This document shows positions 1 through 64,000 of a stretch of 64,000 nt of DNA, piece after piece. A program made the translations under genes and the position numbers. Source of the DNA: Flexivirga endophytica (lineage in GTDB: Bacteria; Actinomycetota; Actinomycetes; Actinomycetales; Dermatophilaceae); assembly GCF_014640635.1 (NCBI RefSeq), contig NZ_BMHI01000003.1, forward strand, positions 620,001-684,000, read 5' to 3'. Each line of letters begins with the position of its first letter. The first letter of the stretch is position 1. Under the pieces are notes generated by a model, which was given only the letters and a program-made list of their open reading frames with translations, had not been told where the DNA came from and did no database searches.

Positions 1-159
1 CTCGGTGACGTCGTTCACGCCGCGATAGGACCACAGATCGGAGCCGCACACGCAGGTGGCGGCGAGGCGAATGATCGCGTCGGTCGGCCGGGTGATCTTC
101 GGGTCCTCGCGCTCCTCGACCCGGACGTCACCCGGGCTGTGCAGCATCACTCCGCGCAT
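1..159 (-). CDS. Zinc-dependent alcohol dehydrogenase, N-terminal part (cut by window edge)
   Basis: The first 53 codons of a gene that runs off the left edge. The ATG is preceded by a good AAGGAG ribosome site. The peptide starts MRGVMLHSPGDVRVEE and contains CVCGSDLWSY, the catalytic-zinc cysteine region of medium-chain zinc alcohol dehydrogenases (family pattern C-x-x-D/S near residue 38). Family knowledge suggests NAD-linked oxidation of an alcohol or formaldehyde-type substrate; the substrate cannot be told from the fragment. Nothing suggests a broken gene within what is visible. Confidence 0.75.
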   Translation of the reverse strand, partial: MRGVMLHSPGDVRVEEREDPKITRPTDAIIRLAATCVCGSDLWSYRGVNDVTE

Positions 160-244
160 CGCTTCTCCTTCGGATTGGGGTGTATGGCGCCTTCTGGGGT
201 TCACCCTAGACAGCGGTAGAGGAGCACATCGAGTCGCTCCGCCC

Positions 245-335
245 CTGGATCTCGATACACCTCCCCCGCTGCGCTCCCCCGGCACTCGCTCAGCGGGCGG
301 GCTACCGTCTCGACCTGCGGGTTTCCATTTGCCAG
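245..335. repeat. Dispersed GTCTCGATAC-type repeat element
   Basis: The gap between the alcohol dehydrogenase and ppk2 contains ATCTCGATACACCTCCC, then CGCTGCGCTCCCC, then GCTACCGTCTCGACC. The same core occurs at 17104, 19804 and 20142 and, in weaker form, at 18066. Short inverted elements with a TCGATAC edge, a GCTGCGCTC core and a CTCGA edge are scattered through many actinobacterial genomes. It is not a known transposon and no gene is visible in it. Confidence 0.55.
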
Positions 336-344
336 ACTCAGCGG

Positions 345-1257
345 GTGGACGAAACCGAGACGGCCGCAGAGGTCACTGTCGACGAACACGACGTGGTCGC
401 GCTGCCCAGCACGAGCATCGAACTGCCCGCCGCGCGTGATGACGCCTGGCGCAGTGGCTTTCCCTACGACGCCCGGATGAGTCGCAAGGAATACGACCGG
501 ATCAAGCGCACCCTGCAGATCGAGATGCTCAAGATGCAGGCGTGGGTCAAGGACACCGGCCAGCAGGTCGTCATCGCTTTCGAGGGCCGGGACGCCGCCG
601 GCAAGGGCGGCGCGATCAAGCGGTTCACCGAGCACCTGAATCCTCGCGGCGCGAGCGTGGTTGCGCTCGAAAAGCCCACGGAACGTGAGCAATCCGAGTG
701 GTACTTCCAGCGGTATGTCGCTCACCTGCCCGCGGCCGGTGAGATCGTCTTCTTCGACCGCTCCTGGTACAACCGCGCCGGGGTCGAGCGCGTCATGGGC
801 TACTGCACCAACGACGAATACGACGAGTTCATGCGGTCCTGCCCGCAGATCGAGCAGATGTGGGTCAACTCGGGCATCCGGCTGATCAAGCTGTGGTTCT
901 CCGTCGGCCGGCACGAGCAGATCACCCGCTTCGAACGCCGCGCGACCGACCCCGTCAAGCAGTGGAAGCTCAGCCCGACCGATCTCGCCAGCCTGGACAA
1001 GTGGAACGCCTACCCGCGCCAAGGAAGCGATGTTCGAGCACACCGACACCGAGTGGGCGCCCTGGACGGTCATCAAGTCCAACGACAAGAAGCGCGGCCG
1101 GCTCGAGGCGATGCGCCACGTGCTCGACACGATGCCCTACCCGGACAAGGACCGAGCCGTCATCGGCTACCCGGACCCTAAGATCGTCGGATCGGCGAAG
1201 CAGATCCTCGATGAGGGCGAGGATGGCTTCCAGGGTGGATATCGCTCCGCCTATTGA
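345..1257 (+). pseudogene. ppk2: Polyphosphate kinase 2, frameshifted
   Basis: PPK2 transfers phosphate between polyphosphate and nucleoside diphosphates. The N-terminal frame (GTG at 345) has the Walker A region FEGRDAAGKGGAIK, the Walker B region FFDRSWYNRAGVERV and the lid segment RATDPVKQWKLSPTD. At about 1011-1020 the frame changes: codons for DKWNAY run into nonsense, while the next frame continues MFEHTDTEWAPWTVIKSNDKKR, the conserved C-terminal block, to the stop at 1257. The pattern fits loss of two bases (TAC-ACC-CGC-GCC reduced to TACCCGCGCC). Both halves are otherwise intact, so this is either a recent mutation or an assembly error. The 3' end overlaps the convergent CPBP gene by 80 bp. 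Confidence 0.85.
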
Positions 1258-1897
1258 CGATCGGCGGCAGCACCAAGAGCATCCCGGCCGACCAGACCAC
1301 GTGCAGCACGACCGGTGCGATCACCGAATCTGTGTGCGCGCGCTCCAGCCCGGCCAACGTGCTCAGCAACCCGGACGCCAGCACCAGCATCGGGTTGCCG
1401 GTCGCCGTGGTCACCGCCATGTGCAACACCGTCGTACTCGACACCTCCGGCAGCCCGAGGTGCCCCGCGACGTCATACAACGCTCCCCGGAAGAAGAGCT
1501 CCTCGGTGGCGCCGGTGAGCAGTGCCAGTCCCGCGACGATCGGCAACGAACCCCGGCGAGCGTGGTCCAGCACGTCGGCCATTCGGTCGCGCACGAAGGG
1601 CAGGCGGGCACCCACCAGGGCACCGCCGGTGAAGACACCGATGGTCGCCGCGCCGGCGACGGCCGGCTGCAGCACGACGGCGCGCAGGTCGGTCGGTAAC
1701 TCGAACCCCGCCGGCTCGATGGCGCGGACGGCGACCGCACCCGCCGTCCAGGCCGCCGCGAGCTCGACGGCGCGCCGCCGGAACGCCGTGCCGCCGCGCG
1801 GACTGCGGATCGCCCGGCGCAGCATCGGCGTGCCGACCGCGAGGGTGAGGGCCGCGACGCCGGTCACGGGGTCGGGGCGGAGCTTCGGGACGTGCAT
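1178..1897 (-). CDS. CPBP-family intramembrane metalloprotease
   Basis: A 239-aa hydrophobic protein. The family glutamate pair is in TEELFFRGALYD, followed by the later helix and a histidine in VVLHVVWSAG, as in CAAX protease/bacteriocin-processing (CPBP, ABI) membrane enzymes. Substrate unknown. I chose the ATG at 1897, two bases after the stop of the upstream SDR gene; an in-frame ATG at 1912 would overlap that stop. Translational coupling in the LysR-SDR-CPBP run is likely. The 3' end overlaps the convergent ppk2. Confidence 0.7.
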   Translation of the reverse strand: MHVPKLRPDPVTGVAALTLAVGTPMLRRAIRSPRGGTAFRRRAVELAAAWTAGAVAVRAIEPAGFELPTDLRAVVLQPAVAGAATIGVFTGGALVGARLPFVRDRMADVLDHARRGSLPIVAGLALLTGATEELFFRGALYDVAGHLGLPEVSSTTVLHMAVTTATGNPMLVLASGLLSTLAGLERAHTDSVIAPVVLHVVWSAGMLLVLPPIVNRRSDIHPGSHPRPHRGSASPIRRS

Positions 1898-1899
1898 CG

Positions 1900-2904
1900 T
1901 CAGCCCGCCCATTCCGGATCGGCGCTGGTCAACCAGGCCGGATCGGCCTCGCCGGGCTCCGGCAACCCGCCCGATCGACGCGAGCTGCCGCCCAGCGCCG
2001 CAGCGATCGAGGCGTCGAGCGAGAGCGGAGCCGGCACACCTGTCGCGTCCCAGATGTCGCGCTCGGAGCACACGACATCGTGGACGAGGCTGCCGACCAG
2101 CGGCTTGGCCACCCCGGTGGGCACCGGCGTCACCAGTCCGACCCAATGGCTGGCCAGCCACGGGCTCAGGAACGGAACGGGCACGATCAGTCGTGGCCGC
2201 AACCCGTCCGCTGTGGCGAAGCGTTCGATGAGCTTCTGATAGGTCAGGACCTCGCCGCATCCGATGTCGAACGTGCGATTGCTGTCCGCCGGCAACGCGG
2301 CCGCCGCCACGAGCAGTCGCACGACGTCGCGGATCGCGATCGGCTCGATGCGACTGCGCAGCCACCTGGGAGCGACCATCGCGGGCAAGCGGTGCGTCAG
2401 GTGGCGCAGCATCTCGAACGAGGCCGAACCCGACCCGATGATCACCGCCGCCTGCAGGACCGTCGTCGGCACTTCGCCGGCGAGAAAGATCTCACCGACC
2501 TCCGCCCGCGACGCGAGGTGATCGCTCAACTCCTCGTCCTGCGGGTGCAGACCCGACTGGTAGACGACGCGCGACACACCGGAATCGGCTGCGGCTTGGG
2601 CGAATCCGTGCGCCATCCGCTTGTCGCGCTCCTGGAAATCGCCCTGTCCGTCCATCGAGTGCAGCAGGTAGTAGGCGACATCGGCACCCTCGAGGGCGCG
2701 CGCGAGATCGGCGGGCTTCGTGGCATCACCGGTCACGACGCGGACCGCCGTCTCATCACGCGCCCAGCTCCGCTCGCGGATCGCCTCCGGGTGGCGCGCC
2801 AGGACCGTGACCTGCCAACCGTCCGCGAGCAGCGCCGGAGCGAGCCGCGACCCGATGTAGCCGCTTGCACCGGTTACCAGTGCGCGCTTGCTGTTATCGC
2901 CCAT
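1900..2904 (-). CDS. NAD(P)-binding atypical SDR / NmrA-like epimerase family protein
   Basis: A 334-aa protein with the N-terminal Rossmann motif VTGASGYIGSRLAPALL and the segment VAYYLLHSM typical of the atypical SDR group that includes NAD(P)H-binding YfcH-like proteins. The usual YxxxK catalytic pair is not evident, so it may bind nucleotide without being a classical dehydrogenase. It starts 9 nt after the LysR gene stop, on the same strand, and its stop nearly touches the CPBP start, so the three genes probably share a transcript. Substrate unknown. Confidence 0.75.
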   Translation of the reverse strand: MGDNSKRALVTGASGYIGSRLAPALLADGWQVTVLARHPEAIRERSWARDETAVRVVTGDATKPADLARALEGADVAYYLLHSMDGQGDFQERDKRMAHGFAQAAADSGVSRVVYQSGLHPQDEELSDHLASRAEVGEIFLAGEVPTTVLQAAVIIGSGSASFEMLRHLTHRLPAMVAPRWLRSRIEPIAIRDVVRLLVAAAALPADSNRTFDIGCGEVLTYQKLIERFATADGLRPRLIVPVPFLSPWLASHWVGLVTPVPTGVAKPLVGSLVHDVVCSERDIWDATGVPAPLSLDASIAAALGGSSRRSGGLPEPGEADPAWLTSADPEWAG

Positions 2905-2913
2905 GCACCCAAC

Positions 2914-3810
2914 CTAACCGGCTTTCAGCTCCCGCCTGCCCAGCACACGGAGCAGCTGCCGCACCGCCTCGTTGTCCCTGGCCTTCGGGGACGACACCAG
3001 ACACAGTTGCCACCGCAGCGGCTCCGCCAGCCCTCGGATGACGACGCCGCGCGCTTCGCCGGACGGTCGTGGCACCACGGCAACGCCCAGTCCGGCCCGC
3101 ACGTAGTCGGGGACGGTCGTCAGATCCGGTACCTCCACCAGCACCGAACGACGGACACCCTGGGCGGCCAGGTAACGATCGACCATGGTGCGATTGCCGA
3201 ATCCGGTTGGAACGTCCACGAATCCGTCCCGCGCCAGAGCCGCCAAGGAAATCGTGGTCTCGGTCGCCAACGGATGCGTCGGCGGCAGCATCGCGACGAA
3301 CGGCGTGTCCTGCAACACAATCGGCGCAAGATCGGCCAGCTCAGCGGCGTCGAAACCGACCAGTCCGACATCCAGGCGGCCGGCGCGCAGATCGCGCGCG
3401 ATGTCACTCGAACCGCGTGGCCGTTGGGCCAGCGAAAGTTTCACGTCCGGGTGCTGCCGGTGGAACGCGCCGAGCCGTCCAGGCAGGTCCAACCACTCAA
3501 GACTGGTCAGCGTGCCGATCCTGATCCGCCCGCGCAGCGTCTCACCCTGATCGCCGCCGATCGACCGGATCTTCCTCTCGTCAGCGAGAATCCGTTCGGC
3601 TATGGGCAACAACTCCGCGCCCTGCGGAGTCAGCTCGACCCGGCGGGTGGAGCGCGTGAGCACGGCATACCGCAGGTCCTTCTCCAGTGCCGCGACGCCA
3701 GCACTGACCGTCGACTGCACTGCGTTCAGCCGCGCGGCGGCCTGAGTGAAGCTGCGCTCCTGCGCCACTGTGACGAAGTATTCGAGCTGCCGGGTGTCCA
3801 CGCGATCCAT
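2914..3810 (-). CDS. LysR-family transcriptional regulator
   Basis: A 298-aa regulator. Start at MDRVDTRQLEYF. The winged helix-turn-helix is in roughly residues 5-65 (FTQAAARLNAVQSTVSAGVAAL) and is followed by a LysR substrate-binding domain with RIRIGTLTSLEWLDL opening the effector fold. The open frame extends upstream to 3996 but the extra residues look non-coding. It is divergent from the MFS exporter with a 76-bp spacer holding a perfect T-N11-A box, so it most likely controls that exporter and itself. The effector is unknown. Confidence 0.85.
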   Translation of the reverse strand: MDRVDTRQLEYFVTVAQERSFTQAAARLNAVQSTVSAGVAALEKDLRYAVLTRSTRRVELTPQGAELLPIAERILADERKIRSIGGDQGETLRGRIRIGTLTSLEWLDLPGRLGAFHRQHPDVKLSLAQRPRGSSDIARDLRAGRLDVGLVGFDAAELADLAPIVLQDTPFVAMLPPTHPLATETTISLAALARDGFVDVPTGFGNRTMVDRYLAAQGVRRSVLVEVPDLTTVPDYVRAGLGVAVVPRPSGEARGVVIRGLAEPLRWQLCLVSSPKARDNEAVRQLLRVLGRRELKAG

Positions 3811-3814
3811 ACTA

Positions 3815-3829
3815 ATCGGCTTCACCGAT
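3815..3829. promoter_or_regulatory. Candidate LysR operator (T-N11-A box)
   Basis: ATCGG-CTTCA-CCGAT is a perfect 5-5-5 inverted repeat containing T-N11-A, the classical LysR-type box. It lies 4 bp upstream of the LysR start and 58 bp upstream of the MFS start, where autorepression and activation of the divergent gene would be expected. Computed by eye only. Confidence 0.6.
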
Positions 3830-3886
3830 GAATCATGTGACGATTGTTCGTTGGACACGATCAGCCTGCAGGACAACCATTGACGT

Positions 3887-5110
3887 ATGACGACAACCAC
3901 CTCGGACTCCGCCGCCGCGCGGATCGACCACGCGGGCCACCGGCGCGCGTTCTGGCTGGTGGCCACGGCGTTCGCCGCGACGATGGCCTTCACCACCGTC
4001 CCGACCCCGCTCTACGGCCTTTACCAGGCACGCGACGGGTTCCCGACGCTGATGATCACGGTGATCTTCGCGGCCTACGGCTTCGGCGTCATGGGTGGGC
4101 TCTTCCTCGTCGGTCACGTATCGGACTACCTCGGCCGGCGCCGCATCTTCCTCGCCGCAGTGATCACCGAGTTGGTGTCCTGCCTGATGTTCGTCTTCCT
4201 CAAGGACGTCGCCAGCCTGCTCATCGCCCGCTTCATCTGCGGGGCTGGCATCGGCGCACTGACCTCGACCGCGACCGCCCATCTCAGTGAGTTGCGCTCG
4301 GTCGGCGCACCCGCGGAGGACGGTAGGCGAGCCAGTCTGGTCGCGAGCGCCGTCAACACCGGCGGCCTGGCCCTCGGGCCCATCATCGGCGGTCTCCTCA
4401 CCGAGTGGTGGCCCCACCCGCTCACTCTGCCGTACGTCGTCTTCCTCGTCGCGCTGCTCGTGGTGGCAGTCGTAGCGGTGACTGCTCCGGAAACGGTTGA
4501 CATACCGGATCAGCGCCCGCCGTACCAGCCGCAGCGCGTGAGCGTATCCCCAGAAGTACGAGGCGAGTTCATCGCGACCGGATTGGCCGCGGCCGGCTCG
4601 TTCGCGGTGCTCGGCTTCTTCACCTCATTGACCGGCAGCGTGCTGGGTGAGGTGATGCATCAGCACTCGCGGCTGGTGATCGGGCTGGTTGTCTTCGGGA
4701 CCATGGGCGCATCCTCGGTGTCGCAGGTTCTCCTGTACGGGCTGCGGCCCCGGCTCAAGCTGCAGGCCGGCATAGGGCTCATCGTGGCCGGCCTGGTGCT
4801 GGTCGCGGCCGGCACGCTGATCAAGACGCTGGCCGTCTTGTCGACCGGCGGAATCGTCGCCGGCGCCGGCATCGGCTTGATCTTCGCCTCCAGCATCGCC
4901 GCCGCCAATCGGATGGCGGATCCGGCGCGGCGAGGCGAGACGGTGGCCGGAATGTTCCTGGCGGCATACGCCGGGATCACCGTGCCGGTCATCGCGTGCG
5001 GGGTGCTGCTGAGCTGGGTGCCGACGGTCACGCTCGTGGTTTGCTTCGCCGCGCTGATCATCGTCGTCGCCGTGACATCGACGTGGCGGATGTTGAAGTT
5101 CACCCCCTGA
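3887..5110 (+). CDS. MFS transporter
   Basis: A 407-aa membrane protein with about 12 hydrophobic segments. The loop 2-3 motif GHVSDYLGRRRIF matches the MFS G-x-x-x-D-x-x-G-R-R/K signature, and GPIIGGLL is typical of helix 5 of proton-coupled antiporters. It is probably an exporter of a small molecule sensed by the divergent LysR protein. The substrate cannot be inferred. The following rhodanese gene starts 20 bp downstream but has its own -10-like box. Confidence 0.8.
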   Translation: MTTTTSDSAAARIDHAGHRRAFWLVATAFAATMAFTTVPTPLYGLYQARDGFPTLMITVIFAAYGFGVMGGLFLVGHVSDYLGRRRIFLAAVITELVSCLMFVFLKDVASLLIARFICGAGIGALTSTATAHLSELRSVGAPAEDGRRASLVASAVNTGGLALGPIIGGLLTEWWPHPLTLPYVVFLVALLVVAVVAVTAPETVDIPDQRPPYQPQRVSVSPEVRGEFIATGLAAAGSFAVLGFFTSLTGSVLGEVMHQHSRLVIGLVVFGTMGASSVSQVLLYGLRPRLKLQAGIGLIVAGLVLVAAGTLIKTLAVLSTGGIVAGAGIGLIFASSIAAANRMADPARRGETVAGMFLAAYAGITVPVIACGVLLSWVPTVTLVVCFAALIIVVAVTSTWRMLKFTP

Positions 5111-5129
5111 GTCGGCCTAGCCTGTCCGG

Positions 5130-5549
5130 GTGAGTGTGGACGATGACCAACGTCAGACCGTGGCCGACTTCGTCGCCGAGGCGAGGGCGGCATTGCGACG
5201 GGTGACCGGTGATCAGCTCGAGGACATCCGTCGCAGCGGCGGCCACCTCATCGACATCCGCAACGATCACACCCGGCTCGTGGAGGGGCACGTGCCCGGG
5301 TCCGTCGTGATCGACCGCCTCGTCCTCGAATGGCGGCTGGACCCGACCAGCGGCGCCACCATGGATGGCGCACCGGGCTTCGACGACGTCGTCGTCGTCG
5401 TCTGCAACGAGGGCTACTCCTCGTCGATCGCCGCCCGCGACCTGCAGCACCTCGGCTTTCGGCACGCGACCGATCTGGTCGGTGGCTTCCGACAGTATGC
5501 CGCCGAGGGACTCCCGGTCGTTGCCGATCCGGTCGCCGTCATCCGCTGA
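5130..5549 (+). CDS. Rhodanese-like domain protein
   Basis: A 139-aa single-domain rhodanese. HLIDIRNDHTRLVEGHVPGSV is the N-terminal half of the fold, with R at the usual DxR position, and VVCNEGYSSSIAARDL is the active-site loop with the cysteine followed by E-G-Y-S-S-S rather than the common R-x-G-x-R. A persulfide/sulfurtransferase role is likely but unproven. A TAGCCT box at 5118-5123 lies 6 nt before the GTG start, suggesting a leaderless message. A truncated paralogue lies at 10830-11072. Confidence 0.8.
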   Translation: MSVDDDQRQTVADFVAEARAALRRVTGDQLEDIRRSGGHLIDIRNDHTRLVEGHVPGSVVIDRLVLEWRLDPTSGATMDGAPGFDDVVVVVCNEGYSSSIAARDLQHLGFRHATDLVGGFRQYAAEGLPVVADPVAVIR

Positions 5550-5591
5550 AAATCCTCGCGGCGGTTTCCCCAAAAAATTTTCCGGACAGGT

Positions 5592-5618
5592 CTGGCACTC
5601 TCGTCAGCAGAGTGCTAA
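5592..5618 (+). promoter_or_regulatory. CIRCE operator (HrcA-binding) upstream of hsp20
   Basis: CTGGCACTC-N9-GAGTGCTAA: the right arm is a perfect CIRCE half-site and the left arm matches the consensus TTAGCACTC at 7 of 9 bases, with the standard 9-nt spacer. CIRCE is the operator of the heat-shock repressor HrcA. It ends 75 bp before the Hsp20 start, so heat-inducible control of that gene is expected. Confidence 0.8.
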
Positions 5619-5693
5619 TTTTTTGGCCGTAGGAATTCGTAGTTGGTTGCCTCCGGGTAACCGGTAGGCTGCCCCTGATCGTTGGAGGTTGCT

Positions 5694-6167
5694 ATGCGCT
5701 CTGACTCGATTTCTGATCTCGACGCCCTTGCCCGCAATCTGCTGGGCATGCGTGCCGGCTCGGCGCGCTCCCCGCAGTTCATGCCGATCGACCTCTACCG
5801 GGTCGACGACCATTACGTACTGCACGCCGACCTTCCCGGGATGGATCCCGGCAGTATCGACGTCAACGTGGATCGTGGTGTCCTGACCCTGACCGCGCAC
5901 CGGACCCCGCCGCCGGAGAACGACGTGCAATGGCTGACCAGTGAACGCTTCGCCGGCGTCTACCGCAGGCAGATCACCCTGGGTGACGACATCGACACCG
6001 AGCGGATCGACGCGAGCTACGACAACGGCGTGCTGAACCTGACCATCCCGTTGCACGAGCGTGCCAAGCCGCGCCAGATCCAGGTCATCCACAGCAACGA
6101 GAGCGACCAGCACTTGGTCACCTCGCAGACCGACACATCGGACCGGACGCTGAAAGGAGGCGAATAA
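5694..6167 (+). CDS. Hsp20 / alpha-crystallin family small heat-shock protein
   Basis: A 157-aa holdase chaperone. The alpha-crystallin domain covers roughly residues 35-130: FMPIDLYRVDDHYVLHADLPGM opens it and the family A-x-x-x-n-G-V-L motif appears as ASYDNGVLNLTIP. The ATG at 5694 is chosen because GGAGG stands a few bases upstream; an in-frame TTG at 5682 overlaps that site. The CIRCE operator upstream indicates HrcA repression, unlike the HspR control common for actinobacterial small heat-shock genes. Confidence 0.9.
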   Translation: MRSDSISDLDALARNLLGMRAGSARSPQFMPIDLYRVDDHYVLHADLPGMDPGSIDVNVDRGVLTLTAHRTPPPENDVQWLTSERFAGVYRRQITLGDDIDTERIDASYDNGVLNLTIPLHERAKPRQIQVIHSNESDQHLVTSQTDTSDRTLKGGE

Positions 6168-6332
6168 CACCGCGTAGGCAACCGTAACCGTCGAACAACC
6201 GCGGCGGCCGGGTGTGGATCAAGGGGCCGTCTTCAGCCCAGTCATCCTCTCGTCCATCACTTGCTGATCTCGCCCGGTCGCCGCCCACAGCTTTCATGGT
6301 CATTTCATGGTCGCGTTCCGAGGTGCACCGCG

Positions 6333-6653
6333 ATGAACCCAATCCAACCCGAACCAGCGGACCTACGGGCCAGGACGATTCGGGAACTGCTCGCTGAACT
6401 GGCCCGGATAGAGGAACGCCTGAACAGCCGGCGCGCTGCTGCCCATTACCGCGCGCACCCGGAGATCGCCCGGTGGGACCGCCAGGTGCGCGCCATCCGC
6501 GCGGAACTGCAGCGGCGCCGTACCAAAGCCCTGCCGGACAGCGTGCCGCTGACCGATGCGAACGAAGCAGACCGGGTCGAGCAGTTGATCACCGTCGACG
6601 GCGGCTTGGACGATGACTACCCGCACCAGCAGGAGATCGACCACCCGATGTGA
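6333..6653 (+). CDS. Hypothetical small charged protein
   Basis: A 106-aa protein rich in Arg, Glu and Ala, with a predicted helical centre (RTIRELLAELARIEERLNSRR and IARWDRQVRAIRAELQRRR) that may form a coiled coil, and an acidic C-terminus. The ATG at 6333 is preceded by GAGGTG. I do not recognise a family. Lying 165 bp downstream of hsp20 on the same strand, it could be a stress-related gene, but that rests on position only. Confidence 0.5.
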   Translation: MNPIQPEPADLRARTIRELLAELARIEERLNSRRAAAHYRAHPEIARWDRQVRAIRAELQRRRTKALPDSVPLTDANEADRVEQLITVDGGLDDDYPHQQEIDHPM

Positions 6654-6659
6654 GACCTT

Positions 6660-6855
6660 GTGTCGGCTCGAGCGACAGCCGGTTGCGACGGCCGGTTCTG
6701 GGTACGACATGCCCGTAGGTGAGAAGCACTGCGCTGAGGTACCTTCGCCATCACGAGGCGGAGACGTAAGTCGGTCGAGGCCGACGGCGTAACCGCCGAT
6801 CCCGACCTCCAGCGATCGAGGACCGGGCGAAGCGAACACCGACCACAGGGAGCCG
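6660..6855 (+). promoter_or_regulatory. Possible structured leader before the acyl-CoA dehydrogenase cluster
   Basis: This 209-bp gap is long for this genome and contains consecutive potential hairpins: CAGCCGGTTGC...GGCCGGTTCTG (about 6674-6702), GTCGG-N6-CCGAC (about 6771-6786) and GGCG-TAAC-CGCC (6786-6798). They sit directly before the three-gene cluster at 6863. It does not match any riboswitch consensus I can recall. It may be a regulatory leader or just a GC-rich spacer. Confidence 0.25.
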
Positions 6856-6862
6856 ACCGCGT

Positions 6863-7927
6863 ATGACCGAGTCCACCGCCACGCCCGGCCGCCCGGTCGG
6901 CGCGCTCGTCAATGGACCGGCTCCGCTGCTCGTCGACGCGGTCGTGCGAGCCGCGCGCGAGGCTCACGAGGCCCCGGACGTGGTGGATGCTGCGTTGAGC
7001 CTCGCCCGGCGCCTCGGTGCGGAGCTGCCGCTGCCGGCAATGGGGCAAACCTGGAAGTTGTGGTCGTCGCTCGCGTCGCTGGCGACGGTCGATCTGACTG
7101 TCGCCAGGGTCGTGGAGCCGCACTTGGATGCTCTGGCGATCCTGCATCAGGCCGCAGCGGACGGTCACCATCCAGCTCCGCCCGGACCGACGGAGACCTG
7201 GGGCGTGTTCGCGGCCGAGGGACCGGGCACGCGGTTGTCGGCCGAGCAGGTTGCCGACGGCTGGCTGCTCAACGGGGTCAAACCGTGGTGTTCCCTGCCC
7301 GGTCGGCTCGACCGCGCCCTGATCACCGCATGGGTGGATGACCGGCAACGCGGCCTGTTCTCGATAGACCTGCACGACCAGGGTGTCCGCGTCGACCGCA
7401 CCTCGCAGTGGGTGGCGCACGGCCTGCCCGACGTCACCAGCGTGGGCATCCGACTCGACCGGGTGAGCGCAACTCCCGTCGGACCGCCGGGCTGGTATCT
7501 CGAACGCGAAGGGTTCGCGTGGGGCGGGATCGGCGTCGGGAGCATCTGGTTCGGCGGAGCGCTCGGCCTCGCCGAGCGGGTGCGAGCGATTCGTCGCACG
7601 CCGGACCAGATCGCGGAGTTGCACATCGGGCAACTCGACGTGTCGCTCTGGGCCTGCGAGCAGTCCCTGCGGGCAGCTGCCGACCAGGTGGACAGCGATC
7701 GTGCCCCATCGCCGGCGGTCCTCGCGAACCGCGCACGGTCGGTGTGCGCGAACACCGCCGAAGACGTGCTGCGAGTGGCTGACCACGCACTCGGCCCGGC
7801 GCCGCTGACCACGGAGGTCGACTACGTCCAGCGCGTGAGCGACTTGCGCCTCTACGTACGCCAGCACCATGCCGAGCGTGACCTGGCAGCCCTCGGCCGC
7901 TTGCTCATCGCCGAGGACCAGCAATGA
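6863..7927 (+). CDS. Acyl-CoA dehydrogenase-like flavoprotein
   Basis: A 354-aa protein with the acyl-CoA dehydrogenase layout: helical N-terminus, a middle beta region (WGVFAAEGPGTRLSAEQVADGW, with GWLLNGVKPWCS like the family's G-x-x-G-x-K-x-[WF] segment), and a C-terminal helical bundle. The usual catalytic glutamate region is not clearly recognisable, so the reaction is uncertain. It opens a three-gene set with the PIG-L/methyltransferase fusion and a glycosyltransferase (28-bp gap, then ATGA overlap), a neighbourhood suggesting synthesis or modification of a small glycoconjugate or lipid. Confidence 0.65.
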   Translation: MTESTATPGRPVGALVNGPAPLLVDAVVRAAREAHEAPDVVDAALSLARRLGAELPLPAMGQTWKLWSSLASLATVDLTVARVVEPHLDALAILHQAAADGHHPAPPGPTETWGVFAAEGPGTRLSAEQVADGWLLNGVKPWCSLPGRLDRALITAWVDDRQRGLFSIDLHDQGVRVDRTSQWVAHGLPDVTSVGIRLDRVSATPVGPPGWYLEREGFAWGGIGVGSIWFGGALGLAERVRAIRRTPDQIAELHIGQLDVSLWACEQSLRAAADQVDSDRAPSPAVLANRARSVCANTAEDVLRVADHALGPAPLTTEVDYVQRVSDLRLYVRQHHAERDLAALGRLLIAEDQQ

Positions 7928-7955
7928 CGGCACCGGCCCGAAAGCCGTCGCGCCG

Positions 7956-9293
7956 ATGACTTTCCATCACACCGATACCGGAGTCAGCCAGTCCGTTTGG
8001 GCGGATCATCCCAGCGTCAAGGGGGCCGCCGAAGCCACCCTCGCGGGCGTGCGGCACATCGTCGTCGTGGCAGCACACCCCGATGACGAGACCCTCGGGG
8101 CGGGAGGGCTGATCGCCACCGCGACCGCTGCCGGCATACCGGTTGATCTCCTCATCTTCACCGCCGGCGAGTGCTCCCATCCGGGCTCACCCACCCACGA
8201 CAAGGCGGCACTCACCCGGATCCGGTCCGCTGAGGCGGAGCGCGCCGCCACTGCGCTGGGGCTGCGAACAGGGTCGGTCCGCGTGGGCGGCATACCGGAC
8301 GGGCAGGTCGCCGACCATGTCGAAGAGCTCACCGCGTCGATCGTGGCGCAGGCCGGCCGGCTGGACCGAGCGGGCGAAGTCCTGATCGTGGCGCCGTACC
8401 GGCAGGACGGGCACCCGGACCACGACGCCGCCGGCGCTGCCGCGGCGGCCGCCGCACATCGCACCGATGCATCGCTGCTGGAGTATCCGATCTGGTTCCG
8501 CCACCAGTACACCCCGGACGACCTGCAGGCGGATCGACTGCAGCAGCTGCACCTGACCCCGGCAGCACGCGCGGCCAAGCGGCGGGCGATCGACGCGCAC
8601 CGCAGCCAGGTGCGACCGCTCAGCGACCAGCCCGGTGACGAGGCCATCCTGCAGCCGGACTTCCTCCGCCACTTCGCCGAACCGGACAGCGAGCTGTTCC
8701 TCCACGACGAGGTCCCACCCGACACCGTCCTGGACGAACTGCACCAGCGCGAGTCCGAACCGTGGGGCGCCGACAGCCGGTGGTACGAGCAGCGCAAGCG
8801 GCAGCTCGCACTGGCCATGCTGCCGCGCGCCCGGTTCGGGCAGGTCCTGGAGGTCGGCTGCTCCACCGGTGTCCTGACGGCACAGCTGGCGGGTATGGCG
8901 GATCGGGTCATGGCGATCGACAGTTCTCCTGCCGCCATCGCTGCGGCGACATCGCGGGTCCCCGCCAACGTCGAACTGGCGACGGCTCAAGTCCCCGACG
9001 AGTGGCCGCGCGGGAGCTACGACCTGGTGGTGTTCTCCGAGGTTGGGTACTTCCTGAGCCCGGCTGCTCTGGCGCGGACCATCGCCCGCATCGAGCGCTG
9101 CCTTGCGCCGGAAGGGGTGGTGCTGTTGTCGCACTGGAGGCATCCCATCGATGGCTGGCCGCTGGACGCGGCCGCCGTGCACCACGCGTTCGCCGGCTCC
9201 ACGCTGCCGCCATCGCAGGCCGTGTACCGCGACCGCGATGTGGAAATGATCCTGCTGTGCGACCTGCAGCAGCTGCCCGACCCGGGCGCATGA
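7956..9293 (+). CDS. PIG-L deacetylase fused to SAM-dependent methyltransferase
   Basis: A 445-aa two-domain protein. Residues about 35-230 form a PIG-L (LmbE-like) zinc amidase with AHPDDE at 40-45 and the second metal motif in QDGHPDHDAAG; this family removes acetyl groups from N-acetylglucosamine-type substrates. Residues about 285-440 are a class I methyltransferase with motif I VLEVGCSTGVLTAQLA and post-motif YDLVVFSEVGYFL, similar to NodS-type N-methyltransferases. ATG 7956 is preferred; the frame is open to 7869 but overlaps the upstream gene. Fusion of N-deacetylase and putative N-methyltransferase suggests consecutive steps on one amino sugar. Confidence 0.8.
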   Translation: MTFHHTDTGVSQSVWADHPSVKGAAEATLAGVRHIVVVAAHPDDETLGAGGLIATATAAGIPVDLLIFTAGECSHPGSPTHDKAALTRIRSAEAERAATALGLRTGSVRVGGIPDGQVADHVEELTASIVAQAGRLDRAGEVLIVAPYRQDGHPDHDAAGAAAAAAAHRTDASLLEYPIWFRHQYTPDDLQADRLQQLHLTPAARAAKRRAIDAHRSQVRPLSDQPGDEAILQPDFLRHFAEPDSELFLHDEVPPDTVLDELHQRESEPWGADSRWYEQRKRQLALAMLPRARFGQVLEVGCSTGVLTAQLAGMADRVMAIDSSPAAIAAATSRVPANVELATAQVPDEWPRGSYDLVVFSEVGYFLSPAALARTIARIERCLAPEGVVLLSHWRHPIDGWPLDAAAVHHAFAGSTLPPSQAVYRDRDVEMILLCDLQQLPDPGA

Positions 9294-10171
9294 GCCCGCT
9301 GACGGTGCACGTGGTCATCCCGGCGCACAACGAGCAGGAACTGATCGGCGCCGCGGTGACAGCTGCGCGGATCGCCTGCGCACGGGCCGAGCACGAAGTC
9401 AACGCACGCACCACCTGCACCGTGGTCGCCGATGCGTGCAGCGACGACACAGCACGCATCGCCGAAGCCGTAGGTGCCGAGGTGCTGGCAGTGCACGCTC
9501 ACCGCGTGGGTGCAGCACGGCGGGCCGGGATCGACCGGGCGCGACAGCTCGTGCCTTCCCGAGCCGACGACACCTGGATCGCCTGCACGGACGCCGACAG
9601 CGTCGTCCCCTCGGACTGGCTGCTGGCTCACCTGCGACACCGCCGTGCGGGAGCTGACCTGGTCCTCGGCTCGGTACGGCCCCGCTCGGACGATCTACCG
9701 ATTCCGCTCATGGAGGCCTGGCTCGCCAGGCATCACCCCGACCGCGCCCAGCACGGTGTCTACGGTGCCAACATGAGCTTCGATGCCGCCGCCTACGACC
9801 TGGCCGGAGGGTTCGCCCCACTCGCCGCGCACGAGGACCGCACTCTCGTGGAGGCGTTCCGCCGACGCGGCTTGCAGGTGCGAGACGCCGCAACCATCGA
9901 GGTGCTGACCTCCGGGCGACTCATCGGGAGAGCACCCGAAGGCTTCGCCACGTACCTGCACGCCCTCGGTCGGCGCATCATGGGAACGGACTCGATCGGC
10001 GCGGCGAGGAACTCGTCACTCGCGGACGTACCGCGGGTAGGTCTGCTTCGCGGCACGGGCGACATCGAGGTCGATCTCGACGGTGACGAACGGCTCGTCG
10101 TCGGTGGTGACTGCGAGCACGTCACCGTCGGGGCTCATCACCCAGCCTGCCCCGCCGGCCTCGACTCCTGA
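9290..10171 (+). CDS. Glycosyltransferase family 2
   Basis: A 293-aa GT-A fold enzyme. VVIPAHNEQELIGAAV is the nucleotide-sugar-binding N-terminus, ACTDADSVVPSDWL carries the DxD motif, and AHEDRTLVEAFRR is the usual acceptor-side acidic region. The ATG overlaps the stop of the preceding gene (ATGA). Past about residue 245 the frame is antisense to the conserved C-terminus of the convergent nitrilase gene, so the last 50 or so residues are probably a run-on after loss of the original stop. Acceptor unknown; probably works with the two upstream genes. Confidence 0.75.
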   Translation: MSPLTVHVVIPAHNEQELIGAAVTAARIACARAEHEVNARTTCTVVADACSDDTARIAEAVGAEVLAVHAHRVGAARRAGIDRARQLVPSRADDTWIACTDADSVVPSDWLLAHLRHRRAGADLVLGSVRPRSDDLPIPLMEAWLARHHPDRAQHGVYGANMSFDAAAYDLAGGFAPLAAHEDRTLVEAFRRRGLQVRDAATIEVLTSGRLIGRAPEGFATYLHALGRRIMGTDSIGAARNSSLADVPRVGLLRGTGDIEVDLDGDERLVVGGDCEHVTVGAHHPACPAGLDS

Positions 10172-10800
10172 GCCCGATGGCACCCACTGATTGGACGACA
10201 CGCAGTACGCGCCGGCACAGACGGCGGCCGCCCGGCCGGCGGCCAGCCACCGGTCAAGGGAGTCGAACGGGGTCACACGGGGGATGCACAACAACTCCAC
10301 CCCGCTGCGGGCGTAGTGCCGTGCGCATTCGAAGAACCAGAGCTCGGTGCACAGGAGGATGCCGACCCGCGCGGCGCCGGCGCGTGCCGACCCGAGGCGG
10401 AGCTCGCCTCGGTCATACCAACTGGCCTCCCAGAAGCCGGCCTCATCGGGCAAGTAGTACTTTTCGCGGAGCCCCACCGCTCCGGTCGCTGCCGTCCACG
10501 TGAACGCTTCGTTCCGCCGGGCCTGCGTCGGTCGCGCGCGACTACGGCGGGAGCACCGAGATCCGCCAACCGCCTGACGGCTGCGTCGTGCTCCGCGACG
10601 CTGTGTTGCCACCGCCGGGAGTCAGCAACCGGGTCGCCCACCCGATCGGCGGCCAGCCACGGTGAGAACGGCATCTCGGGCAACACGACCGCATCGGGCG
10701 CAGTGCTGGCGATGTGGGCGGTCAGGGCGGCAAGCGCTGCCCGCCGGTGCGGCTCTCGGGTGTCCAGCTGGGCCGCGGCAACCTTGAAGGATTCGGTCAT
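10016..10800 (-). pseudogene. Carbon-nitrogen hydrolase (nitrilase/amidase family), frameshifted
   Basis: Read from MTESFKVAAAQLDTRE at 10800, the first half has the nitrilase N-terminus and the catalytic glutamate in VVLPEMPFSPW. At about 10532-10541, inside a GCGCGCG run, the frame breaks. The rest continues in another frame as RRNEAFTWTAATG..KYYLPDE (catalytic lysine) and GILLCTELWFFECAR (nucleophile cysteine) to YVRE. One lost base explains it. All three E-K-C catalytic residues survive, so an assembly error or very recent lesion is plausible. Family members hydrolyse amides or nitriles; substrate unknown. The 3' end overlaps the glycosyltransferase by 156 bp. Confidence 0.8.
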
Positions 10801-10829
10801 GTGCTCATCTTGACCTTGGACCATGCCGA

Positions 10830-11072
10830 GTGATCGATCGGCTCGTCCTCGAATGGCGCCTCGACCCGACCAGCGGCGCGGCGATGGACGGAGCGCCGGG
10901 CTTCGACGACGTGATCGTGGTGGTGTGCAACGAGGGCTACTCGTCCTCCATTGCCGCACGGGACCTGCAACGACTCGGTTTTCGCCGCGCCACCGACCTC
11001 ATCGGCGGCTTTCGGCAGTATGCCGCGGACGGCCATCCCGTCGTCCCGGAGCCGACACGGGTGGTGCGCTGA
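10830..11072 (+). pseudogene. N-terminally truncated copy of the rhodanese at 5130
   Basis: Eighty codons beginning IDRLVLEWRLDPTSGA that match the last 80 residues of the 5130-5549 rhodanese with few changes, including the cysteine loop VVCNEGYSSSIAARDL and GGFRQYAA. The first 60 residues, half of the fold, are missing and the upstream DNA belongs to the nitrilase start region. Many synonymous differences show the duplication is not recent. A GTG at 10830 could start translation, but a half-rhodanese is unlikely to fold. Confidence 0.7.
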
Positions 11073-11076
11073 CAGA

Positions 11077-11925
11077 TCAGCGCAGTCGGACGACCTCGAA
11101 CCGGTCCTGCGGATGCGCGATGGCGTCCTGCGACTGGATCAGCTGGATCTCACGAGTGCCCGCCTGATGCGTGCGCTCCATGATCGAGAACACCGAATCC
11201 GCAGTGTCCGCAAGGGCTTTCGCAGGAGTCTCGGTGAGCCACCGCGCGAGGAAGATCGCGGCCGTCGCATCACCTGCACCGGAGACATACATCGGCAGCA
11301 GCGGCGTAGTCACGAGCCACGCGCCGTCATCCGTGACGACCGCGAGTTGCACTGAATCTGCTGGGGTTTCGTCGGTCTGCACCGACGTGACCAAGACGGT
11401 GCGCGGCCCGCGGTCGCGCAGCGAGTCCACCGCCTGCAGCACGCCATCGACCGTGCGTGCCTCCGAACCGGTCAGGAAGTCCAGCTCGAATTGGTTAGGC
11501 GTCACGATGTCCGCCGCGGGAATCACCTTGTCCCGCATGAACTCCGGGATGCCCGGCCGCACGAAGAAGCCGCGCTCGACGTCGCCCATCACCGGATCCG
11601 CGCAGTAGATCGCCTTCGGATTGGCGGCCTTCACACGCGACACCGCGTCGAGGATCACCGCGCCGACCTGCTCACCGCCCTGGTAACCGGACAGCACCGC
11701 ATCGCACTCGCCGAGCACGCCGCGCTCCTCGATGCCGGTGATCACGTCGGCGACGGTCTCCGGCTCGAAGACCGGGCCACGCCACTCGCCATACCCGGTG
11801 TGGTTGGAGAAGTGCACCGTGTAGACGGGCCACACCTCGAAGCCGAGTCGCTGCAACGGAAACACCGCAGAGCTGTTGCCCGCGTGGCCGTAGGCCACCG
11901 AGGACTGGATCGACAGGATGTTCAC
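11077..11925 (-). CDS. pdxY: Pyridoxal kinase
   Basis: A 282-aa ribokinase-fold enzyme that phosphorylates pyridoxal in vitamin B6 salvage. VNILSIQSSVAYGHAGNSSA is the characteristic N-terminus, YCADPVMGD and VTPNQFELDFLTG are conserved PdxY/PdxK segments, and VSGAGDATAAIFLA holds the catalytic aspartate and anion hole. I use the GTG at 11925 because the family begins here and a TACACT box lies just 6 nt upstream (leaderless); the frame is open to 12012. Confidence 0.9.
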   Translation of the reverse strand: MNILSIQSSVAYGHAGNSSAVFPLQRLGFEVWPVYTVHFSNHTGYGEWRGPVFEPETVADVITGIEERGVLGECDAVLSGYQGGEQVGAVILDAVSRVKAANPKAIYCADPVMGDVERGFFVRPGIPEFMRDKVIPAADIVTPNQFELDFLTGSEARTVDGVLQAVDSLRDRGPRTVLVTSVQTDETPADSVQLAVVTDDGAWLVTTPLLPMYVSGAGDATAAIFLARWLTETPAKALADTADSVFSIMERTHQAGTREIQLIQSQDAIAHPQDRFEVVRLR

Positions 11926-11959
11926 CGCGGCAGTGTATGGCGGAGGGGTCGCCCGCCGG

Positions 11960-12289
11960 TCAGATGACCTGCGCGTCGGCACCCGAGTCGGTGACGACCG
12001 GCTTGCCGACATACATCCACTGCTTCATGCCGCCCTCGACGTTGGCCGAGTCGAACCCCTGCTGGTTGAGCCAGGCCACCACGCGACCGGACCGGTTGCC
12101 GGACCGACAGATGATCGGCAGCGGGTCACGCTCGTCGGACTCGGGCAGTTCGTCGAGCCGCGACGGCAGCTCACCCATCGGAATGTGTATGGCGCCCGGC
12201 GCGTGCCCGGCATCCCATTCGTTCTGCTCGCGCACATCGACGACGACGGCGTCGTCCGCCAATTGCTCGGGCGTCGTGTAATCAGTCAT
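11960..12289 (-). CDS. Rhodanese-like domain protein
   Basis: A 109-aa single rhodanese domain. VVDVREQNEWDAGHAPGAIHIPM is split around the conserved D-x-R-x-x-x-E-[YW]-x-x-G-H, and PIICRSGNRSGRVV is a textbook active-site loop C-R-S-G-N-R-S. It is the canonical GlpE/PspE-type form, different in its loop from the two other rhodanese sequences in this window. Probable sulfurtransferase or persulfide handling. It sits upstream of pdxY on the same strand (34-bp gap). Confidence 0.85.
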   Translation of the reverse strand: MTDYTTPEQLADDAVVVDVREQNEWDAGHAPGAIHIPMGELPSRLDELPESDERDPLPIICRSGNRSGRVVAWLNQQGFDSANVEGGMKQWMYVGKPVVTDSGADAQVI

Positions 12290-12396
12290 GCCTCAATCCT
12301 GACCCATCCGCCCCGCCCGATGATCGACAGGCAGCCCAAGAGTTCGAGCGGCCTACGAAAACTGGCGGAATCCGTATGCAGGGGTATGCCGGTCGA

Positions 12397-13023
12397 TCAG
12401 CCGGCACGCCGGCCCCGCCACCGCCGCAGCGGCACGCCGGCGAACCCGAGCCCGCACAGCACGAAGACGGCCAAACCGGTGGCGAGCACGGTCGCCGCGA
12501 GCGCCGCCCCCAGGAAGACAGCCGTCACGACGCGCGTTCCGGAGCCACTGACCGCATCGGCGACTGCGATGACCTCGACGAGCAGCGCCAGAAAGGGCAG
12601 CACCAGCCCGAAGGGCACCACGAACGCCGCTCCCATGGTGAACGAGCCGGCCGGCCCGGCCGTGCTCCTCGTGCTGCGGCGCTTGAGCTGCGACTCGAGA
12701 CCCACGCACTCCGTGTCGTCCGCGTCGCGCCGCACCAACGCCCGAACCCAGGCGCGCAGCTCGCTCCAGAAGCGCACGAACCGACGCAGCATCACCAGGT
12801 TGCCGCACGCCGCCGCGGCAACGAGCAACCAGCCGATGCCGACAAGCACCGGGCTCACGGTGTGCCCGTCGTCCCCCTGGGTGGCGCCGAAATAGACCAG
12901 GAACAGCCCGCCGACCAGCAGGTAGGCCAGCCCGCCGAACGCCATACCGCCGCGCACCGTGAGGAAGCGCGACTGCTCCAGCTCGCCCGCCCGCGCCTCG
13001 AGGTCGACCGCATCACTTTTCAC
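12397..13023 (-). CDS. Hypothetical membrane protein
   Basis: A 208-aa protein with four hydrophobic segments in two pairs (GGLAYLLVGGLFLVYFGA; VLVGIGWLLVAAAACGNLV; AAFVVPFGLVLPFLALLVE; TAVFLGAALAATVLATGLA) separated by a charged loop, and a basic C-terminus. No family recognised. The GTG at 13023 is preferred; an in-frame GTG at 13080 would add 19 residues of unlikely sequence, and neither has a clear ribosome site. It lies 96 bp from the Fpg/Nei gene on the same strand. Confidence 0.55.
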   Translation of the reverse strand: MKSDAVDLEARAGELEQSRFLTVRGGMAFGGLAYLLVGGLFLVYFGATQGDDGHTVSPVLVGIGWLLVAAAACGNLVMLRRFVRFWSELRAWVRALVRRDADDTECVGLESQLKRRSTRSTAGPAGSFTMGAAFVVPFGLVLPFLALLVEVIAVADAVSGSGTRVVTAVFLGAALAATVLATGLAVFVLCGLGFAGVPLRRWRGRRAG

Positions 13024-13119
13024 GCGGGCATTCTGCACCCCGGACCCGTACCGATCCCGACACTGGGGAGACTTGTGCACGCGCCGCAGCGTCCGGGCGT
13101 AACTGACCGGCCCGAGCCG

Positions 13120-13974
13120 CTACTTCAGCAGTCGCGACATACGGCGGTCGGCCAGCGGCTTGCCACCGGTCTGGCAGGTGGCGCAATACTGCATCGATCG
13201 ATCCGCGAACGACACCTCGCGCACCACGTCACCGCAGACCGGGCACTTCTCGCCGGTGCGGCCGTGCACGCGCATCCCGGCACGTTTGGCGTCCTTGAGA
13301 TCCTTCGCCGGTTTGCCCGACGCCGCCGCGATCGCGCCGGTCAGTATGTCGCGCAGCGCGTCATACAGCCGGTCGACCGCCTCGTCGTCCAGCTTCCCGG
13401 CAGCGGCGTATGGCGAAAGCTTCGCCGCATGCAGCACCTCGTCGGAGTAGGCGTTGCCCACCCCGGCCAGCACGGACTGGTCCCGCAAGAGCCCCTTGAT
13501 CTGACTACGTGACCCCGCGAGCAGCCCCGCGAAGTCCGCCCGCGAGATCTCCAACGGATCCGGTCCCAGCGACGCGATGCCGGGCACCTCGGCCGGATCG
13601 CGCACGACATATACCGCGAGGCGCTTCTGGGTGCCGGCCTCGGTCAGGTCGAAACCGGAGTCGTCGGCGAAGCGCATCCGCAGCGCGATCGGCGACTTGC
13701 CCGGTCGCACCACGGTCTGCGGCAACTTGTCGGACCAGCGCAACCAGCCGGCGCGGGACAGGTGGAAGACCAGGTGGATCCCGTCGACGTCGATGTCGAC
13801 CCACTTGCCGTGTCGGGTCACATCGGTCACCGACAGGCCGCCGAGCGAATCCACCGGCGGGTCATAGGTTTTCAGCACCGAGAACGACCCGAGGTCGACC
13901 CGGGCGACGGGCAGGTCGACCACCCGTGACCGCAGGAAGTCGACGAGGCCCTGCACCTCGGGCAGCTCAGGCAT
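13120..13974 (-). CDS. Fpg/Nei-family DNA glycosylase-AP lyase
   Basis: A 284-aa base-excision repair enzyme. The N-terminus MPELPEVQ provides the catalytic proline and glutamate; VGNAYSDEVLH is the helix-two-turn-helix DNA-binding element; and the C-terminus has a four-cysteine zinc finger (CPVCGD...CATCQTGG). It removes oxidised bases and cleaves the abasic site. It overlaps the App1 gene by 8 nt, suggesting co-translation. Whether it acts like MutM or Nei cannot be told from the sequence alone. Confidence 0.85.
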   Translation of the reverse strand: MPELPEVQGLVDFLRSRVVDLPVARVDLGSFSVLKTYDPPVDSLGGLSVTDVTRHGKWVDIDVDGIHLVFHLSRAGWLRWSDKLPQTVVRPGKSPIALRMRFADDSGFDLTEAGTQKRLAVYVVRDPAEVPGIASLGPDPLEISRADFAGLLAGSRSQIKGLLRDQSVLAGVGNAYSDEVLHAAKLSPYAAAGKLDDEAVDRLYDALRDILTGAIAAASGKPAKDLKDAKRAGMRVHGRTGEKCPVCGDVVREVSFADRSMQYCATCQTGGKPLADRRMSRLLK

Positions 13975-15037
13975 CGGCGTCGCTCCGTTCCCCGGCGGTC
14001 GGTGTCGTGTCGCGGCCGTCCGCGAGCGCCTTGCGCACCAGCCGGTGCAGTGTGAAGCCGTCGGGGCCCTCGCACACCATCATCCGGATCGGCCGGCCGC
14101 GCAGCTCGTCGCGCACCAGCGGGTGACCGTGCGAGAGGAACTGCTGGGTCGCGGTCAGCTGCCGGATCGCGATGCACGCGACGTTGTCGGGATGCTCGAC
14201 GGCGAAGTCCTCGTAGATCACCGGGTCGTGCTGGCCGTCGTCGCCGACCAGCAGCCACTGGATGTGCGGGAACTCGCGCGCCAACCGGCGCAGCGAGGAG
14301 CGCTTGTGCGCCTGGCCGCTGCGGAAGATGCTGTCGTTGGTCGGACCCCAGTCGGTCAGCAGCGCAGGCCCGGACGGGAACCCGTGCCGCCGCAGGAAGC
14401 GCATCAGGATCGGCTGGGTGTTCCAGGCGCCGGTGGACAGGTAGACGATCGGCGCCCCGGGATTGGCCGCCAGCAGTGAGCGGTACATCGCCGGCATCCC
14501 GGGGACGACCTTGCGGGCGGTCTCCTCCAGGACGAAGGAATTCCAGGCGGCGATCATCGGCCGCGGGAGGGCCGTGACCAGGCAGGTGTCGTCGACATCG
14601 CTGATGATCCCGAAGCTCGTCTCCGGCGAGATGACCTGCACCGGCACCTCGAGGTCCAGCTCGTCGACACTGATCGTGGCGACCTGCCAGCCCGGCTCGA
14701 GACCGTGGCCGGTCAGCTCGATGTCGAGGTAGCCGCCGCGGTCGGTCGTCGCCTCTGCGCTGGCCGCACCACAGCTGATCCGCACCTCGACCTCGGCGAG
14801 CGGCGCGGTGAAGAACACCTTGAAGCCGCGCCGGGTCGGCGCCTCCTCAGCCGTCGGTGCGGTGGCCGGCTGCCCGTCCCGGGCCAACACGACACGGGCC
14901 AGCACGCGAGCAAAGCCGGTGCCGCCATACCCGGTGAAGGGGATGACCTGCAGCTTCCATCCCCGTTTGCGCAGCCGTCGAGCGACGACGGCGTTGACCG
15001 CGTCCTCGGCGCGTGCTGCGGGGTGGGGCTTCGACAT
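13967..15037 (-). CDS. App1-family phosphatase (DUF2183)
   Basis: A 356-aa protein. A beta-rich N-terminal part (about 1-140) precedes the conserved App1 catalytic block: GIISDVDDTCLVT with the HAD-like DxDxT motif, then IVYLSTGAWNT and WLLVGDDGQHDP. Yeast App1 is a phosphatidate phosphatase; bacterial members are inferred to dephosphorylate lipids or related substrates. A TAATCT box 6 nt before the ATG suggests a leaderless start. It overlaps the Fpg/Nei gene downstream. Confidence 0.8.
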   Translation of the reverse strand: MSKPHPAARAEDAVNAVVARRLRKRGWKLQVIPFTGYGGTGFARVLARVVLARDGQPATAPTAEEAPTRRGFKVFFTAPLAEVEVRISCGAASAEATTDRGGYLDIELTGHGLEPGWQVATISVDELDLEVPVQVISPETSFGIISDVDDTCLVTALPRPMIAAWNSFVLEETARKVVPGMPAMYRSLLAANPGAPIVYLSTGAWNTQPILMRFLRRHGFPSGPALLTDWGPTNDSIFRSGQAHKRSSLRRLAREFPHIQWLLVGDDGQHDPVIYEDFAVEHPDNVACIAIRQLTATQQFLSHGHPLVRDELRGRPIRMMVCEGPDGFTLHRLVRKALADGRDTTPTAGERSDADA

Positions 15038-15063
15038 ACGCTCAGATTAGAGCCCGGCGCAGA

Positions 15064-15504
15064 CTATTGGTCATCGTCACCCGGGTGAACGATGCCCAGG
15101 ATGATCTCGGTCGCGCTGCGCAGCGACTGGCGCTCCTGCTCACTGAGCCGCGCGAGCTCCGGTGCGAGCGCCGCGGCGCGAGCCGCACGCAACCGCTCCA
15201 GCTGGGCGCGGCCCTGCCCGGTCAGCTCGATGAGCGCCACCCGCGCGTCGTTGGAGTCGGCCGAACGCGTCGCCCAACCGGCCGCCTCCAGACGTTGCAC
15301 CTGGGTGGTCATCGTCGGCTGGCTGCAGTGATCGGCGTTGGCGAGCTCACCGATGCGAGCGGGCCCGAGCTCGTCGATCAGCGACAGCAGCCGGCCCTGC
15401 GCGGGCGGGATCCGCAGCTCGGCGTGCCGGGTCGCCCAGCGGTTGAGCCGGGCGACCGCACCGAGGAGCCGGGCGCCTTCGTGATCGACATGTTCGGGTT
15501 GCAT
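15064..15504 (-). CDS. MarR-family transcriptional regulator
   Basis: A 146-aa winged-helix repressor: helix-turn-helix in ANADHCSQPTMTTQVQRLEAAG and the wing in DSNDARVALIELT (the D-x-R-x wing signature). Start taken at MQPEHVDHEG; the frame is open to 15540 but the region upstream looks like promoter, with an ATAG-N5-CTAT inverted repeat. It stands between App1 and the acyl-CoA ligase, all leftward, so it may control either itself or a neighbour. Ligand unknown. Confidence 0.8.
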   Translation of the reverse strand: MQPEHVDHEGARLLGAVARLNRWATRHAELRIPPAQGRLLSLIDELGPARIGELANADHCSQPTMTTQVQRLEAAGWATRSADSNDARVALIELTGQGRAQLERLRAARAAALAPELARLSEQERQSLRSATEIILGIVHPGDDDQ

Positions 15505-15517
15505 GGGCGTATGGTAT

Positions 15518-15530
15518 ATAGAAATGCTAT
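15518..15530. promoter_or_regulatory. Possible MarR autoregulatory operator
   Basis: ATAG-AAATG-CTAT is a small inverted repeat in an unusually A/T-rich patch (TGGTATATAGAAATGCTATG) 14 bp upstream of the MarR start; the patch also offers a -10-like element on the minus strand. Placement suits autorepression. Confidence 0.4.
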
Positions 15531-15549
15531 GCGTAGTCAATACTGAGCA

Positions 15550-17046
15550 TCATGTGACCGGCTCGCGCAGCTCGCGCTTGAGGATCTTGCCCGTCGCACC
15601 CTTGGGCAGCGCATCGATGAAGACCAGCCGCCGCGGATATTTGTATGCCGCCACGCGCTCCTTCACCCACTCGGTCAACGTCTCGGCGTCCAACTCTGAT
15701 CCCGGCGAGCGGACGATGTATGCCGCGATCTCTTCGCCGTAGTGCTCGTGCGGCACGCCGATGACTGCCGCCTCCACGACGTCGGGGTGCTCGTAGAGGA
15801 CTTCCTCGATCTCGCGCGGGTAGACGTTGTAACCACCGCGGATGATCATGTCCTTCGCGCGGTCGACGATGAAGAAGTAGCCGTCCTCGTCCATCTTCCC
15901 CAGGTCGCCGGAGTAGAACCAGCCGTCGCGCACCGCCTCGGCGGTCGCCTCCGGACGGCCCCAGTAGCCCTTCATGATCAGGTCGCCGCGTATGGCGATC
16001 TCGCCGATCTCGCCCACGGGGGTGTCGGAGCCGTCCGGCTGCGCCAGCCGCATCTCGACGCCGTTGAGCGGCACCCCGATCGAGCCGACCTTGCGCGGCC
16101 GGTCGGGCAGGTTGAAGGACGCCACCGGCGAGGTCTCGGACAGGCCGTAGCCCTCCAGGATCTTGGCGCCGAACCGCTCCTCGAACTTGCGCATCACCTC
16201 GCCCGGCAGTGCCGCACCACCGGAGCAGCAGGTGCGCAGCGACGAGACGTCGACGTCCTTCCCTTTCTCGACATCACCGGCTGCGGCGAGCATCGCGTTG
16301 TACATCGTCGGCACGCCCTGGAAGATCGTCGCCTTGTCGCGCTGCATGATCTCCAGCACCTTGCCCGGCTCGAAGCGCGGGATCAGCGTCATCGTGGCGC
16401 CGCTGCGCACGGCGGCATTCAGACCACAGGTCAGGCCGAAGACGTGGAACAACGGCAGGCAGCCCATGATCACGTCGCCCGGGCCGATGTGCACCAGCTG
16501 ACTGACGACCATCTCGCAGTTGTCGTCGAGGTTGTGGTGTGTCAGCTCAGCGCCCTTCGGGCGGCCGGTGGTGCCGGAGGTGTAGAGGATGACGGCGGTG
16601 TCGTCGTCCGCGCGCTCCACCGGCTCGGGCAGCGGGTCGGCGTCGCCGATCAGCGCGGCCGGGTTCGTGGGATCGACCAGCTCGAAGTCGGTGCCGGCGT
16701 CCTGCGCGCCCAGCGGTCCGTCTCCCGGCATACCGAACATCAGCGAAGCGCCGGAATCGCTGAGGTAGTAGGCGATCTCGCGTGGCTTGAAGAGCGGGTT
16801 CATCGGCACGACCGTCGCGCCGGCCCACAGCGCGCCGTAGAAGATCACCGGGAACGTCGGCAGGTTGGGTTGCGACAACGCGACCCGGTCACCGGGCTGT
16901 ATGCCGCGCGCCGCCAGCTTGCCCGCGAACTTCGCCGCCGCGTCCCGCAGCTGCGCGTAGGTCAGCGTGAAGTCGTCGAGCCTGACCGCGACAGCATCCG
17001 GATGCTGCTCGGCGGTGCGGGCGAGATTGGCGGCGAGGTTCGTCAT
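15550..17046 (-). CDS. Acyl-CoA synthetase (long-chain fatty-acid-CoA ligase family)
   Basis: A 498-aa ANL-superfamily enzyme that adenylates a carboxylate and transfers it to CoA. Visible motifs: the P-loop [16 protein letters not shown], the aromatic/adenine motif GYGLSETSP, the hinge [34 protein letters not shown], and the C-terminal catalytic lysine in [13 protein letters not shown]. Start at [11 protein letters not shown], with a TACAGT box 6 nt upstream (leaderless). Chain-length preference cannot be read from the sequence. Confidence 0.88.
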
Positions 17047-17103
17047 GCGACAACTGTAGATGGCGGGGTGACCCGGGTCACAGATTGTGCACAGGGGGCC
17101 CTT

Positions 17104-17147
17104 GGCGGATCGAGTAGGGCGAGGTGGGAGGGCCGTATCGAGATCTA
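17104..17147. repeat. Dispersed GTATCGAGA-type repeat, abutting the murQ stop
   Basis: GGATCGAGTAGGGCGAGG followed by GGGCCGTATCGAGATCTAG. It is the reverse-orientation form of the element at 245 and is close to that at 19804. Its right edge runs into the CTA that is the murQ stop codon, so the element marks the 3' boundary of the gene. Confidence 0.6.
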
Positions 17148-18038
17148 GGGGGTGATCGCGGCCGAGACGCTGCCGCTGCCTTTCTCGAGGAGTTGCTCGG
17201 CCCGAGTCGCGTCGACACCGGCCAGCAGCATCACCACCGCGACCTTGGTGCGGCCGCCGGCCGCGGTCAGCGCGTCGGCAGCGGTCTGCTCGTCCGACTC
17301 CGTCGCCGCGGCGACGATCCGGCGGGCCCGGTCGACCAGCTTGGCGTTGGTCGGCCGCATGTCGACCATGAAGTTGCCGTAAGTCTTGCCGATTCGCACC
17401 ATCGCCGCCGTCGACAACATGTTGCAGACCATCTTCTGTGCGGTGCCCGCCTTCAGCCGGGTGGAGCCGGTCAACACCTCGGGGCCGGTCGCCACCTCGA
17501 TCGCGACCTCGGCCTCCTTGCCGATCAGCGATCCGCGGTTGCAGGCGAGCGCGACGGTCTGCGCACCGCGCTCGCGTGCGCGACGCAGGCCACCGATGAC
17601 GTATGGCGTCCGCCCACTCGCGGCGATCCCGACGACCGTGTCGTCGGGTCCGACCTCCAGTCCGTCGACGTCGGTGGCCGCGGTGCTCATGTCGTCCTCG
17701 GCGCCCTCGACGGCCTCGACGAACGCCCACTGGCCACCGGCCAGCAGCGCGGTCACCTGATCGGCGTCGGTATCGAATGTCGGCGGGCATTCCACCGCGT
17801 CGAGCAGCCCGAGCCGTCCACTGGTGCCGGCGCCGACGTAGATCAATCGGCCGCCCGAGCGCAGCGATGCCGCGATCAGATCAACGGCCTCGGTGATCTC
17901 CGGGAGCGCGTCACGCACGGCGACGGCCACGGTCCGGTCCTCGTCGTTCATCAGCTCCAGCATCTGCCGGGTGTCCATCACGTCCAGGTCGGCACTGCGG
18001 GGATTGCGCGCTTCGGTGGTCAGCTCACCGAGGTTCAT
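17145..18038 (-). CDS. murQ: N-acetylmuramic acid 6-phosphate etherase
   Basis: A 297-aa SIS-domain lyase that removes D-lactate from MurNAc-6-phosphate to give GlcNAc-6-phosphate during cell-wall recycling. Characteristic MurQ segments: [16 protein letters not shown] at the N-terminus, [23 protein letters not shown] (with the catalytic glutamate), [11 protein letters not shown] and [21 protein letters not shown] ribosome site upstream of the ATG. Together with anmK, which supplies its substrate, and the neighbouring MurR/RpiR regulator it forms a compact recycling locus. Confidence 0.95.
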
Positions 18039-18063
18039 GCCGCCCTCCTCCTTCGTCGGATGC

Positions 18064-18110
18064 CGGCATTCACCTGAGCCTTTGGTCGCTCGCTGCGCTC
18101 GCTCCGCGTC
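18064..18110. repeat. GCTCGCTGCGCTCGCTCC repeat
   Basis: Between murQ and the RpiR gene stands GGTCGCTCGCTGCGCTCGCTCCGCG, a self-complementary GC box (GAGCG / CGCTC arms) like the core of the other dispersed repeats here. The last bases overlap the stop of the RpiR gene. Such boxes are common intergenic repeats in high-GC actinobacteria. Confidence 0.5.
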
Positions 18111-19047
18111 ACTTGTTCTGTTTCCCCTTCGCCGACGTCTTGCGCCGTTTCATCGGTCGGCTGTCCCGGACTGCTTCGTGGGTGCGTCGCAGCGCCTCGG
18201 TGGTCGCCTCCAGCGAGGTCCGCGCGACCCCGACGAAGAGGAAGTCGACGACGGCCAGCTGTGCGGTCCGGCTGGCCAGCGCACCGGACCGGAAGGCGGT
18301 CTCACGTGCGGCCGTGGTCAGCACGATGTCGGCATACTCGACGATCGGTGCGCCGGAGAAGTTCGTGATGGCGATCGTGGTCGCACCGGCGTTCTTCGCC
18401 GCGGCGAGCGCCTCGACGACGTCCTGGGTGCTGCCGGAGTGCGAGATGCCGATCGCGACGTCGGACGCGCCGAGCAGCACCGCCGACGTCATCGCGGCAT
18501 GGAACTCGGTCCAGCAGAAGGCGACCCGGCCGGCCCGGATGAGTTTGTACTGCAGGTCCGTCGCGACCAGGCCACTGGCGCCGATGCCGAAGATCTCAAC
18601 GCGCGGTGCCGCCGCGACGGCCTCAACGGCGGCGTCCAGCGCTGTCAGGTCGAGGTGCTCGGCGGTCTCCTGCAACGCACGCACCTCGTGGTGCACGATC
18701 GCCGCGACGATGTCCTCGGTGGTCTGGGCTTCGTTCAGATCTGCGGGCGGCTGACGGGTCGGACCGCCGAGTGCGGACTCGCGGGCAGCCGCGCCGGCGA
18801 GTGCGAGTCGCAGCTGGGGATAGCCGCCGAAGCCGACGCTGTGACTGAAGCGGGCGACGGTCGCGACCGAGGTGTCGGCGCGTTCGGCGAGCTCGGTGAT
18901 CGACAGGTGCGCGGCACCTGCCGGGTCACGCAACACGACCTCGGCGACACGGTGCTCCGCCGGTTGCAGCTGAGGGAGCGCGGACCGCATGCGGACGAGC
19001 ACGTCACGCGTGGGATCCACCGACGGGTCACCTGATTCGATTGCCAT
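18109..19047 (-). CDS. MurR/RpiR-family transcriptional regulator
   Basis: A 312-aa regulator with an N-terminal RpiR helix-turn-helix (LSITELAERADTSVATVARFSHSVG, about residues 47-75) and a C-terminal SIS sugar-phosphate-binding domain (RVEIFGIGASGLVATDLQYK; IGISHSGSTQDVVE). MurNAc-6-phosphate is the known effector of MurR in E. coli. Position between murQ and anmK supports the same role here. The C-terminus is a lysine-rich tail (RRKTSAKGKQNK). Confidence 0.88.
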   Translation of the reverse strand: MAIESGDPSVDPTRDVLVRMRSALPQLQPAEHRVAEVVLRDPAGAAHLSITELAERADTSVATVARFSHSVGFGGYPQLRLALAGAAARESALGGPTRQPPADLNEAQTTEDIVAAIVHHEVRALQETAEHLDLTALDAAVEAVAAAPRVEIFGIGASGLVATDLQYKLIRAGRVAFCWTEFHAAMTSAVLLGASDVAIGISHSGSTQDVVEALAAAKNAGATTIAITNFSGAPIVEYADIVLTTAARETAFRSGALASRTAQLAVVDFLFVGVARTSLEATTEALRRTHEAVRDSRPMKRRKTSAKGKQNK

Positions 19048-19159
19048 GACGTCCCTTCCGACCTACGGCGCGGGGCGTCGCAAGGTGTTCGTTTGCGGTC
19101 GGTTGCGCCCCCGAACCACCTGATGTTTCTGTCGGCCACTGTAACCGTCGAATGATAAT

Positions 19160-19222
19160 TACGTGCCAGGAGCAAGTCTCCACTTGGAAAAGATTGACAT
19201 ATCCTGAGCGACACGTTGTGTG
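19160..19222. promoter_or_regulatory. Divergent promoter/operator region of the regulator and anmK
   Basis: The 278-bp spacer (19048-19325) between the divergent regulator and anmK contains a perfect inverted repeat CAAGT-CTCC-ACTTG (19173-19186) directly followed by TTGACA (19194-19199), a good -35 for anmK with a weak -10 about 17 bp on. AT-rich AATGATAATTACG (19151-19163) could be the -10 region for the leftward regulator. The repeat is a reasonable candidate operator. Confidence 0.45.
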
Positions 19223-19325
19223 ACTCATGGTGCACGTTTGCGTACCGCTGCGGACACCAGGCGTCACAACTTGCGCATTGTCTGCCAGTTGGCTGGGAAC
19301 GTGTCGAATATTTCAGGAGCCCCCC

Positions 19326-20585
19326 GTGATCGTCGTCGGCTGCATCTCCGGCACGTCGGTCGACGGCATCGATGTCGCGGTCGCGGACCTGCACGGCGCC
19401 GACCGGGGCGAGCTCACCCTGCGCCCGCTGGGCGCCCGCACGCACCCGTGGTCGCTGTCGACACAGGCCGGTCTGTTGGCGCTGTTGCCACCGGCCACCA
19501 CCACGACCGAGGACGTATGCCGCCTCGACATCGTCGCCGGCCGGGAGATCGCCGCCGCGGTGCAGTCGGCCATCGACGAATTCGCCGGCGGGACTGCCGA
19601 TCTGGTGGTCAGCCACGGGCAGACCGTCTTCCATTGGGTCGAGGGCGGCACCGCGCACGGCGGACTGCAACTGGGGCAGCCCGCCGCGATCGTGGAGCGG
19701 ACCGGCCTGCCGGTGGTCAGCGACGTCCGCAGCCGCGACATCGCCGCCGGCGGTCAGGGCGCCCCACTTGCCGGCACGATGGATCTGCTGCTGTTGAGCG
19801 CGGGTCGAGTAGGGCGAGGAACGAGCCCGTATCGAGACCAGCGGAGCGCGGCCCTGCTCAACCTCGGCGGCATCGCCAACGTGACCGTCGCGTCGGCGCA
19901 CGGCAGTGCGGCGTTCGACACCGGACCGGCCAACTGCCTCATCGACGCGGCGGTGTCCGCCGCCACTTCCGGCACCAGGTTGTATGACGCGGACGGTCGT
20001 CTCGCCGCTGCGGGGCGCATCGACCAGGCCCTGCTCGAGCGGCTGCTGGCCGAGCCGTACTTCGCTCTGCCGGCGCCGAAATCGACCGGGCGGGAGCTCT
20101 TCCGGGCCGACTACCTGGATGCTCTCGATCTCGATGCGCGGGGTCTCGATACACCTCCTCCGCTGCGCTCCCCGCGCTACTCGATCAGCGAGAGCGTTGC
20201 TGACCTGGTGGCGACGCTCACCGAGCTGACCGCGGTGACCGTCGCGGACGCACTGCGGCCCTACGACGTGACCGAGGTCTACGCCTCGGGCGGCGGCGTG
20301 CGGAATCCGGTGCTGATGGACCGACTCGCGGCGCACCTGGCCCCGGCGCGGCTGGCCACCAGCGACGAGCTGGGACTGCCGGTCGACGACAAGGAGGGCT
20401 ACCTGATGGCGCTGATCGGCTATTTGACCTGGCACGGCATACCGGGGGTGCTGCCGGGGCCGGACGGCCGGGCGCTGACCGGCGCCGGCACGCCGCGGGT
20501 GCTCGGCCGGATCAGCCCGGGTGACAAGCCGTTACGGATGCCCGAGCCTGGTGTGGCACCGCGCAGCCTGCGCGTGGTGGACTGA
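19326..20585 (+). CDS. anmK: Anhydro-N-acetylmuramic acid kinase with two in-frame repeat insertions
   Basis: A 419-aa kinase that opens and phosphorylates 1,6-anhydro-MurNAc to MurNAc-6-P, feeding MurQ. Motifs: VGCISGTSVDGIDVA (ATP phosphate site), SHGQTVFH, ALLNLGGIANVT and FDTGPANCLID. The GTG at 19326 has a CAGGAG site; upstream codons to 19227 look non-coding. Two copies of a dispersed DNA repeat sit in frame inside the gene: one yields RVGRGTSPYRDQRS just before LLNLGGIANVT, the other yields RGLDTPPPLRSPRYSI before ESVADLVATL. Both fall between conserved blocks, so the enzyme may still fold with extra loops. Confidence 0.9.
   Translation: MIVVGCISGTSVDGIDVAVADLHGADRGELTLRPLGARTHPWSLSTQAGLLALLPPATTTTEDVCRLDIVAGREIAAAVQSAIDEFAGGTADLVVSHGQTVFHWVEGGTAHGGLQLGQPAAIVERTGLPVVSDVRSRDIAAGGQGAPLAGTMDLLLLSAGRVGRGTSPYRDQRSAALLNLGGIANVTVASAHGSAAFDTGPANCLIDAAVSAATSGTRLYDADGRLAAAGRIDQALLERLLAEPYFALPAPKSTGRELFRADYLDALDLDARGLDTPPPLRSPRYSISESVADLVATLTELTAVTVADALRPYDVTEVYASGGGVRNPVLMDRLAAHLAPARLATSDELGLPVDDKEGYLMALIGYLTWHGIPGVLPGPDGRALTGAGTPRVLGRISPGDKPLRMPEPGVAPRSLRVVD
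19804..19839. repeat. Dispersed repeat inserted in frame in anmK (copy 1)
   Basis: GTCGAGTAGGGCGAGG-N12-GTATCGAGACC. Edges GTCGAGTAG and GTATCGAGACC match the reverse complement of the edges of the copy at 20142 and the element at 17104. Read through as about 15 extra codons without a stop. Confidence 0.7.
20142..20186. repeat. Dispersed repeat inserted in frame in anmK (copy 2, opposite orientation)
   Basis: GGTCTCGATACACCTCC, then CGCTGCGCTCCCCGCG, then CTACTCGATC. Nearly identical over its first half to the intergenic element at 245. It adds roughly 15-18 codons to anmK, in the opposite orientation to copy 1. Confidence 0.7.
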
Positions 20586-20600
20586 TCGGGTGACCGAGCC

Positions 20601-21170
20601 ATGACAGATCCGGGCCCGCTGCATCCGCTGTTGCGACAGCGGTGGAGTCCGCAGGACTTCCGCACCGATCACGAGCTCGACCCGGCGGACGTCGCGACCC
20701 TGCTGGAGGCCGCGCGCTGGGCGCCGTCGGCCGGCAACTCGCAGCCGTGGGCGTTCGTGGCGGCCCGTCGCGGTGACGCGATGCACCGCCGCCTCACGCT
20801 CCACCTGCTCGGCGGAGCCCGGCGCTGGGGCACTCTCGCGAGCCTGTTGCTGGTCAACCTGTGCCACCGCACGGTCGACGAAACCGACTACGAATACTCC
20901 GAATTCGCGATGTACGACCTCGGCCAGGCCGTCGCGCACCTCACCATCCAGGCCGAGGCGATGGGCCTGTCGGTGCGGCAGTTCCGCAGCTTCGACCGGG
21001 ACGCCGTCGAGACGCTGCTGACGGTCGCGCCGGGCTGGCAGGTCGCCACCATGGCCGCGGTCGGCGTGCCGCCGGAGGGGGCTGCGCCATACGCCGTGCA
21101 GCTGCCGGACGGCCGCACCCTGCCGCGCGAGCGACGACCGTTGAGGGAGATTCACCCGGAAGATCCGTGA
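20601..21170 (+). CDS. Nitroreductase-family FMN protein
   Basis: A 189-aa protein of the nitroreductase fold: RWSPQDFRTDHEL gives the N-terminal arginine/serine FMN-phosphate contact, EAARWAPSAGNSQPWAFVAA is the second FMN-binding stretch, and the C-terminal segment ends with RRPLREIHPEDP. It starts 15 bp after anmK and may be co-transcribed. Family members reduce nitro-compounds, quinones or enones with NAD(P)H; substrate unknown. The stop codon lies within the palindrome at 21163. Confidence 0.8.
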   Translation: MTDPGPLHPLLRQRWSPQDFRTDHELDPADVATLLEAARWAPSAGNSQPWAFVAARRGDAMHRRLTLHLLGGARRWGTLASLLLVNLCHRTVDETDYEYSEFAMYDLGQAVAHLTIQAEAMGLSVRQFRSFDRDAVETLLTVAPGWQVATMAAVGVPPEGAAPYAVQLPDGRTLPRERRPLREIHPEDP

Positions 21171-21180
21171 ACTCACGGAT
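21163..21180. promoter_or_regulatory. 18-bp palindrome, candidate operator (copy A)
   Basis: ATCCGTGAACTCACGGAT: perfect arms ATCCGTGA/TCACGGAT around a central AC. Seventeen of the 18 bases recur at 29046-29062 upstream of the MFS-CNB-patatin gene, within AGATCCGTGAACTCACGGA. Both copies lie 30-35 bp upstream of a rightward start codon, one at each end of the cyclase/LAL block. Spacing differs from a Crp site (GTGA-N6-TCAC), so a LuxR-type binding site is the better guess. Confidence 0.5.
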
Positions 21181-21210
21181 CCGCGGAGCCAGCTCCGGTA
21201 TGACGCTGGG

Positions 21211-21402
21211 GTGGTGCGCATCGAGATCTGGGTCGACAGTACGGACCCGCCGACCGGGCGCGTGGGGGACCACGGCGAGCCTGTGCTGTTCTGCGGCTGG
21301 ATCGACCTGCTAGCCGTCCTGTCGAACATCGTCGACACGACGGGCGACGAACACGGCGACCTCGGTGCGCGAACGCAACCCGAGTTTGGCGAGGACGTTT
21401 GA
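21211..21402 (+). CDS. Possible small protein downstream of palindrome A
   Basis: A 63-codon frame starting GTG-GTG (MVRIEIWVDSTDPPTG...) with a hydrophobic stretch FCGWIDLLAVLSNIV. A TATGAC box ends 7 nt before the GTG, in keeping with the leaderless starts elsewhere in this window, and the palindrome at 21163 lies just upstream. The last 90 bp overlap the convergent LAL gene. No family can be assigned; the N-terminal 40 residues look protein-like, the rest is antisense to the LAL HTH and may be run-on. Confidence 0.4.
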   Translation: MVRIEIWVDSTDPPTGRVGDHGEPVLFCGWIDLLAVLSNIVDTTGDEHGDLGARTQPEFGEDV

Positions 21403-24165
21403 GACATGACTCTCGACCGTCCGCCGCGACACGCTCAGGCTCTCGGCGATCTCCGGGTTCGTCTCACCGGTCGCCAGGTGTCGCGCAATGCGCTCCTCCG
21501 TGCGGGTCAACGACTCCCAACCGCTTCGTGGTCGATCCCTCGGCGGACTCGCGACGCGCACACCGGCCCGGCGGAACTGCGCGCGGGCGCGGGTCACGTC
21601 GTGGTCGGCACCGACTTCGCCATACATACGCAAAGCGGTCTCCGCCAGTCGCCTCGACTGGGACCCGCGCGTCCGCATCGCCAGCGCGGCGAGCTCGGCC
21701 ATCCGGGCGTGGTCGAGGTGCCGGGCGGTGGTCCCCATGAGGGTTGCGGCGTCGACGAGGGCCTGCGGCTCGTCCCTCGCCACACCCCGCACCGCGAGCG
21801 CCGTCGCGCGCAGATGCGCCACCGGTGCGTTGCGGTCGGCGAGCGCGGTCAGCACCTCGACGACCTCGTCCGCGCGGTCCCGCGCGACCGCCGCATCGCC
21901 CACGCCCGCGACGACGACGGCTCGCGCCAGGTCGACGAGGTCGAGTCCGAGCTCGGCGCTGTCCATCAGCATCTCGGTGGCACGGAACTCCTCCCAGCCG
22001 GCCCAGAGGACCTCGAACGTCCCGGCGACGTCGCCGCGGGCTCGCTCCACCTGGCTGCGGCCCTGCCAGATCCAGGCCCGGCCGCGACCTGCCCACGTCG
22101 TGCGATCGGGGACGGGGTCCAGTCCGAGCGCCCACTCCCGGGCGGCGTCCGGTCCGTGTTGGTGCTCCAGCACGTGTGCCCACAACCCTCGGACCGGCGG
22201 GTCGAGTCGCACGTCCATCGCGCCGACCATCGAGCGGTGTGCGTCGAGTTCGGCGGCGATGTCGGACAGATTGCCGCTGTGGCTGAGCGCGTGCGCGCCG
22301 AGAGCGTGCGCAGCGAGGACACCGGTGTGGTAGTCGAACGCGGCGGAGACCTGCAGTCCCCGGTGCAGCTGCGTGATGACGTCGTCGGTGCGTTCGACGT
22401 CGGCGAGCGCCACCGCGAACTGCGCGTGCGGGAAGGGTTCGATGCCGGTCAGGGACGGGTGCGCGTCGACCTTCGCGACCGCGTCGGACAGCAACCGGAC
22501 CGCTTCGTCGAGGTCTCCACGGCAGTTGGCCATCAGGCCCTGCAGGGTGAGCGCGTAGACCTCCGCGCCGCGGCTACCCGCTTCGGCACCGAGCTCAGCC
22601 GCTTCCTCGGCCACCCGCCGCGCACCGGCCAGGTCACCCAGCAACAGACGCGGCCAGCCGGCGAAGGCGAGTTGTTCGGCACGAGCAGCCGGCTCCAGCA
22701 CCTGGGACACGGCATACTCCTCGGCAGCGTCGCGTGCCTCGGCGTGCCGGTGCAGGAGCATCAGCGCATGGGTGCGGATGGTCGCCAGCACCGTCAGCGT
22801 CGGGACGGGGACCTGGCGTTCCAGGGTGCGTTCGGCGATCTGCGCCGCCTCCACGATGTGGCCGTCGCGCAGGGCCGCGGCCGCGAGCCCAGTGCTGGCC
22901 TGCGAGTGCCAGGGATCCGCTTCGTCCGTGACCGACTCGACGAGACGCCACAGCTGGGTCGCGGTGTCCGGGGCGGTGAGCGCGGTGTGTTCGGCGAGTC
23001 GCAGCAACCAGGGCACGTCCTGCGTGGCGGCGGGCGCGCGCAGCAGGTGCTCGGCCACCGTCGCCGGGTCGACCTGCTCCGCCTCCAATCGCAGCGCGAT
23101 CTCCCGGTGCAGTTCGGCGCGCACGATGCCCGGCAGGTCGTGCAGCAGCACCGACTGGATCAGCGCGTGCCGGAAGCCGAGCAGCTCGTGCGTGGTCTCC
23201 TCGAGGATGCCGGCGGCGAACGCCTCGCGCAGCATCGGGACCAGCGAACTCATCGCCCGGTCCGAGACGATCCGCAAGTGCGCGACGGGGAACCGGGTGC
23301 CGAGCATCGCGGCGGACGCGAGCAGCTCCCGGGTCGGCGCACTGAGATGGCTCAGGTATCGCATGATCACCATCGACAGGGACGGCGAGGGTCCCGCCGG
23401 AGCGTCCAGCAGCGCCTCGCCGCGCGGTCCGATCGCCACCGCGCCGTCACGCAGCAGCGCGCGGATCATCGCGACGAGGAAGAGCGGGTTGCCGCCCGCC
23501 GCCACCAGGCGCTGCGCGAGCACGCCCTCGACCCGGCCACCGGTCAGCTGCTGGGCGATCGAGACACAGGTCGTCTCCGGCAGCGGTCCGAGCGTCACCG
23601 TCCGCAGCAGCTCGCGCTCGGCGAGCGCGCCCAGCAGGTGATCGAGTGCCGGCGGAGTCTCGTGGCGGGCCTGCGTCCGCAGGGACCCGATGACCAGCAG
23701 TGGCATCTGCCCGAGCGTCCCGCTCAACCTGGCCAGCAGGCCGAGCGACGCCGGGTCGGCCCAGTGCAGGTCCTCCAGGACGAGCACCGCGGGCGCTGTG
23801 CCCAGCTGGTCGATCGCCGCGTGCAGTCGCTCCCCGACGACATACTCCGCCTGCCCGGCCATGGCGCGTCGATCCTCCTCCGTCAGCACCGGCGCGAAGG
23901 CGTCGAGCAGCAGTCGGTGGGTATGGCGCCGCGACATGGCGTCGCCGGCCGCGCGCAGGACGCGGGTCGACGCGGGGGCTCGGGCGAGAGCGGCATCGAT
24001 GAGCGCGGTCTTGCCGATCCCGGCCGCACCGAGCACCGCGATGAACCGGCCGGTCGACGACGTGCTGTTGAGCGCCGACAGCAGGATCGCGAGCTCCTGC
24101 TGTCGGCCGAGGAAGACGGGTCCCGGAGGGTCGGGCGGGGCCGGCCGGCGGATCGCTTCGCGCAT
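21310..24165 (-). CDS. LAL-type LuxR-family transcriptional regulator with ATPase domain
   Basis: A 951-aa regulator. Residues about 15-260 are an AAA/STAND ATPase: FLGRQQELAILLSAL, Walker A VLGAAGIGKTALID, Walker B VLVLEDLHWADPASL. The middle is a long alpha-helical TPR-like region. The C-terminus (about 880-945) is a LuxR helix-turn-helix: LTRTEERIARHLATGETNPEI and VESHVSNVLAKLGLRSRTEV. Such large ATP-binding regulators (MalT-like) activate transcription on ligand and ATP binding. Start ATG 24165; the frame is open to 24492 but that part overlaps the divergent gene. It is divergent from the cyclase gene with only 61 bp between. Confidence 0.88.
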   Translation of the reverse strand: MREAIRRPAPPDPPGPVFLGRQQELAILLSALNSTSSTGRFIAVLGAAGIGKTALIDAALARAPASTRVLRAAGDAMSRRHTHRLLLDAFAPVLTEEDRRAMAGQAEYVVGERLHAAIDQLGTAPAVLVLEDLHWADPASLGLLARLSGTLGQMPLLVIGSLRTQARHETPPALDHLLGALAERELLRTVTLGPLPETTCVSIAQQLTGGRVEGVLAQRLVAAGGNPLFLVAMIRALLRDGAVAIGPRGEALLDAPAGPSPSLSMVIMRYLSHLSAPTRELLASAAMLGTRFPVAHLRIVSDRAMSSLVPMLREAFAAGILEETTHELLGFRHALIQSVLLHDLPGIVRAELHREIALRLEAEQVDPATVAEHLLRAPAATQDVPWLLRLAEHTALTAPDTATQLWRLVESVTDEADPWHSQASTGLAAAALRDGHIVEAAQIAERTLERQVPVPTLTVLATIRTHALMLLHRHAEARDAAEEYAVSQVLEPAARAEQLAFAGWPRLLLGDLAGARRVAEEAAELGAEAGSRGAEVYALTLQGLMANCRGDLDEAVRLLSDAVAKVDAHPSLTGIEPFPHAQFAVALADVERTDDVITQLHRGLQVSAAFDYHTGVLAAHALGAHALSHSGNLSDIAAELDAHRSMVGAMDVRLDPPVRGLWAHVLEHQHGPDAAREWALGLDPVPDRTTWAGRGRAWIWQGRSQVERARGDVAGTFEVLWAGWEEFRATEMLMDSAELGLDLVDLARAVVVAGVGDAAVARDRADEVVEVLTALADRNAPVAHLRATALAVRGVARDEPQALVDAATLMGTTARHLDHARMAELAALAMRTRGSQSRRLAETALRMYGEVGADHDVTRARAQFRRAGVRVASPPRDRPRSGWESLTRTEERIARHLATGETNPEIAESLSVSRRTVESHVSNVLAKLGLRSRTEVAVFVARRVDDVRQDG

Positions 24166-24226
24166 GCTGATGACACCGCCTCTCAGCTCGCTCCGATACA
24201 CGAAGTTTAGTGAGAGGTGACGATCC

Positions 24227-27200
24227 GTGTCCCGCGAATCCGACCGGCCCGCAACGGCTCTGCGGCCGTTCGTGCCCCGGCTGGCCGCCGAATGGCTCAC
24301 CGAGCAGCCCGACCTGCGGCATCGCCGGCTGGATTGCACGATGGTCTTCGCCGACATCTCCGGCTTCACCTCGCTGACCGAGCGCCTGGCCCGGCGCGGC
24401 AAGGTCGGCGCCGAGCTGATGAGCGACACGCTCGACCTCACCTTCGGAGCACTGCTCGCTCCGGCGTTCGAGGACGGCGCGGACCTGCTCAAATGGGGCG
24501 GTGACGCCGTGCTGCTGCTCTTCCGGGGCGACGGTCACACCCGGCGGGCCGCGCACGCCGCACACCGCATGCGGGCCGAGTTGCGCGCGCTCGTCCGCAA
24601 CCGCGCGCTGCCGGTGCCGGCTCCGTTGCGTATGTCGATCGGTCTGCACAGCGGCGGGTTCGACGTCTTCTTCGTGGGCGACCCGGCCAGCCACCGCGAG
24701 ATCGTGGTCGCCGGGCCGGACACGAGTCAGCTGGCAGCCGTCGAACAGGCCTGTGCGGCCGGGAAGATCCTGCTGAGCACGGCAGCCGCCGCCCGGTTGC
24801 CGGCGGCCGCGCTGGGTGGCGTCGTGCCGGTCGCCGGGTCTGCGGCACGACTGCTGCGAACGCGTCCGGACGTGCCCGGCACGGCCGCCGACATACTGAC
24901 CGGCCCGAGTGCACCGATCGCGGACACGCTTCCGCCCGCCATCCGGGCTCATGTGCAGGAGATGGCAGGACACCCCGAACACCGTTCCATCGCAGTTGGT
25001 TTCGTGCAGTTCCTCGGCATCGACAGGCTGCTTCGCGAGAGCGGGTCGGTTGCTGCGGCAGAAGCCGTCCACCAGGTCGTGGCGACGGTGCAACGAGCGT
25101 GCCTCGAGCACGGCGTGACCTTCTTCGAGTCCGACATCGCAGCGGACGGCGGCAAGATCATGCTGACCTCCGGGGCGCCGCAGAGCACCGGTCACCATCT
25201 GGAGCGGATGCTGCGCACGGCCACCGAGATCGCGGCGCACGACGGCGCCCTCGGGGCACGGGTCGGTGTCAACACCGGCCACGTCTTCGCCGGGGACTTC
25301 GGTCCCGCCGTCCGCCGGACCTACTCGATCAAGGGCGACGCGGTGAACCTCGCCGCACGGCTGCTCGGCCACGCGCAGGTCGGGCAGGTCGTGGCCACCG
25401 AGGCGGCCGTCGCCGCGTGCGACGCACAGCTGCAGACGACGCCGCTGGAGCCGTTCGCCGTCAAGGGCAAACGGGACCCGGTCGATGCCGTCGTCGTCCA
25501 CAGCGTGCTCGACGGTCGGGCCGGTCAGGTCGAGACGCCGTTCGTCGGCCGCGCCGACGAATTGTCAACATTGAGTGGGGCACTCGCCGCGGCGATGGAA
25601 CGGAGGGGCTCGGTCGTCGATGTGGTCGGCGAGCCGGGCATCGGCAAGTCCCGACTCGTCGCCGAGCTGACCGTGCCGGACGGTATGACGAGCCACGTCA
25701 CGACGGTCAGCAGCTACGACACGGGCATGCCCTACATCGCGGTGCGCAGCCTGCTGCGCTCCGTGCTCGGCATCTCGCCGCACGACACACCGGAGGCGAT
25801 CGCCCTGAGCCTGGCGGGACGCGTGCACGCGACGGTGCCGGAGCTACTGCCGTGGCTGCCCTTGCTCGGCATACCCCTCGACCTGGACCTGACGCCGACC
25901 CGCGAGGTGCGGGAGGTGGATCCGAAGTTCCGGCGTGGCCGCATCGAGGAGCTGACGGTGGCACTGCTCGCCGCCCTGCTGCCCGGCCCGACGCTGCTGG
26001 TCTTCGAGGACACCCACCTGATGGACGAGGCGTCCAGCGCTCTGCTGCACCGACTGGCCGTGGAGAGCCACCGGCAGTCGTGGTGTGTCGTGGTCACGCG
26101 GCGTTACGTCCCCATCGGTTACGAACCGGTCCTGGCCGTGCCCGACCTGCGCGTCGTACTGGCCGCTGTGTCACCGGAGGCGGCGCTCGAGCTGCTCGAG
26201 TCGGTCTCCGGCACCAGACGGCCGAGCCGGCACCTGTTGGAGGCGATGGCGGAGCGCGCCGAGGGCAACCCGCTCTTCCTGACCTCGCTGGGTTCGATGA
26301 CCGATGCATCCACCGGGACCGACGACGAACTGCCCGACTCGGTCGAGGCGGTGCTGATCGCGGACATCGACCGGCTGGCTCCCACGGATCGGACTCTGCT
26401 GCGGATCGCCGCGGTCCTGGGCACGCGCTTCGATCCGGCCCTGGTCGCGCAGCTGCGCCCGGAGCTGACCACGGCGGCCGAATTGCCGCACCGGCTGGCC
26501 GAATTCGTCCGCCCGGTCGAGACCGGTGTGGTGGAGTTCCGACACGCGATGGTGCGAGATGTCGCGTATGCCGGGCTGCCGTTCCGGCTGCGCCGGGTGG
26601 CGCACGAGCAGGTGGCGGTCGCCCTCGAGCAGTCCCCGGACCGGGCCACCGCGACACCCGCGCTGCTGAGCATGCACTTCCACGCCGCCGGCCTGGCGGA
26701 CAAGGCCTGGTCCTACTCGCTGCGGGCCGGTGACGAAGCGCGTGCGAAATACGCCTACGGGCAGGCCGCGGTCTTCTACGCGCGCGCCCTGGACGCCGGA
26801 GCGAACCGGCCGGGAACGACGCCGGCGGCACGCTCCGCGGCATACGTCTCACTCGGCGAATGCCGCGACATGGCCGGCGACTCCGCCGGCGCGCTGACCG
26901 CGCTGCGCCAGGCCCGACGGGACCTGCGCCCGGATGTGGTCGCCACTGCCGAGGTGCTCTACAAGGAAGCGCGAATCACCTTGCGTCTCGGGCGTTATCA
27001 GCCCGCGCTGGCGCAGCTGACCCGTGCCCTGAAACTGCTCGAAGGGGTCGAGGGGCCGGTTGCCGCGGGCGTCCGCGCGACGCTCGCCACCCGGTACGGC
27101 TTCTGCCGGCACCTGCAACGGCGGACGGCCGAGGCACTGCGCTGGGGACGGCTGGGTGTCCGGTGGGCGGAGGAGTCCGGCGACCAGACGGTCCTGGCGC

Positions 27201-28033
27201 ACGCCTACAACGCCCTGCATCTGGCGTATGGCGCCTCGACCGCCACCGAGGACCGGCCGTACGGCCAGCTCGCCCTCGCGCTCTACGAGAAACTCGACGA
27301 CCTGAGTGGCCAGGCACTCACGGTCAACAACCTCGCGATCGACGCCTACAACACCGGGCGATGGGACGAGGCAGTCGACGGATTCGCCCGAGTGGCGGGC
27401 AGTTTCCGCCGGCTCGGTGACGACGCCAACGAAGCGACCGCGCTCTACAACCGCGCCGATGTGCTCGTCACCCAACGCCGCCACGCCGACGCGCTTCCCG
27501 TCCTGGACGCGGCGCTACGACTGGCGCTCGGGGTCGACGACGAGGAGCTGATCGGACTCACCTACCGCGAGCAGGCCCGCGCGCGGGCCGGGGTCGGCGA
27601 CCGCTCGGAGGCCTGGCAGCTCTTCGACCGGGCCCGAGAAGTGCTGGAGGGCCTGCACCTGACCACCGAGGTCATCCTGCTCGACGCCGCACGGGCCGAG
27701 GCGCTGCTGGACACCGGGCGTCCGGCCGAAGCGCTCGCGCTGCTGGACGATGCCTTCGAGGCGGCAGAGGCCAGAGCCGCCGACACGCTGGCCAGGCTGC
27801 ATCGGATCCGGGCGCACGCCCTGGTGGCGCAAGGTCTCCCGCGCGAAGCAGCGGCCACCGCTCGGGCCGGATTGGACCAGGACACAGGAGATTTCGGCGG
27901 CTTCGAGCCCGCGCTGCTCCGCCTCGCACTGGCCGACGCAACCCGCGACGACGACCTGCGCGACGAGTCGCACCGGGTCCTGGCCACGCTCGGTGTGTCA
28001 CCGCCAGAACCCGGTGAGTCGGCCGCCGGCTGA
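24227..28033 (+). CDS. Tandem class III nucleotidyl cyclase with AAA/STAND ATPase and TPR-like tail
   Basis: A 1268-aa cytoplasmic protein. Cyclase domain 1 (about 36-190) has both metal aspartates, D43 in MVFADISGF and D93 in WGGDAVLLLF, but Gln168 and Val172 where the catalytic Asn/Arg belong. Cyclase domain 2 (about 254-405) has N374 and R378 in GDAVNLAARLL but lacks the metal aspartates (FVQFLGI; DGGKIML). The two halves should form one active site by pairing inside the chain. Then come Walker A GEPGIGKS at 468-475, LLVFEDTHLMD, and a helical TPR-like tail (about 750-1250). The order cyclase-cyclase-NTPase-TPR recalls mammalian soluble adenylyl cyclase. GTG start with GAGAGGTG upstream. 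Product (cAMP or cGMP) not determinable by eye. Confidence 0.88.
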   Translation: MSRESDRPATALRPFVPRLAAEWLTEQPDLRHRRLDCTMVFADISGFTSLTERLARRGKVGAELMSDTLDLTFGALLAPAFEDGADLLKWGGDAVLLLFRGDGHTRRAAHAAHRMRAELRALVRNRALPVPAPLRMSIGLHSGGFDVFFVGDPASHREIVVAGPDTSQLAAVEQACAAGKILLSTAAAARLPAAALGGVVPVAGSAARLLRTRPDVPGTAADILTGPSAPIADTLPPAIRAHVQEMAGHPEHRSIAVGFVQFLGIDRLLRESGSVAAAEAVHQVVATVQRACLEHGVTFFESDIAADGGKIMLTSGAPQSTGHHLERMLRTATEIAAHDGALGARVGVNTGHVFAGDFGPAVRRTYSIKGDAVNLAARLLGHAQVGQVVATEAAVAACDAQLQTTPLEPFAVKGKRDPVDAVVVHSVLDGRAGQVETPFVGRADELSTLSGALAAAMERRGSVVDVVGEPGIGKSRLVAELTVPDGMTSHVTTVSSYDTGMPYIAVRSLLRSVLGISPHDTPEAIALSLAGRVHATVPELLPWLPLLGIPLDLDLTPTREVREVDPKFRRGRIEELTVALLAALLPGPTLLVFEDTHLMDEASSALLHRLAVESHRQSWCVVVTRRYVPIGYEPVLAVPDLRVVLAAVSPEAALELLESVSGTRRPSRHLLEAMAERAEGNPLFLTSLGSMTDASTGTDDELPDSVEAVLIADIDRLAPTDRTLLRIAAVLGTRFDPALVAQLRPELTTAAELPHRLAEFVRPVETGVVEFRHAMVRDVAYAGLPFRLRRVAHEQVAVALEQSPDRATATPALLSMHFHAAGLADKAWSYSLRAGDEARAKYAYGQAAVFYARALDAGANRPGTTPAARSAAYVSLGECRDMAGDSAGALTALRQARRDLRPDVVATAEVLYKEARITLRLGRYQPALAQLTRALKLLEGVEGPVAAGVRATLATRYGFCRHLQRRTAEALRWGRLGVRWAEESGDQTVLAHAYNALHLAYGASTATEDRPYGQLALALYEKLDDLSGQALTVNNLAIDAYNTGRWDEAVDGFARVAGSFRRLGDDANEATALYNRADVLVTQRRHADALPVLDAALRLALGVDDEELIGLTYREQARARAGVGDRSEAWQLFDRAREVLEGLHLTTEVILLDAARAEALLDTGRPAEALALLDDAFEAAEARAADTLARLHRIRAHALVAQGLPREAAATARAGLDQDTGDFGGFEPALLRLALADATRDDDLRDESHRVLATLGVSPPEPGESAAG

Positions 28034-28984
28034 TCAGATCGTGCCGCGCACGTCCTTGGCGAAGAGCACGACCAGCAACAGGTCGCCGGCGTTGTCGCGG
28101 GAGCTGGAGACGTAGTCGGTGCAGAAGTCCTGATCGGCGCCGATGACGCCCTTGCTCGGGCAGGCGGGTGCGGCCGTCAGCGGGTCCGTCGCCGACTGCG
28201 CCCACTGCGCGGTGTAATGCGGCACGCCGCCCTTGCCGCACAGCGACTTGTCGCAGACGAGCGTCATCCTCGCCGGGTCGGCACGGGTGTAGAGGCCGGT
28301 CATACCGGCGATGAACTGCGTCACGGTGTTGCCGGTGTGGCAGTGCGGGGTCCCGGCGTTGCACGGCCCAATGGTCATCACAGCGTTGGTGGTGGTGCCG
28401 TTCGGCAGGTCGACGATGCCGCAGATCGGGTTGGCCGGGCCGACCGTGGTGCACCCGGCGCCGTCGGCCCCTGCTGTGAGGGGCGAGCTTCCGCCGGCGA
28501 GGACACTGAGCGAGGACTCGACCCGGAAGGCGGCCGAGTTGCCGCTCGCGATCTTGTTGCTGTTGATGGCCTCGGCGTGGATCTGCAACGCCGAGGTCGC
28601 AGTGTCGTACTTCTCGTCCACGGTCACGCTGGTGGTGTTGGCGGGGATGACGACCTGGGTGGTGCTGAGCCGGCCGACACCGCTTCTCGGCGACAGAGCG
28701 ACGGTCGTGTCCTTGTTCTGCGCGGACGAGAGCGACACCGTGGCCTCGAACTGCACATTCACGGCCGTGAGCACGGTGGGGATGGACGCGCCCGGTGCGC
28801 CGTTCAACGCGGCCAGGAGCACCGGGTCGGTCGATGCGCTCACGCTGAGCGTGGCGGTCGGGGTCGGGCTCGCGCCGGCGGGGGCCGGCGCCGCGAACAG
28901 GGCGCCGAGCAGTGCGAGCGCCGAAAGTATGGCGAGGACGACACGCGCCCGCAGGGCGCGACTCGGAAAGTGCTGGAACATCAT
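28034..28984 (-). CDS. Secreted protein with Ig-like repeat and Cys-containing C-terminus
   Basis: A 316-aa exported protein: basic N-terminus, hydrophobic core VVLAILSALALLGALFAA and a likely signal peptidase site at AGA-SPT. Residues about 50-160 resemble a beta-sandwich (TVLTAVNVQFEATVSL; STTQVVIPANTTSVTVDEKYD). The C-terminal half has paired cysteines (GCTTVGPANPICG; GPCNAGTPHCHTG; VCDKSLCGKG; PACPSKG; FCTDYV) suggesting disulfides. ATG at 28984 has a GAGGAGC site. No family recognised. It is convergent with the cyclase (no gap) and divergent from the MFS-CNB-patatin gene, so it probably shares that promoter region. Confidence 0.65.
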   Translation of the reverse strand: MMFQHFPSRALRARVVLAILSALALLGALFAAPAPAGASPTPTATLSVSASTDPVLLAALNGAPGASIPTVLTAVNVQFEATVSLSSAQNKDTTVALSPRSGVGRLSTTQVVIPANTTSVTVDEKYDTATSALQIHAEAINSNKIASGNSAAFRVESSLSVLAGGSSPLTAGADGAGCTTVGPANPICGIVDLPNGTTTNAVMTIGPCNAGTPHCHTGNTVTQFIAGMTGLYTRADPARMTLVCDKSLCGKGGVPHYTAQWAQSATDPLTAAPACPSKGVIGADQDFCTDYVSSSRDNAGDLLLVVLFAKDVRGTI

Positions 28985-29045
28985 GCGGCTCCTCGGAGAT
29001 CGGACAAGCATGCCTTCCAGGGTCCTGCTCCGCCGCCGGAAAAAG

Positions 29046-29062
29046 ATCCGTGAACTCACGGA
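29046..29062. promoter_or_regulatory. Palindrome, candidate operator (copy B)
   Basis: ATCCGTGAACTCACGGA, the same 17 bases as copy A at 21163, preceded in both by AG. It lies in the 112-bp divergent spacer between the secreted protein and the MFS-CNB-patatin gene, 35 bp before the latter's ATG. Confidence 0.5.
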
Positions 29063-29096
29063 GGTTTCGCGCCGGCAACTCGCACATGCTCCCGAT

Positions 29097-32000
29097 ATGG
29101 CGCTGCGGTATGACGTTGAGACACAGGACGACTCGTCCGGCAGGATCCCGCCGCGGCCGAAGGCGCGCCGGGCTCGTATCCCCGAGCGGACCGTGCTGCT
29201 GGTGGCTTCGGGTGGGGCGCTGCTGGCGTTCCTGGACGTCACGATCGTCAACATCGCGTTCCCGAGCATCCGCGACTCGTTCACGACCGTGTCCATCGGG
29301 ACCATCTCGTGGGTGCTGAACGCCTACAACATCATCTTCGCGGCGTTCCTGATCATCTTCGGCCGGTTGGGCGACCTGATCGGGCGGCGTCGCGTCTACC
29401 TGCTGGGCGTGGGCGTGTTCACCCTCTCCTCGGCGGTGTGTGCGCTCTCGCCGTCGGTGGAGGTGCTGATCGCGGCACGTGTGGTCCAGGCGCTCGGAGC
29501 AGCGATGCTCGTGCCGGCGTCCCTCGCCGTGGTCATCGACGGGTTCCCGGCGGCCAGACGGGCTCGCGCGGTCGGATTGTGGTCGGCCGCTGCCGCCGTG
29601 GCGGCCGGGCTCGGCCCACCAGTCGGCGGTGCGCTGGTCGAGGCGGGCGGCTGGCGGTGGGCCTTCTGGGTCAACGTCCCCCTCGGTGCCGGCGCCTGGT
29701 TGCTGGGCCGGCGGAACCTGGTCGACAGCCGGGCGCCCGGGCGCCGCAGGCTGCCCGACATACGCGGCGCCCTGCTCCTGACGGGTGCGCTCGCACTGGC
29801 CACCACAGTGATCATCAAGGCGTCCGAGTGGGGCGGCTCCAGCGTGACGTTGTGGGTCGTCGCGGGCGGTGCGGTGCTTCTCTTCGGCTGCTTCGTGCTC
29901 AGCTCCGTGCGACACCCGGTGCCGGTCCTGGACCTGGCGATGATGCGCTACCGGCCGTTCCTCGTCGCGAACATCGCCACCGCTGTCGCCGGTGTCGGCT
30001 TCTTCGCCTACATGTTGACGAATGTCCTTTGGTTGCAATACGTCTGGCACTACACGGTGCTGGAGTCGGGGCTGGCGCTGGTGCCCGGCGCGGTCGCCGC
30101 CGCGGCCACCGCCGGACTGCTCGAACCGGTCGCGGAGCGCCTCGGCTACCGGTGGGTGATCGCCGCCGGTTTCGTCGTCTGGGTGCTCTCCTACGTCTGG
30201 TATGTCGAAGCGGTGGGCACCTCACCGGCGTTCCTCGCCCAGTGGCTGCCCGGCCAGATCATCAGCGGGATCGGGGTGGGCGCCACCCTGCCGCTCCTGG
30301 CGGCAGCCGGCCTGGTCACCCAGCCCGGCGACAAGTTCGGCACGGCCTCGGCGGTCATCTCCAGCACCCGGCAGGTCGGCGGCACCATCGGCATCGCACT
30401 GCTCGTCGCGATCCTGGGTACGCCTACGGCGCTGAACGTGGTGCCGAACCTGCGACACGGCTGGCAGATCAGCATCTACTGCTTCGCTGCGGGCGCCGTG
30501 ATCGCCTTGTGCCTCGGGCCGATCCGTCAGCGGGCCGGCAACGCAGCGGCGGACGCCGCAACCGCGGCGGGTGCACGGGTGCAGCAGCCCGACACGTCCT
30601 CGGTCGTGTTGAGCGGGGACCTGCCGCCGGAGGAGCACTCGCTCTTCCGGCGGCTGCCCGAGTCGACCCGGATACAGCTGAATGCGGCCGGTCCCCGATG
30701 GACGGTGCCCGCCGGGGACTGGCTGATGCGCCGCGGGGAGACCGCCGACCGGATGTTCGTCCTCCTCTCCGGCCGCGCCGAGGTCGTCATCGGGGACGAG
30801 GTCGTGCGCGAGCTCGGTCCCGGTGCCGTCATCGGCGAGCTGGCGCTGCTGACCGGTGGCGAACGCTCCGCGTCCGTCCGCGCGCGACGCGACTGCGAGG
30901 TGCTCGAGATCTCGAAAGCATTGATGGACAAGACAATTGCCCAGGATCCGGTCGCCCTGTCGGCGCTGGTGACCGTGCTGGCCGGTCGGCTGGCGGATGC
31001 CCGGCCGCCGGTCACTCGCACCGCCGCGCGACCCGGGCTTGTCGCAGTCATCGGCGCCGGGCCCGGCGCCGATGCGGACGCGGTCGCTGCGTTGCTGCAC
31101 ACAGCTCTGAGCCGGCGACTGCGGGTCGCTCTGCTCCCGGGCCACAGTCCGCGGGCGGAGATCGACCGGGCCGAGTCCGACAACCGATTGGTCCTCGTGG
31201 TCAGTCCGACCCAGGACACCGAGTCTGCCGCCCGGTGCGCGCGGGAGGCCGATGTCGTCGTGCTCGTGGGACGTATGGCGGAGGCGCCACCCAGCGCCAT
31301 ACTCCCGACGCACGCCCGGCCCGAGCTCGTCCTCGTCGGAGCCACCACGGCGACCTCCCGCGACGCCTGGTTGCTGGCGGTCGACCCCTGGCGGGTCAGC
31401 CGCCTGACCGACCGCGACGTCGTCGCCGGTCACGCGCCGAGCGCCATACAGGGACTGGCCGACAGGCTGTCCGGTGAAGCGTTGGGACTGGTCTTCGGCG
31501 GTGGCGGCGCGCGCGCCCTGTCGCAGGTCGGTGTGCTGCTCGAGCTGGAGGCCGCCGGGGTGCGGGTCGATCGGCTCGCCGGCACCAGCATGGGTGCCGT
31601 CATCGCCGGCATGTACGCGACGGGGGTGACTGCCGACGAGGTGAGCGACACGGCATACCAGGAGTTCGTCCGGGAGAGCATCCTGAGCGACTACCACCTG
31701 CCACGCACCTCCCTCGCGCGTGGTGCGCGGGTGCGGCGTGCGCTGCAGCGGTCCTACCGGGACCTGCGGATCGAGCAACTGCCTCGCGGGTTCCGGTGCG
31801 TGAGCACCGACCTGCTCACGCGCACCTCGGTCGTCCACCGCAGCGGATCGTTGGCGGATGCGATCGGCGCGTCGTCGCAGTTGCCCGTCCTGTTGCCGCC
31901 GATCGCTCGCGACGGGCGGCTGTTGGTGGACGGCGGAGTGCTGGACAACCTGCCGGTCGGCACCCTGACCGAGCGCAACGAGGGACCGATCATCGCGGTC

Positions 32001-32306
32001 GGTGTCTCGATGAGCGGCCAGCACCGTGCGACGGTGCCCGGTCAGCCCGCACGGCCGGTCCGGGTGCCGCCGTTGGGGGAGACGTTGTTGCGCACCCTGA
32101 TGATCGGTGGTGGCACGCCAGCGGATGCGGCGCGACTGGGTGCGTGGGTCCTCACCCCGCACTCGATGGGCGTGGGGTTGCTGGAGTTCCACCAGTTCGA
32201 CCGGATGGTGGAGTCCGGACGTGCCGCCGCGCGAGCCTTGCTGGAGCAGACCGGTGGCGACCTGTCCGCAGGGTCAGTTGACGCGCGCCGGCGCGAAAGC
32301 CGCTGA
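29097..32306 (+). CDS. DHA2-type MFS transporter fused to cyclic-nucleotide-binding and patatin phospholipase domains
   Basis: A 1069-aa fusion. Residues about 30-490: 14-helix DHA2-like transporter (DVTIVNIAFPSIRDSF; loop motif GRLGDLIGRRRVYL; LGPPVGGALVEAGGWRWAFW). About 515-640: cyclic-nucleotide-binding domain whose phosphate cassette GAVIGELALLTGGERSASV keeps the ligand residues E581 and R590. About 660-770: a Rossmann-like linker seen in NTE-type proteins. About 785-1000: patatin lipase with GGGGARALSQVG (oxyanion hole), nucleophile S831 in GTSMG and D945 in DGGVLDN. Predicted job: a membrane transporter or anchor whose lysophospholipase is switched by cAMP/cGMP. ATG 29097 has no clear ribosome site; the frame is open further upstream, so the start is uncertain. 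Confidence 0.88.
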   Translation: MALRYDVETQDDSSGRIPPRPKARRARIPERTVLLVASGGALLAFLDVTIVNIAFPSIRDSFTTVSIGTISWVLNAYNIIFAAFLIIFGRLGDLIGRRRVYLLGVGVFTLSSAVCALSPSVEVLIAARVVQALGAAMLVPASLAVVIDGFPAARRARAVGLWSAAAAVAAGLGPPVGGALVEAGGWRWAFWVNVPLGAGAWLLGRRNLVDSRAPGRRRLPDIRGALLLTGALALATTVIIKASEWGGSSVTLWVVAGGAVLLFGCFVLSSVRHPVPVLDLAMMRYRPFLVANIATAVAGVGFFAYMLTNVLWLQYVWHYTVLESGLALVPGAVAAAATAGLLEPVAERLGYRWVIAAGFVVWVLSYVWYVEAVGTSPAFLAQWLPGQIISGIGVGATLPLLAAAGLVTQPGDKFGTASAVISSTRQVGGTIGIALLVAILGTPTALNVVPNLRHGWQISIYCFAAGAVIALCLGPIRQRAGNAAADAATAAGARVQQPDTSSVVLSGDLPPEEHSLFRRLPESTRIQLNAAGPRWTVPAGDWLMRRGETADRMFVLLSGRAEVVIGDEVVRELGPGAVIGELALLTGGERSASVRARRDCEVLEISKALMDKTIAQDPVALSALVTVLAGRLADARPPVTRTAARPGLVAVIGAGPGADADAVAALLHTALSRRLRVALLPGHSPRAEIDRAESDNRLVLVVSPTQDTESAARCAREADVVVLVGRMAEAPPSAILPTHARPELVLVGATTATSRDAWLLAVDPWRVSRLTDRDVVAGHAPSAIQGLADRLSGEALGLVFGGGGARALSQVGVLLELEAAGVRVDRLAGTSMGAVIAGMYATGVTADEVSDTAYQEFVRESILSDYHLPRTSLARGARVRRALQRSYRDLRIEQLPRGFRCVSTDLLTRTSVVHRSGSLADAIGASSQLPVLLPPIARDGRLLVDGGVLDNLPVGTLTERNEGPIIAVGVSMSGQHRATVPGQPARPVRVPPLGETLLRTLMIGGGTPADAARLGAWVLTPHSMGVGLLEFHQFDRMVESGRAAARALLEQTGGDLSAGSVDARRRESR

Positions 32307-33605
32307 GCTGCGCGAATATCCGATCGCCAGCACGACCGCACCGGCCATCACGGCGGTGCCGGCGCCGAGGGTGGCTGCGAAGCCGCCCGCCAACACGACG
32401 ATCCCCGGGTGCATGGCCCACAGCACGCCGCCACCGCGGCCCGGTCCGGACATGAAGATGCCCGGCGCCGGACCCTTGTGCGCGTAGAGCAGTTGCCCGC
32501 CGCTGACGAGCAGCGCGATCGTCACGCCGTATGCCGCGGCGTCACCGCCGGACCCGGTGGCCAGGCCGACGGCGGTGGCCACGACGAACTGCAGGATCGC
32601 GAGCGGCGCCAGGTGCAGCACGGCCTCGTGCGTCCAGGTCAGCCCGAGCAGCGACTGGTCGCCGGCCGCGGCGGCCTGGCCCTGCAGTCCGCGGGTCAGT
32701 CCGGACGCGCCGACGTGGGTGAGCACCACCAGGATCGGCAGCAGCAGCGGGGAGCTGGCGTTCTGCAGCGCGTTGAGACCGACCAGAACGACCGCCACGA
32801 GCTCCAGCACCAGCCAGCCCAACGACGACCAGCCGGTGCGCAGCAGCCCGGTGACGTCGGCCAGCACGACCGTCACGTGCGGTCCGGCAACCCGGATCCG
32901 CTCCGGCTTGTGCCGCAGTTTCAGCGAGAACGCCTGGGCACGCGCGCGCCGGGTGTCCGACACGATGAGCGAGGAGGTGACCGCTTCGGACAGCAGCGAC
33001 TGGCGCAGCATCGTGGCGCCGGGGATCGCCTCGACCAGCGGCCAGCTCGCCATACCGCCCAGGGGTGCGTGGCCACGCACCTGGCCGCGCAGCCACGACT
33101 GCACGATGAGGATGCCGCCGAGCAGCCCGAGCACGACACCGACGACCAGCGCGGTGGCCGAGCCGCCCGCCATGGTGAAGCCGATCGGGAGCGCGACACC
33201 GAGGCACAGGCATGACGTGAGCACCATCAGCTGGCTGCCGCGCCACGCGTCCCGCAGCGTCAATCGTCTGGGCAGGTCTGTGGCGACGACGAATTCGATG
33301 TGTCCGGGCTCGGGCAGCACCGGACCGCGAGCGCCGCCGACCTTGAACGCGACGGCGGCGACCAGCAGCACGCCGACGACCGCGATGCCGGTCGCGAAGA
33401 TCGGTTGCCGCTCGATCCAGTGCAGTATCTGCGGCCACTCCTCGAAGACGTAATGCGCGAGGACCGACCCGTAGACGGTGCCGACCAGGGCTGCGAGGTA
33501 GGCGCTGAAGAGCGCGGACGACATCGGCCCGCCCTCGCCGCGATAACGCAGTTCGTAGGCGTCGGAGAGGCGTTCGCGCTCCTCCCTGGTGATCTGGGCG
33601 GCCAT
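32274..33605 (-). CDS. Integral membrane protein, probable ABC permease partner
   Basis: A 443-aa protein with about ten hydrophobic segments and a cytoplasmic middle part (VSDTRRARAQAFSLKLRHK). Its ATG overlaps the stop of the upstream ABC ATPase (ATGA), which in turn overlaps the CPBP protease gene, so the three are made together. I infer it is the membrane partner of that ATPase; it has no signature I can name. Its last 33 bp overlap the 3' end of the MFS-CNB-patatin gene. Confidence 0.7.
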   Translation of the reverse strand: MAAQITREERERLSDAYELRYRGEGGPMSSALFSAYLAALVGTVYGSVLAHYVFEEWPQILHWIERQPIFATGIAVVGVLLVAAVAFKVGGARGPVLPEPGHIEFVVATDLPRRLTLRDAWRGSQLMVLTSCLCLGVALPIGFTMAGGSATALVVGVVLGLLGGILIVQSWLRGQVRGHAPLGGMASWPLVEAIPGATMLRQSLLSEAVTSSLIVSDTRRARAQAFSLKLRHKPERIRVAGPHVTVVLADVTGLLRTGWSSLGWLVLELVAVVLVGLNALQNASSPLLLPILVVLTHVGASGLTRGLQGQAAAAGDQSLLGLTWTHEAVLHLAPLAILQFVVATAVGLATGSGGDAAAYGVTIALLVSGGQLLYAHKGPAPGIFMSGPGRGGGVLWAMHPGIVVLAGGFAATLGAGTAVMAGAVVLAIGYSRSSAAFAPARVN

Positions 33606-34258
33606 CAGGCGCCCTGCGGGAAGTGCACGGTCCGGGTCGCGGTGGTCTTGGCCAGCTCCTTGTCGTGGCAGACCCAGACCACGGACCCGCCGGCCGCCAC
33701 CCGCTCGCGGAGCACTTCACCGAGCAGCGCCCGCCGTCCCTCGTCCAGTCGCTGCTCGGGCTCGTCGAGCACCAGCAGCGCGGAGGGCCGCAGCAGCACC
33801 ATCGCCAGCTCGACGAGTTGCCTCTGCCCCGAGGAAAGTTCGGACAGGAAGCGGTTGCCGAAGCGGAGTATGTCGAGCCTGTTCAGGACCGCGGCGATGC
33901 GCTCGCCCGCGCCGTCGCGGTCGCCACCCCAGGTCTGGTCGATCAGGATCAGGTGATCGCCGACGGTGAGATCGCGGTAACCGGCGACCGGTCCGATCAG
34001 CGGAGCGATGACCCGGCGGGTCGCGTGGTCGCGCTCGTCGATCGGCTGACCGTCCAGCGTCACCGTGCCGGTGGTCGGCGCCAGGTTGCCGGTCAGGACC
34101 CGCAGGAAGGTGGTCTTGCCGGCGCCGTTCTCACCGAGGATCGCGATGTTCTCGCCCGACTTCACCGTCAGGGACGTCGGCGCCAGCATGGTCACCTCGC
34201 CCTGGACGCAGCTGACCTTGTCGACCTTGATCCGGTCGAAGGTGGGCGCGCTACTCAT
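33605..34258 (-). CDS. ABC transporter ATP-binding protein
   Basis: A 217-aa nucleotide-binding domain: Walker A GENGAGKTTFLR, signature LSSGQRQLVELAM, Walker B ALLVLDEPEQRLDEG and H-loop VWVCHDKEL. Start at MSSAPTFDRIKV, overlapping the CPBP stop by 4 nt. With the CPBP protease upstream and the multi-span membrane protein downstream it forms a tight operon, as in some peptide/bacteriocin export or immunity sets. Confidence 0.88.
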   Translation of the reverse strand: MSSAPTFDRIKVDKVSCVQGEVTMLAPTSLTVKSGENIAILGENGAGKTTFLRVLTGNLAPTTGTVTLDGQPIDERDHATRRVIAPLIGPVAGYRDLTVGDHLILIDQTWGGDRDGAGERIAAVLNRLDILRFGNRFLSELSSGQRQLVELAMVLLRPSALLVLDEPEQRLDEGRRALLGEVLRERVAAGGSVVWVCHDKELAKTTATRTVHFPQGA

Positions 34259-35067
34259 TGCAGCCACCCCACGTGGTCGTGCAGCAGGGCGTAGCCGACG
34301 AACGCGACGGAGTCGAGCACGGCGTGGGTGATGATCAACGGAAGAACTCTCCTGGTGCGTAGATAGACGGTGGCGAGGATCAGCCCCATCACGATGTTGC
34401 CGGCGAATCCGCCGAACCCCTGATAGAGGTGGTAACTGCCGCGGATGACCGCGGAGCAGACGATGATCGCCGGCAGCCGCCAGCCGGCCTGGCTCCACCG
34501 GGTGAAGAGGTAGCCGACCATGACGACTTCCTCGGCGATGGCGTTCTGGGCCGCCGAGAGCAGCAGCACCGGAGCCGCCCACCAGTGGCTGCCGAGGTCG
34601 GCAGCCACCACGGTCGTGTTGAAGCCGAGGTCGCGCGCCACGACATACAGCACGAGGCCGGGTATGCCGATCACCAACGCGGTCCCCAGCCCCCACGCGA
34701 TGTCGTGGCCCGGGCGGGAGCGGTCGATCCCGAGGTATGCCGCGGGCCGGCGGATCTCCCGGCCGAGCAGGTGGATCGCCAGCAGCGCCGGCACGACGCC
34801 GAGGCCGATCCCGACCAGTTGGTAGGTCAGATCGAGCCAGGACTGGGTGGCCTGCGAGTTGTTCAGTGACGAGGTCTGGTGGTTGAGCGCCGTGGTCGAC
34901 TGCAGCATCCGGATGATCGACAGGATCGAGTAGATCGCCGATGCTCCGAGGCTGAGCAGCAGCACCAGGACGGTCTCGGTGACGAGCGTGCGGCGCGGGA
35001 GCTTGCTCTCCGGCGCGGTGAGCGGTCCCCGCCACAGCGTGCGCACTTCACGCGTCAGGGCCGTCAC
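34255..35067 (-). CDS. CPBP-family intramembrane metalloprotease
   Basis: A 270-aa membrane protein with about seven to eight hydrophobic segments. Family motifs: the EE pair in AIAEEVVMVGYLFTRW, RGSYHLYQGFGG and the final histidine in IITHAVLDSVAF. First gene of a three-gene operon with an ABC ATPase and its membrane partner. The GTG at 35067 has a TATATG box 5 nt upstream, so the message is probably leaderless. Known relatives process peptides or prenylated proteins; the substrate here is unknown. Confidence 0.85.
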   Translation of the reverse strand: MTALTREVRTLWRGPLTAPESKLPRRTLVTETVLVLLLSLGASAIYSILSIIRMLQSTTALNHQTSSLNNSQATQSWLDLTYQLVGIGLGVVPALLAIHLLGREIRRPAAYLGIDRSRPGHDIAWGLGTALVIGIPGLVLYVVARDLGFNTTVVAADLGSHWWAAPVLLLSAAQNAIAEEVVMVGYLFTRWSQAGWRLPAIIVCSAVIRGSYHLYQGFGGFAGNIVMGLILATVYLRTRRVLPLIITHAVLDSVAFVGYALLHDHVGWLQ

Positions 35068-35086
35068 CTGGCCATATAACCACCTG

Positions 35087-35121
35087 ACCCTGGGCGGCCG
35101 CAGGTCGCGGCCGTCCAGGGT
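35087..35121 (-). terminator. Strong hairpin terminator after the sunset-domain gene
   Basis: ACCCTGG-G-CGGCCGC, 5-nt loop, GCGGCCG-T-CCAGGGT: a 14-bp stem with one mismatch, 26 bp beyond the stop of the leftward sunset-domain gene and before the CPBP promoter. No U-tract, as is common in actinobacteria. Confidence 0.65.
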
Positions 35122-35146
35122 CGGGTGGTTGTGCCGGGTTCAGCGG

Positions 35147-37543
35147 TCAGCGCCGCCGGTGGTCCCAGTGCTTGAAGCCCGCCTTCTTGGCGGCTTCCTC
35201 GTCGGTGAACCACACCTCGGCCGCGGTCCGCTCGTAGTGCGGGCTGTCGGCCGTGTGGAACAACATCGAGTCGGCGTTGCCCTTGATCGTATGGCGCTCC
35301 GACGGCGCGCTGCCGTCCTCACGCGGCGATCCGGCGCCCTCGCCGAACTGGTCCTGCATCGGGTCGCGTTCGGTCGGAGCACTGGTTGCCGGGGCGCTGG
35401 TCGCCGCGGCGTCCGTTGCCGAGGCGCTGGTAGAACCAGTGGCTCCGCTCGCGTCCGTCGAAGCTGCGCCGACGACCGGTGCCGCTGCGGTCGCGCCCGA
35501 CTCTCCGGCAGCAGTGTCCGACGTTCCGCTCGCGGCGGCAGCGCCGGCGGCGCCAGTGGCTGCGGTCCCGGTCACTCCCGTGACGGCAGGGCCGGGGTGG
35601 CTCGTGCCCACGGTGTAGGACGTGCCACCTGATGCGGTCTCCGAGCCGGCGGTGGTGCTGCCTGCTGCGGAGTCCGAGCCGGCGGTCGTGCTGTCCGCCG
35701 CGGGCCCGGTGCCGGCCGTCGTGCTACCAGCCGAACCCGTTCCGGCCGAACTCGCGCCCGCCGGGCCAGTGCCGGTCCCGGCTGAACCTGCGCCCGCCGA
35801 ACCAGTGCCGGTCCCAGACGTGTCCGAGCCGGTCGAACCCGCTCCGACGGAGCCGCGCTTGTCGCGGTTCCAGTGCGCGAAACCGGCCGAGGTGGCTGCT
35901 TTCTCGTCCCGGAACCAGACCGCTGCGCTGGTGGCGTCGTACCGCGGGCTGTCCTGGGTGTGGAACAGCATCGAATCGGCGTTGCCCTTGATGCCGAAGC
36001 CGTCGGGTGCCGAACCGTCCGGACGCGGCGACGCCGCGCCTTCGCCGAAGCGCTCGGTCATCGGGTCCGAACCGGAGGTCGATCCCGCCGAACCGGACGT
36101 CGATCCCGCCGATCCCGCCGTCGTGCCGGTGGATGAATCAACCGAGTAGCCGACCTTCTCGCCGGGCGTCGCAGCTGACGGTGCGTCAGTGGACGTCCTG
36201 TCGTCCGCCTTCACTTCATCGGTCTTCGCGTCGGCTGCCTTCGCGTCGTCGGCTTTCGCGTCACCCGACGTCGCGTCGTCGTCGTGCCGCGAAGCCGCGA
36301 CGGCTGCCGCGCCTCCGCCGGCCACCGCTGCACCACCGGCTACGGCATACCCGGCGGTGTGCCCACCGGACGAGTCGCCGGAGGAGTCGGCTGCCGATGC
36401 GTCAGCGGCCGCAGCTGCGGTGCCGGTGCCGCCACCAGTGACCGTGCCGCCGCCGGTGGCCGTGTCGGCCTCACCGCCGGTGCCTGCGTCGGCCGCACTG
36501 CCGGTGCCTGGGTCGGGCGCGATCGAACCAGCCGCGGGATGCCGAACCTCGGTGTCCTGGAACTCGTTGTCGTCGCGCCGAGCCGCGGACGCGGCACTCT
36601 CCGGCGGTGCGTCAGCCTGCCGCGGTGTCGGGTCGTCGTTCCGCGCGGCGATCTCTTCGTCGCTGCCGCCACCACGTGCGGTGCCGTCGACCGCTGCGGC
36701 GCTGGTCACCCGCTGCGGGTCGGTCGCGGTCGGAAGCGGCGGCTGCGCGTCGCTCACGCTCTGCGGTTGGGCGGACGCCGTCCCCGATACTGATCCGTCG
36801 ACCGGCTCACCGGTCGGGGAGTGTGCGGTGTCGACAGCGTCGTGCACGTCGTCGAACTCGTCGGAGCCGTCGGCCGGCAACGCGGAGTGGCGGCCCTGGG
36901 CGCCCTGGCCGCGCTGGTCCTGCGAGACGACCGGAACAGCGGTCGTCGGCGCGTCGGGGCCGGTCCCCGGTCCAGCACCTGCACCAGTACCGGCGTCGGC
37001 CTCGCGGCCGGCGGCCGCACCCTGGACCGGCTCGCCGGCCGGCATCGCCGAAGCGGACTCCGGGGTCGGGTCAGCGGCCGAGCCGTAGTTGGTCGTGGTG
37101 TGGGTCGTGCCACTCGCTGCGTCACCCGCGCCCGCGGATCCAGCACCGGCGTCGTCGATAGCAGCGCTGTCGGCGCCCGCCCTGTCCGCGCCCGCCCTGT
37201 CCGCGCCCGCCCTGTCCGCGCCCGCACTATCAGCAGCCGCATCACGGCTCGTCGCGTGGTCGTCGGACGACGAGGAGCCGGCAACTGCAGCCGCACCACC
37301 GGCAGCAGCAGCGCCTCCGGTCGCCGCGGCCGCGCCGCCTGCAGCGCCTCGGGAACCGGTCGATTCCGAACCTGATCGGTCACCGGCAGACCGGCCGCTA
37401 CCCGCTCGGTCCTCACCGGACGCGTGGCGCCCGACCTGCCCCTGCCGCTCGGTGGTTTCGCTCTTCGAGCTCCTCCCTCGCATCAAGAACCAGATGATCA
37501 GCGCGATGATGATCACCGCAATGATGATCCAAACCCACACCAT
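35147..37543 (-). CDS. Low-complexity membrane-anchored protein with two sunset domains
   Basis: A 798-aa protein. One N-terminal helix (VWIIIAVIIIALIIWFLM) is followed by about 450 residues of Ala/Gly/Ser/Thr/Asp-rich disordered sequence with tandem repeats (GADRA units; GSAGSTSGS). Two copies of a 45-residue module lie at about 518-563 and 753-798: IKGNADSMLFHT.DSP.Y...A.VWF.DE.A..AGF.HW, the actinobacterial 'sunset' domain often found at protein C-termini. Function unknown. The ATG has an AAAGGAG site. The low-complexity DNA gives long open frames on the other strand, which I treat as shadows. Confidence 0.8.
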   Translation of the reverse strand: MVWVWIIIAVIIIALIIWFLMRGRSSKSETTERQGQVGRHASGEDRAGSGRSAGDRSGSESTGSRGAAGGAAAATGGAAAAGGAAAVAGSSSSDDHATSRDAAADSAGADRAGADRAGADRAGADSAAIDDAGAGSAGAGDAASGTTHTTTNYGSAADPTPESASAMPAGEPVQGAAAGREADAGTGAGAGPGTGPDAPTTAVPVVSQDQRGQGAQGRHSALPADGSDEFDDVHDAVDTAHSPTGEPVDGSVSGTASAQPQSVSDAQPPLPTATDPQRVTSAAAVDGTARGGGSDEEIAARNDDPTPRQADAPPESAASAARRDDNEFQDTEVRHPAAGSIAPDPGTGSAADAGTGGEADTATGGGTVTGGGTGTAAAAADASAADSSGDSSGGHTAGYAVAGGAAVAGGGAAAVAASRHDDDATSGDAKADDAKAADAKTDEVKADDRTSTDAPSAATPGEKVGYSVDSSTGTTAGSAGSTSGSAGSTSGSDPMTERFGEGAASPRPDGSAPDGFGIKGNADSMLFHTQDSPRYDATSAAVWFRDEKAATSAGFAHWNRDKRGSVGAGSTGSDTSGTGTGSAGAGSAGTGTGPAGASSAGTGSAGSTTAGTGPAADSTTAGSDSAAGSTTAGSETASGGTSYTVGTSHPGPAVTGVTGTAATGAAGAAAASGTSDTAAGESGATAAAPVVGAASTDASGATGSTSASATDAAATSAPATSAPTERDPMQDQFGEGAGSPREDGSAPSERHTIKGNADSMLFHTADSPHYERTAAEVWFTDEEAAKKAGFKHWDHRRR
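37173..37231. repeat. 15-bp tandem repeat inside the sunset-domain gene
   Basis: About four units of GCGCCCGCCCTGTCC (the last diverged), encoding GADRA-type pentapeptides. In-frame minisatellite; copy number is likely to vary between strains. Confidence 0.8.
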
Positions 37544-37642
37544 TTTGACCGACTCCTTTCATGGAGAACGTCGACGGATGTCGGCATCCGGACCCGGACA
37601 CCGATCACCATTCCCCTCCTATCCCTCCCTAAGCTGGCCGCC

Positions 37643-39235
37643 GTGTCAACACTCTTCCGCCATCCGCGCGTCTTCACCGGTGACCCGAGCCGGCCGTTCG
37701 TCACCGGAATCCTGGTCGAGAACGACCGGATCACCGCCGTCGGAGACGGTGCCGAGCTCGCCACCACGCACAGCCCCTCCGACATCGTCGAGCTGCCCGG
37801 CGAGGTCGTCCTCCCGGGCATGCACGACGCGCACATCCACACGGCGGGCATCGCCCGGTCCCTCGTGTCGGTCGACCTGCGCGGTGCCAGATCGTTGCAG
37901 GACGCGCTGGAGCGGGTGCGCGAGCACGCGCAGTCGTTGCCGGCCGGCGCCTGGATCTTCGGCGGCCGTTGGGACAGCAACAAGTGGGAGCGCCCGGTGC
38001 AGCCCACCGCGGCCGACCTCGACACCGTCAGCGGCGACCACCCGATCGCGCTGTCGAGCATCGACGGACACACCATGTGGGCCAACTCCGAGGCGCTGCG
38101 CCGAGCCGGCATCGTCGCGTCGTGGCCGGACCCGCCCGGCGGTATGGCAGTCCGCGACGCAGGCGGCAACCCCACCGGCATCCTGCGTGAGTCGGCACAG
38201 GACCCCATCGGCGACATCGCCGCCGGACCGGACGCGGGCGACCTGCCCCGGTTGCTGCTGGCTGCCCAGGAGCACCTGCTGTCGGTCGGGCTGACCGCGG
38301 TCACCGACCTCAACGGCGAGGAGGCCCGGGCGGCATACATCCAGCTCCACCAGGCCGGCGAACTCGCGATCCGGGTCGTCAAGGGCATCCCGATGGAGGC
38401 GCTCGACCTGGCGATCCAGCAGGGTCGGCGTACCGGCGACGGCGACGACTGGTTACGCGTCGGGCCGGTCAAGCTATTCAGCGACGGTGCGCTCGGCTCG
38501 CGTACCTGCCACATGAGCCGCGGCTTCGCCGACGACCCCACCAACCTCGGTATGGCGGTCATGACCCACCGGCAGATGTATGACGCCGCACGCGCCGCCG
38601 TCGACGCCGGTATCGCCGTCGCGACCCACGCGATCGGTGACCAGGCGTGCCATGACGTGCTGGAAGTCTATGAGCAGATCCGCCGCGACACCGGCACGAC
38701 CCTGCCGCTGAGCATCGAGCACACGCAGTACCTCCAGCCCGGCGACGTGGCGCGTCTGCGGAAGTGGGACGTCACCGCGTCCATGCAGCCCACGCACTGC
38801 ACCAGCGACATCGACCTGGTGCGTTCGCTTCTTCCGGATCACGACCTCGTCGCGTACGGCTGGCGCTCCGTGTTGGATGCCGGTGTCGACCTGGCGTTCG
38901 GTTCGGATGCGCCTGTCGAGGAGGCGAATCCGTTCCACGGCATACATGCCGCGGTGACCCGGCAGCGCGGCGACAACACGCCTGAGGGCGGCTTCCAGCC
39001 CGACGAGCGCGTCACCGTCGCCGAGGCCATCGCCGGCTACACGACCGGTCCGGCCAAGCTCACCGGCGCCGCCGGCGATCGCGGCATGCTGACCGCCGGG
39101 ATGCTCGCGGACTTCATCGCCGTGGACACCGACATCACCGATCCCGCGATCCTCGCCGACGAGCCGGTGCGCATCCGGGAGGCTCAGGTGCTGCAGTCGG
39201 TCGTCGGCGGCGAAACACGCTGGCAACGCGACTGA
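37643..39235 (+). CDS. Amidohydrolase family protein (YtcJ-like)
   Basis: A 530-aa metal-dependent hydrolase of the D-aminoacylase/YtcJ amidohydrolase group. HPRVFTGDPSRPFVTGILVE is the N-terminal beta part; PGMHDAHIHTAG has the H-x-H metal pair; VKLFSDGALGSRT, VATHAIGDQACHD, SIEHTQYL and FGSDAPVEEANPF provide further metal and substrate residues. The GTG at 37643 has a TAAGCT box 7 nt upstream (leaderless); the frame is open to 37424 but overlaps the divergent gene. Substrate unknown (amide or imide bond hydrolysis expected). Confidence 0.85.
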   Translation: MSTLFRHPRVFTGDPSRPFVTGILVENDRITAVGDGAELATTHSPSDIVELPGEVVLPGMHDAHIHTAGIARSLVSVDLRGARSLQDALERVREHAQSLPAGAWIFGGRWDSNKWERPVQPTAADLDTVSGDHPIALSSIDGHTMWANSEALRRAGIVASWPDPPGGMAVRDAGGNPTGILRESAQDPIGDIAAGPDAGDLPRLLLAAQEHLLSVGLTAVTDLNGEEARAAYIQLHQAGELAIRVVKGIPMEALDLAIQQGRRTGDGDDWLRVGPVKLFSDGALGSRTCHMSRGFADDPTNLGMAVMTHRQMYDAARAAVDAGIAVATHAIGDQACHDVLEVYEQIRRDTGTTLPLSIEHTQYLQPGDVARLRKWDVTASMQPTHCTSDIDLVRSLLPDHDLVAYGWRSVLDAGVDLAFGSDAPVEEANPFHGIHAAVTRQRGDNTPEGGFQPDERVTVAEAIAGYTTGPAKLTGAAGDRGMLTAGMLADFIAVDTDITDPAILADEPVRIREAQVLQSVVGGETRWQRD

Positions 39236-39257
39236 TTCGGGCCGAGACGGGCAGTGC

Positions 39258-40592
39258 TCAGCCGACGTCCCCGTGATCGGGCGGCGTTGTGTAGTGCGTC
39301 CACATGACGTCGATGAGAGTGCGTTCGGCGTGTGATCTGGTCGGTGGCGGTATACCGGGTGGACTCGGTGGGTGACTGGCTGCGACCAGCCCGCCGGTCG
39401 AGGTGGTGGTGCGGGTGGCGTCGCCGGTGACATGGTGGTCGGGGTGTTCTTTGACGTAATTGCACCGCTCACACAGCCCTTGGCCATTGCGTTCGTCGGT
39501 CGGACCGCCGTCGGCGTAAGGGGTGATGTGGTCGATGTGCCGGATCGGCGCTGAACAGAACGGGGTCCGGCAGGTCTGGTCGCGCAGTCTGATGAATTTT
39601 GCGAGTAGTCCGGTGAAGGTGCGGGCCCGTGACTCCATGCCGACCAGGTCGCCGGAGCCGGGGAAGGTGAACAACCGCCGCACCTGGGTCTGCTGGTCCG
39701 GGTCGTCGCCGACCCATTCACGGGCGAGGTCGGCGGGGATCGGCCCGTAGTCGGGGACGTATGCCGGCGCGTCGCCGGTCAGGCTGTCCAACGGCATCAC
39801 GAGGTTGACCTCGACGTCGGCGCCGTCTGCGGGTGCGCGGCCGGTGATGCGTTCGACGAGGGCGTCTGCCATGACCTGGCCGCGCGGATGCTCGGGTGTG
39901 GCATGGGATTTCGCGTATGCCGACAGTGCGGCATAGCAGGCCACGCCGTCCTTGACCGGCAACAGTGCAGTCAGTCGCGTCATGCAGTCCGGCGCCGGTC
40001 GCAGGGTGACGCGACGCTCGGATTCGGCGCGAGCTCGACGTGCGGTGAACGCCTCGGGATCCAGCCGGTAAGCATGCTCGCGGGCCGATCCCTCCAGCCG
40101 CTGGTGGCTCACCGTGCCGAGTTGGTCGGCGACGGCGGCATCGACGGTGGCGCGGTCATCCCGCGACAGGCACGCGGTCTCCCGGCAGAGGGCGGTGACG
40201 TCCCATTCGGAGATGACGCCGGCGGCCAGCGCTTCCCGGGTGTGCGGCATCTCTTCGGTCACGGCGTGCGCGAGGCCGAGCAGCCGGGAACCCAGGTGCG
40301 GCGCGGACCGGCGGGCGGCGGCGACCTGGGAGCCGACCATCCGGGCGGTGTCGGCCTTGCTGATGCCGTGCTCGAGGTCGCGTGAGCGTTGGATCGTGTG
40401 CGCGGCCACCGCCGCTCGGGCCTGGCGGGCGCACAGGGCGTTCTTCAGCTCTTCGCAGGCGCGGATCTCGGCGAACAGGTCCTCGGCGTCGACCGCGACG
40501 TCTCCGTCGAGTCGGTCGTGGAACGCGCGTACGGCAGTCGCATCGAGGACGCCAGCTGCGCCCTCGATCGCATCTGTCGATTCATCGCTCAT
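39258..40592 (-). CDS. DUF222 / HNH endonuclease domain protein (13E12-like)
   Basis: A 444-aa protein. The first about 280 residues are the helical DUF222 region (ELKNALCARQARAAVAAH); the C-terminus has an HNH nuclease motif, CRTPFCSAPIRHIDHITPYADGG and RNGQGLCERCNYVK, with the His-Asp-His and two CxxC zinc knuckles. This family is multi-copy in actinobacteria and related to the mycobacterial REP13E12 repeats; its role is not settled. Start at MSDESTDAI (40592). No inverted or direct repeats that would mark a mobile element were seen at its ends. Confidence 0.85.
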   Translation of the reverse strand: MSDESTDAIEGAAGVLDATAVRAFHDRLDGDVAVDAEDLFAEIRACEELKNALCARQARAAVAAHTIQRSRDLEHGISKADTARMVGSQVAAARRSAPHLGSRLLGLAHAVTEEMPHTREALAAGVISEWDVTALCRETACLSRDDRATVDAAVADQLGTVSHQRLEGSAREHAYRLDPEAFTARRARAESERRVTLRPAPDCMTRLTALLPVKDGVACYAALSAYAKSHATPEHPRGQVMADALVERITGRAPADGADVEVNLVMPLDSLTGDAPAYVPDYGPIPADLAREWVGDDPDQQTQVRRLFTFPGSGDLVGMESRARTFTGLLAKFIRLRDQTCRTPFCSAPIRHIDHITPYADGGPTDERNGQGLCERCNYVKEHPDHHVTGDATRTTTSTGGLVAASHPPSPPGIPPPTRSHAERTLIDVMWTHYTTPPDHGDVG

Positions 40593-40823
40593 GTGTTCGA
40601 TTCTTTCACGAATCTCCTTGATGCACAACACTTTTCATTAGCCAATGTTGTGCACATCCCCCGCTTGCCGGCGCCTTCGTCCACAGTGGGCAGGGTAGAG
40701 ATGTGGACAGTGAGCTGCAGGCGTGTCAACTTCGAGCGCCCGACCCGGATGACCTCTCATGTCGCCGCCACCCGCACAGACGAACCCGCCCTCCCGAACG
40801 ACTCCGGAGCGGGCCCTGCCCGC

Positions 40824-41360
40824 TCAATCTGACGGCGGAGCGAGGCATTTCTCGAACAACGTCGCGCTGAACCACTGTCCGTCGAAGTCATGACGCCCGA
40901 CCTCGACGTACCCGAGGCCGCGGTAGAAATCTCGCAATCGATGGTTGGACTCGACACAGTCGAGTCGCATCACACCGATGCCGTCCGTCGTCGCCCGAGC
41001 CTCCGCCCACGCCAATAGAGCCGCACCGGTTCCGGCCACCGCGGTGCGACGGTCGACCATCAACCCGTGCACAAAGCGCGCGGCGCCGGACGGGATGTCC
41101 GGCCAGACGTCCTCATCAGTAGCGAGATATCGGAGCGCCCCGACGACCACGTGCGACGCTGCAACACCGACGAACCACTCGCCTCGACAGACCTGTGCGG
41201 CGATCTCATCGACGGAGACCTCACCGACGCCCCATTGCTCGATGCCGCGTTCAGCGAGCCACCGCTCGCAGCCCGACCTCATCGCGTACAGCACTGCCAC
41301 GTCGGGCTGCGCTGCAGGTCGGACATCGGCGAGGACACAAGCCACGCAGCATGATCTCAC
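40824..41360 (-). CDS. GNAT-family N-acetyltransferase
   Basis: A 178-aa acetyl-CoA-dependent transferase. ARFVHGLMVDRRTAVAGTGAALL is the acetyl-CoA-binding V-x-x-x-x-R-x-x-G-x-G/A-like stretch, and LDCVESNHRLRDFYRGLGYVEVG is the GNAT C-terminal motif. GTG start at 41360; a later in-frame ATG (MRSGCERW) would cut the first strand of the fold. Acceptor unknown. Confidence 0.75.
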   Translation of the reverse strand: MRSCCVACVLADVRPAAQPDVAVLYAMRSGCERWLAERGIEQWGVGEVSVDEIAAQVCRGEWFVGVAASHVVVGALRYLATDEDVWPDIPSGAARFVHGLMVDRRTAVAGTGAALLAWAEARATTDGIGVMRLDCVESNHRLRDFYRGLGYVEVGRHDFDGQWFSATLFEKCLAPPSD

Positions 41361-41400
41361 GGACGAGTGACCGCCGGCTCCGGCTCATCACTCCAGCTCA

Positions 41401-42144
41401 TCACTCCGGCGCGCGCTCACCCGGGCGCACCAGCCCGGCTTCGTACGCGGCAATCACCGCTTGCGCACGGTCCCGGGCGCCCAGCTTGGCGAGGATCCGG
41501 TTGATGTGCGTCTTGACCGTGCCCTCGGAGACGAAGAACAACTGCGCGATCTGCGCGTTGGACTTCCCGTGCGCGATCTCACGCAGCACCTCCACCTCAC
41601 GCGCGGTGAGCGTGGCCAGCAGGCCGGCCCCGGACCCGGCCTCGCCAGGCGGCGGGCGGCGGGTGAAGTCCTCGATCAGTCGACGGGTGATGCTCGGGGC
41701 AAGCAGCGTGTCACCGGCCGCGACCTGGCGGACGGCATCGACCAGCCGGTCCGGCGGAGCGGTCTTGAGCAGGAAGCCGGCGGCGCCGGCGCGCAGCGCG
41801 GCATACACGTGGCGGTCGGTGTCGAACGTCGTCAGCGCCAGCACCTTCACGGGCGACCCGGCGGCCTGCAGGGCCCGAGTCGCCTCCAGCCCGTCCATGC
41901 CCGGCATTCGCAGGTCCATCAACACCACGTCGGGCGTATGCCGTGCACACGCCGCCACGGCCGCACTGCCGTCCTCGGCCTCAGCGACCACCTCGATGCC
42001 GGGGTCGCTCTGCAGGATCATCCGGAATCCCGCACGCACCAGCGCCTGGTCGTCAGCGATGACGACACGCAACGGGGCGGCACCTCGTGCGTCCCCGGAG
42101 ACGCCGACGTCACCGACCCCGTCGCCGGACTCGCGATCAGTCAT
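41401..42144 (-). CDS. NarL/FixJ-type response regulator
   Basis: A 247-aa two-component regulator. Receiver domain from about residue 25: VVIADDQALVRAGF (acidic pocket), phospho-acceptor Asp in DVVLMDLRMPGMDG, and KVLALTTFD with K-T later at LLKTAPP. LuxR-type HTH at the C-terminus: LTAREVEVLREIAHGKSNAQI and VKTHINRILAKLGARDRAQA. Overlaps its sensor kinase by 4 nt. Target genes unknown; the divergent secreted protein at 43527 is a candidate. Confidence 0.9.
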   Translation of the reverse strand: MTDRESGDGVGDVGVSGDARGAAPLRVVIADDQALVRAGFRMILQSDPGIEVVAEAEDGSAAVAACARHTPDVVLMDLRMPGMDGLEATRALQAAGSPVKVLALTTFDTDRHVYAALRAGAAGFLLKTAPPDRLVDAVRQVAAGDTLLAPSITRRLIEDFTRRPPPGEAGSGAGLLATLTAREVEVLREIAHGKSNAQIAQLFFVSEGTVKTHINRILAKLGARDRAQAVIAAYEAGLVRPGERAPE

Positions 42145-43295
42145 CGCCCGTCACCCACCGGGATCGTGGCAGACACCCGGAAGCCACCGGTCGGCGTGGG
42201 ACCGGCGTCGACCGTGCCGCCATACACCTTGGCGCGCTCGCGCGCTCCTCGCAGCCCGAGCCCGCCACCCGGTGCGACCGGTCCCTGCTCACGCGGCGGG
42301 CCGTCGTCGTCCACCGTCAGCCGGAGTATGCCGTCGGCGACGCACACCTGCGCCCGCGCGAACGGAGCGGCCGAGTGCTTGCGCACATTGGTCAGTGCCT
42401 CCTGGATGATCCGGAACGTCGCGAGCTGCGGCCCCACCGGCAGGCTGCGACCGAGGTCCGCGGCAACGTCCGCCGAGACGACAACGCCCGCGGCAGCCGA
42501 CCGCTCGAAGAGTTCCGGCAGCGCGCCGAGCCCGGGTTGCGGTCCTAGGCCTACGGATTCGTCTCCGTCGCGCAACACTCCGAGCAGCCCGGAGAGCTCA
42601 CCGAGCGCCTGCCGGCCGACGTGTTGGATGGTGCGCATCGCCTCCAGAGCCTCCGGAGCGGGCGGGCCGGCCACGCTCACCCGCTCGGCCGCACCCGCTT
42701 GCACGACCATGACCGTGACCGAGTGCGAGATGACGTCGTGCAACTCGCGCGCGATCCGGGTGCGTTCGTGTTCGGCCGCATCGCGCGCCTGCATCTCCAG
42801 CTGGGCCTCGTGCCGGACCGCCGCCTCCCGCAACCGCTCCGCCTCGCGCGTCCGCACCTGGATGGTGATCCCCGCGATGAGCGTGGCGACGACGAAGACG
42901 AAACCGAACAGCCAGTTGCCGACACCGGCGTCGAACGCCCAGGACTGAATCGCGAACGCTGCCAAGAAGATCGCCGAAGCGAGCAATGCTTCTCGGGTCG
43001 ACGCCCACGCACACACCGAGTAGACCGCGATGACCGGTGCGGCCAGCACCATCGTCCCCTGGTTGAGCGGCACACCGACGAGGGTGTCGACGGTCCCCGC
43101 GACAGCGACGGTCACCACGACCGGGATCGGACGCACTCGGCGGAATGCGAGCGCCACCGCCATGACGACCTCGAAGACCATCGCCGGCACCTTCGGTGTC
43201 AGTGCCGGAGTCAGCGCGACCTCGGCAACCGCCGCGACCGTGAGCAACCCACTGAGCGCCAGGTCGAAGCGCGACGGTCGAGTGGGTCGGTCCAT
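42141..43295 (-). CDS. Sensor histidine kinase (HisKA_3 type)
   Basis: A 384-aa membrane kinase. Six or so N-terminal hydrophobic segments without an obvious periplasmic sensor, then a coiled linker, the H-box RIARELHDVISHSVTVMV (phospho-His in ELHD), and an HATPase with N-box EALTNVRKHS and G-box GGLGLRGARERAKVYGG. Start at MDRPTRPSRFD; the frame is open upstream to 43505. Pairs with the response regulator downstream (ATGA overlap). Signal unknown. Confidence 0.88.
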   Translation of the reverse strand: MDRPTRPSRFDLALSGLLTVAAVAEVALTPALTPKVPAMVFEVVMAVALAFRRVRPIPVVVTVAVAGTVDTLVGVPLNQGTMVLAAPVIAVYSVCAWASTREALLASAIFLAAFAIQSWAFDAGVGNWLFGFVFVVATLIAGITIQVRTREAERLREAAVRHEAQLEMQARDAAEHERTRIARELHDVISHSVTVMVVQAGAAERVSVAGPPAPEALEAMRTIQHVGRQALGELSGLLGVLRDGDESVGLGPQPGLGALPELFERSAAAGVVVSADVAADLGRSLPVGPQLATFRIIQEALTNVRKHSAAPFARAQVCVADGILRLTVDDDGPPREQGPVAPGGGLGLRGARERAKVYGGTVDAGPTPTGGFRVSATIPVGDGR

Positions 43296-43526
43296 CCCGT
43301 CATCGTGGCCCCGCAACGGGTCGACCCGCGTCTTTTTCCGGGTGGATACGCCTCCACCCGTGGGTGGACGTGCACACCGGAGCACGTCATACCCGAACGC
43401 CCACGGGTTCGGCCCACGGGCAGACGCGCGCAGCCGACCGGAACGACAACGTATGACGTGCCGGCCAATCGCCGGCGGCCGACCAACCGTCAGGTCGGAT
43501 CGCACTCATCCACAAGGGGATTCATC

Positions 43527-44039
43527 ATGCGTACGTTCACCCGAACCACACTCGCGACGACCGCGGTCGCCGCCCTGCTCACGGCCGCCTCCGTCGGCGT
43601 CGCCCACGCGGCACCGGCCGGCGGTCAGCAGGCGTTCCAGCTGCACTACAACTCGCAGGTCTCCGACCAGCTCAGCCAGGTCATCGGGCACGGGCCGATC
43701 GCCGGCGTCGGCACCGACGTCGAGGACATGGACGACAACGGCGGCCAGGCGGTCTTCACCTTCCCGAACGGGTCCGTCGTCGTCGACGTCTCGTCCGCCG
43801 GCGAGACGATGGACCTGAATCTCAACGCCTGCCACGCCGTCGTCACGCTGGCCGGCGACTGGACCATCGACCACGGCACCGGCGCCTATGCCGGCGCCAC
43901 CGGCGAAGGCACCTACAGCGGCACCCGCACGATCTTCGGGACCCGCATCAAGGGCGTCTGCCAGGGACCGGACTCCGGTGTCGAACCACGCATGGAGACA
44001 AGCGACGTGCTGCTCGATGGCTCGGTGTCCCTCGGCTGA
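43527..44039 (+). CDS. Small secreted protein
   Basis: A 170-aa exported protein: signal peptide MRTFTRTTLATTAVAALLTAA with a VAHA-AP cleavage site. The mature part is acidic and beta-rich; WTIDHGTGAYAGATGEGTYSG resembles the glycine-rich turn of allene-oxide-cyclase/dirigent-like barrels, and two cysteines (NACHAV; KGVCQG) may pair. AAGGGGA ribosome site. It is divergent from the two-component pair and may be its target; function unknown. Confidence 0.7.
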   Translation: MRTFTRTTLATTAVAALLTAASVGVAHAAPAGGQQAFQLHYNSQVSDQLSQVIGHGPIAGVGTDVEDMDDNGGQAVFTFPNGSVVVDVSSAGETMDLNLNACHAVVTLAGDWTIDHGTGAYAGATGEGTYSGTRTIFGTRIKGVCQGPDSGVEPRMETSDVLLDGSVSLG

Positions 44040-44045
44040 GCCGGA

Positions 44046-45512
44046 TCAGTCCTGGATCCGCTGCCACGGCTGGGCCTGCTCGATCTGCAGGGCCAGCCGC
44101 AGCAGCAGCGACTCGGTGCCGTGGTTCGAGGAGAGCATCGCGCCGATCGGCAGGCCCTCGTTGGTCATGCCGGACGGCACGGACAGCGCCGGGCCGCCGG
44201 TCGCGTTGTGCAGCGGCGTGAAGCCGGTGTAGTCGACGAGCCGCCGGAAGTGTTCCTCCGCCGACAGATCGGCCGAGAAGTAGCCGAGCTTCGGGGTGGT
44301 GTGCGCCAGCACCGGGCTGAGCACCACGTCCGGACCCTTCGCGAAAGCGATGCGTGAGGCTGCCGACGTCGCCAGCAACCGGCTGATGAAGACCGGCGCC
44401 TTCCAGAGCCGGTGCTTGCCCTGCTCGGCGAGCCCCTGCGTCAACGGCTCGAGCTTGGACCGGTCGAAGCCCTTGCCGAACATCCGCGCGCCGGAGCCCT
44501 CGACGGCCATCGCCAGGAACCGCCAGTAGTCGATGAAGTCCTGCTTGAAGAATTCCGGCACCGGCAACGTGTAGGGCTCGACGTGGTGACCGAGCGTCTC
44601 CAGCAGCCGGCCGAGAGCCTCGACGGACGCCCGGGTCGCATCGTCGGTCGGCGGCGCCAGCGGGGAGTCGAGCAACAGCCCGATGCGCAGCGGACGGTCG
44701 ATCGGCCGGTCGACGCCCTCGATGGGAGCCAGCAGCCGGTTGCGGTGCACCCGCTGCGCGGCCAGGTAGAAGTTCGCGACGTCGCGAACGGACCGGGCGA
44801 GCACCGAGTCGGTGACGATCCGCACCGGCATCGCCTCGCCGCCGTCGGTCAACCGCAGCCGCCCACGGGTGGGCTTCAGCCCGACCAGCCCGCAGACCGC
44901 GGCCGGGATGCGGATCGAGCCGCCACCGTCGTTGCCGTGCGCGATCGGGACGACACCGGAGGACACCCATGCGGCCGAACCGCCGGAGCTGCCGCCACTG
45001 GAGTAGCCGAGGTTCCACGGGTTGTGCGTCTGACCGGTCAGCGTCTCGGTGGTCGCCGTCCAGCCGAACTCCGGCATGGTCGTCGTACCGATCGGGATGA
45101 TGCCGGTCTGCCGGAACTGCGCGGCGATCCGGCCGTCCTTCGGCTGCGGGGTCGGCGGCAACGCCTGCGAGCCCTCGGTCATCGGCATACCGCCGACTTT
45201 GATGTTGTCCTTGAACGCCGCTGGTACGCCGGCGAATTCGGCGCTTCCAGGGTCCTGCGCGCGTGTGCGGGCCCGCTCGAAGTCGGGATGCCGGAGCGCC
45301 TGCAGCGACTCCTCGACCTGCTCGGCGCGGGCGATGGCCGCGTCGACCGCCTCGACCGCGCTGATCTCGCCACTGCGGATCCGCTGCGCCACCCCGGTCG
45401 CGTCGTCGTCGCCCAACGCGTCGTCGGTGAAAGCGTGGACTCTGGTCGCCCGCTGTTGGTCGAGCTGGTGTTGGTCGAGCTGGTGTTGGTCGAGCTGGTG
45501 CTGGTCCGTCAT
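44046..45512 (-). CDS. Amidase-signature family protein
   Basis: A 488-aa amidase. The Ser-cisSer-Lys triad is visible: Lys in [13 protein letters not shown], the glycine/serine-rich [18 protein letters not shown], and [21 protein letters not shown] with the nucleophile serine. The N-terminus is odd: three DQHQL pentapeptides from a 15-bp tandem repeat. I chose the ATG at 45512 (MTDQHQL); an ATG at 45530 adds six residues. Hydrolyses an unknown carboxylic amide. It is divergent from an ABC ATPase gene. Confidence 0.85.
45456..45500. repeat. 15-bp tandem repeat at the amidase N-terminus
   Basis: Three perfect units of TTGGTCGAGCTGGTG (minus strand encodes the DQHQL repeat). In frame and multiple of three, so copy-number change would only alter N-terminal length. 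Confidence 0.9.
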
Positions 45513-45612
45513 CCTCACCAACTTACCCATGAGTCAACTGACGAGTAACCCCTACGCCCGACGCCTGAGACAGCGTGTCCGTCGGTCCGGCGGAATGCCA
45601 GAGTGGAGCGCG

Positions 45613-46389
45613 ATGACCGACACCGCCCTGGAACTGCACGAGGTCGCCTTCATCCGCGAGGGGAAGCGACTGCTCGATGACATCACCCTCACCGTGGGAC
45701 GCGGTGAGCACTGGGCGCTGATCGGACCGAACGGCGCCGGCAAGAGCACACTGCTGAACATCTGCGGCGCGGTGACCTTTCCCAGCCGGGGCACCGCGCA
45801 GATCCTCGGCGAGCAACTGGGTCACGTCGACCTTCGCGACTTGCGCCGTTTCATCGGTTTCGTCAATCCCCGCCACCCGTTGCGCTCCAATCTCAGCGCG
45901 CAGGACATCGTGCTCACCGGTGAGACCGGGTCCATCGAGCTGGTGCCGCGGTGGCAACCGAGCGACGCCGTCCTGGATCGAGCGCACCTGCTGCTCAAGA
46001 CGATGGGGATCGACGAGAAGCCCCGCTGGCACACGATGTCGCAGGGCGAGCGCGGTCGCGCGCTGATCGCCCGTGCGCTGATGACGGATCCGCCGCTGCT
46101 CCTGCTGGACGAGCCGTCCACCGGCCTGGACGTCGCGGCCCGCGAACAGATGATCCGCACGATCGCCGAACTTCCCGTGGCGCACCCGCAACTGACCAGC
46201 GTGATGGTCACCCATCACTTCGAGGAGCTCCCACCGTCGACCACCCACGCGGCGCTACTGCGCAAGGGTCGGCTGGTCGCCGCCGGTCCGGTCGCCGACG
46301 TGCTGACGACCGAGCTGGTGACCGAGTGCTTCGACCACCCCATCGAGGTGGTCCGCCGGCGCGGGCGCTGGAGCGCGGTCGCCGGCTGA
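45613..46389 (+). CDS. Stand-alone ABC ATP-binding protein
   Basis: A 258-aa ATPase: Walker A GPNGAGKSTLLN, signature MSQGERGRALIARAL, Walker B LLLLDEPSTGLDVA, switch VTHHFEELP. Start at MTDTALELHEV; the frame is open far upstream but antisense to the amidase. No permease gene is adjacent, so it may serve a distant partner or be a ModF/YlmA-like soluble ATPase. It ends before a bidirectional terminator at 46500. Confidence 0.85.
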   Translation: MTDTALELHEVAFIREGKRLLDDITLTVGRGEHWALIGPNGAGKSTLLNICGAVTFPSRGTAQILGEQLGHVDLRDLRRFIGFVNPRHPLRSNLSAQDIVLTGETGSIELVPRWQPSDAVLDRAHLLLKTMGIDEKPRWHTMSQGERGRALIARALMTDPPLLLLDEPSTGLDVAAREQMIRTIAELPVAHPQLTSVMVTHHFEELPPSTTHAALLRKGRLVAAGPVADVLTTELVTECFDHPIEVVRRRGRWSAVAG

Positions 46390-46499
46390 GCCGCTCGTGC
46401 TCCGGGAAGCGTGCTGCGAGCTGCGGACCCGGATCGGCGCTGGCTCACCGGATCCGCAGCCGCATGAACGGGTCATCACAAGGGAGAGTGGTGGCCCGG

Positions 46500-46535
46500 C
46501 GGGTGGTCGAGAGAGTCACCTCTCCCGACCACCCG
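46500..46535. terminator. Bidirectional terminator between convergent genes
   Basis: CGGGTGGTCG-A-GAGA, loop GTCACC, TCTC-C-CGACCACCCG: 14 paired bases with one mismatch, located between the rightward ABC ATPase and the leftward peptide-binding lipoprotein. Confidence 0.8.
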
Positions 46536-46559
46536 GTCATGGGGCGCTGCGTCAGGGCG

Positions 46560-48329
46560 TCACTTCACCCACAGCGCCGTCAGGCTGGGCATGCTGATCA
46601 GCGGGTTCATCTCGACGTTCTGGACGTTCTTGCCGTATGTCGCGGAGTTCATCGAGTAGTCGTCCGGGATCGACGGGAAGTACTTCGTCATCAGCTCCTT
46701 GTCGAGAGCCGCCCACTTCGGCGCCGCCTTCTCCGGAGGCAGCTGACCGATCGCATCCATCTCCTTGTTGACGGCCGCGTTCTTGAACTGGCCGACGGAC
46801 AGGCCGTTCGAGATGCCGGCGCCGTTGAAGAGCACCGGGTAGACCGAGTCACCGGTCGGCCAGTCGTAGCACCAGCCGGGCGTGCCCTGGCCCATGTTCA
46901 CCGGGGCGCTCGGGTCGGAGATCTTCTTCTCGTACTCGGCTGTGGACACCGGAATGTCCTTGACCTTGAAGCCGGCGGCCGTGAGTCCGGCCTTCAACGC
47001 GTTGTTCGCGCTGACCTTCGTCGGCTTGTCGCTGATGTAGTAGTACGACAGCTGGAAGCCGGTCTTGCCGGCCTTCTTCAGGATCGCCTTGGCCTTGGCG
47101 GGATCGCCGTTGCCCTGACCGGTGGCGTAGGGCAGTGCCGGGTACTTCTTGAAGCCCTGCAGGCTGGGTGCGGCATACGTGGTCGCCGGCTGGTAGCTCA
47201 GCGACGAGGCGCCGGCCGCCTTGCGCATCTCGTTGAAGGGCCACGCGTAGCCGATCGCCTTGCGAATGTTCAGCGGGATCTTGCGACTGTCCAGCTCGTC
47301 GAAGTATTCACACGACGACGATCCGAGCGCGAACTGGTCCTTCTGCGCACCGGTCACCTTGGAGACCAGCGAGGCATCGATCGCGTCGATGTTGATCGTG
47401 TTGGTGCCGACACCGCTGTTGGCCAGGATCCGCTGCTGCGACGGAAGGTCCTGCACGGAGAAGTTGATCTGGATCTTGCTCGGGTAGGCGTGTCGCACCG
47501 GGTCGGACGTGGCGTTCCAGTACTTGTTCCGGGTCAGCACCATCTTCTGGCCCTTGGTGTAGGTCTGCACCTGGTAGGGGCCGGTGGTCAGCGGGTGCAT
47601 CTGGTACTTGCCCTTGGTGTCCGCGCTCTGCGGGATCGGGCTGAACTCCGGGAACGACGCGAAGTAGTTGAACGACGGCATCTTCTTGGTCAGGTGGAAG
47701 ACCAGCGTGTCGCTGCCCTGGGTCGTCACGCCCGGGAACTTCGCGTTCGGCTGCCGGAACGGGCCCTTGTAGGTGCTGCCGCCCTTCAGGAACTCCATCT
47801 GGTAGTTGGTGCCGTTGGCGGCGACGCTCTCCGTGGCGAACGACCGCTTGATCGCATAGACGAAGTCGGCCAGCTTGACCGGCTTGCCATCGGAGTACTT
47901 CAGGCCGGACTTGATCTTGAACGTCCAGGTCAGTCCGTCGGCCGACGGCTTGCCGACACCTTCGGCCAGGTCCGGCACCAGGACCGGCTTGCCCTTCACG
48001 ATCTTGTACTGCGTCAGGGTGCGGAAGAGGTACTGCGTCGCGTAGGCGTTCGAGTCGATGTAGTAGATGCCCGACGGGTCCATCGTCGGCGGGTTCGACC
48101 CGTCATCGATGTTGAGCGTGCCGCCCTTCTTCGCGCCCGAGATCGCGGGCGCAGGGCCCTTGAGGTTCGGGTTCGTCGCGGCGACCGCTGCCTTGGTCTG
48201 CGCGGCGGCTGCCGTGTTGGCGCCACCACCGCCGCTGCTCTTGCTCGGCGATCCGCCGCTACCGCAGGCGGCCAATGAAACAGCGGCCGCACCTGCGGCC
48301 GTGAGGGCGACCAATTGTGTCCAGCGCAT
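46560..48329 (-). CDS. ABC transporter substrate-binding lipoprotein, family 5 (peptide/solute)
   Basis: A 589-aa exported lipoprotein. Signal peptide ends in a lipobox VSLAAC-GSGG, followed by a Ser/Gly/Ala linker. The body is a family 5 (OppA/DppA-like) binding protein: TMDPSGIYYIDSNAY, LAEGVGKPSADGLTWTFKIK and LKYSDGKPVKLADFVYAIKR are typical. ATG at 48329 with an AGGAG site; a hairpin lies just upstream in the leader. No permease or ATPase genes of the Dpp/Opp type are adjacent, so it is an orphan in this window. Confidence 0.9.
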   Translation of the reverse strand: MRWTQLVALTAAGAAAVSLAACGSGGSPSKSSGGGGANTAAAAQTKAAVAATNPNLKGPAPAISGAKKGGTLNIDDGSNPPTMDPSGIYYIDSNAYATQYLFRTLTQYKIVKGKPVLVPDLAEGVGKPSADGLTWTFKIKSGLKYSDGKPVKLADFVYAIKRSFATESVAANGTNYQMEFLKGGSTYKGPFRQPNAKFPGVTTQGSDTLVFHLTKKMPSFNYFASFPEFSPIPQSADTKGKYQMHPLTTGPYQVQTYTKGQKMVLTRNKYWNATSDPVRHAYPSKIQINFSVQDLPSQQRILANSGVGTNTINIDAIDASLVSKVTGAQKDQFALGSSSCEYFDELDSRKIPLNIRKAIGYAWPFNEMRKAAGASSLSYQPATTYAAPSLQGFKKYPALPYATGQGNGDPAKAKAILKKAGKTGFQLSYYYISDKPTKVSANNALKAGLTAAGFKVKDIPVSTAEYEKKISDPSAPVNMGQGTPGWCYDWPTGDSVYPVLFNGAGISNGLSVGQFKNAAVNKEMDAIGQLPPEKAAPKWAALDKELMTKYFPSIPDDYSMNSATYGKNVQNVEMNPLISMPSLTALWVK

Positions 48330-48670
48330 GTGATTCTCCTTGTCGTCACTTCCTGGCGTCGCCAGGAAGAGCCGGTTCATCACTCCAGGTCGTGGTCGTC
48401 GACCCGGCACGTCTCGGACGTCGGCGCGCGCTGTCTGCTCGTGTGGCCGCCCCCGTAACCACCCCCGCCGTTTCGCATCGCGCATCGATCGTCCCGGCCG
48501 ATGCCGAGCGGGCTGATCAGGATGTGGAACCAACTTGCGGCCACGCTAAATTCGCATGGTGGGAGACCATTGGGAGTTCCCTGGGAGCTACGGGTTCGAT
48601 ATCAAGTCGTGACGTGGCACCACTTGCGCAGGGGGTGCCGTGCCGTCCGGCGCATCTCGACGGGCGTGTG
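48330..48670. other. 341-bp intergenic region upstream of the binding lipoprotein
   Basis: No gene seen. It holds the leader hairpin at 48349-48369 and, farther right, a less GC-rich stretch (around 48540-48605, with GCTAAATTCGCATGG and TTCGATATCAAG) that is the likely promoter area for the leftward lipoprotein gene. The Ter-cluster phosphoribosyltransferase ends at its right edge. Confidence 0.6.
48349..48369 (-). promoter_or_regulatory. Leader hairpin before the lipoprotein ribosome site
   Basis: CTTCCTGGC-GTC-GCCAGGAAG, a perfect 9-bp stem with 3-nt loop, 20 nt upstream of the ATG and about 10 nt before the AGGAG site. It could stabilise the 5' end or modulate translation; a terminator of the upstream Ter transcript is also possible. 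Confidence 0.5.
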
Positions 48671-49504
48671 TCAGCTCGCGCCGGCGTCGGCTTCCTGCGC
48701 GGTCTCGGCGAGCATCGCGTCCCACACCTGCACCCGTGCCTCGTATGCCGGAACGCGCCCCAGCCCATCGTGCTCAATGGCGGCACCGAGCCAGCCCAGC
48801 AGCGCCGGTTGGGCCTGCTGCACGAAGTGCCGCAGCTGCTCCTCGGGCAGCGCCAACACTCGACGGCACAGTCGCGCGTTGGGCACGAACCGGCGCTCGC
48901 CGGCGATCTCGAGCAGGTCGTGCGGGCCGCCGATCGCCGCCTCGTTGAGCACCGACTCGATCTGCGGGGACTGCGCGAAGTCGGCCGCGTCCACGACATA
49001 CAGGTGCCAGACGTCGGCCACACCCGCCTCGGTCAGGCAGCGGTCCATCACGCGCTCGTGGTTGCCGGTCACCCGGATGTCGTCGAGGGCGAGCACCATC
49101 GCGCCGGTGATGTCCCGCTCGGGCGTCAGCTCCGCGTCTCCGATCGCAGCGCGTCGGTCGGCCGGGGTCATCCGCGAGTAGTCGCCGTTGCTCACGCCAC
49201 GACGCCTGATTCGGAAGGCGCCGACCTGCAGGTCCGGACGCAGCAGGCGCAGGTGCTCCACGAACGGGATCAGCAGGCTGTATGCCGCGGGCGGCACCTG
49301 CCCGAACGCCGAGCTCGTGACCAGCACCTGGCGGCTGTCGAGACGTTGGGCGGCCAACGCCGCGAGCGCGACGGCGAAACGCCGGCCCGCAGCGGCGTCG
49401 CCGTGCTTGAAGCGCGAGTAGCCGCGCGCGTCGACGAGTGCGGCCTGCGGAAGTCCGTGCTCGGACTCCAGCTCTGCCAGGCAGATGCGTTTGGTGCGAT
49501 TCAC
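48671..49504 (-). CDS. Phosphoribosyltransferase-domain protein of the Ter cluster (second)
   Basis: A 277-aa protein. The PRPP-binding loop is MVLALDDIRVTGNHERVMDRC. An N-terminal RGYSRFKHGDAAAG echoes ATYSRMKHGD in the preceding gene, so the two are paralogues. Such phosphoribosyltransferases accompany TerD/TerC genes in a proposed nucleoside-like biosynthesis module tied to stress response; the product is unknown. The GTG at 49504 overlaps the preceding stop by 4 nt. Last gene of the leftward Ter run. Confidence 0.75.
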   Translation of the reverse strand: MNRTKRICLAELESEHGLPQAALVDARGYSRFKHGDAAAGRRFAVALAALAAQRLDSRQVLVTSSAFGQVPPAAYSLLIPFVEHLRLLRPDLQVGAFRIRRRGVSNGDYSRMTPADRRAAIGDAELTPERDITGAMVLALDDIRVTGNHERVMDRCLTEAGVADVWHLYVVDAADFAQSPQIESVLNEAAIGGPHDLLEIAGERRFVPNARLCRRVLALPEEQLRHFVQQAQPALLGWLGAAIEHDGLGRVPAYEARVQVWDAMLAETAQEADAGAS

Positions 49505-50364
49505 GGGCCCACCCTTTCCGGCGTCGTTTCGGACCGGAGGTCGGACTCCGCGAACAGCGCGGCGGTTCCGGCGGGATAGCCGGCGAGGAACGTCGGGCCG
49601 GTGGCCTCGGCATCGCCGCGGAAGCGTTGCACGAGCTCGGTCGGGCAAGCCGCGAGGAAGTCGGCAGCGCCCGGGTCGGCCAATAACCGCTTGAGAAAAC
49701 GGATCGTCGGCACGAAGTCACCACGTCGCACGGCGGGGAGCATGTCGTGGATCGAGCGGATCTCGGCGTGGTTGAGCGCCGCCTCGACGCTGGGGTCGGC
49801 CGCCAGCTGTTCGTCGCAGGTGGCGACGTATGCCGTGACGATCTGCCCGACTCCGTTGTCCTGCAACAGATCCACCATGACCTGCTCGGCGAGGCCGGTC
49901 ACGCGCACGTCGTCGACCACGATGGCGACGGCGTCACGCACCGGCTCGGTCAGCCGGAAACCGATGCTTGCCAAGTCGTTTCGGCGATCCTGCGCGGACG
50001 ACGCGGCGTAGTCGATGTGGGTCACCGAGTCCTTGTGCACGTGTATGACGCGCGCCTCCGGCGCGACCGGCCGGGCGGCGTTCAGCCGTGCGGCGATGCG
50101 GTCGGCGAGGTAGCGGCAGGCGGGCGGCGCCACCAGGTAGGCGACCGGCAGGATGACCGGTCGGGTGTCGGTGGCCAGCGACGGGCACTGCGTCAGGAGG
50201 GCGTCGGCCAGCTCGTCGGCGAGCCGGTGCATCGCCGGCAGGTCGCCGTGCTTCATCCGCGAGTAGGTCGCGGTGTCGAAGTCGGCGCCGGTCCGCGCGT
50301 CGACGGGGTGAGTCGACGTTCCGGTGAGCGGGTGTGCGACGACCTGGGTGATCGGGGCGCTCAT
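49501..50364 (-). CDS. Phosphoribosyltransferase-domain protein of the Ter cluster (first)
   Basis: A 287-aa protein with the PRPP loop AIVVDDVRVTGLAEQVMVDL and an N-terminal DARTGADFDTATYSRMKHGD block shared with its downstream paralogue. Its ATG overlaps the HAD gene stop and its stop overlaps the next gene's GTG, so three proteins are translationally coupled. Known only by family context (Ter-linked PRTase); substrate base unknown. Confidence 0.75.
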   Translation of the reverse strand: MSAPITQVVAHPLTGTSTHPVDARTGADFDTATYSRMKHGDLPAMHRLADELADALLTQCPSLATDTRPVILPVAYLVAPPACRYLADRIAARLNAARPVAPEARVIHVHKDSVTHIDYAASSAQDRRNDLASIGFRLTEPVRDAVAIVVDDVRVTGLAEQVMVDLLQDNGVGQIVTAYVATCDEQLAADPSVEAALNHAEIRSIHDMLPAVRRGDFVPTIRFLKRLLADPGAADFLAACPTELVQRFRGDAEATGPTFLAGYPAGTAALFAESDLRSETTPERVGP

Positions 50365-51095
50365 CCGGGGTCCCCGCGAAGTATCGGAGGAGCGGAGCGG
50401 GGGAGAACTTCGTGGGGTGGTTGCAAGCTCTCCAGGACGCGCAGCGTGGAAATGCCATCGGGTTGCACGAGCGCGGCCGTCATACCGGCGGCTTCGGCAC
50501 CGGCGACGTCGGCGTCCGGGTTGTCGCCGACGTGCAGCACGTCACCAGCTGGTATGCCGAGCACGTCGCACGCAGCCCGGAACATCCGCGGGTGCGGCTT
50601 GGCGACTCCGAGCTCGTTGGAGAAGACTCCCGGGACCGCGCCGAAACCGGCCAGTGCCAACAGTTTTCGCATCAGCTCACCGGGCAGCATGCCGGTGTTG
50701 CTGGTCAGCACCACCGGCAGGGGAAGCGCGGACACGGCGGCGGGAAGTTCCACGTGCAACGGTCGCGGTGGGTGTGCGAGTGCCAGGGCCTCCTGCGCGA
50801 CATACAGCTCGGGGGCGCGGGCAGCGACCTCGTCGATCGGACGGCCGAGTGCCACCAAGGTGGCCGCTATCCGCCCGACGAAACCGACGTCGATGCCGTC
50901 GCGGACACAGCGGTCGTCGACGTCACGATCGGCCTGCCGCATCGCCGCGTCGAAGGTGTCGGCGGGCAGGTCCGGCGCCACCGCGTCCCGCAGCATGGCG
51001 TTGCGGACCGGTTTGAACGCCGGGTCGCTGCCCAGCAGCGTGCCCCAGATGTCGAGGCTGACACCAAGCGGCCGATCACCGTCGCGCGTCGTCAT
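50361..51095 (-). CDS. HAD-like hydrolase of the Ter cluster
   Basis: A 244-aa HAD-fold protein: motif I region VSLDIWGTLLGS, motif II VVLTSNTGML, motif III/IV VAKPHPRMFRAA and HVGDNPDADVAGAEAAG. Motif I reads D-I-W-G-T, so the second aspartate of the phosphatase D-x-D is replaced by Trp; the protein may not be a simple phosphatase. The last codons are made by a stem-loop repeat. Coupled to the two phosphoribosyltransferases and 26 bp after terD. Confidence 0.8.
   Translation of the reverse strand: MTTRDGDRPLGVSLDIWGTLLGSDPAFKPVRNAMLRDAVAPDLPADTFDAAMRQADRDVDDRCVRDGIDVGFVGRIAATLVALGRPIDEVAARAPELYVAQEALALAHPPRPLHVELPAAVSALPLPVVLTSNTGMLPGELMRKLLALAGFGAVPGVFSNELGVAKPHPRMFRAACDVLGIPAGDVLHVGDNPDADVAGAEAAGMTAALVQPDGISTLRVLESLQPPHEVLPRSAPPILRGDPG
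50372..50417. repeat. Stem-loop repeat forming the 3' end of the HAD gene
   Basis: CCCCGCGAAG ... CTTCGTGGGG (10-bp stem with one G-T pair) enclosing GGAGGAGCGGAGCGGGGG, a core like that of the other dispersed GC repeats. It encodes part of the HAD C-terminus (LPRSAPPILRG). Confidence 0.5.
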
Positions 51096-51121
51096 GCGAG
51101 ATCTGGGGCAGGGATCCGCGC

Positions 51122-51712
51122 TCAGAGGACGCTGAGGGCCAGCGGCTCGAGGTCACGTGCGGTGCGGCCGTTGCCGGGCGCGCCGATCGCGGTGAAGTTC
51201 CAGCCGGACGGGGTGCGCGACACGCGTGCCATCACCAGTGCGGTGTGCGTGCCGGAGCCGGTCAGCTGGAAACGGGCCAGCTCGGTGTCACCGGCCACCG
51301 AGTCGACGACACGCACGAAGGCGTTGTCGATCTCGGTGAAGTTCTCGCCGCTGTAGGAGTTGACCACGAAGACGATGTGTTCGACCGAGCCGTGCACCGC
51401 ACCGAGGTCGACGTTGATCGACTCGTCGTCGCCCTCGCCCTCACCGGTGAGGTTGTCGCCGGTGTGCTGGATCGAGCCGTCGCTGGAGCGCAGCTTGCCG
51501 AAGTAGACGGTGTCGAGCACCCGGCCACCACTGATGACGAGAGCCGACGCGTCCAGGTCGATGTCGCGCTGGACCTGCTTGCTCCCGCCGAACATCTTCT
51601 TCTTGGTGACGACCTTGGCGTCCCAGCCCAGGCCCATCCGGACCCGGGTGAGGTTGCCGCCGTCCTGCTTGCGCAGGTCGACGGTCTGACCCTTGGAGAG
51701 GCTGATACTCAT
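51122..51712 (-). CDS. terD: TerD-family protein
   Basis: A 196-aa TerD-fold protein: ISLSKGQTVDLRKQDGG at the N-terminus, GLGWDAK, DIDLDASALV and the acidic loop [14 protein letters not shown] that binds calcium in characterised TerD. Tellurite and phage/stress resistance are the classical phenotypes of the family; the molecular role is unsettled. Its ATG overlaps the DUF475/TerC stop by 4 nt. Confidence 0.9.
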   Translation of the reverse strand: MSISLSKGQTVDLRKQDGGNLTRVRMGLGWDAKVVTKKKMFGGSKQVQRDIDLDASALVISGGRVLDTVYFGKLRSSDGSIQHTGDNLTGEGEGDDESINVDLGAVHGSVEHIVFVVNSYSGENFTEIDNAFVRVVDSVAGDTELARFQLTGSGTHTALVMARVSRTPSGWNFTAIGAPGNGRTARDLEPLALSVL

Positions 51713-52848
51713 ACGTTGGCTCCTTGTTCGGTTGAGTCAGTGGCCCCCTCGGCCACTGCGTCTCGCTTGTTGGCCAGGATCGAGCTGGCCCAGGCAGCCA
51801 GGATGAAGGCGATGCCGACACCACCGATCACGAACTCACCCAGGTCGTAGCGGATGCTGATGACCAGCATGACCGCGAGCGCGCCGATCGCCCAGTGGGC
51901 GCCGTTCTCCAGGAAGCGGTATTCGGCCAGTGTGCCGTTGCGGACCAGGAAGATGGTCATCGACCGGACGTACATGGCACCGACGCCCAGGCCCAGCATG
52001 ATGATGATCGGGTCAGGGGTGATCGCGAAGGCGCCGATGACGCCGTCGAAGGAGAACGTCGCGTCGAGCACCTCGAGGAAGATGAACATCGAGAAGGCTG
52101 CCTTGCCCGCCAGCAGCACCTTCTGCCCGGTCGAGGAGTGTGCGTCGGCTTCCTCGAACTCGTGGTCCTTGGCCGCTTCGCGTTCCTCCATCATCGTCGA
52201 CAGACCGCTGACGGCGAGGTAGAGGATGATGCCGAGCAGACCCGAGAAGAGCACGATCGAGCGCATCTGCACGGCCGTGTGCACGTGCGTCTCGTGCACC
52301 AGCGTCTCGCTGGCGACCAGCAGGAAGATGCCTGCGATGATGACGGACAGCACATCGAGCTTGCCGAGTTTCTTCAGCGGCTTCTCGATCCAGGTGAGCC
52401 AGCTGATCTCGCGGTCCTCGTCGAACATGAAGTCCAGGAAGAGCAACAGCAGGAACATGCCACCGAACGCCGCGATGGCCGGGTGGGCCTCGGTGAGGAT
52501 GTAGCCGTAGGTGCCCGGTGTGTGCGGGTCACCCTTCTCCAGCGCCAGGTTCAGCGCACTCCACGGGCTGATCGAACCCGACAGGCAGACGATGACGAAC
52601 GGGAAGACCAGCCGCATGCCGAAGACGGCGACGATGACACCGACGGTCAGGAACATCGTCTGCCAGAAGTGGTTCAGCCGGTCGAGGTATTTGGCGTTGA
52701 CCGCCGCGTTGTCGAACGAGAAGACGATCTCGACCACGATCAGGATCGCGGTCAGACCGACGCCGGCCCAGCTGTCGTAGAGGAACGCAACCACGAGCAC
52801 GGCGGCTGTGATGACGAAGTCGATGCGGAAGTGCTTCAGGGCTTGCAA
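51709..52848 (-). CDS. DUF475 / TerC-family integral membrane protein
   Basis: A 379-aa membrane protein with about nine hydrophobic segments. VVEIVFSFDNAAVNAKYLD and LDATFSFDGVIGAFAIT are the two conserved acidic helices of the TerC/DUF475 family (FSFDN and FSFDG), thought to handle a metal ion, and pair with TerD. The start is uncertain: TTG at 52848 best matches the expected N-terminus (QALKHFRIDFVITAAVL); the frame is open to a GTG at 52947 but that would span the terminator-side leader. Confidence 0.85.
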   Translation of the reverse strand: MQALKHFRIDFVITAAVLVVAFLYDSWAGVGLTAILIVVEIVFSFDNAAVNAKYLDRLNHFWQTMFLTVGVIVAVFGMRLVFPFVIVCLSGSISPWSALNLALEKGDPHTPGTYGYILTEAHPAIAAFGGMFLLLLFLDFMFDEDREISWLTWIEKPLKKLGKLDVLSVIIAGIFLLVASETLVHETHVHTAVQMRSIVLFSGLLGIILYLAVSGLSTMMEEREAAKDHEFEEADAHSSTGQKVLLAGKAAFSMFIFLEVLDATFSFDGVIGAFAITPDPIIIMLGLGVGAMYVRSMTIFLVRNGTLAEYRFLENGAHWAIGALAVMLVISIRYDLGEFVIGGVGIAFILAAWASSILANKRDAVAEGATDSTEQGANV

Positions 52849-52935
52849 AAGGAGCTCATCTCGGCGTGACGGGGACAGACGGAAGTGCCAGTATGACGAC
52901 CGCCACCGGTGAGCGGTTTCACGGTGTGCCCAACG

Positions 52936-52972
52936 CGGGGCCACCACCGAGGGTTCCCCGGTCGTGGCCCCG
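52936..52972 (-). terminator. Hairpin between terD and the TerC gene
   Basis: CGGGGCCAC-C-ACCG, 9-nt loop, CGGT-C-GTGGCCCCG: 13 paired bases with one mismatch, within the only large gap (147 bp) of the Ter run. It can end or attenuate transcription coming from telA/terD before the TerC-HAD-PRTase part. Confidence 0.7.
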
Positions 52973-52995
52973 CAGACGTCAGATGACGGATGGGA

Positions 52996-53583
52996 TCATC
53001 CGACCTGCAGGCCGAATTGGGTGATGACACTCGCCAAACCGCCGGCGAAGCCCTGCGCGATCGCGCGGAACTTCCACTCGCCGCCGTTGCGGTAGAGCTC
53101 ACCGAAGATCAGCGCGGTCTCGGTCGAGGCGTCCTCGCCGAGGTCGAAGCGCACACCCTTGTCGGTGTTGTGCGGGTCGTCGCCGTCGTAGACGCGGATA
53201 TAGGCATCAGCCACCTGGCCGAAGTTCTGCCCGCGGGCGTCCGCCTGGTCGATGGACGCAACGACGACGATGCGCTGCACGTCGGCGGAGACCTGGTTGA
53301 GCGCGACGTGAACCTCCTCGTCGTCACCCTCACCCTCGCCGGTGCGGTTGTCTCCCATGTGCTGCACGGACCCGTTGTCGCCAGTCAGGTTGTTGTAGAA
53401 GACGAAGTCGGCGTCGCTGCGCACCTTGCCGGTGTCGGCCAGCAGCAGCACCGACGCGTCCAGGTCGAACGGTGCACCGTCGGTGGTGCGCGGGTCCCAG
53501 CCCAGGCCGACCACGGCGTTCGTCATCCCGGGAGCAGCCTTCGCCAACGAGATGTTGCCGCCCTTGCTGAGGCTCACTGCCAT
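52996..53583 (-). CDS. terD: TerD-family protein
   Basis: A 195-aa TerD protein, the most canonical of the set: [38 protein letters not shown], the calcium loop [16 protein letters not shown] and [14 protein letters not shown] at the end. GAAAGGAAAC precedes the ATG. Member of the Ter stress cluster; upstream of a hairpin that separates it from the TerC gene. Confidence 0.92.
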
Positions 53584-53623
53584 GGTGAGTTTCCTTTCTT
53601 GTCGTAAACCTTGTGGTAGCTCG

Positions 53624-54637
53624 TCATACGAGCGGGGTGTAGGGGTCGCGCCAGGAGATCTCTCGATAACCGTATGCCGCGCAGATCTGCTGCAGGGTGC
53701 CGGAGTAAGGGTCGTGCTCAGCGCGTATGACGAGCCGGCCCTCCACGACGTACGCGGTCATCAACGCCTGGGCGCCGAGCGTCGGACCGGCCACCAGGGG
53801 CGCCTCCAGGCGGGACCCGCCGTAGGTCGTGACGGTGACGGTGCCGCCGGGCAACTGCTTGGACGGCCTGGTCGGCACCGCGAAGAGCAACAGCCGATGG
53901 ACGCCGGGGATGCGACGCAGGTTGACCGCGACGCCGCTGGAGGTCGCCCGGAAGATCGGGCGCCGCGGGTCGGGTCCCTGCTGGGAAAGGCCTGGTAGCA
54001 CGAGGGATTGGCGACCGTCGCTGGTCTCGAAGACGAGGCCGAGGACGACTTCGGAGGGGTTGGGTACGGCGACCTTGGCTTCCAGAGCGCCGGCCGCGGA
54101 CTGCATCCGGGTGAGCGCCACGACCGGCTCGTGCTCGGTCATCAGCCGGCGTTCGTCGGCCCGGATCGAGGGCAACCCGAGGTCGTGCTCCGCGAGGCGG
54201 GCGTGGCCGCGGGGTGAGGTCCGCACCGGGGCCGGTGCGCCGGACGGTGCGTCCAGCGACAGCGACGTCCCGCCACTTGAAGCGGGCTCCTCGTCATCGA
54301 AGAGGTTCAGCGACGTACCGCCAGACGGCGTCGACGGCGCCGCGGGGTCAGTGCTGCCGAGGTCGAGTGATGAGCCGGTGCTCGGAGCCTCGGGAGAGAC
54401 CGGCGCGCTCAGATCTAGCGGCGAACTCGACGGCGCCGGAGCCGAGGGCGCACTCAGGTCCAGCGACGAACTCGACGGCGCCGGGTCCGGCGCCGAGGGC
54501 GCACTCAGGTCCAGCGACGAAGCGGAAGTCTGCGGGGCGGGCGCAGCGGCGGGAGCCGGAGCAGCGGGCGCGGCGTCAGCAGGCCGCCGCAACCTGCGCG
54601 AGCGCAGGTACGGCAGGTCCGTGCGGGTCCCACTCAT
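53624..54637 (-). CDS. Diverged TerD-like protein with repetitive N-terminal region
   Basis: A 337-aa protein in two parts. Residues about 15-150 are low-complexity with repeated [10 protein letters not shown] / TSLNLF-like units; about 160-337 look like a diverged TerD/TerA-type domain ([38 protein letters not shown]), lacking the GEGEGDDE calcium loop. The repeated S-L-D-L peptides may be docking motifs. The ATG overlaps the upstream terD stop by 4 nt; the downstream terD starts 40 bp later. Confidence 0.7.
54396..54522. repeat. Imperfect tandem repeat in the TerD-like gene
   Basis: Two near-identical units starting GCCGAGGGCGCACTCAGGTC at 54441 and 54492 (about 51 bp apart), with a third diverged unit to the left. 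They encode the [10 protein letters not shown]-type repeats. Confidence 0.75.
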
Positions 54638-55197
54638 AACGGGACTCCGTACTCCTTGGCCACGCCGGCCAGCCCGGACGAATAGCCCATGCCGAGGACG
54701 CGCAGCTTCCACTGGCCGGCGTGCCGGTAGAGCTCGGCCAGCTTCAGCGCGCTCTCGCTCGTGAGGTCATCGGCCAGGTCGACCGAGGAGATGATCGAGG
54801 CGCCTCCGTCGAGGTTGAGCAGCCGCACCACCAGGCTCTTCAACTGGCCGAGGTGGCGGCTGCTGCCGCTACCTTCGGACAGATAGAGCACGAAGACCAC
54901 CTTGGCGACCTCGTCCGGCACCTCGGACAACTCGACCTCGACCTGCTCGTCGTCGCTGCCGAGCGCCTGCTCGAGCTGCGCGGTGGACAGGTCGGCCGAG
55001 ACCAACTGGTTGAAGTAGACGACGTGTTGGGGGGAGAGCGCCTGACCGTTGGCGCCGACCAGCACCGTCAACAGGGTGAGGTTGTCGTCGAGCACCCGCT
55101 CGCCACCGGTCTCCCAGTCGACCCCGAACACCACACCGGTCAGATTGGGCAACTCGCGCTGCAGTGCAATGTTGGCACCCTTGGCCATCGGGCTCAC
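54634..55197 (-). CDS. terD: TerD-family protein
   Basis: A 187-aa TerD-fold protein: MAKGANIALQRELPN, VVFGVDWET, and the C-terminal WKLRVLGMGYSSGLAG. The acidic loop is reduced to GSDDEQVEVEL, so calcium binding may be weaker than in its paralogues. The GTG at 55197 has GGAGAGGTG about 8 nt upstream; the ATG at 55188 is an alternative. Followed with ATGA overlap by the diverged TerD-like gene. Confidence 0.88.
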   Translation of the reverse strand: MSPMAKGANIALQRELPNLTGVVFGVDWETGGERVLDDNLTLLTVLVGANGQALSPQHVVYFNQLVSADLSTAQLEQALGSDDEQVEVELSEVPDEVAKVVFVLYLSEGSGSSRHLGQLKSLVVRLLNLDGGASIISSVDLADDLTSESALKLAELYRHAGQWKLRVLGMGYSSGLAGVAKEYGVPL

Positions 55198-55254
55198 GGT
55201 CTACACCTCTCCATTCCGAGATCCACCCGGACGCGTACTCTCACCCACCCAGTC

Positions 55255-55779
55255 TCACAGGTCCAGGTCGGACTCACCGAACTTGTCCTCCAGGAAGCGG
55301 CCGTGGACCTGCAGAGCCTGCATGTCCCGCATGCGGCTGGCCTCGGCCAGTTGCTCGACGCTGTGCCGCAATGTCGTGAGCTGCTCCACCAGAGCGTCGG
55401 TCGCGCGTTCTTCGGCGTCAGCGCCTGCGGCGCGCACCGCTCCGACATACGCCCTGATCGACCCCGGCAGGTAGTCGGTCAACGTGCCGTTGATCGCCAC
55501 GCGCACGCCGATGTCGAGCCGGTCCGCCTCACCGGAAGTGAGCACCTCACGCACGGTGTCGGTGACCGCTCGCGCCAGCACCACACCGATCGTCGGCAGG
55601 TCGCCGGCGCTGCTGTTGATCTCCAGGACCAACGACTGGGTCTTGCGCAGCAACGCCTCGACCGAGTCGCCCGACGGGTCGGTGACCGACTGGGACACCG
55701 CATCGAAACGGGCCTGGGTCTGCGCGCGTAGGCGACCCGACGAGCCCTCCGGGTCGAAGAGACGTGACAGCAATCCCAC
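55255..55779 (-). CDS. Conserved-looking hypothetical protein of the Ter cluster
   Basis: A 174-aa, mostly helical, acidic protein with no signal or membrane segment (MGLLSRLFDPEGSSG at the start; EQLAEASRMRDMQALQVHGRF near the end). It starts 12 bp after telA and precedes terD by 57 bp, so it belongs to the same transcript. No family recognised; a helper of TelA is a guess from position only. Confidence 0.7.
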   Translation of the reverse strand: MGLLSRLFDPEGSSGRLRAQTQARFDAVSQSVTDPSGDSVEALLRKTQSLVLEINSSAGDLPTIGVVLARAVTDTVREVLTSGEADRLDIGVRVAINGTLTDYLPGSIRAYVGAVRAAGADAEERATDALVEQLTTLRHSVEQLAEASRMRDMQALQVHGRFLEDKFGESDLDL

Positions 55780-55791
55780 GGTTCTTCGGCC

Positions 55792-57177
55792 TTACTGCTG
55801 ACCGCCCGGCAGCTGCTGGTTGCCGCCGGTCGGCTCGAAGCTGGCCGCGGTCTTGGCGTCGATGCCCTGCGAACGCATCGAGCGCTCGAGGTAGGGCTTG
55901 GCGCGCTGCACCTGGCCCTCGAGAGCACCGATGGTCTGCGACATCGACACCGTGGCCTCCGAACGGAACTTGTCGATCTCGTCCATGGTCGCGAAGACGT
56001 TGTCGAAGGCCGCCTGCAGCTTGTCGATCTCGATCGTGCTGCTCGCCGCCTGCTTGTTGATCTCGGTGCCCTGCGTGCGCAGCTGCTTCGAGGTCTCCTC
56101 GATCATGGTGGAGGTGGTGCTGTTCAGGGCGGTGATCTGGTCGAGCACGACCTTCTGCTGCGCGAGCGCCTGGCTGACGATGATCGCCGTGCGCAGTGCC
56201 GCAACCGTCGTGGTCTGCGCGCGGTCGACACCGCGGATCAACTCCTGGTTGTTCTTGCGGACCAGGTCGAGGGCGAGGTAGCCCTGCACCGACACGGCCA
56301 TCTGGGTCATGATGTCCTGCCGCCGCTGGCGGACCGCGAAGAGCACGTCGGACTTCAGGATGTCGGAGTCCTCGGTGCGGCCGGCAGCCGACAGCTCGGC
56401 GATCTTCCCTTCGACCGCGCCGTCCAACGCCGTTGCCAGCTGGTTGTATTCGCCCAGCTTCTGCATCGCCTGCCACATGTTGTTGCGCTCGACCTCGATG
56501 GAGGCGTTGTCCTTGCGCAACTCGTCCTGACCGGCGGCCAAGGAGCGGATGATCGCGTCCAGGTGGCTCTGCGCGGACTGGTATTTCATGAAGTAGTTCT
56601 CGATCTTGTTGCCGCCGGGCAGCCACTTCAGGATCTTCTTGGCGCCCTTGAGGTCGGCCCGGTTGGGATCGAGATCGGTGATCGTGCGGCGCAGGTCCAC
56701 CAGCGTGCCGCCGACCTTGGACTGCGCGGAGTCCTTGCCGGCCTGCGCGGCCGGGCGCTGCAACATCCGGTTGGAGACGTCGGAGGTGCGGCGGATCTCG
56801 CTGTCGCCCATGTTGACGATCGAGTTGACCTTGTCGGTGAAGGACGGCGCCTTCATGTCCATCGAGGTCAGCTCGGTGACGAACGCGTGTGCCTTCTTGT
56901 CCAGCTCGGTCTGCGCCTCGGGCGCGACCGGGACCGCCTGAACGGCCTGCTGGTCCTGGATCACCGGGACAGCGCTGGGCGCCTCGAGCACGAGACCCGT
57001 CGAGGCAGGGGCCGCGACCGGCGGCACGTTGGGAGCGGGTGCCGGCGCGGTCGGCGCCGGGGCCTGCTGTTGCTGCGGTGCCGCCGGTTGCTGCTGCGGC
57101 GTCGGTGACTGCTGCTGCCCACCGTTGTTCTGCTGGAACTGGTCACCGAGCCCACCGCTCAGATCGAGGTTGGACAT
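55792..57177 (-). CDS. telA: TelA-family toxic anion resistance protein
   Basis: A 461-aa cytosolic protein. The first about 80 residues are a Gln/Pro/Ala-rich disordered arm; the remainder is the all-helical TelA domain (DLRRTITDLDPNRADL, FMKYQSAQSHLDAIIRSL, YLALDLVRKNNQELIRGVDRAQTTTVAALRTA split here for length). TelA proteins are linked to tellurite and cell-envelope stress resistance. First gene of the leftward Ter run, with an 184-bp upstream spacer that should hold the main promoter. Confidence 0.9.
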   Translation of the reverse strand: MSNLDLSGGLGDQFQQNNGGQQQSPTPQQQPAAPQQQQAPAPTAPAPAPNVPPVAAPASTGLVLEAPSAVPVIQDQQAVQAVPVAPEAQTELDKKAHAFVTELTSMDMKAPSFTDKVNSIVNMGDSEIRRTSDVSNRMLQRPAAQAGKDSAQSKVGGTLVDLRRTITDLDPNRADLKGAKKILKWLPGGNKIENYFMKYQSAQSHLDAIIRSLAAGQDELRKDNASIEVERNNMWQAMQKLGEYNQLATALDGAVEGKIAELSAAGRTEDSDILKSDVLFAVRQRRQDIMTQMAVSVQGYLALDLVRKNNQELIRGVDRAQTTTVAALRTAIIVSQALAQQKVVLDQITALNSTTSTMIEETSKQLRTQGTEINKQAASSTIEIDKLQAAFDNVFATMDEIDKFRSEATVSMSQTIGALEGQVQRAKPYLERSMRSQGIDAKTAASFEPTGGNQQLPGGQQ

Positions 57178-57288
57178 ATTGCGAGCCTCCTAGCTGCCGC
57201 GGGCGTTCCGCGGACCCCCGAGTGTTCCTCATACCTTATGTATTCGACGCGGACCTTCAACAGCCCGTGCACGTCATACGACCGTGCC

Positions 57289-57305
57289 GGAACGCCAGGC
57301 GTTCC
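57289..57305. promoter_or_regulatory. 17-bp inverted repeat between telA and PhzF genes
   Basis: GGAACGCC-A-GGCGTTCC, perfect 8-bp arms around one base, in the spacer upstream of telA and downstream of the PhzF gene. The one-base centre suits a protein-binding palindrome better than an RNA hairpin; it may be the operator of the Ter cluster. Confidence 0.45.
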
Positions 57306-57361
57306 ACATCACGCCCAACGAACGAGGATGCGACTCGATTCCGTGCCTGCCGGGAGGTTTC

Positions 57362-58303
57362 TCACGGACGGGGTGTCCGGTCCAGGGTGCCGGTGCCGGT
57401 CAGGCAGACGTGCCCGTGCAGAACCACGCGCGTGATGTCGTCGGGACGGCCGCTCACGTCGACGCGCAGTGTGCTGGGCCGTCCGACGAACCGGCCCTGT
57501 GACAGGGAGACCGTGGATCCCGCGGTCGCGCGACCGTGGCGTACGAGGTATGCCGCCGCCGGTCCCGCCGCGCTGCCGGTCGCGATGTCCTCGACCGATC
57601 CGTCGTTGACCCAGTTGCGTCCCTCGAGGCCGTCCGCATCCAGCACGTAGGCCAGCTCTGCGCCCGCTTCGCCGAGCAGCTCCTCGAAGTCGGGGATCGT
57701 GATCCGCGCGCGGGCCAGACCGGCGCCGGAGACCGGCACCATGAGGTATTTCAGGCCGGTGCTGACCCAGTGGACCGGCAGCTCGGGATCGAGATCGCCG
57801 AGTTCGAGATGCAGCGCGGCCGCGATGCGTTCCCGGTAGCTGTCCGGCATCGGTTGGCCGAGGCTGGGGCGGCCCTGCTCGGTCTCGATGTCGAAGCCGC
57901 CCTCGCCGTCCGCGACGCTGCGGGCGATCACCGCGCGAGTGCCCAACCGGAACGTCCACTCGACCGGTTCACCGGCGGGAACGCCCGTGGGTTCGGTGAA
58001 CAGGAGCCGCTCGTGCGCCACGGCGGCTGCACCGAGGATGGGGTGTCCGGCGAAGGGGAGCTCCCGATCCGTGACGAAGATCCTCGTGTCGAACGCGCGA
58101 TCGTCCTGCGTCGGCCACAGATAGATCGACTCGAACTGGCGGACCTCGACGGTCACCGCTTGGAGTTGTCCTGCGGTCAGCCGTGGTGGGTCGACGAAGA
58201 CGGCGACACCGTTCCCCTGGTAACTCGACGCGGCGAAGACGTCGGCGAGCCGGAAGCCGAACGCGCTTGAGGCGGGCGGGTGTTCGTCGTCAGCGGCGTT
58301 CAT
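57362..58303 (-). CDS. PhzF-family isomerase/epimerase
   Basis: A 313-aa protein of the diaminopimelate-epimerase-like fold. ADVFAASSYQGNGVAVFVDP is the PhzF N-terminus, QFESIYLWP carries the catalytic glutamate, and ELPFAGHPILGAA and GSAAGPAAAYLVRHG are the conserved second-half motifs. Family members catalyse isomerisation, as in phenazine synthesis, but most are of unknown substrate, and no phenazine genes are nearby. Confidence 0.88.
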   Translation of the reverse strand: MNAADDEHPPASSAFGFRLADVFAASSYQGNGVAVFVDPPRLTAGQLQAVTVEVRQFESIYLWPTQDDRAFDTRIFVTDRELPFAGHPILGAAAVAHERLLFTEPTGVPAGEPVEWTFRLGTRAVIARSVADGEGGFDIETEQGRPSLGQPMPDSYRERIAAALHLELGDLDPELPVHWVSTGLKYLMVPVSGAGLARARITIPDFEELLGEAGAELAYVLDADGLEGRNWVNDGSVEDIATGSAAGPAAAYLVRHGRATAGSTVSLSQGRFVGRPSTLRVDVSGRPDDITRVVLHGHVCLTGTGTLDRTPRP

Positions 58304-58428
58304 GGTGACGGCTCCTCGGTATCCGGTGGCTCCTCAACATCCTCAGTATTCATCCTCAGTATCCGATCGTTTCGCGCAGCAGCAACACCGTCGCCCGTCC
58401 GGGCGAACCCGCACGGATGATGAGCACA

Positions 58429-58860
58429 TCATGCGGCGTAAAGGGTCTGGGCCACATGCAGGGAATCGAGATACTCGCGGACCTCGGCGATCCGGCCGTC
58501 GCGGATGACGAAGATCCCGCAGTAGGCGTTGTCGTACCTCTTCCCGGTCGCCGCCGCGATGCCCTGGGCGCGCCATTCGAGCACCACCCGCTCACCCTCG
58601 GCGGTCATCTCACCGAAGGTGAAGGACAACGTGCCTGGCGCGTACAGCGAGATCGCTCCCACCAAGAATTCCATGATCTCGTCACGCCCGCGCCGGGTGC
58701 CCGACAACGGCAGCGTGCCGTGCAACGACCAGGTGACGTCGTCGGCGAAGCTCGCCGCGATCGCGTCGAGGTCGCCACGGGTGAGGGCGTCGAGGTATGC
58801 CGTCAGCACGGCGCGGCTCTCCTCGGTGCTCGCGTGGGGCGTCGGTCGTGTCGATGTCAT
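58429..58860 (-). CDS. SnoaL-like / NTF2-fold protein
   Basis: A 143-aa protein of the ketosteroid-isomerase-like superfamily: YLDALTRGDLDAIAASFADDVTW and IRDGRIAEVREYLDSL are the typical first and last elements. Its ATG overlaps the stop of the quinone oxidoreductase gene (ATGA), so the two are made together. Possible small-molecule isomerase or hydrolase; substrate unknown. Confidence 0.8.
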   Translation of the reverse strand: MTSTRPTPHASTEESRAVLTAYLDALTRGDLDAIAASFADDVTWSLHGTLPLSGTRRGRDEIMEFLVGAISLYAPGTLSFTFGEMTAEGERVVLEWRAQGIAAATGKRYDNAYCGIFVIRDGRIAEVREYLDSLHVAQTLYAA

Positions 58861-59768
58861 GAGGTGACCTCCAGGACGGCGTTGCCACGGACGCGGCGAC
58901 GGATGAGGTCAGCGAGGACCTCCGGGGTGTTCTCCCACTCGGCGACGAGTCCGAGTTCGGGATGAAGACGGCCGGTGTGGACCAGGCGGAGCAGCGTTAC
59001 CAGGTCGTCCGCGACCGACACCGGACTGGCGGTGTAGTCGAACCGGCGCAGCGTGGCGCTGGTGCCGCCGGTCCAGTCGAAGAAGTCGAGCAGCGGTCGC
59101 TCCCGGCTCGCCTGTCCCATCCACACGAACAGGCCGTGCGGGTCCAGCAGTCGCCAGGTCGCCATGAAGTACGCGCCGCCCACCGACTCCACCACCACGT
59201 CATACCCGCCGCGAGCGGCGGTGAGATCGGTGAGCACCTCGGCCCCCAACTCGGCGAGCCGCCGGCCGCGCGGCCGGGACGCGGTAAGTGCCGTGATCCG
59301 TGCGCCGAGTCCCGTGGCCAGTTCCACGAAGTAGTGCCCGACCCCGCCGGACGCACCGGTCAGCAGGATCGATCGGCCCGGCAGTGCCCCGATCAGCCGG
59401 ACCAGCCGCAGTGCAGTCAGTCCGGCCAGCGGCAGGGCCGCCGCGACGGTCGCGGGCATGTCCGCCGGGCGGGGCGCCAGGCGGTCGGCCGCGACGGCGA
59501 CGCGCTCGGCCCAGCCGGAGTGCTCCGGGTGCGCGACGACCGGCTGCCCGACCTCGAGACCGTGCACACCCGGGCCGACCGAGGCGACGACACCTGCCAC
59601 GTCCTTGCCCGGTCGCCAGCCGCGCGGCGGCGCCTCCAGCAGGAAGGTCTCCCCTCGGTTGACCGAGTAGGCCTCGACCGTCACCACCACCTCGCCGGCA
59701 GCGGGTGCTGGCTCCGCGACGTCGGCCTCGACCACAGACCCGGTGCCGTCCGGGATCATCGCGCGCAT
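58857..59768 (-). CDS. Zinc-independent quinone oxidoreductase-like dehydrogenase (MDR family)
   Basis: A 303-aa medium-chain reductase: VEAYSVNRGETFLL, RPGKDVAGVVASVGPGVHGL and the NADPH-binding LTGASGGVGHYFVELA. The structural and catalytic zinc cysteines of alcohol dehydrogenases are absent, as in quinone/enone reductases. Start at MRAMIPDGTG (59768). Between a tautomerase gene (14-bp gap) and the SnoaL gene in one leftward run, perhaps a detoxification set for unsaturated carbonyl compounds. Confidence 0.85.
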   Translation of the reverse strand: MRAMIPDGTGSVVEADVAEPAPAAGEVVVTVEAYSVNRGETFLLEAPPRGWRPGKDVAGVVASVGPGVHGLEVGQPVVAHPEHSGWAERVAVAADRLAPRPADMPATVAAALPLAGLTALRLVRLIGALPGRSILLTGASGGVGHYFVELATGLGARITALTASRPRGRRLAELGAEVLTDLTAARGGYDVVVESVGGAYFMATWRLLDPHGLFVWMGQASRERPLLDFFDWTGGTSATLRRFDYTASPVSVADDLVTLLRLVHTGRLHPELGLVAEWENTPEVLADLIRRRVRGNAVLEVTS

Positions 59769-59782
59769 GGTCCGTGCCGCCG

Positions 59783-59965
59783 CTACTTGTCGGCGGTCAG
59801 GGTGCCGCCCTGGCCCCAGCTGTCGGCCGGCGTCTCCTGGATCCACACTTGCACGCTGGTTGCGGGCACGTCGAGTGCGTCGACGAACGCCTCGGTGATG
59901 CGGGCGACCAGGGCGCGCTTCAGCTCGACGCTGCGCGGACCTTGCTGAACGGTGACGGTGGGCAT
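59783..59965 (-). CDS. 4-oxalocrotonate tautomerase-family protein
   Basis: Sixty residues, the standard size of the short tautomerases. The catalytic N-terminal proline follows the initiator (MPTVTVQQGPRS), and RALVARITEAFVDAL and VWIQETPADSWGQGG are conserved. Keto-enol tautomerisation of an unknown substrate. The start is fixed by the need for Pro-1; a GGAGACC-like site lies upstream. Between a LysR gene (100-bp gap) and the quinone oxidoreductase gene. Confidence 0.88.
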   Translation of the reverse strand: MPTVTVQQGPRSVELKRALVARITEAFVDALDVPATSVQVWIQETPADSWGQGGTLTADK

Positions 59966-60065
59966 GGCAGGTCTCCTGTCGGTGGACTCGGCGACGGAAT
60001 CGCCGCCAGGTCCATTCGACCCACTGGCGCTGCTCCGAACCAGACGTGATCCGGACTCGCAGCGA

Positions 60066-60965
60066 TCACGATTCCCGATCGATCGACGCGGCAGCGGCGC
60101 AGGCCCGCAGCAGTGGTGCGACCTGCCGCGACGTGGCATCCGCCGGGACGGCGAGAGCCGTCGGCATGAACATCGCGGGCTCGGTCGGAAGGAACACGAC
60201 ATGCGGCTGCCGCAACGTCCGTGCCTGTGACTCGTAGATGATCGACCAACTGGGCGGACCGGAGCCGATCGATGCGATCAGGCCTTCGAGCAGACCGACG
60301 TGTTCAGTGATGACGGGTGCGAAACCCCGTGCCGCACAAGCGTCCTGCACCAGATCGACCAGCGGTGGGTTCTGCCGGCGCGGGACGATCCTCAGCGGCA
60401 GCGCGGCCAGCTCGGTCAATCCGATCGTGTCCTCGCCGGGCGCGAGCGACGCAGGCAGCACGACGAGCAGGCGATCGCGCCATACCTCGATCAATTCGGT
60501 GCCGGCAGCCGAGGTCACCCCGCGGACGAACGCGGCATCCAGCTGGCCGCTTGCGACTCGTTCCAGGCGTGCTCGCGTCGGCGCGGTCACCAGCTCAGGC
60601 GCCGTGCCGGGAAGTAGCTCACCCAAGACCCGCAACACTTCGCCCAACCGTTCGCCGAGTCCGGCACTGGTGCCCAGCCGCAACGTTCCGGACGGCAGCG
60701 CACCGCCTCCCGGGACCGCGGCGGCACGCGCCGCGCGCTCGGCCGCCGCCAGCACCGCTCGTGCCTCCGGAAGGAAACGTCCGCCAGCTACCGTCAGCCG
60801 CACGGTCCGACGTGAACGGTCGAACAGGGGAACTCCGAGTTCGCGTTCGAGCCGGGCGATCTGTTGGCTCACCGCGGGTTGACCGATCGACAAGGCCGCC
60901 GCAGCACGTCCGAAGTGCAGATGCTCTGCGACCGCAACGAAATACACCAACTGGCGCAACTCCAC
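60066..60965 (-). CDS. LysR-family transcriptional regulator
   Basis: A 299-aa regulator: [22 protein letters not shown] split across the HTH start, [20 protein letters not shown] recognition helix, then a LysR effector domain ([15 protein letters not shown]). It is divergent from the FMN reductase gene (82-bp spacer with two inverted repeats) and upstream of the tautomerase-oxidoreductase-SnoaL run, so it may control both sides. Confidence 0.9.
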
Positions 60966-60974
60966 ACAGCCATC

Positions 60975-61041
60975 GTGCCAGGCACACCTGGGCGCCGGGA
61001 GCGTCCGGCCGGGTCGCCGGACGCCGGCTTCGTCCTATAGT
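60975..61041. promoter_or_regulatory. Divergent LysR / FMN reductase control region
   Basis: Contains GTGCC-A-GGCAC (60975-60985), a perfect palindrome, and GTCCGGC-N6-GCCGGAC (61003-61022), a second inverted repeat. TATAGT at 61036-61041 lies 6 nt before the GTG of the FMN reductase gene and is a convincing -10 for a leaderless message. Confidence 0.55.
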
Positions 61042-61047
61042 CCGCAG

Positions 61048-61626
61048 GTGACTTCTCTGCGGATCGCGATCATCATCGGCAGCACCCGACCCGACCGCGT
61101 CGGCCCGACGATCGCCGACTGGGCGTTCGAGCGGGCGGCTGCGCGCGGCGACGCGTCATACGACCTGATCGACCTGGCGCACGTCGGCCTCCCGCTGCTG
61201 GATGAGCCGGAACCCGCTGCCGCGCAACACTATCGGCACGATCACACGAAGCGCTGGTCCCGCCTGATCGAGTCGTATGACGGTTTCGTCTTCGTGGCAC
61301 CGGAGTACAACCGCGGCATGGCGGCATCGCTGAAGAACGCCATCGACTTCCTGTATGCCGAATGGAACGACAAGGCCGCCGGGATCATCTGTTACGGGTC
61401 CAGTGGCGGGCTGCGCTCCGGCGAGCAGCTGAAGTCGACGTTGGGCGAGGTGCAGATCGCGACCGTTCGCGCGCAGGTGTCGCTGTCGATCTACGACGAC
61501 ATGATCGACTTCGTGCAGCTCACGCCGCGCGACTACCAAGTCGGCAACCTGGACGCGATGCTCGACTCACTGCTGCGCTGGGCCGGCGCGATGCGTGCTC
61601 TGCGAACGGGACTCGTCAATCCCTGA
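61048..61626 (+). CDS. NADPH-dependent FMN reductase family protein
   Basis: A 192-aa flavodoxin-fold protein: IIIGSTRPDRVGPTIADW binds the FMN phosphate and VAPEYNRGMAASLKNAIDFL is the signature PEYN-G motif. Reduces FMN, quinones or chromate-type substrates with NADPH in known relatives. GTG start fixed by the TATAGT box 6 nt upstream. The 3' end overlaps the convergent peptidase gene by 11 bp. Likely controlled by the divergent LysR. Confidence 0.9.
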   Translation: MTSLRIAIIIGSTRPDRVGPTIADWAFERAAARGDASYDLIDLAHVGLPLLDEPEPAAAQHYRHDHTKRWSRLIESYDGFVFVAPEYNRGMAASLKNAIDFLYAEWNDKAAGIICYGSSGGLRSGEQLKSTLGEVQIATVRAQVSLSIYDDMIDFVQLTPRDYQVGNLDAMLDSLLRWAGAMRALRTGLVNP

Positions 61627-62722
61627 GTCCGCCGAGGACGTCGTTCGGGAAGCCCGGACTGCGGTGACCGTCCCGGCCGATCATGGTTTCGGCGGCGACC
61701 AACGCGTTGACGACGGCCTCTTCGGTGGCCCGCACGACGGCGTCATACAGGACGTTCATCGCGGGCCAGGGCAGGAAGTCGAGCTGCCGCCATCCGGTTC
61801 TTGCTGAACCGATTCCGCTGTCGAGTGCTCCGGCGTTGGCCGTCGAGAAGGCCAGGAAGACGTCGCCGGAGACGTGGCTGCCGGTCGTGCCGGTGCGCGC
61901 CAGCCCCATCGACACCCGCCGCGCGAGCGCCTTGCACTGCCCGGGCAGTAGCGGGGCGTCCGTCGCGACCATCGTGATGCAGGAGCCCGACCCGGGCGGC
62001 GCGAGCCAGTCGCTGGTCTCCATCGGGTTGTCGTCCGCGAGTTGTCTGCCGAGCTGCCGGCCGCGGATCGTGAGTTCCTCGCGGGAGCCGAAGTTCGCCT
62101 GGGTGAGAATGCCCACGACATAGGGCTGCTCGCCGACGGTGACGGCGCGCGACGCGGTCCCGGTGCCGCCCTTGAAGCCGTAGCAGTTCATCCCGGTGCC
62201 GCCACCGACGCTGCCCTCCGCGAGCGGTCCGGACGTCGCGGCGTCGAGTGCGGTGATCGCGGTCTCCTCGCGCACGTGCCGGCCGTTGATGTCATTGAGG
62301 TAACCGTCGAAGGTCTCGCCGACCACCGGCAGGTGCCAGCCCTGTTGCAGTGCCGGGTTCTGCGCGAGCGACCACTCGAGCACGCCACGGTGCACCGGGC
62401 CGACCGCGTGCGTGTTGGTGATCGCAACGGGCAGTGCGAGCGAACCACTCTCCTCGACCCAGTGGCTGCCGGTGAGTTCGCCGTTGCCGTTGAAGGAGAA
62501 CATCCCCGCCGCGACTGCCGTCCCCACACCCTCGTGGCCGAGGGGCAGGATCGCCGTGACACCGGTGCGGACCGGACCCTCGCCGGGGACGAGCGGGCCA
62601 TCGCCGTCGATCAGCGTGGTGTAGCCGACCTCGACCCCGGGGACGTCGGTGATGGCGTTCCACGGCCCCGGTGTGCCGTCGAAGTCGACGAGATCGCGGG
62701 CGCGGCGGTGGTCCGAGGTCAT
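61616..62722 (-). CDS. P1-family (DmpA-like) self-processing aminopeptidase
   Basis: A 368-aa N-terminal-nucleophile hydrolase: ITDVPGVEVGYTTL, FSFNGNGELTGSHW, ITNTHAVGPVH and GGGTGMNCYGFKGGTGTASR, the region where family members cleave themselves to free the nucleophile serine. DmpA and BapA hydrolyse N-terminal D-amino-acid or beta-amino-acid peptides. ATG 62722 with an AGGAGG site. No signal peptide seen. Confidence 0.9.
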   Translation of the reverse strand: MTSDHRRARDLVDFDGTPGPWNAITDVPGVEVGYTTLIDGDGPLVPGEGPVRTGVTAILPLGHEGVGTAVAAGMFSFNGNGELTGSHWVEESGSLALPVAITNTHAVGPVHRGVLEWSLAQNPALQQGWHLPVVGETFDGYLNDINGRHVREETAITALDAATSGPLAEGSVGGGTGMNCYGFKGGTGTASRAVTVGEQPYVVGILTQANFGSREELTIRGRQLGRQLADDNPMETSDWLAPPGSGSCITMVATDAPLLPGQCKALARRVSMGLARTGTTGSHVSGDVFLAFSTANAGALDSGIGSARTGWRQLDFLPWPAMNVLYDAVVRATEEAVVNALVAAETMIGRDGHRSPGFPNDVLGGLRD

Positions 62723-62763
62723 GGATCCTCCTGCGGTGGCTGGTGTCCCACCACTCAATCAGA

Positions 62764-64000
62764 TCACTGGGCGGCCGGCTCCGCCCGGCGGGCGCGCGCG
62801 AGCAGTGCGGCGACGACCAGGGTCGCGGCGCCGGCGATCATCGCCGCCACCAGCAGGATCGTGTGGATCCCGTATGCCGTGCTGTCGACGGCCGCGTGTG
62901 TCAGCTGCGCCCGGAACTGCGCGGGCGCGTGATCGGCAACCAGCCGGCCGGCACCGGAGGCGATCGCGTCCTGCAACTGCCCGAGCTGCGCGGCCGGCAG
63001 GTGCGCAGGGGCGACGTCGCTCGCCATACGAGATCCGGTGCGGCCGGCGAAAAGCGCTCCCAATGCTGCGACTCCGGCTGCGGTGCCGATCTGCCGCATG
63101 GTGTTGACGACGCCGGTCGCCATACCGGCGCGGTCCGGCTCGACGCTCGCCAACGCCGCACTGGAGAGTATGGCGCTGGAGGCGCCGAGGCCGATGCCCG
63201 CGAGGATGAAGCCGGGCGCGAGCGCGGTCCAGTCGGACTTCGCATCGACCTGCGAGGCCCACCAGAGTCCGCCGGTCACGACCGCCAGGCTGCCGGTGAT
63301 CGTGATGATCGTCGGGATGCGGTGGCTGAGTTGCGCGAAGACGGGGGCGGCGATGAACGAGGTAACGGTCAGCGGCAGGAAGCGCAGGCCGGCTTCGAAC
63401 GGCGTGTAGCCGAGTGTGTTGACGAAGTAGAGACCGACGTAATTGGTTGCGGCGACGAGGGTTCCGGCTACCACGAAGCCGGTGACGCCGATGGCGACGA
63501 AGCCCGGACGACGGAACAGCTCGAGGTCCACCATCGGCTGGTCACCACGGGCGGCACGGAGCACGAACGCGAGCAGCGTCAGCGCAGCGACGGCGAAGGA
63601 GGCGACGATCAGGGCGGATCCCCAGCCTTCGGACTGTCCGCGGATCAGTCCGAACACCAATGCTGCCAACGAGATCGTGAGCAGCACGGTGCCTGCGACG
63701 TCGACCCGGCGGGCCTTCTCCGCCTTCGACTCCGGCAGGCCGATGCGCGCACCGATGAAAGCGACGATCCCGATCGGGACGTTGATCGCGAAGATCCACT
63801 GCCACCCGGCGTTGTCGACGATGAAACCGCCCAGGAGAGGCCCGACCGCCGTGGCTCCGGCGAGCGTGGCACCGAACGCGCCGATCGCCTTGGCGCGCGC
63901 TTTGATATCCGGGTAGGCGTGTCCGAGGATCGGCATCGCAGTGCCGAAGAGCATGGCCGCGCCGACACCCTGCAACGCCCGCATCGTGTTAAGCATCAAC
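62764..64000 (-). CDS. DHA2-family drug MFS transporter, C-terminal part (cut by window edge)
   Basis: About 411 residues are visible: helices 4-14 of a 14-helix multidrug exporter. RALQGVGAAMLFGTAMPILG and GATLAGATAVGPLLGGFIVDNAGWQWIF (drug/H+ antiporter motif C, G-P-x-x-G-G) are clear. The N-terminal three helices and start lie beyond the right edge. Related in fold to the transporter half of the fusion at 29097, but without extra C-terminal domains. Starts 42 bp upstream of the DmpA gene on the same strand. Confidence 0.85.
   Translation of the reverse strand, partial: LMLNTMRALQGVGAAMLFGTAMPILGHAYPDIKARAKAIGAFGATLAGATAVGPLLGGFIVDNAGWQWIFAINVPIGIVAFIGARIGLPESKAEKARRVDVAGTVLLTISLAALVFGLIRGQSEGWGSALIVASFAVAALTLLAFVLRAARGDQPMVDLELFRRPGFVAIGVTGFVVAGTLVAATNYVGLYFVNTLGYTPFEAGLRFLPLTVTSFIAAPVFAQLSHRIPTIITITGSLAVVTGGLWWASQVDAKSDWTALAPGFILAGIGLGASSAILSSAALASVEPDRAGMATGVVNTMRQIGTAAGVAALGALFAGRTGSRMASDVAPAHLPAAQLGQLQDAIASGAGRLVADHAPAQFRAQLTHAAVDSTAYGIHTILLVAAMIAGAATLVVAALLARARRAEPAAQ

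What the first reader, a model, noticed from the sequence alone, without database searches (positions are those of the whole stretch)
21163..32306. Candidate self-contained cyclic-nucleotide circuit: cyclase-STAND sensor, LAL regulator, and a nucleotide-gated transporter-phospholipase
Within 11 kb lie a tandem class III cyclase with ATPase and TPR-like parts (24227), a divergent LAL regulator (21310-24165), a secreted Cys-containing protein (28034-28984), and an MFS protein fused to a cyclic-nucleotide-binding domain and a patatin lipase (29097). An enzyme that could make cAMP/cGMP and a membrane protein with an intact nucleotide-binding cassette are therefore near neighbours, and the same palindrome stands before rightward starts at both ends. 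I infer a pathway: ligand or stress sensed by the STAND proteins, nucleotide made, lipase/transporter switched. I know of no described system with this set; that is from memory, not a search.
Basis: partly seen in the sequence, partly recalled or inferred. Interest (0 to 1): 0.85.

Follow-up and report, generated by a model that had tools for sequence, protein, structure and literature searches.

The report
Conserved cyclic-nucleotide lipid-switch gene cassette
Bacteria of several genera keep together an enzyme that probably makes a cyclic-nucleotide signal and a membrane protein that probably reads it (a lipid-type transporter fused to a fat-cutting enzyme), and in two genera a local regulator and a shared DNA tag come with them, so this looks like a self-contained signalling circuit.

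Summary
LAL, tandem-cyclase-STAND-TPR, secreted protein (SEC) and MFS-CNB-patatin (MFSCP) stand together in four species of another genus at 38-57% identity. Of 186 family genomes MFSCP is in 14, this cyclase in 20, both in 12 (P 4e-12, relatedness ignored), within 10 kb in 10 of the 12. Other genera show a second layout: cyclase, a hydrolase with the atypical class II phosphodiesterase motif, MFSCP. LAL is in 5 of 186 genomes; all five carry the element between SEC and MFSCP. Key catalytic and cassette residues are conserved, except that the cyclase's base-recognition position varies. Against: 10 of 26 MFSCP loci lack these partners nearby; no biochemistry was done. Best reading: a STAND-gated cyclase switches a lipid-flippase-like phospholipase. 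Pycsar-like in logic, not filed as Pycsar.

The parts
21160..21183 (+). operator-like site 1 (core palindrome 21164-21179), core ends 34 nt before the small gene
   Evidence: like sites before the small gene in G483, G484, G481, G485
21214..21402 (+). small protein gene, 62 aa, GTG start; its second half overlaps the LAL 3' end antisense
   Evidence: 41-48% identical ORFs at the same place in four relatives (part of this identity is antisense to LAL); no Pfam
21310..24165 (-). LAL regulator: AAA_16 STAND NTPase with C-terminal LuxR-type HTH
   Evidence: orthologs (E<=1e-80) in 5 of 186 family genomes incl. this one, the five that carry the site between SEC and MFSCP
24227..28033 (+). tandem class III cyclase, AAA_16 STAND, TPR protein (1268 aa), like soluble adenylyl cyclase (ADCY10) in layout
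28034..28984 (-). SEC: secreted-type, Cys-rich protein, model mostly beta (weakly Ig-like), tail-to-tail with the cyclase
29043..29066 (+). operator-like site 2 (core 29047-29062) in the SEC/MFSCP divergent intergenic region
   Evidence: in 5 of 5 loci with LAL, SEC and MFSCP; in none of the LAL-less neighbourhoods
29097..32306 (+). MFSCP: EfpA-like MFS transporter, cyclic-nucleotide-binding domain, patatin phospholipase (1069 aa)

Best explanation
A self-contained second-messenger cassette. The STAND-TPR half of the cyclase protein holds the paired cyclase domains inactive until a cue arrives (inferred). The two domains then make one composite active site, metal aspartates from the first and transition-state Asn/Arg from the second (residues shown, activity inferred), and produce a cyclic mononucleotide whose base is not settled. 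It binds the CNB domain of MFSCP (intact cassette shown, binding inferred) and switches the fused EfpA-like lipid transporter and patatin phospholipase, remodelling membrane lipids (inferred from family knowledge). LAL binds the TCNGTGANNWCACNGA site and controls the small gene, SEC and MFSCP (site, spacing and co-occurrence shown; binding inferred), so it sets the amount of effector and of a secreted accessory protein, while the cyclase sets its activity. In other genera the same pair stands with a hydrolase that has the atypical class II phosphodiesterase motif, which would end the signal (inferred).
For: Linkage: all four larger genes together in G483, G484, G478, G481; the cyclase in 12 of the 14 MFSCP genomes against 20 of all 186; 11 of 26 MFSCP loci outside the window with a cyclase hit over 150 bits against 0 of 74 MFS-only control loci. 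Other layouts: cyclase/hydrolase/MFSCP in G005, G550, Phycicoccus flavus and Actinotalea lenta; a different, single-cyclase STAND protein about 25 bp upstream of MFSCP in G118. Residues: C1 Asp43, Asp93 and Lys89 in 24 of 24 sequences with a residue there (one more has a gap); C2 Asn374 and Arg378 and P-loop Lys474 in 25 of 25; CNB G580, E581, R590 and patatin Ser831, Asp945 in 26 of 26. Operator. Lipid side: closest solved MFS by sequence is EfpA, which holds lipids and is proposed as a flippase (PMC10802681, a preprint; abstract and passages); in G118 a fatty acid desaturase gene follows MFSCP. Hydrolase: SHxHWDH (HxHxDH intact) in 8 of 8 aligned fits [T/S]HXHXDH (PMC9293780, passages); 24 of 25 fetched hydrolase loci hold a cyclase, a CNB protein or both.
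Against: 10 of 26 MFSCP loci show no cyclase hit over 150 bits, no hydrolase and no SEC in the DNA fetched. Two of the 14 MFSCP family genomes (G446, G485) lack the cyclase at E<=1e-80, and 8 of 20 cyclase genomes lack MFSCP at E<=1e-60. The four sister species of the same genus have neither at these cut-offs. The second cyclase domain lacks the metal Asp and its base-recognition position varies, so an inactive or unusual cyclase is possible. No hydrolase of this family was found in the window genome (E<=1e-20), so the end of the signal is not explained there; and by sequence the hydrolase's closest solved proteins are RNase Z enzymes and PhnP, with neither YhfI nor Apyc1 among the 6 hits. No binding or activity was measured.
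Confidence: 0.6

Rival explanations
1. A Pycsar-like immune system: the STAND protein detects an invader, makes a cyclic (perhaps pyrimidine) nucleotide, and the CNB-patatin attacks the cell's own membrane.
For: PADLOC: cyclase matches PycC (5e-10), CNB matches PycTIR (1e-14), patatin matches a phospholipase effector (1e-7). The base-recognition position of C2 varies. Patchy in the family (14 of 186) and not found in the four sister species. PMC9117128 (passages) raises the possibility that host Apyc1-type MBL enzymes regulate Pycsar or other cNMP systems; the hydrolase of related cassettes shares the HxHxDH motif.
Against: The PycC match is partial (37 bits over 49 residues); the cyclase is a tandem-STAND-TPR protein, not the head-to-tail homodimer described for PycC (PMC11224242, passages). 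An MFS transporter on the effector and a regulated secreted protein do not fit a simple suicide effector. No Apyc1 chain is among the hydrolase's 6 solved-structure hits. On plasmids the CNB-patatin part found only 7 Ensifer records at 31-32% identity.
Confidence: 0.15
2. The genes are merely co-regulated envelope-stress or lipid genes: LAL drives SEC and MFSCP, the cyclase feeds the general cyclic-nucleotide pool, and no dedicated link exists.
For: LAL and operator co-occur; no site was found before the cyclase gene; the own genome has other cyclases (six Guanylate_cyc matches in five open frames, this one included).
Against: The cyclase-MFSCP linkage persists where LAL, operator and SEC were not found (G005, G550, P. 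flavus, A. lenta), and with a different STAND cyclase in G118; the CNB cassette is kept in 26 of 26.
Confidence: 0.17
3. Neighbourhood by shared ancestry or transfer as a block, without function in common.
For: Species are related and the counts are not independent; the sporadic distribution suggests transfer.
Against: Identities are 38-57%; by eye the SEC/MFSCP intergenic DNA of the window resembles that of the other genus in little but the operator, although three species of that genus resemble each other further; order and orientation differ among genera while the partners stay.
Confidence: 0.08

Closest known systems
[quoted passage not shown]
   Same: nucleotide cyclase encoded beside an effector with a CNB domain; PADLOC holds phospholipase effector models that match the patatin part weakly
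   Different: tandem cyclase fused to STAND-TPR, MFS transporter on the effector, LAL regulator with its own site, secreted partner or hydrolase; pyrimidine product not shown
Soluble adenylyl cyclase (ADCY10/sAC)
   Same: closest solved relative of the first domain; C1-C2-NTPase-TPR layout (sAC layout recalled); metal site in C1, Asn/Arg in C2
   Different: bacterial; C2 base-recognition position not kept; the sAC arginine for bicarbonate (recalled as R176) faces a non-arginine's alignment, by my reading
Mycobacterial MFS-CNB-patatin proteins (Rv3239c, Rv3728; architecture recalled)
   Same: probably the same protein family; homologs of over 1000 aa in genus g47, which I take to be Mycobacterium (no call names it)
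   Different: a held paper lists them among efflux pumps (PMC6300501, one table passage); one g47 homolog (G118, L198) follows a STAND cyclase, L197 and L199 show no cyclase in the 20 kb read
EfpA
   Same: closest solved MFS by sequence (E 7e-42)
   Different: no CNB or patatin part in the matched chains that I know of (recalled)
Atypical class II phosphodiesterases (Rv1339, YhfI, CpdA of C. glutamicum)
   Same: PF12706 domain and [T/S]HXHXDH motif in the hydrolase of related cassettes
   Different: closest solved hits are RNase Z and PhnP, not YhfI; activity unknown; not found in the window genome

Membership tests
Class III nucleotide cyclase (sAC-like tandem) | two metal Asp, transition-state Asn/Arg, one composite site | tested here: met
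   D43, D93 in 24 of 24 with a residue there (one gap); N374, R378 in 25 of 25
Class III nucleotide cyclase (sAC-like tandem) | purine base recognition pair (Lys with Asp/Thr) in C2 | tested here: inconclusive
   position 306 varies (R5, V4, S4, T3, A2, P2, H2, K1, Q1, N1), 367 is S in 22 of 25; alignment around 306-310 uncertain
Class III nucleotide cyclase (sAC-like tandem) | makes a 3',5'-cyclic nucleotide | not testable with these tools
   needs enzyme assay
Cyclic-nucleotide-binding domain | phosphate-binding cassette G-E ... R-S/T-A | tested here: met
   G, E, R, A in 26 of 26; S after R in 25 of 26
Patatin phospholipase | GxSxG serine and DG aspartate, Gly-rich oxyanion loop | tested here: met
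   Ser831, Asp945 and their flanking Gly in 26 of 26; loop Gly802 in 24, Gly803 in 26, Arg806 in 25 of 26
LAL regulator | N-terminal NTPase, large size, C-terminal LuxR HTH | tested here: met
   AAA_16 and GerE in 951 aa
Pycsar | stand-alone homodimeric PycC-type cyclase | tested here: not met
   tandem-STAND-TPR protein; best PycC match 37 bits over 49 residues
Pycsar | CNB effector next to the cyclase | tested here: met
Pycsar | cCMP/cUMP as the signal and phage protection | not testable with these tools
   needs enzyme assay and phage challenge
Atypical class II phosphodiesterase (hydrolase of related cassettes) | [T/S]HXHXDH signature, PF12706 | tested here: met
Atypical class II phosphodiesterase (hydrolase of related cassettes) | hydrolyses 3',5'-cNMP | not testable with these tools
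   inferred from motif and neighbours; sequence hits are RNase Z and PhnP

The most novel reading that the evidence does not exclude
A widespread actinobacterial class of dedicated cNMP circuits in which a STAND sensor fused to a tandem cyclase makes a nucleotide, possibly not cAMP, read by clustered CNB effectors, here a lipid flippase-phospholipase that edits or breaks the membrane on command, with a clustered phosphodiesterase or a secreted Cys-rich protein as the off or feedback arm; in some lineages this works as immunity.
Probability: 0.3. Interest if true: 0.88.

Novelty: new variant of a known kind. Interest (0 to 1): 0.72.

Why it matters
Actinobacteria hold many cyclases and CNB proteins whose pairing is unknown; PMC9995111 (passages) speaks of poorly understood cAMP effector proteins. 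A conserved cassette that puts one STAND cyclase beside one CNB-bearing transporter-lipase, with a mappable operator, makes the pairing directly testable, and suggests what MFS-CNB-patatin proteins, listed among drug efflux pumps in the one paper passage I saw on them as transporters, may really do: nucleotide-controlled lipid traffic.

Tried and rejected
Tried without gain: four word searches of open-access papers for parts of the combination returned 0 papers and one returned only unrelated ones. SEC fold: first model pLDDT 61, second 73 with 13 sequences; the Foldseek matches are poor (TM-score about 0.2), many of them antibody fragments, also intimin and others, so I say only mostly beta and weakly Ig-like. 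SEC and the small protein have no Pfam family above cut-off. SEC has no plasmid match. The phage collection was not searched.

Considered and rejected: that the palindrome is a CRP site (spacer of 2, not 6; recalled); that it is a common genomic word (strict form at 2 places in 4.72 Mb). The looser TCNGTGANNWCACNGA is at 6 places in the own genome (11 strand matches) and was found in all 11 genomes searched, those without LAL too, so single loose matches mean little; the argument rests on position, spacing and the 24-base matrix. In one search (3.6 Mb, many overlapping loci) the places scoring 23 or more are the cassettes' own plus two others (L232, fetched by this very pattern, and L314).

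Corrections on the way: my note called the gene after MFSCP in L198 a CNB protein; one search shows a fatty acid desaturase. The 394 class genomes are an even draw, not all. Of the 17 class genomes, 11 have an open frame over 1000 aa; the others are 590-612 aa CNB-patatin proteins without MFS or partial pieces. Of the 14 family genomes, G485 has only a short frame. Of 41 genomes with the hydrolase I fetched 25 loci; 16 were left unread, 9 of them of one genus (g80); in 4 of the 25 (L190, L191, L193, L195) the locus holds MFSCP, whose own CNB is counted. The 26 MFSCP loci leave out the window, partial hits (L074, L200, L201, L215) and the CNB-patatin proteins without MFS. Fetched flanks are at most about 10 kb a side, less at contig ends (L189 is 5 kb). 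One of the 11 'strong cyclase' loci (L194) has a single-cyclase type. The 150-bit cut was my choice. P values ignore phylogeny. The 74 control loci are MFS homologs from mixed phyla, not matched for genus; 7 of 74 hold a weaker cyclase, all in records titled Mycobacterium. Most SEC copies were found in loci chosen for cyclase or MFSCP; only one search is unbiased.
Full report
What is there. Searches confirm each gene. From left to right: a nitroreductase (20601-21170), site 1 (21160-21183), a 62-aa gene (21214-21402), LAL on the minus strand (21310-24165), the cyclase-STAND-TPR gene (24227-28033), SEC on the minus strand (28034-28984), site 2 (29043-29066) and MFSCP (29097-32306). The stop codons of cyclase and SEC touch tail to tail. 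The palindrome is exact at both places and its strict form is at no third place in the 4.72 Mb genome.

Is the set conserved? I searched with the CNB-patatin part (alignment A1). It occurs in 17 of 394 genomes drawn from the class (11 of the 17 with a frame over 1000 aa) and in 14 of 186 of the family, at E<=1e-60. I fetched surroundings and searched them with the window and related proteins. Four species of one other genus (g18: G483, G484, G478, G481) hold LAL, cyclase, SEC and MFSCP, at 38-42, 51-53, 42-45 and 56-57% identity; in G478 the cyclase runs into the contig end and LAL stands on the other side of MFSCP. G537 and G470 hold cyclase, SEC and MFSCP. G155 holds SEC and MFSCP on a 5-kb contig and a second SEC with a cyclase on another contig; G045 has SEC with a cyclase on one contig and MFSCP with the hydrolase on another. 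In the family the cyclase model A2 (E<=1e-80) finds 20 of 186 genomes; 12 of the 14 MFSCP genomes are among them (P 4e-12 without regard to phylogeny), and in 10 of the 12 the two genes lie within 10 kb (not in G024 and G559). By genus, 7 of 53 hold MFSCP and each of the 7 also holds the cyclase in some species. Of 26 distinct MFSCP loci outside the window, 11 have a cyclase hit over 150 bits (tblastn; in L194 of a single-cyclase type), 4 more the hydrolase and 1 more SEC; 10 have none of these, three of which (L071, L196, L198) have another cyclase with a weaker hit. Of 74 MFS-only control loci (1.46 Mb) none has a cyclase hit over 150 bits.

A second layout. In G005, G550, Phycicoccus flavus (L070) and Actinotalea lenta (L069) the order is cyclase, then divergently a 267-269-aa metallo-hydrolase and MFSCP. 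The hydrolase is Lactamase_B_2, PF12706, with HxHxDH kept in 8 of 8 aligned (SHLHWDH in seven, SHMHWDH in L190). PMC9293780 (passages) defines atypical class II phosphodiesterases by [T/S]HXHXDH and takes PF12706 for them, related to RNase Z; PMC9117128 (passages) raises the possibility that host Apyc1-type MBL enzymes regulate cNMP signalling. By sequence the hydrolase's solved hits are RNase Z enzymes (9e-10 at best) and PhnP, with neither YhfI nor Apyc1 among the 6, so phosphodiesterase activity is a guess from motif and context. Over the class the hydrolase is in 41 of 394 genomes at E<=1e-60. Of 25 loci fetched, 13 hold a cyclase and a CNB protein, 8 a CNB protein only, 3 a cyclase only and 1 neither; of 74 control loci, 7 hold a weaker cyclase, 0 a CNB protein and 0 the hydrolase. 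So cyclase, CNB protein and hydrolase form recurrent clusters beyond MFSCP. The hydrolase was not found (E<=1e-20) in the window genome, nor in G483, G484, G478, G481, G485, G470, G537 and G542; it was found in 6 of the 24 genomes. One locus, L306, has cyclase, hydrolase and SEC together and so bridges the two layouts.

SEC. At class scale SEC is rare: 3 of 394 genomes at E<=1e-6, all three also MFSCP genomes. The 12 SEC copies that I found next to this cyclase (window, L208, L210-L214, L296, L306, L308, L319, L320) all lie tail to tail with it; L189 has SEC beside MFSCP without a cyclase on its short contig. Thirteen sequences, one partial, share seven invariant Cys (188, 208, 215, 244, 249, 275, 288). 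The model (pLDDT 73) is mostly beta; structural matches are weak.

The operator. The motif TCNGTGANNWCACNGA lies between SEC and MFSCP in 5 of 5 loci that carry LAL, SEC and MFSCP, and in none of the LAL-less neighbourhoods; the matrix also finds none in the SEC loci L208, L214, L189, L306, L308, L319, L320 and L296. In G483, G484 and G481 a second copy points toward SEC. The core ends 34-35 nt before the MFSCP start in all five (my start assignments; sequences). A 24-base matrix made only of 8 such intergenic sites, used on 342 sequences (3.6 Mb, many overlapping), then finds a site before the small gene in the window, G483, G484, G481 and G485, the five loci where the small gene was found, ending 29-30 nt before it. 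Half of the small gene is antisense to LAL, so part of its conservation may be LAL's; the first half is conserved too. In G478, where LAL has moved, one search shows only a 20-residue match with a stop, and no further site was seen. LAL at E<=1e-80 is in 5 of 186 genomes, the five with the element between SEC and MFSCP; G485 keeps only C-terminal LAL pieces, the small gene and its site beside MFSCP. That LAL binds the element is inference from this co-occurrence. Genome-wide the loose pattern has further places in every one of the 11 genomes searched, so an extended regulon, or another factor's sites, is open.

Active sites. Twenty-four cyclases besides the window: metal aspartates and Lys of the first domain in 24 of 24 with a residue there, Asn and Arg of the second in 25 of 25; the first lacks Asn/Arg and the second lacks the metal aspartates, so there is one composite site, as in soluble adenylyl cyclase (its site recalled), the closest solved relative of the first domain. 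The second domain's base-recognition position varies, so the nucleotide is open. P-loop Lys is in 25 of 25. MFSCP, 25 loci and the window: CNB and patatin key residues in 26 of 26. The closest solved MFS is EfpA, which holds lipids in its pathway and is proposed as a flippase (PMC10802681, a preprint; abstract and passages).

Beyond orthologs. In G118 (genus g47, which I take to be Mycobacterium from size and known architectures; no call names it) a single-cyclase AAA_16 protein (1105 aa) ends about 25 bp before an MFSCP gene on the same strand, and a fatty acid desaturase gene follows. A different STAND cyclase in the same place argues that the pairing is functional. In G213 a kinase-STAND-cyclase gene lies about 3.5 kb from MFSCP. 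Two other MFSCP loci of that genus (L197, L199) show no cyclase in the 20 kb read.

What speaks against. Ten of 26 MFSCP loci are without the named partners in the DNA read; 8 of 20 cyclase genomes have no MFSCP and 2 of 14 MFSCP genomes no such cyclase; the four sister species of the window's genus have neither; the second cyclase domain is atypical; nothing biochemical was measured. PADLOC similarity to Pycsar is partial, so I do not file it as Pycsar, though it may work alike.

Literature. Four word searches for parts of the combination found no paper, and a fifth gave unrelated papers only; they cover open-access full texts only, so absence from print is not shown. Rv3239c and Rv3728, recalled as MFS-CNB-patatin proteins, appear in two of the four papers, which I searched for these names, as efflux and iron-related genes (PMC6300501, PMC10916221, passages); the other two I saw only in the listing.

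Noticed in passing
L154 (own genome C5:1-16000), 2989-12910: Three tandem cyclase-STAND genes beside a stand-alone CNB gene: a second possible cyclase/CNB cluster in the same genome.
   Followed up: partly
L153 (G024 C22:634000-650000): Another cyclase-STAND gene flanked by two CNB genes and a HEAT/MFS-like membrane protein.
   Followed up: partly
L198, 4259-12024: STAND cyclase, MFS-CNB-patatin and fatty acid desaturase genes in a row on one strand, a possible lipid operon.
   Followed up: partly
   Followed up: no
L323-L327: In some large-genome families a single cyclase domain, a small CNB gene and the metallo-hydrolase form compact clusters without patatin.
   Followed up: partly
window 35147-37543 (-): 798-aa protein with two stretches matching NCBIfam sunset-domain models.
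   Followed up: no
window 21310-21402: The small gene overlaps the LAL 3' end antisense, in the window and in relatives.
   Followed up: partly
L196, 1671-6110 (-): Kinase-STAND-cyclase fusion (Pkinase, AAA_16, Guanylate_cyc) about 3.5 kb from an MFS-CNB-patatin gene.
   Followed up: no
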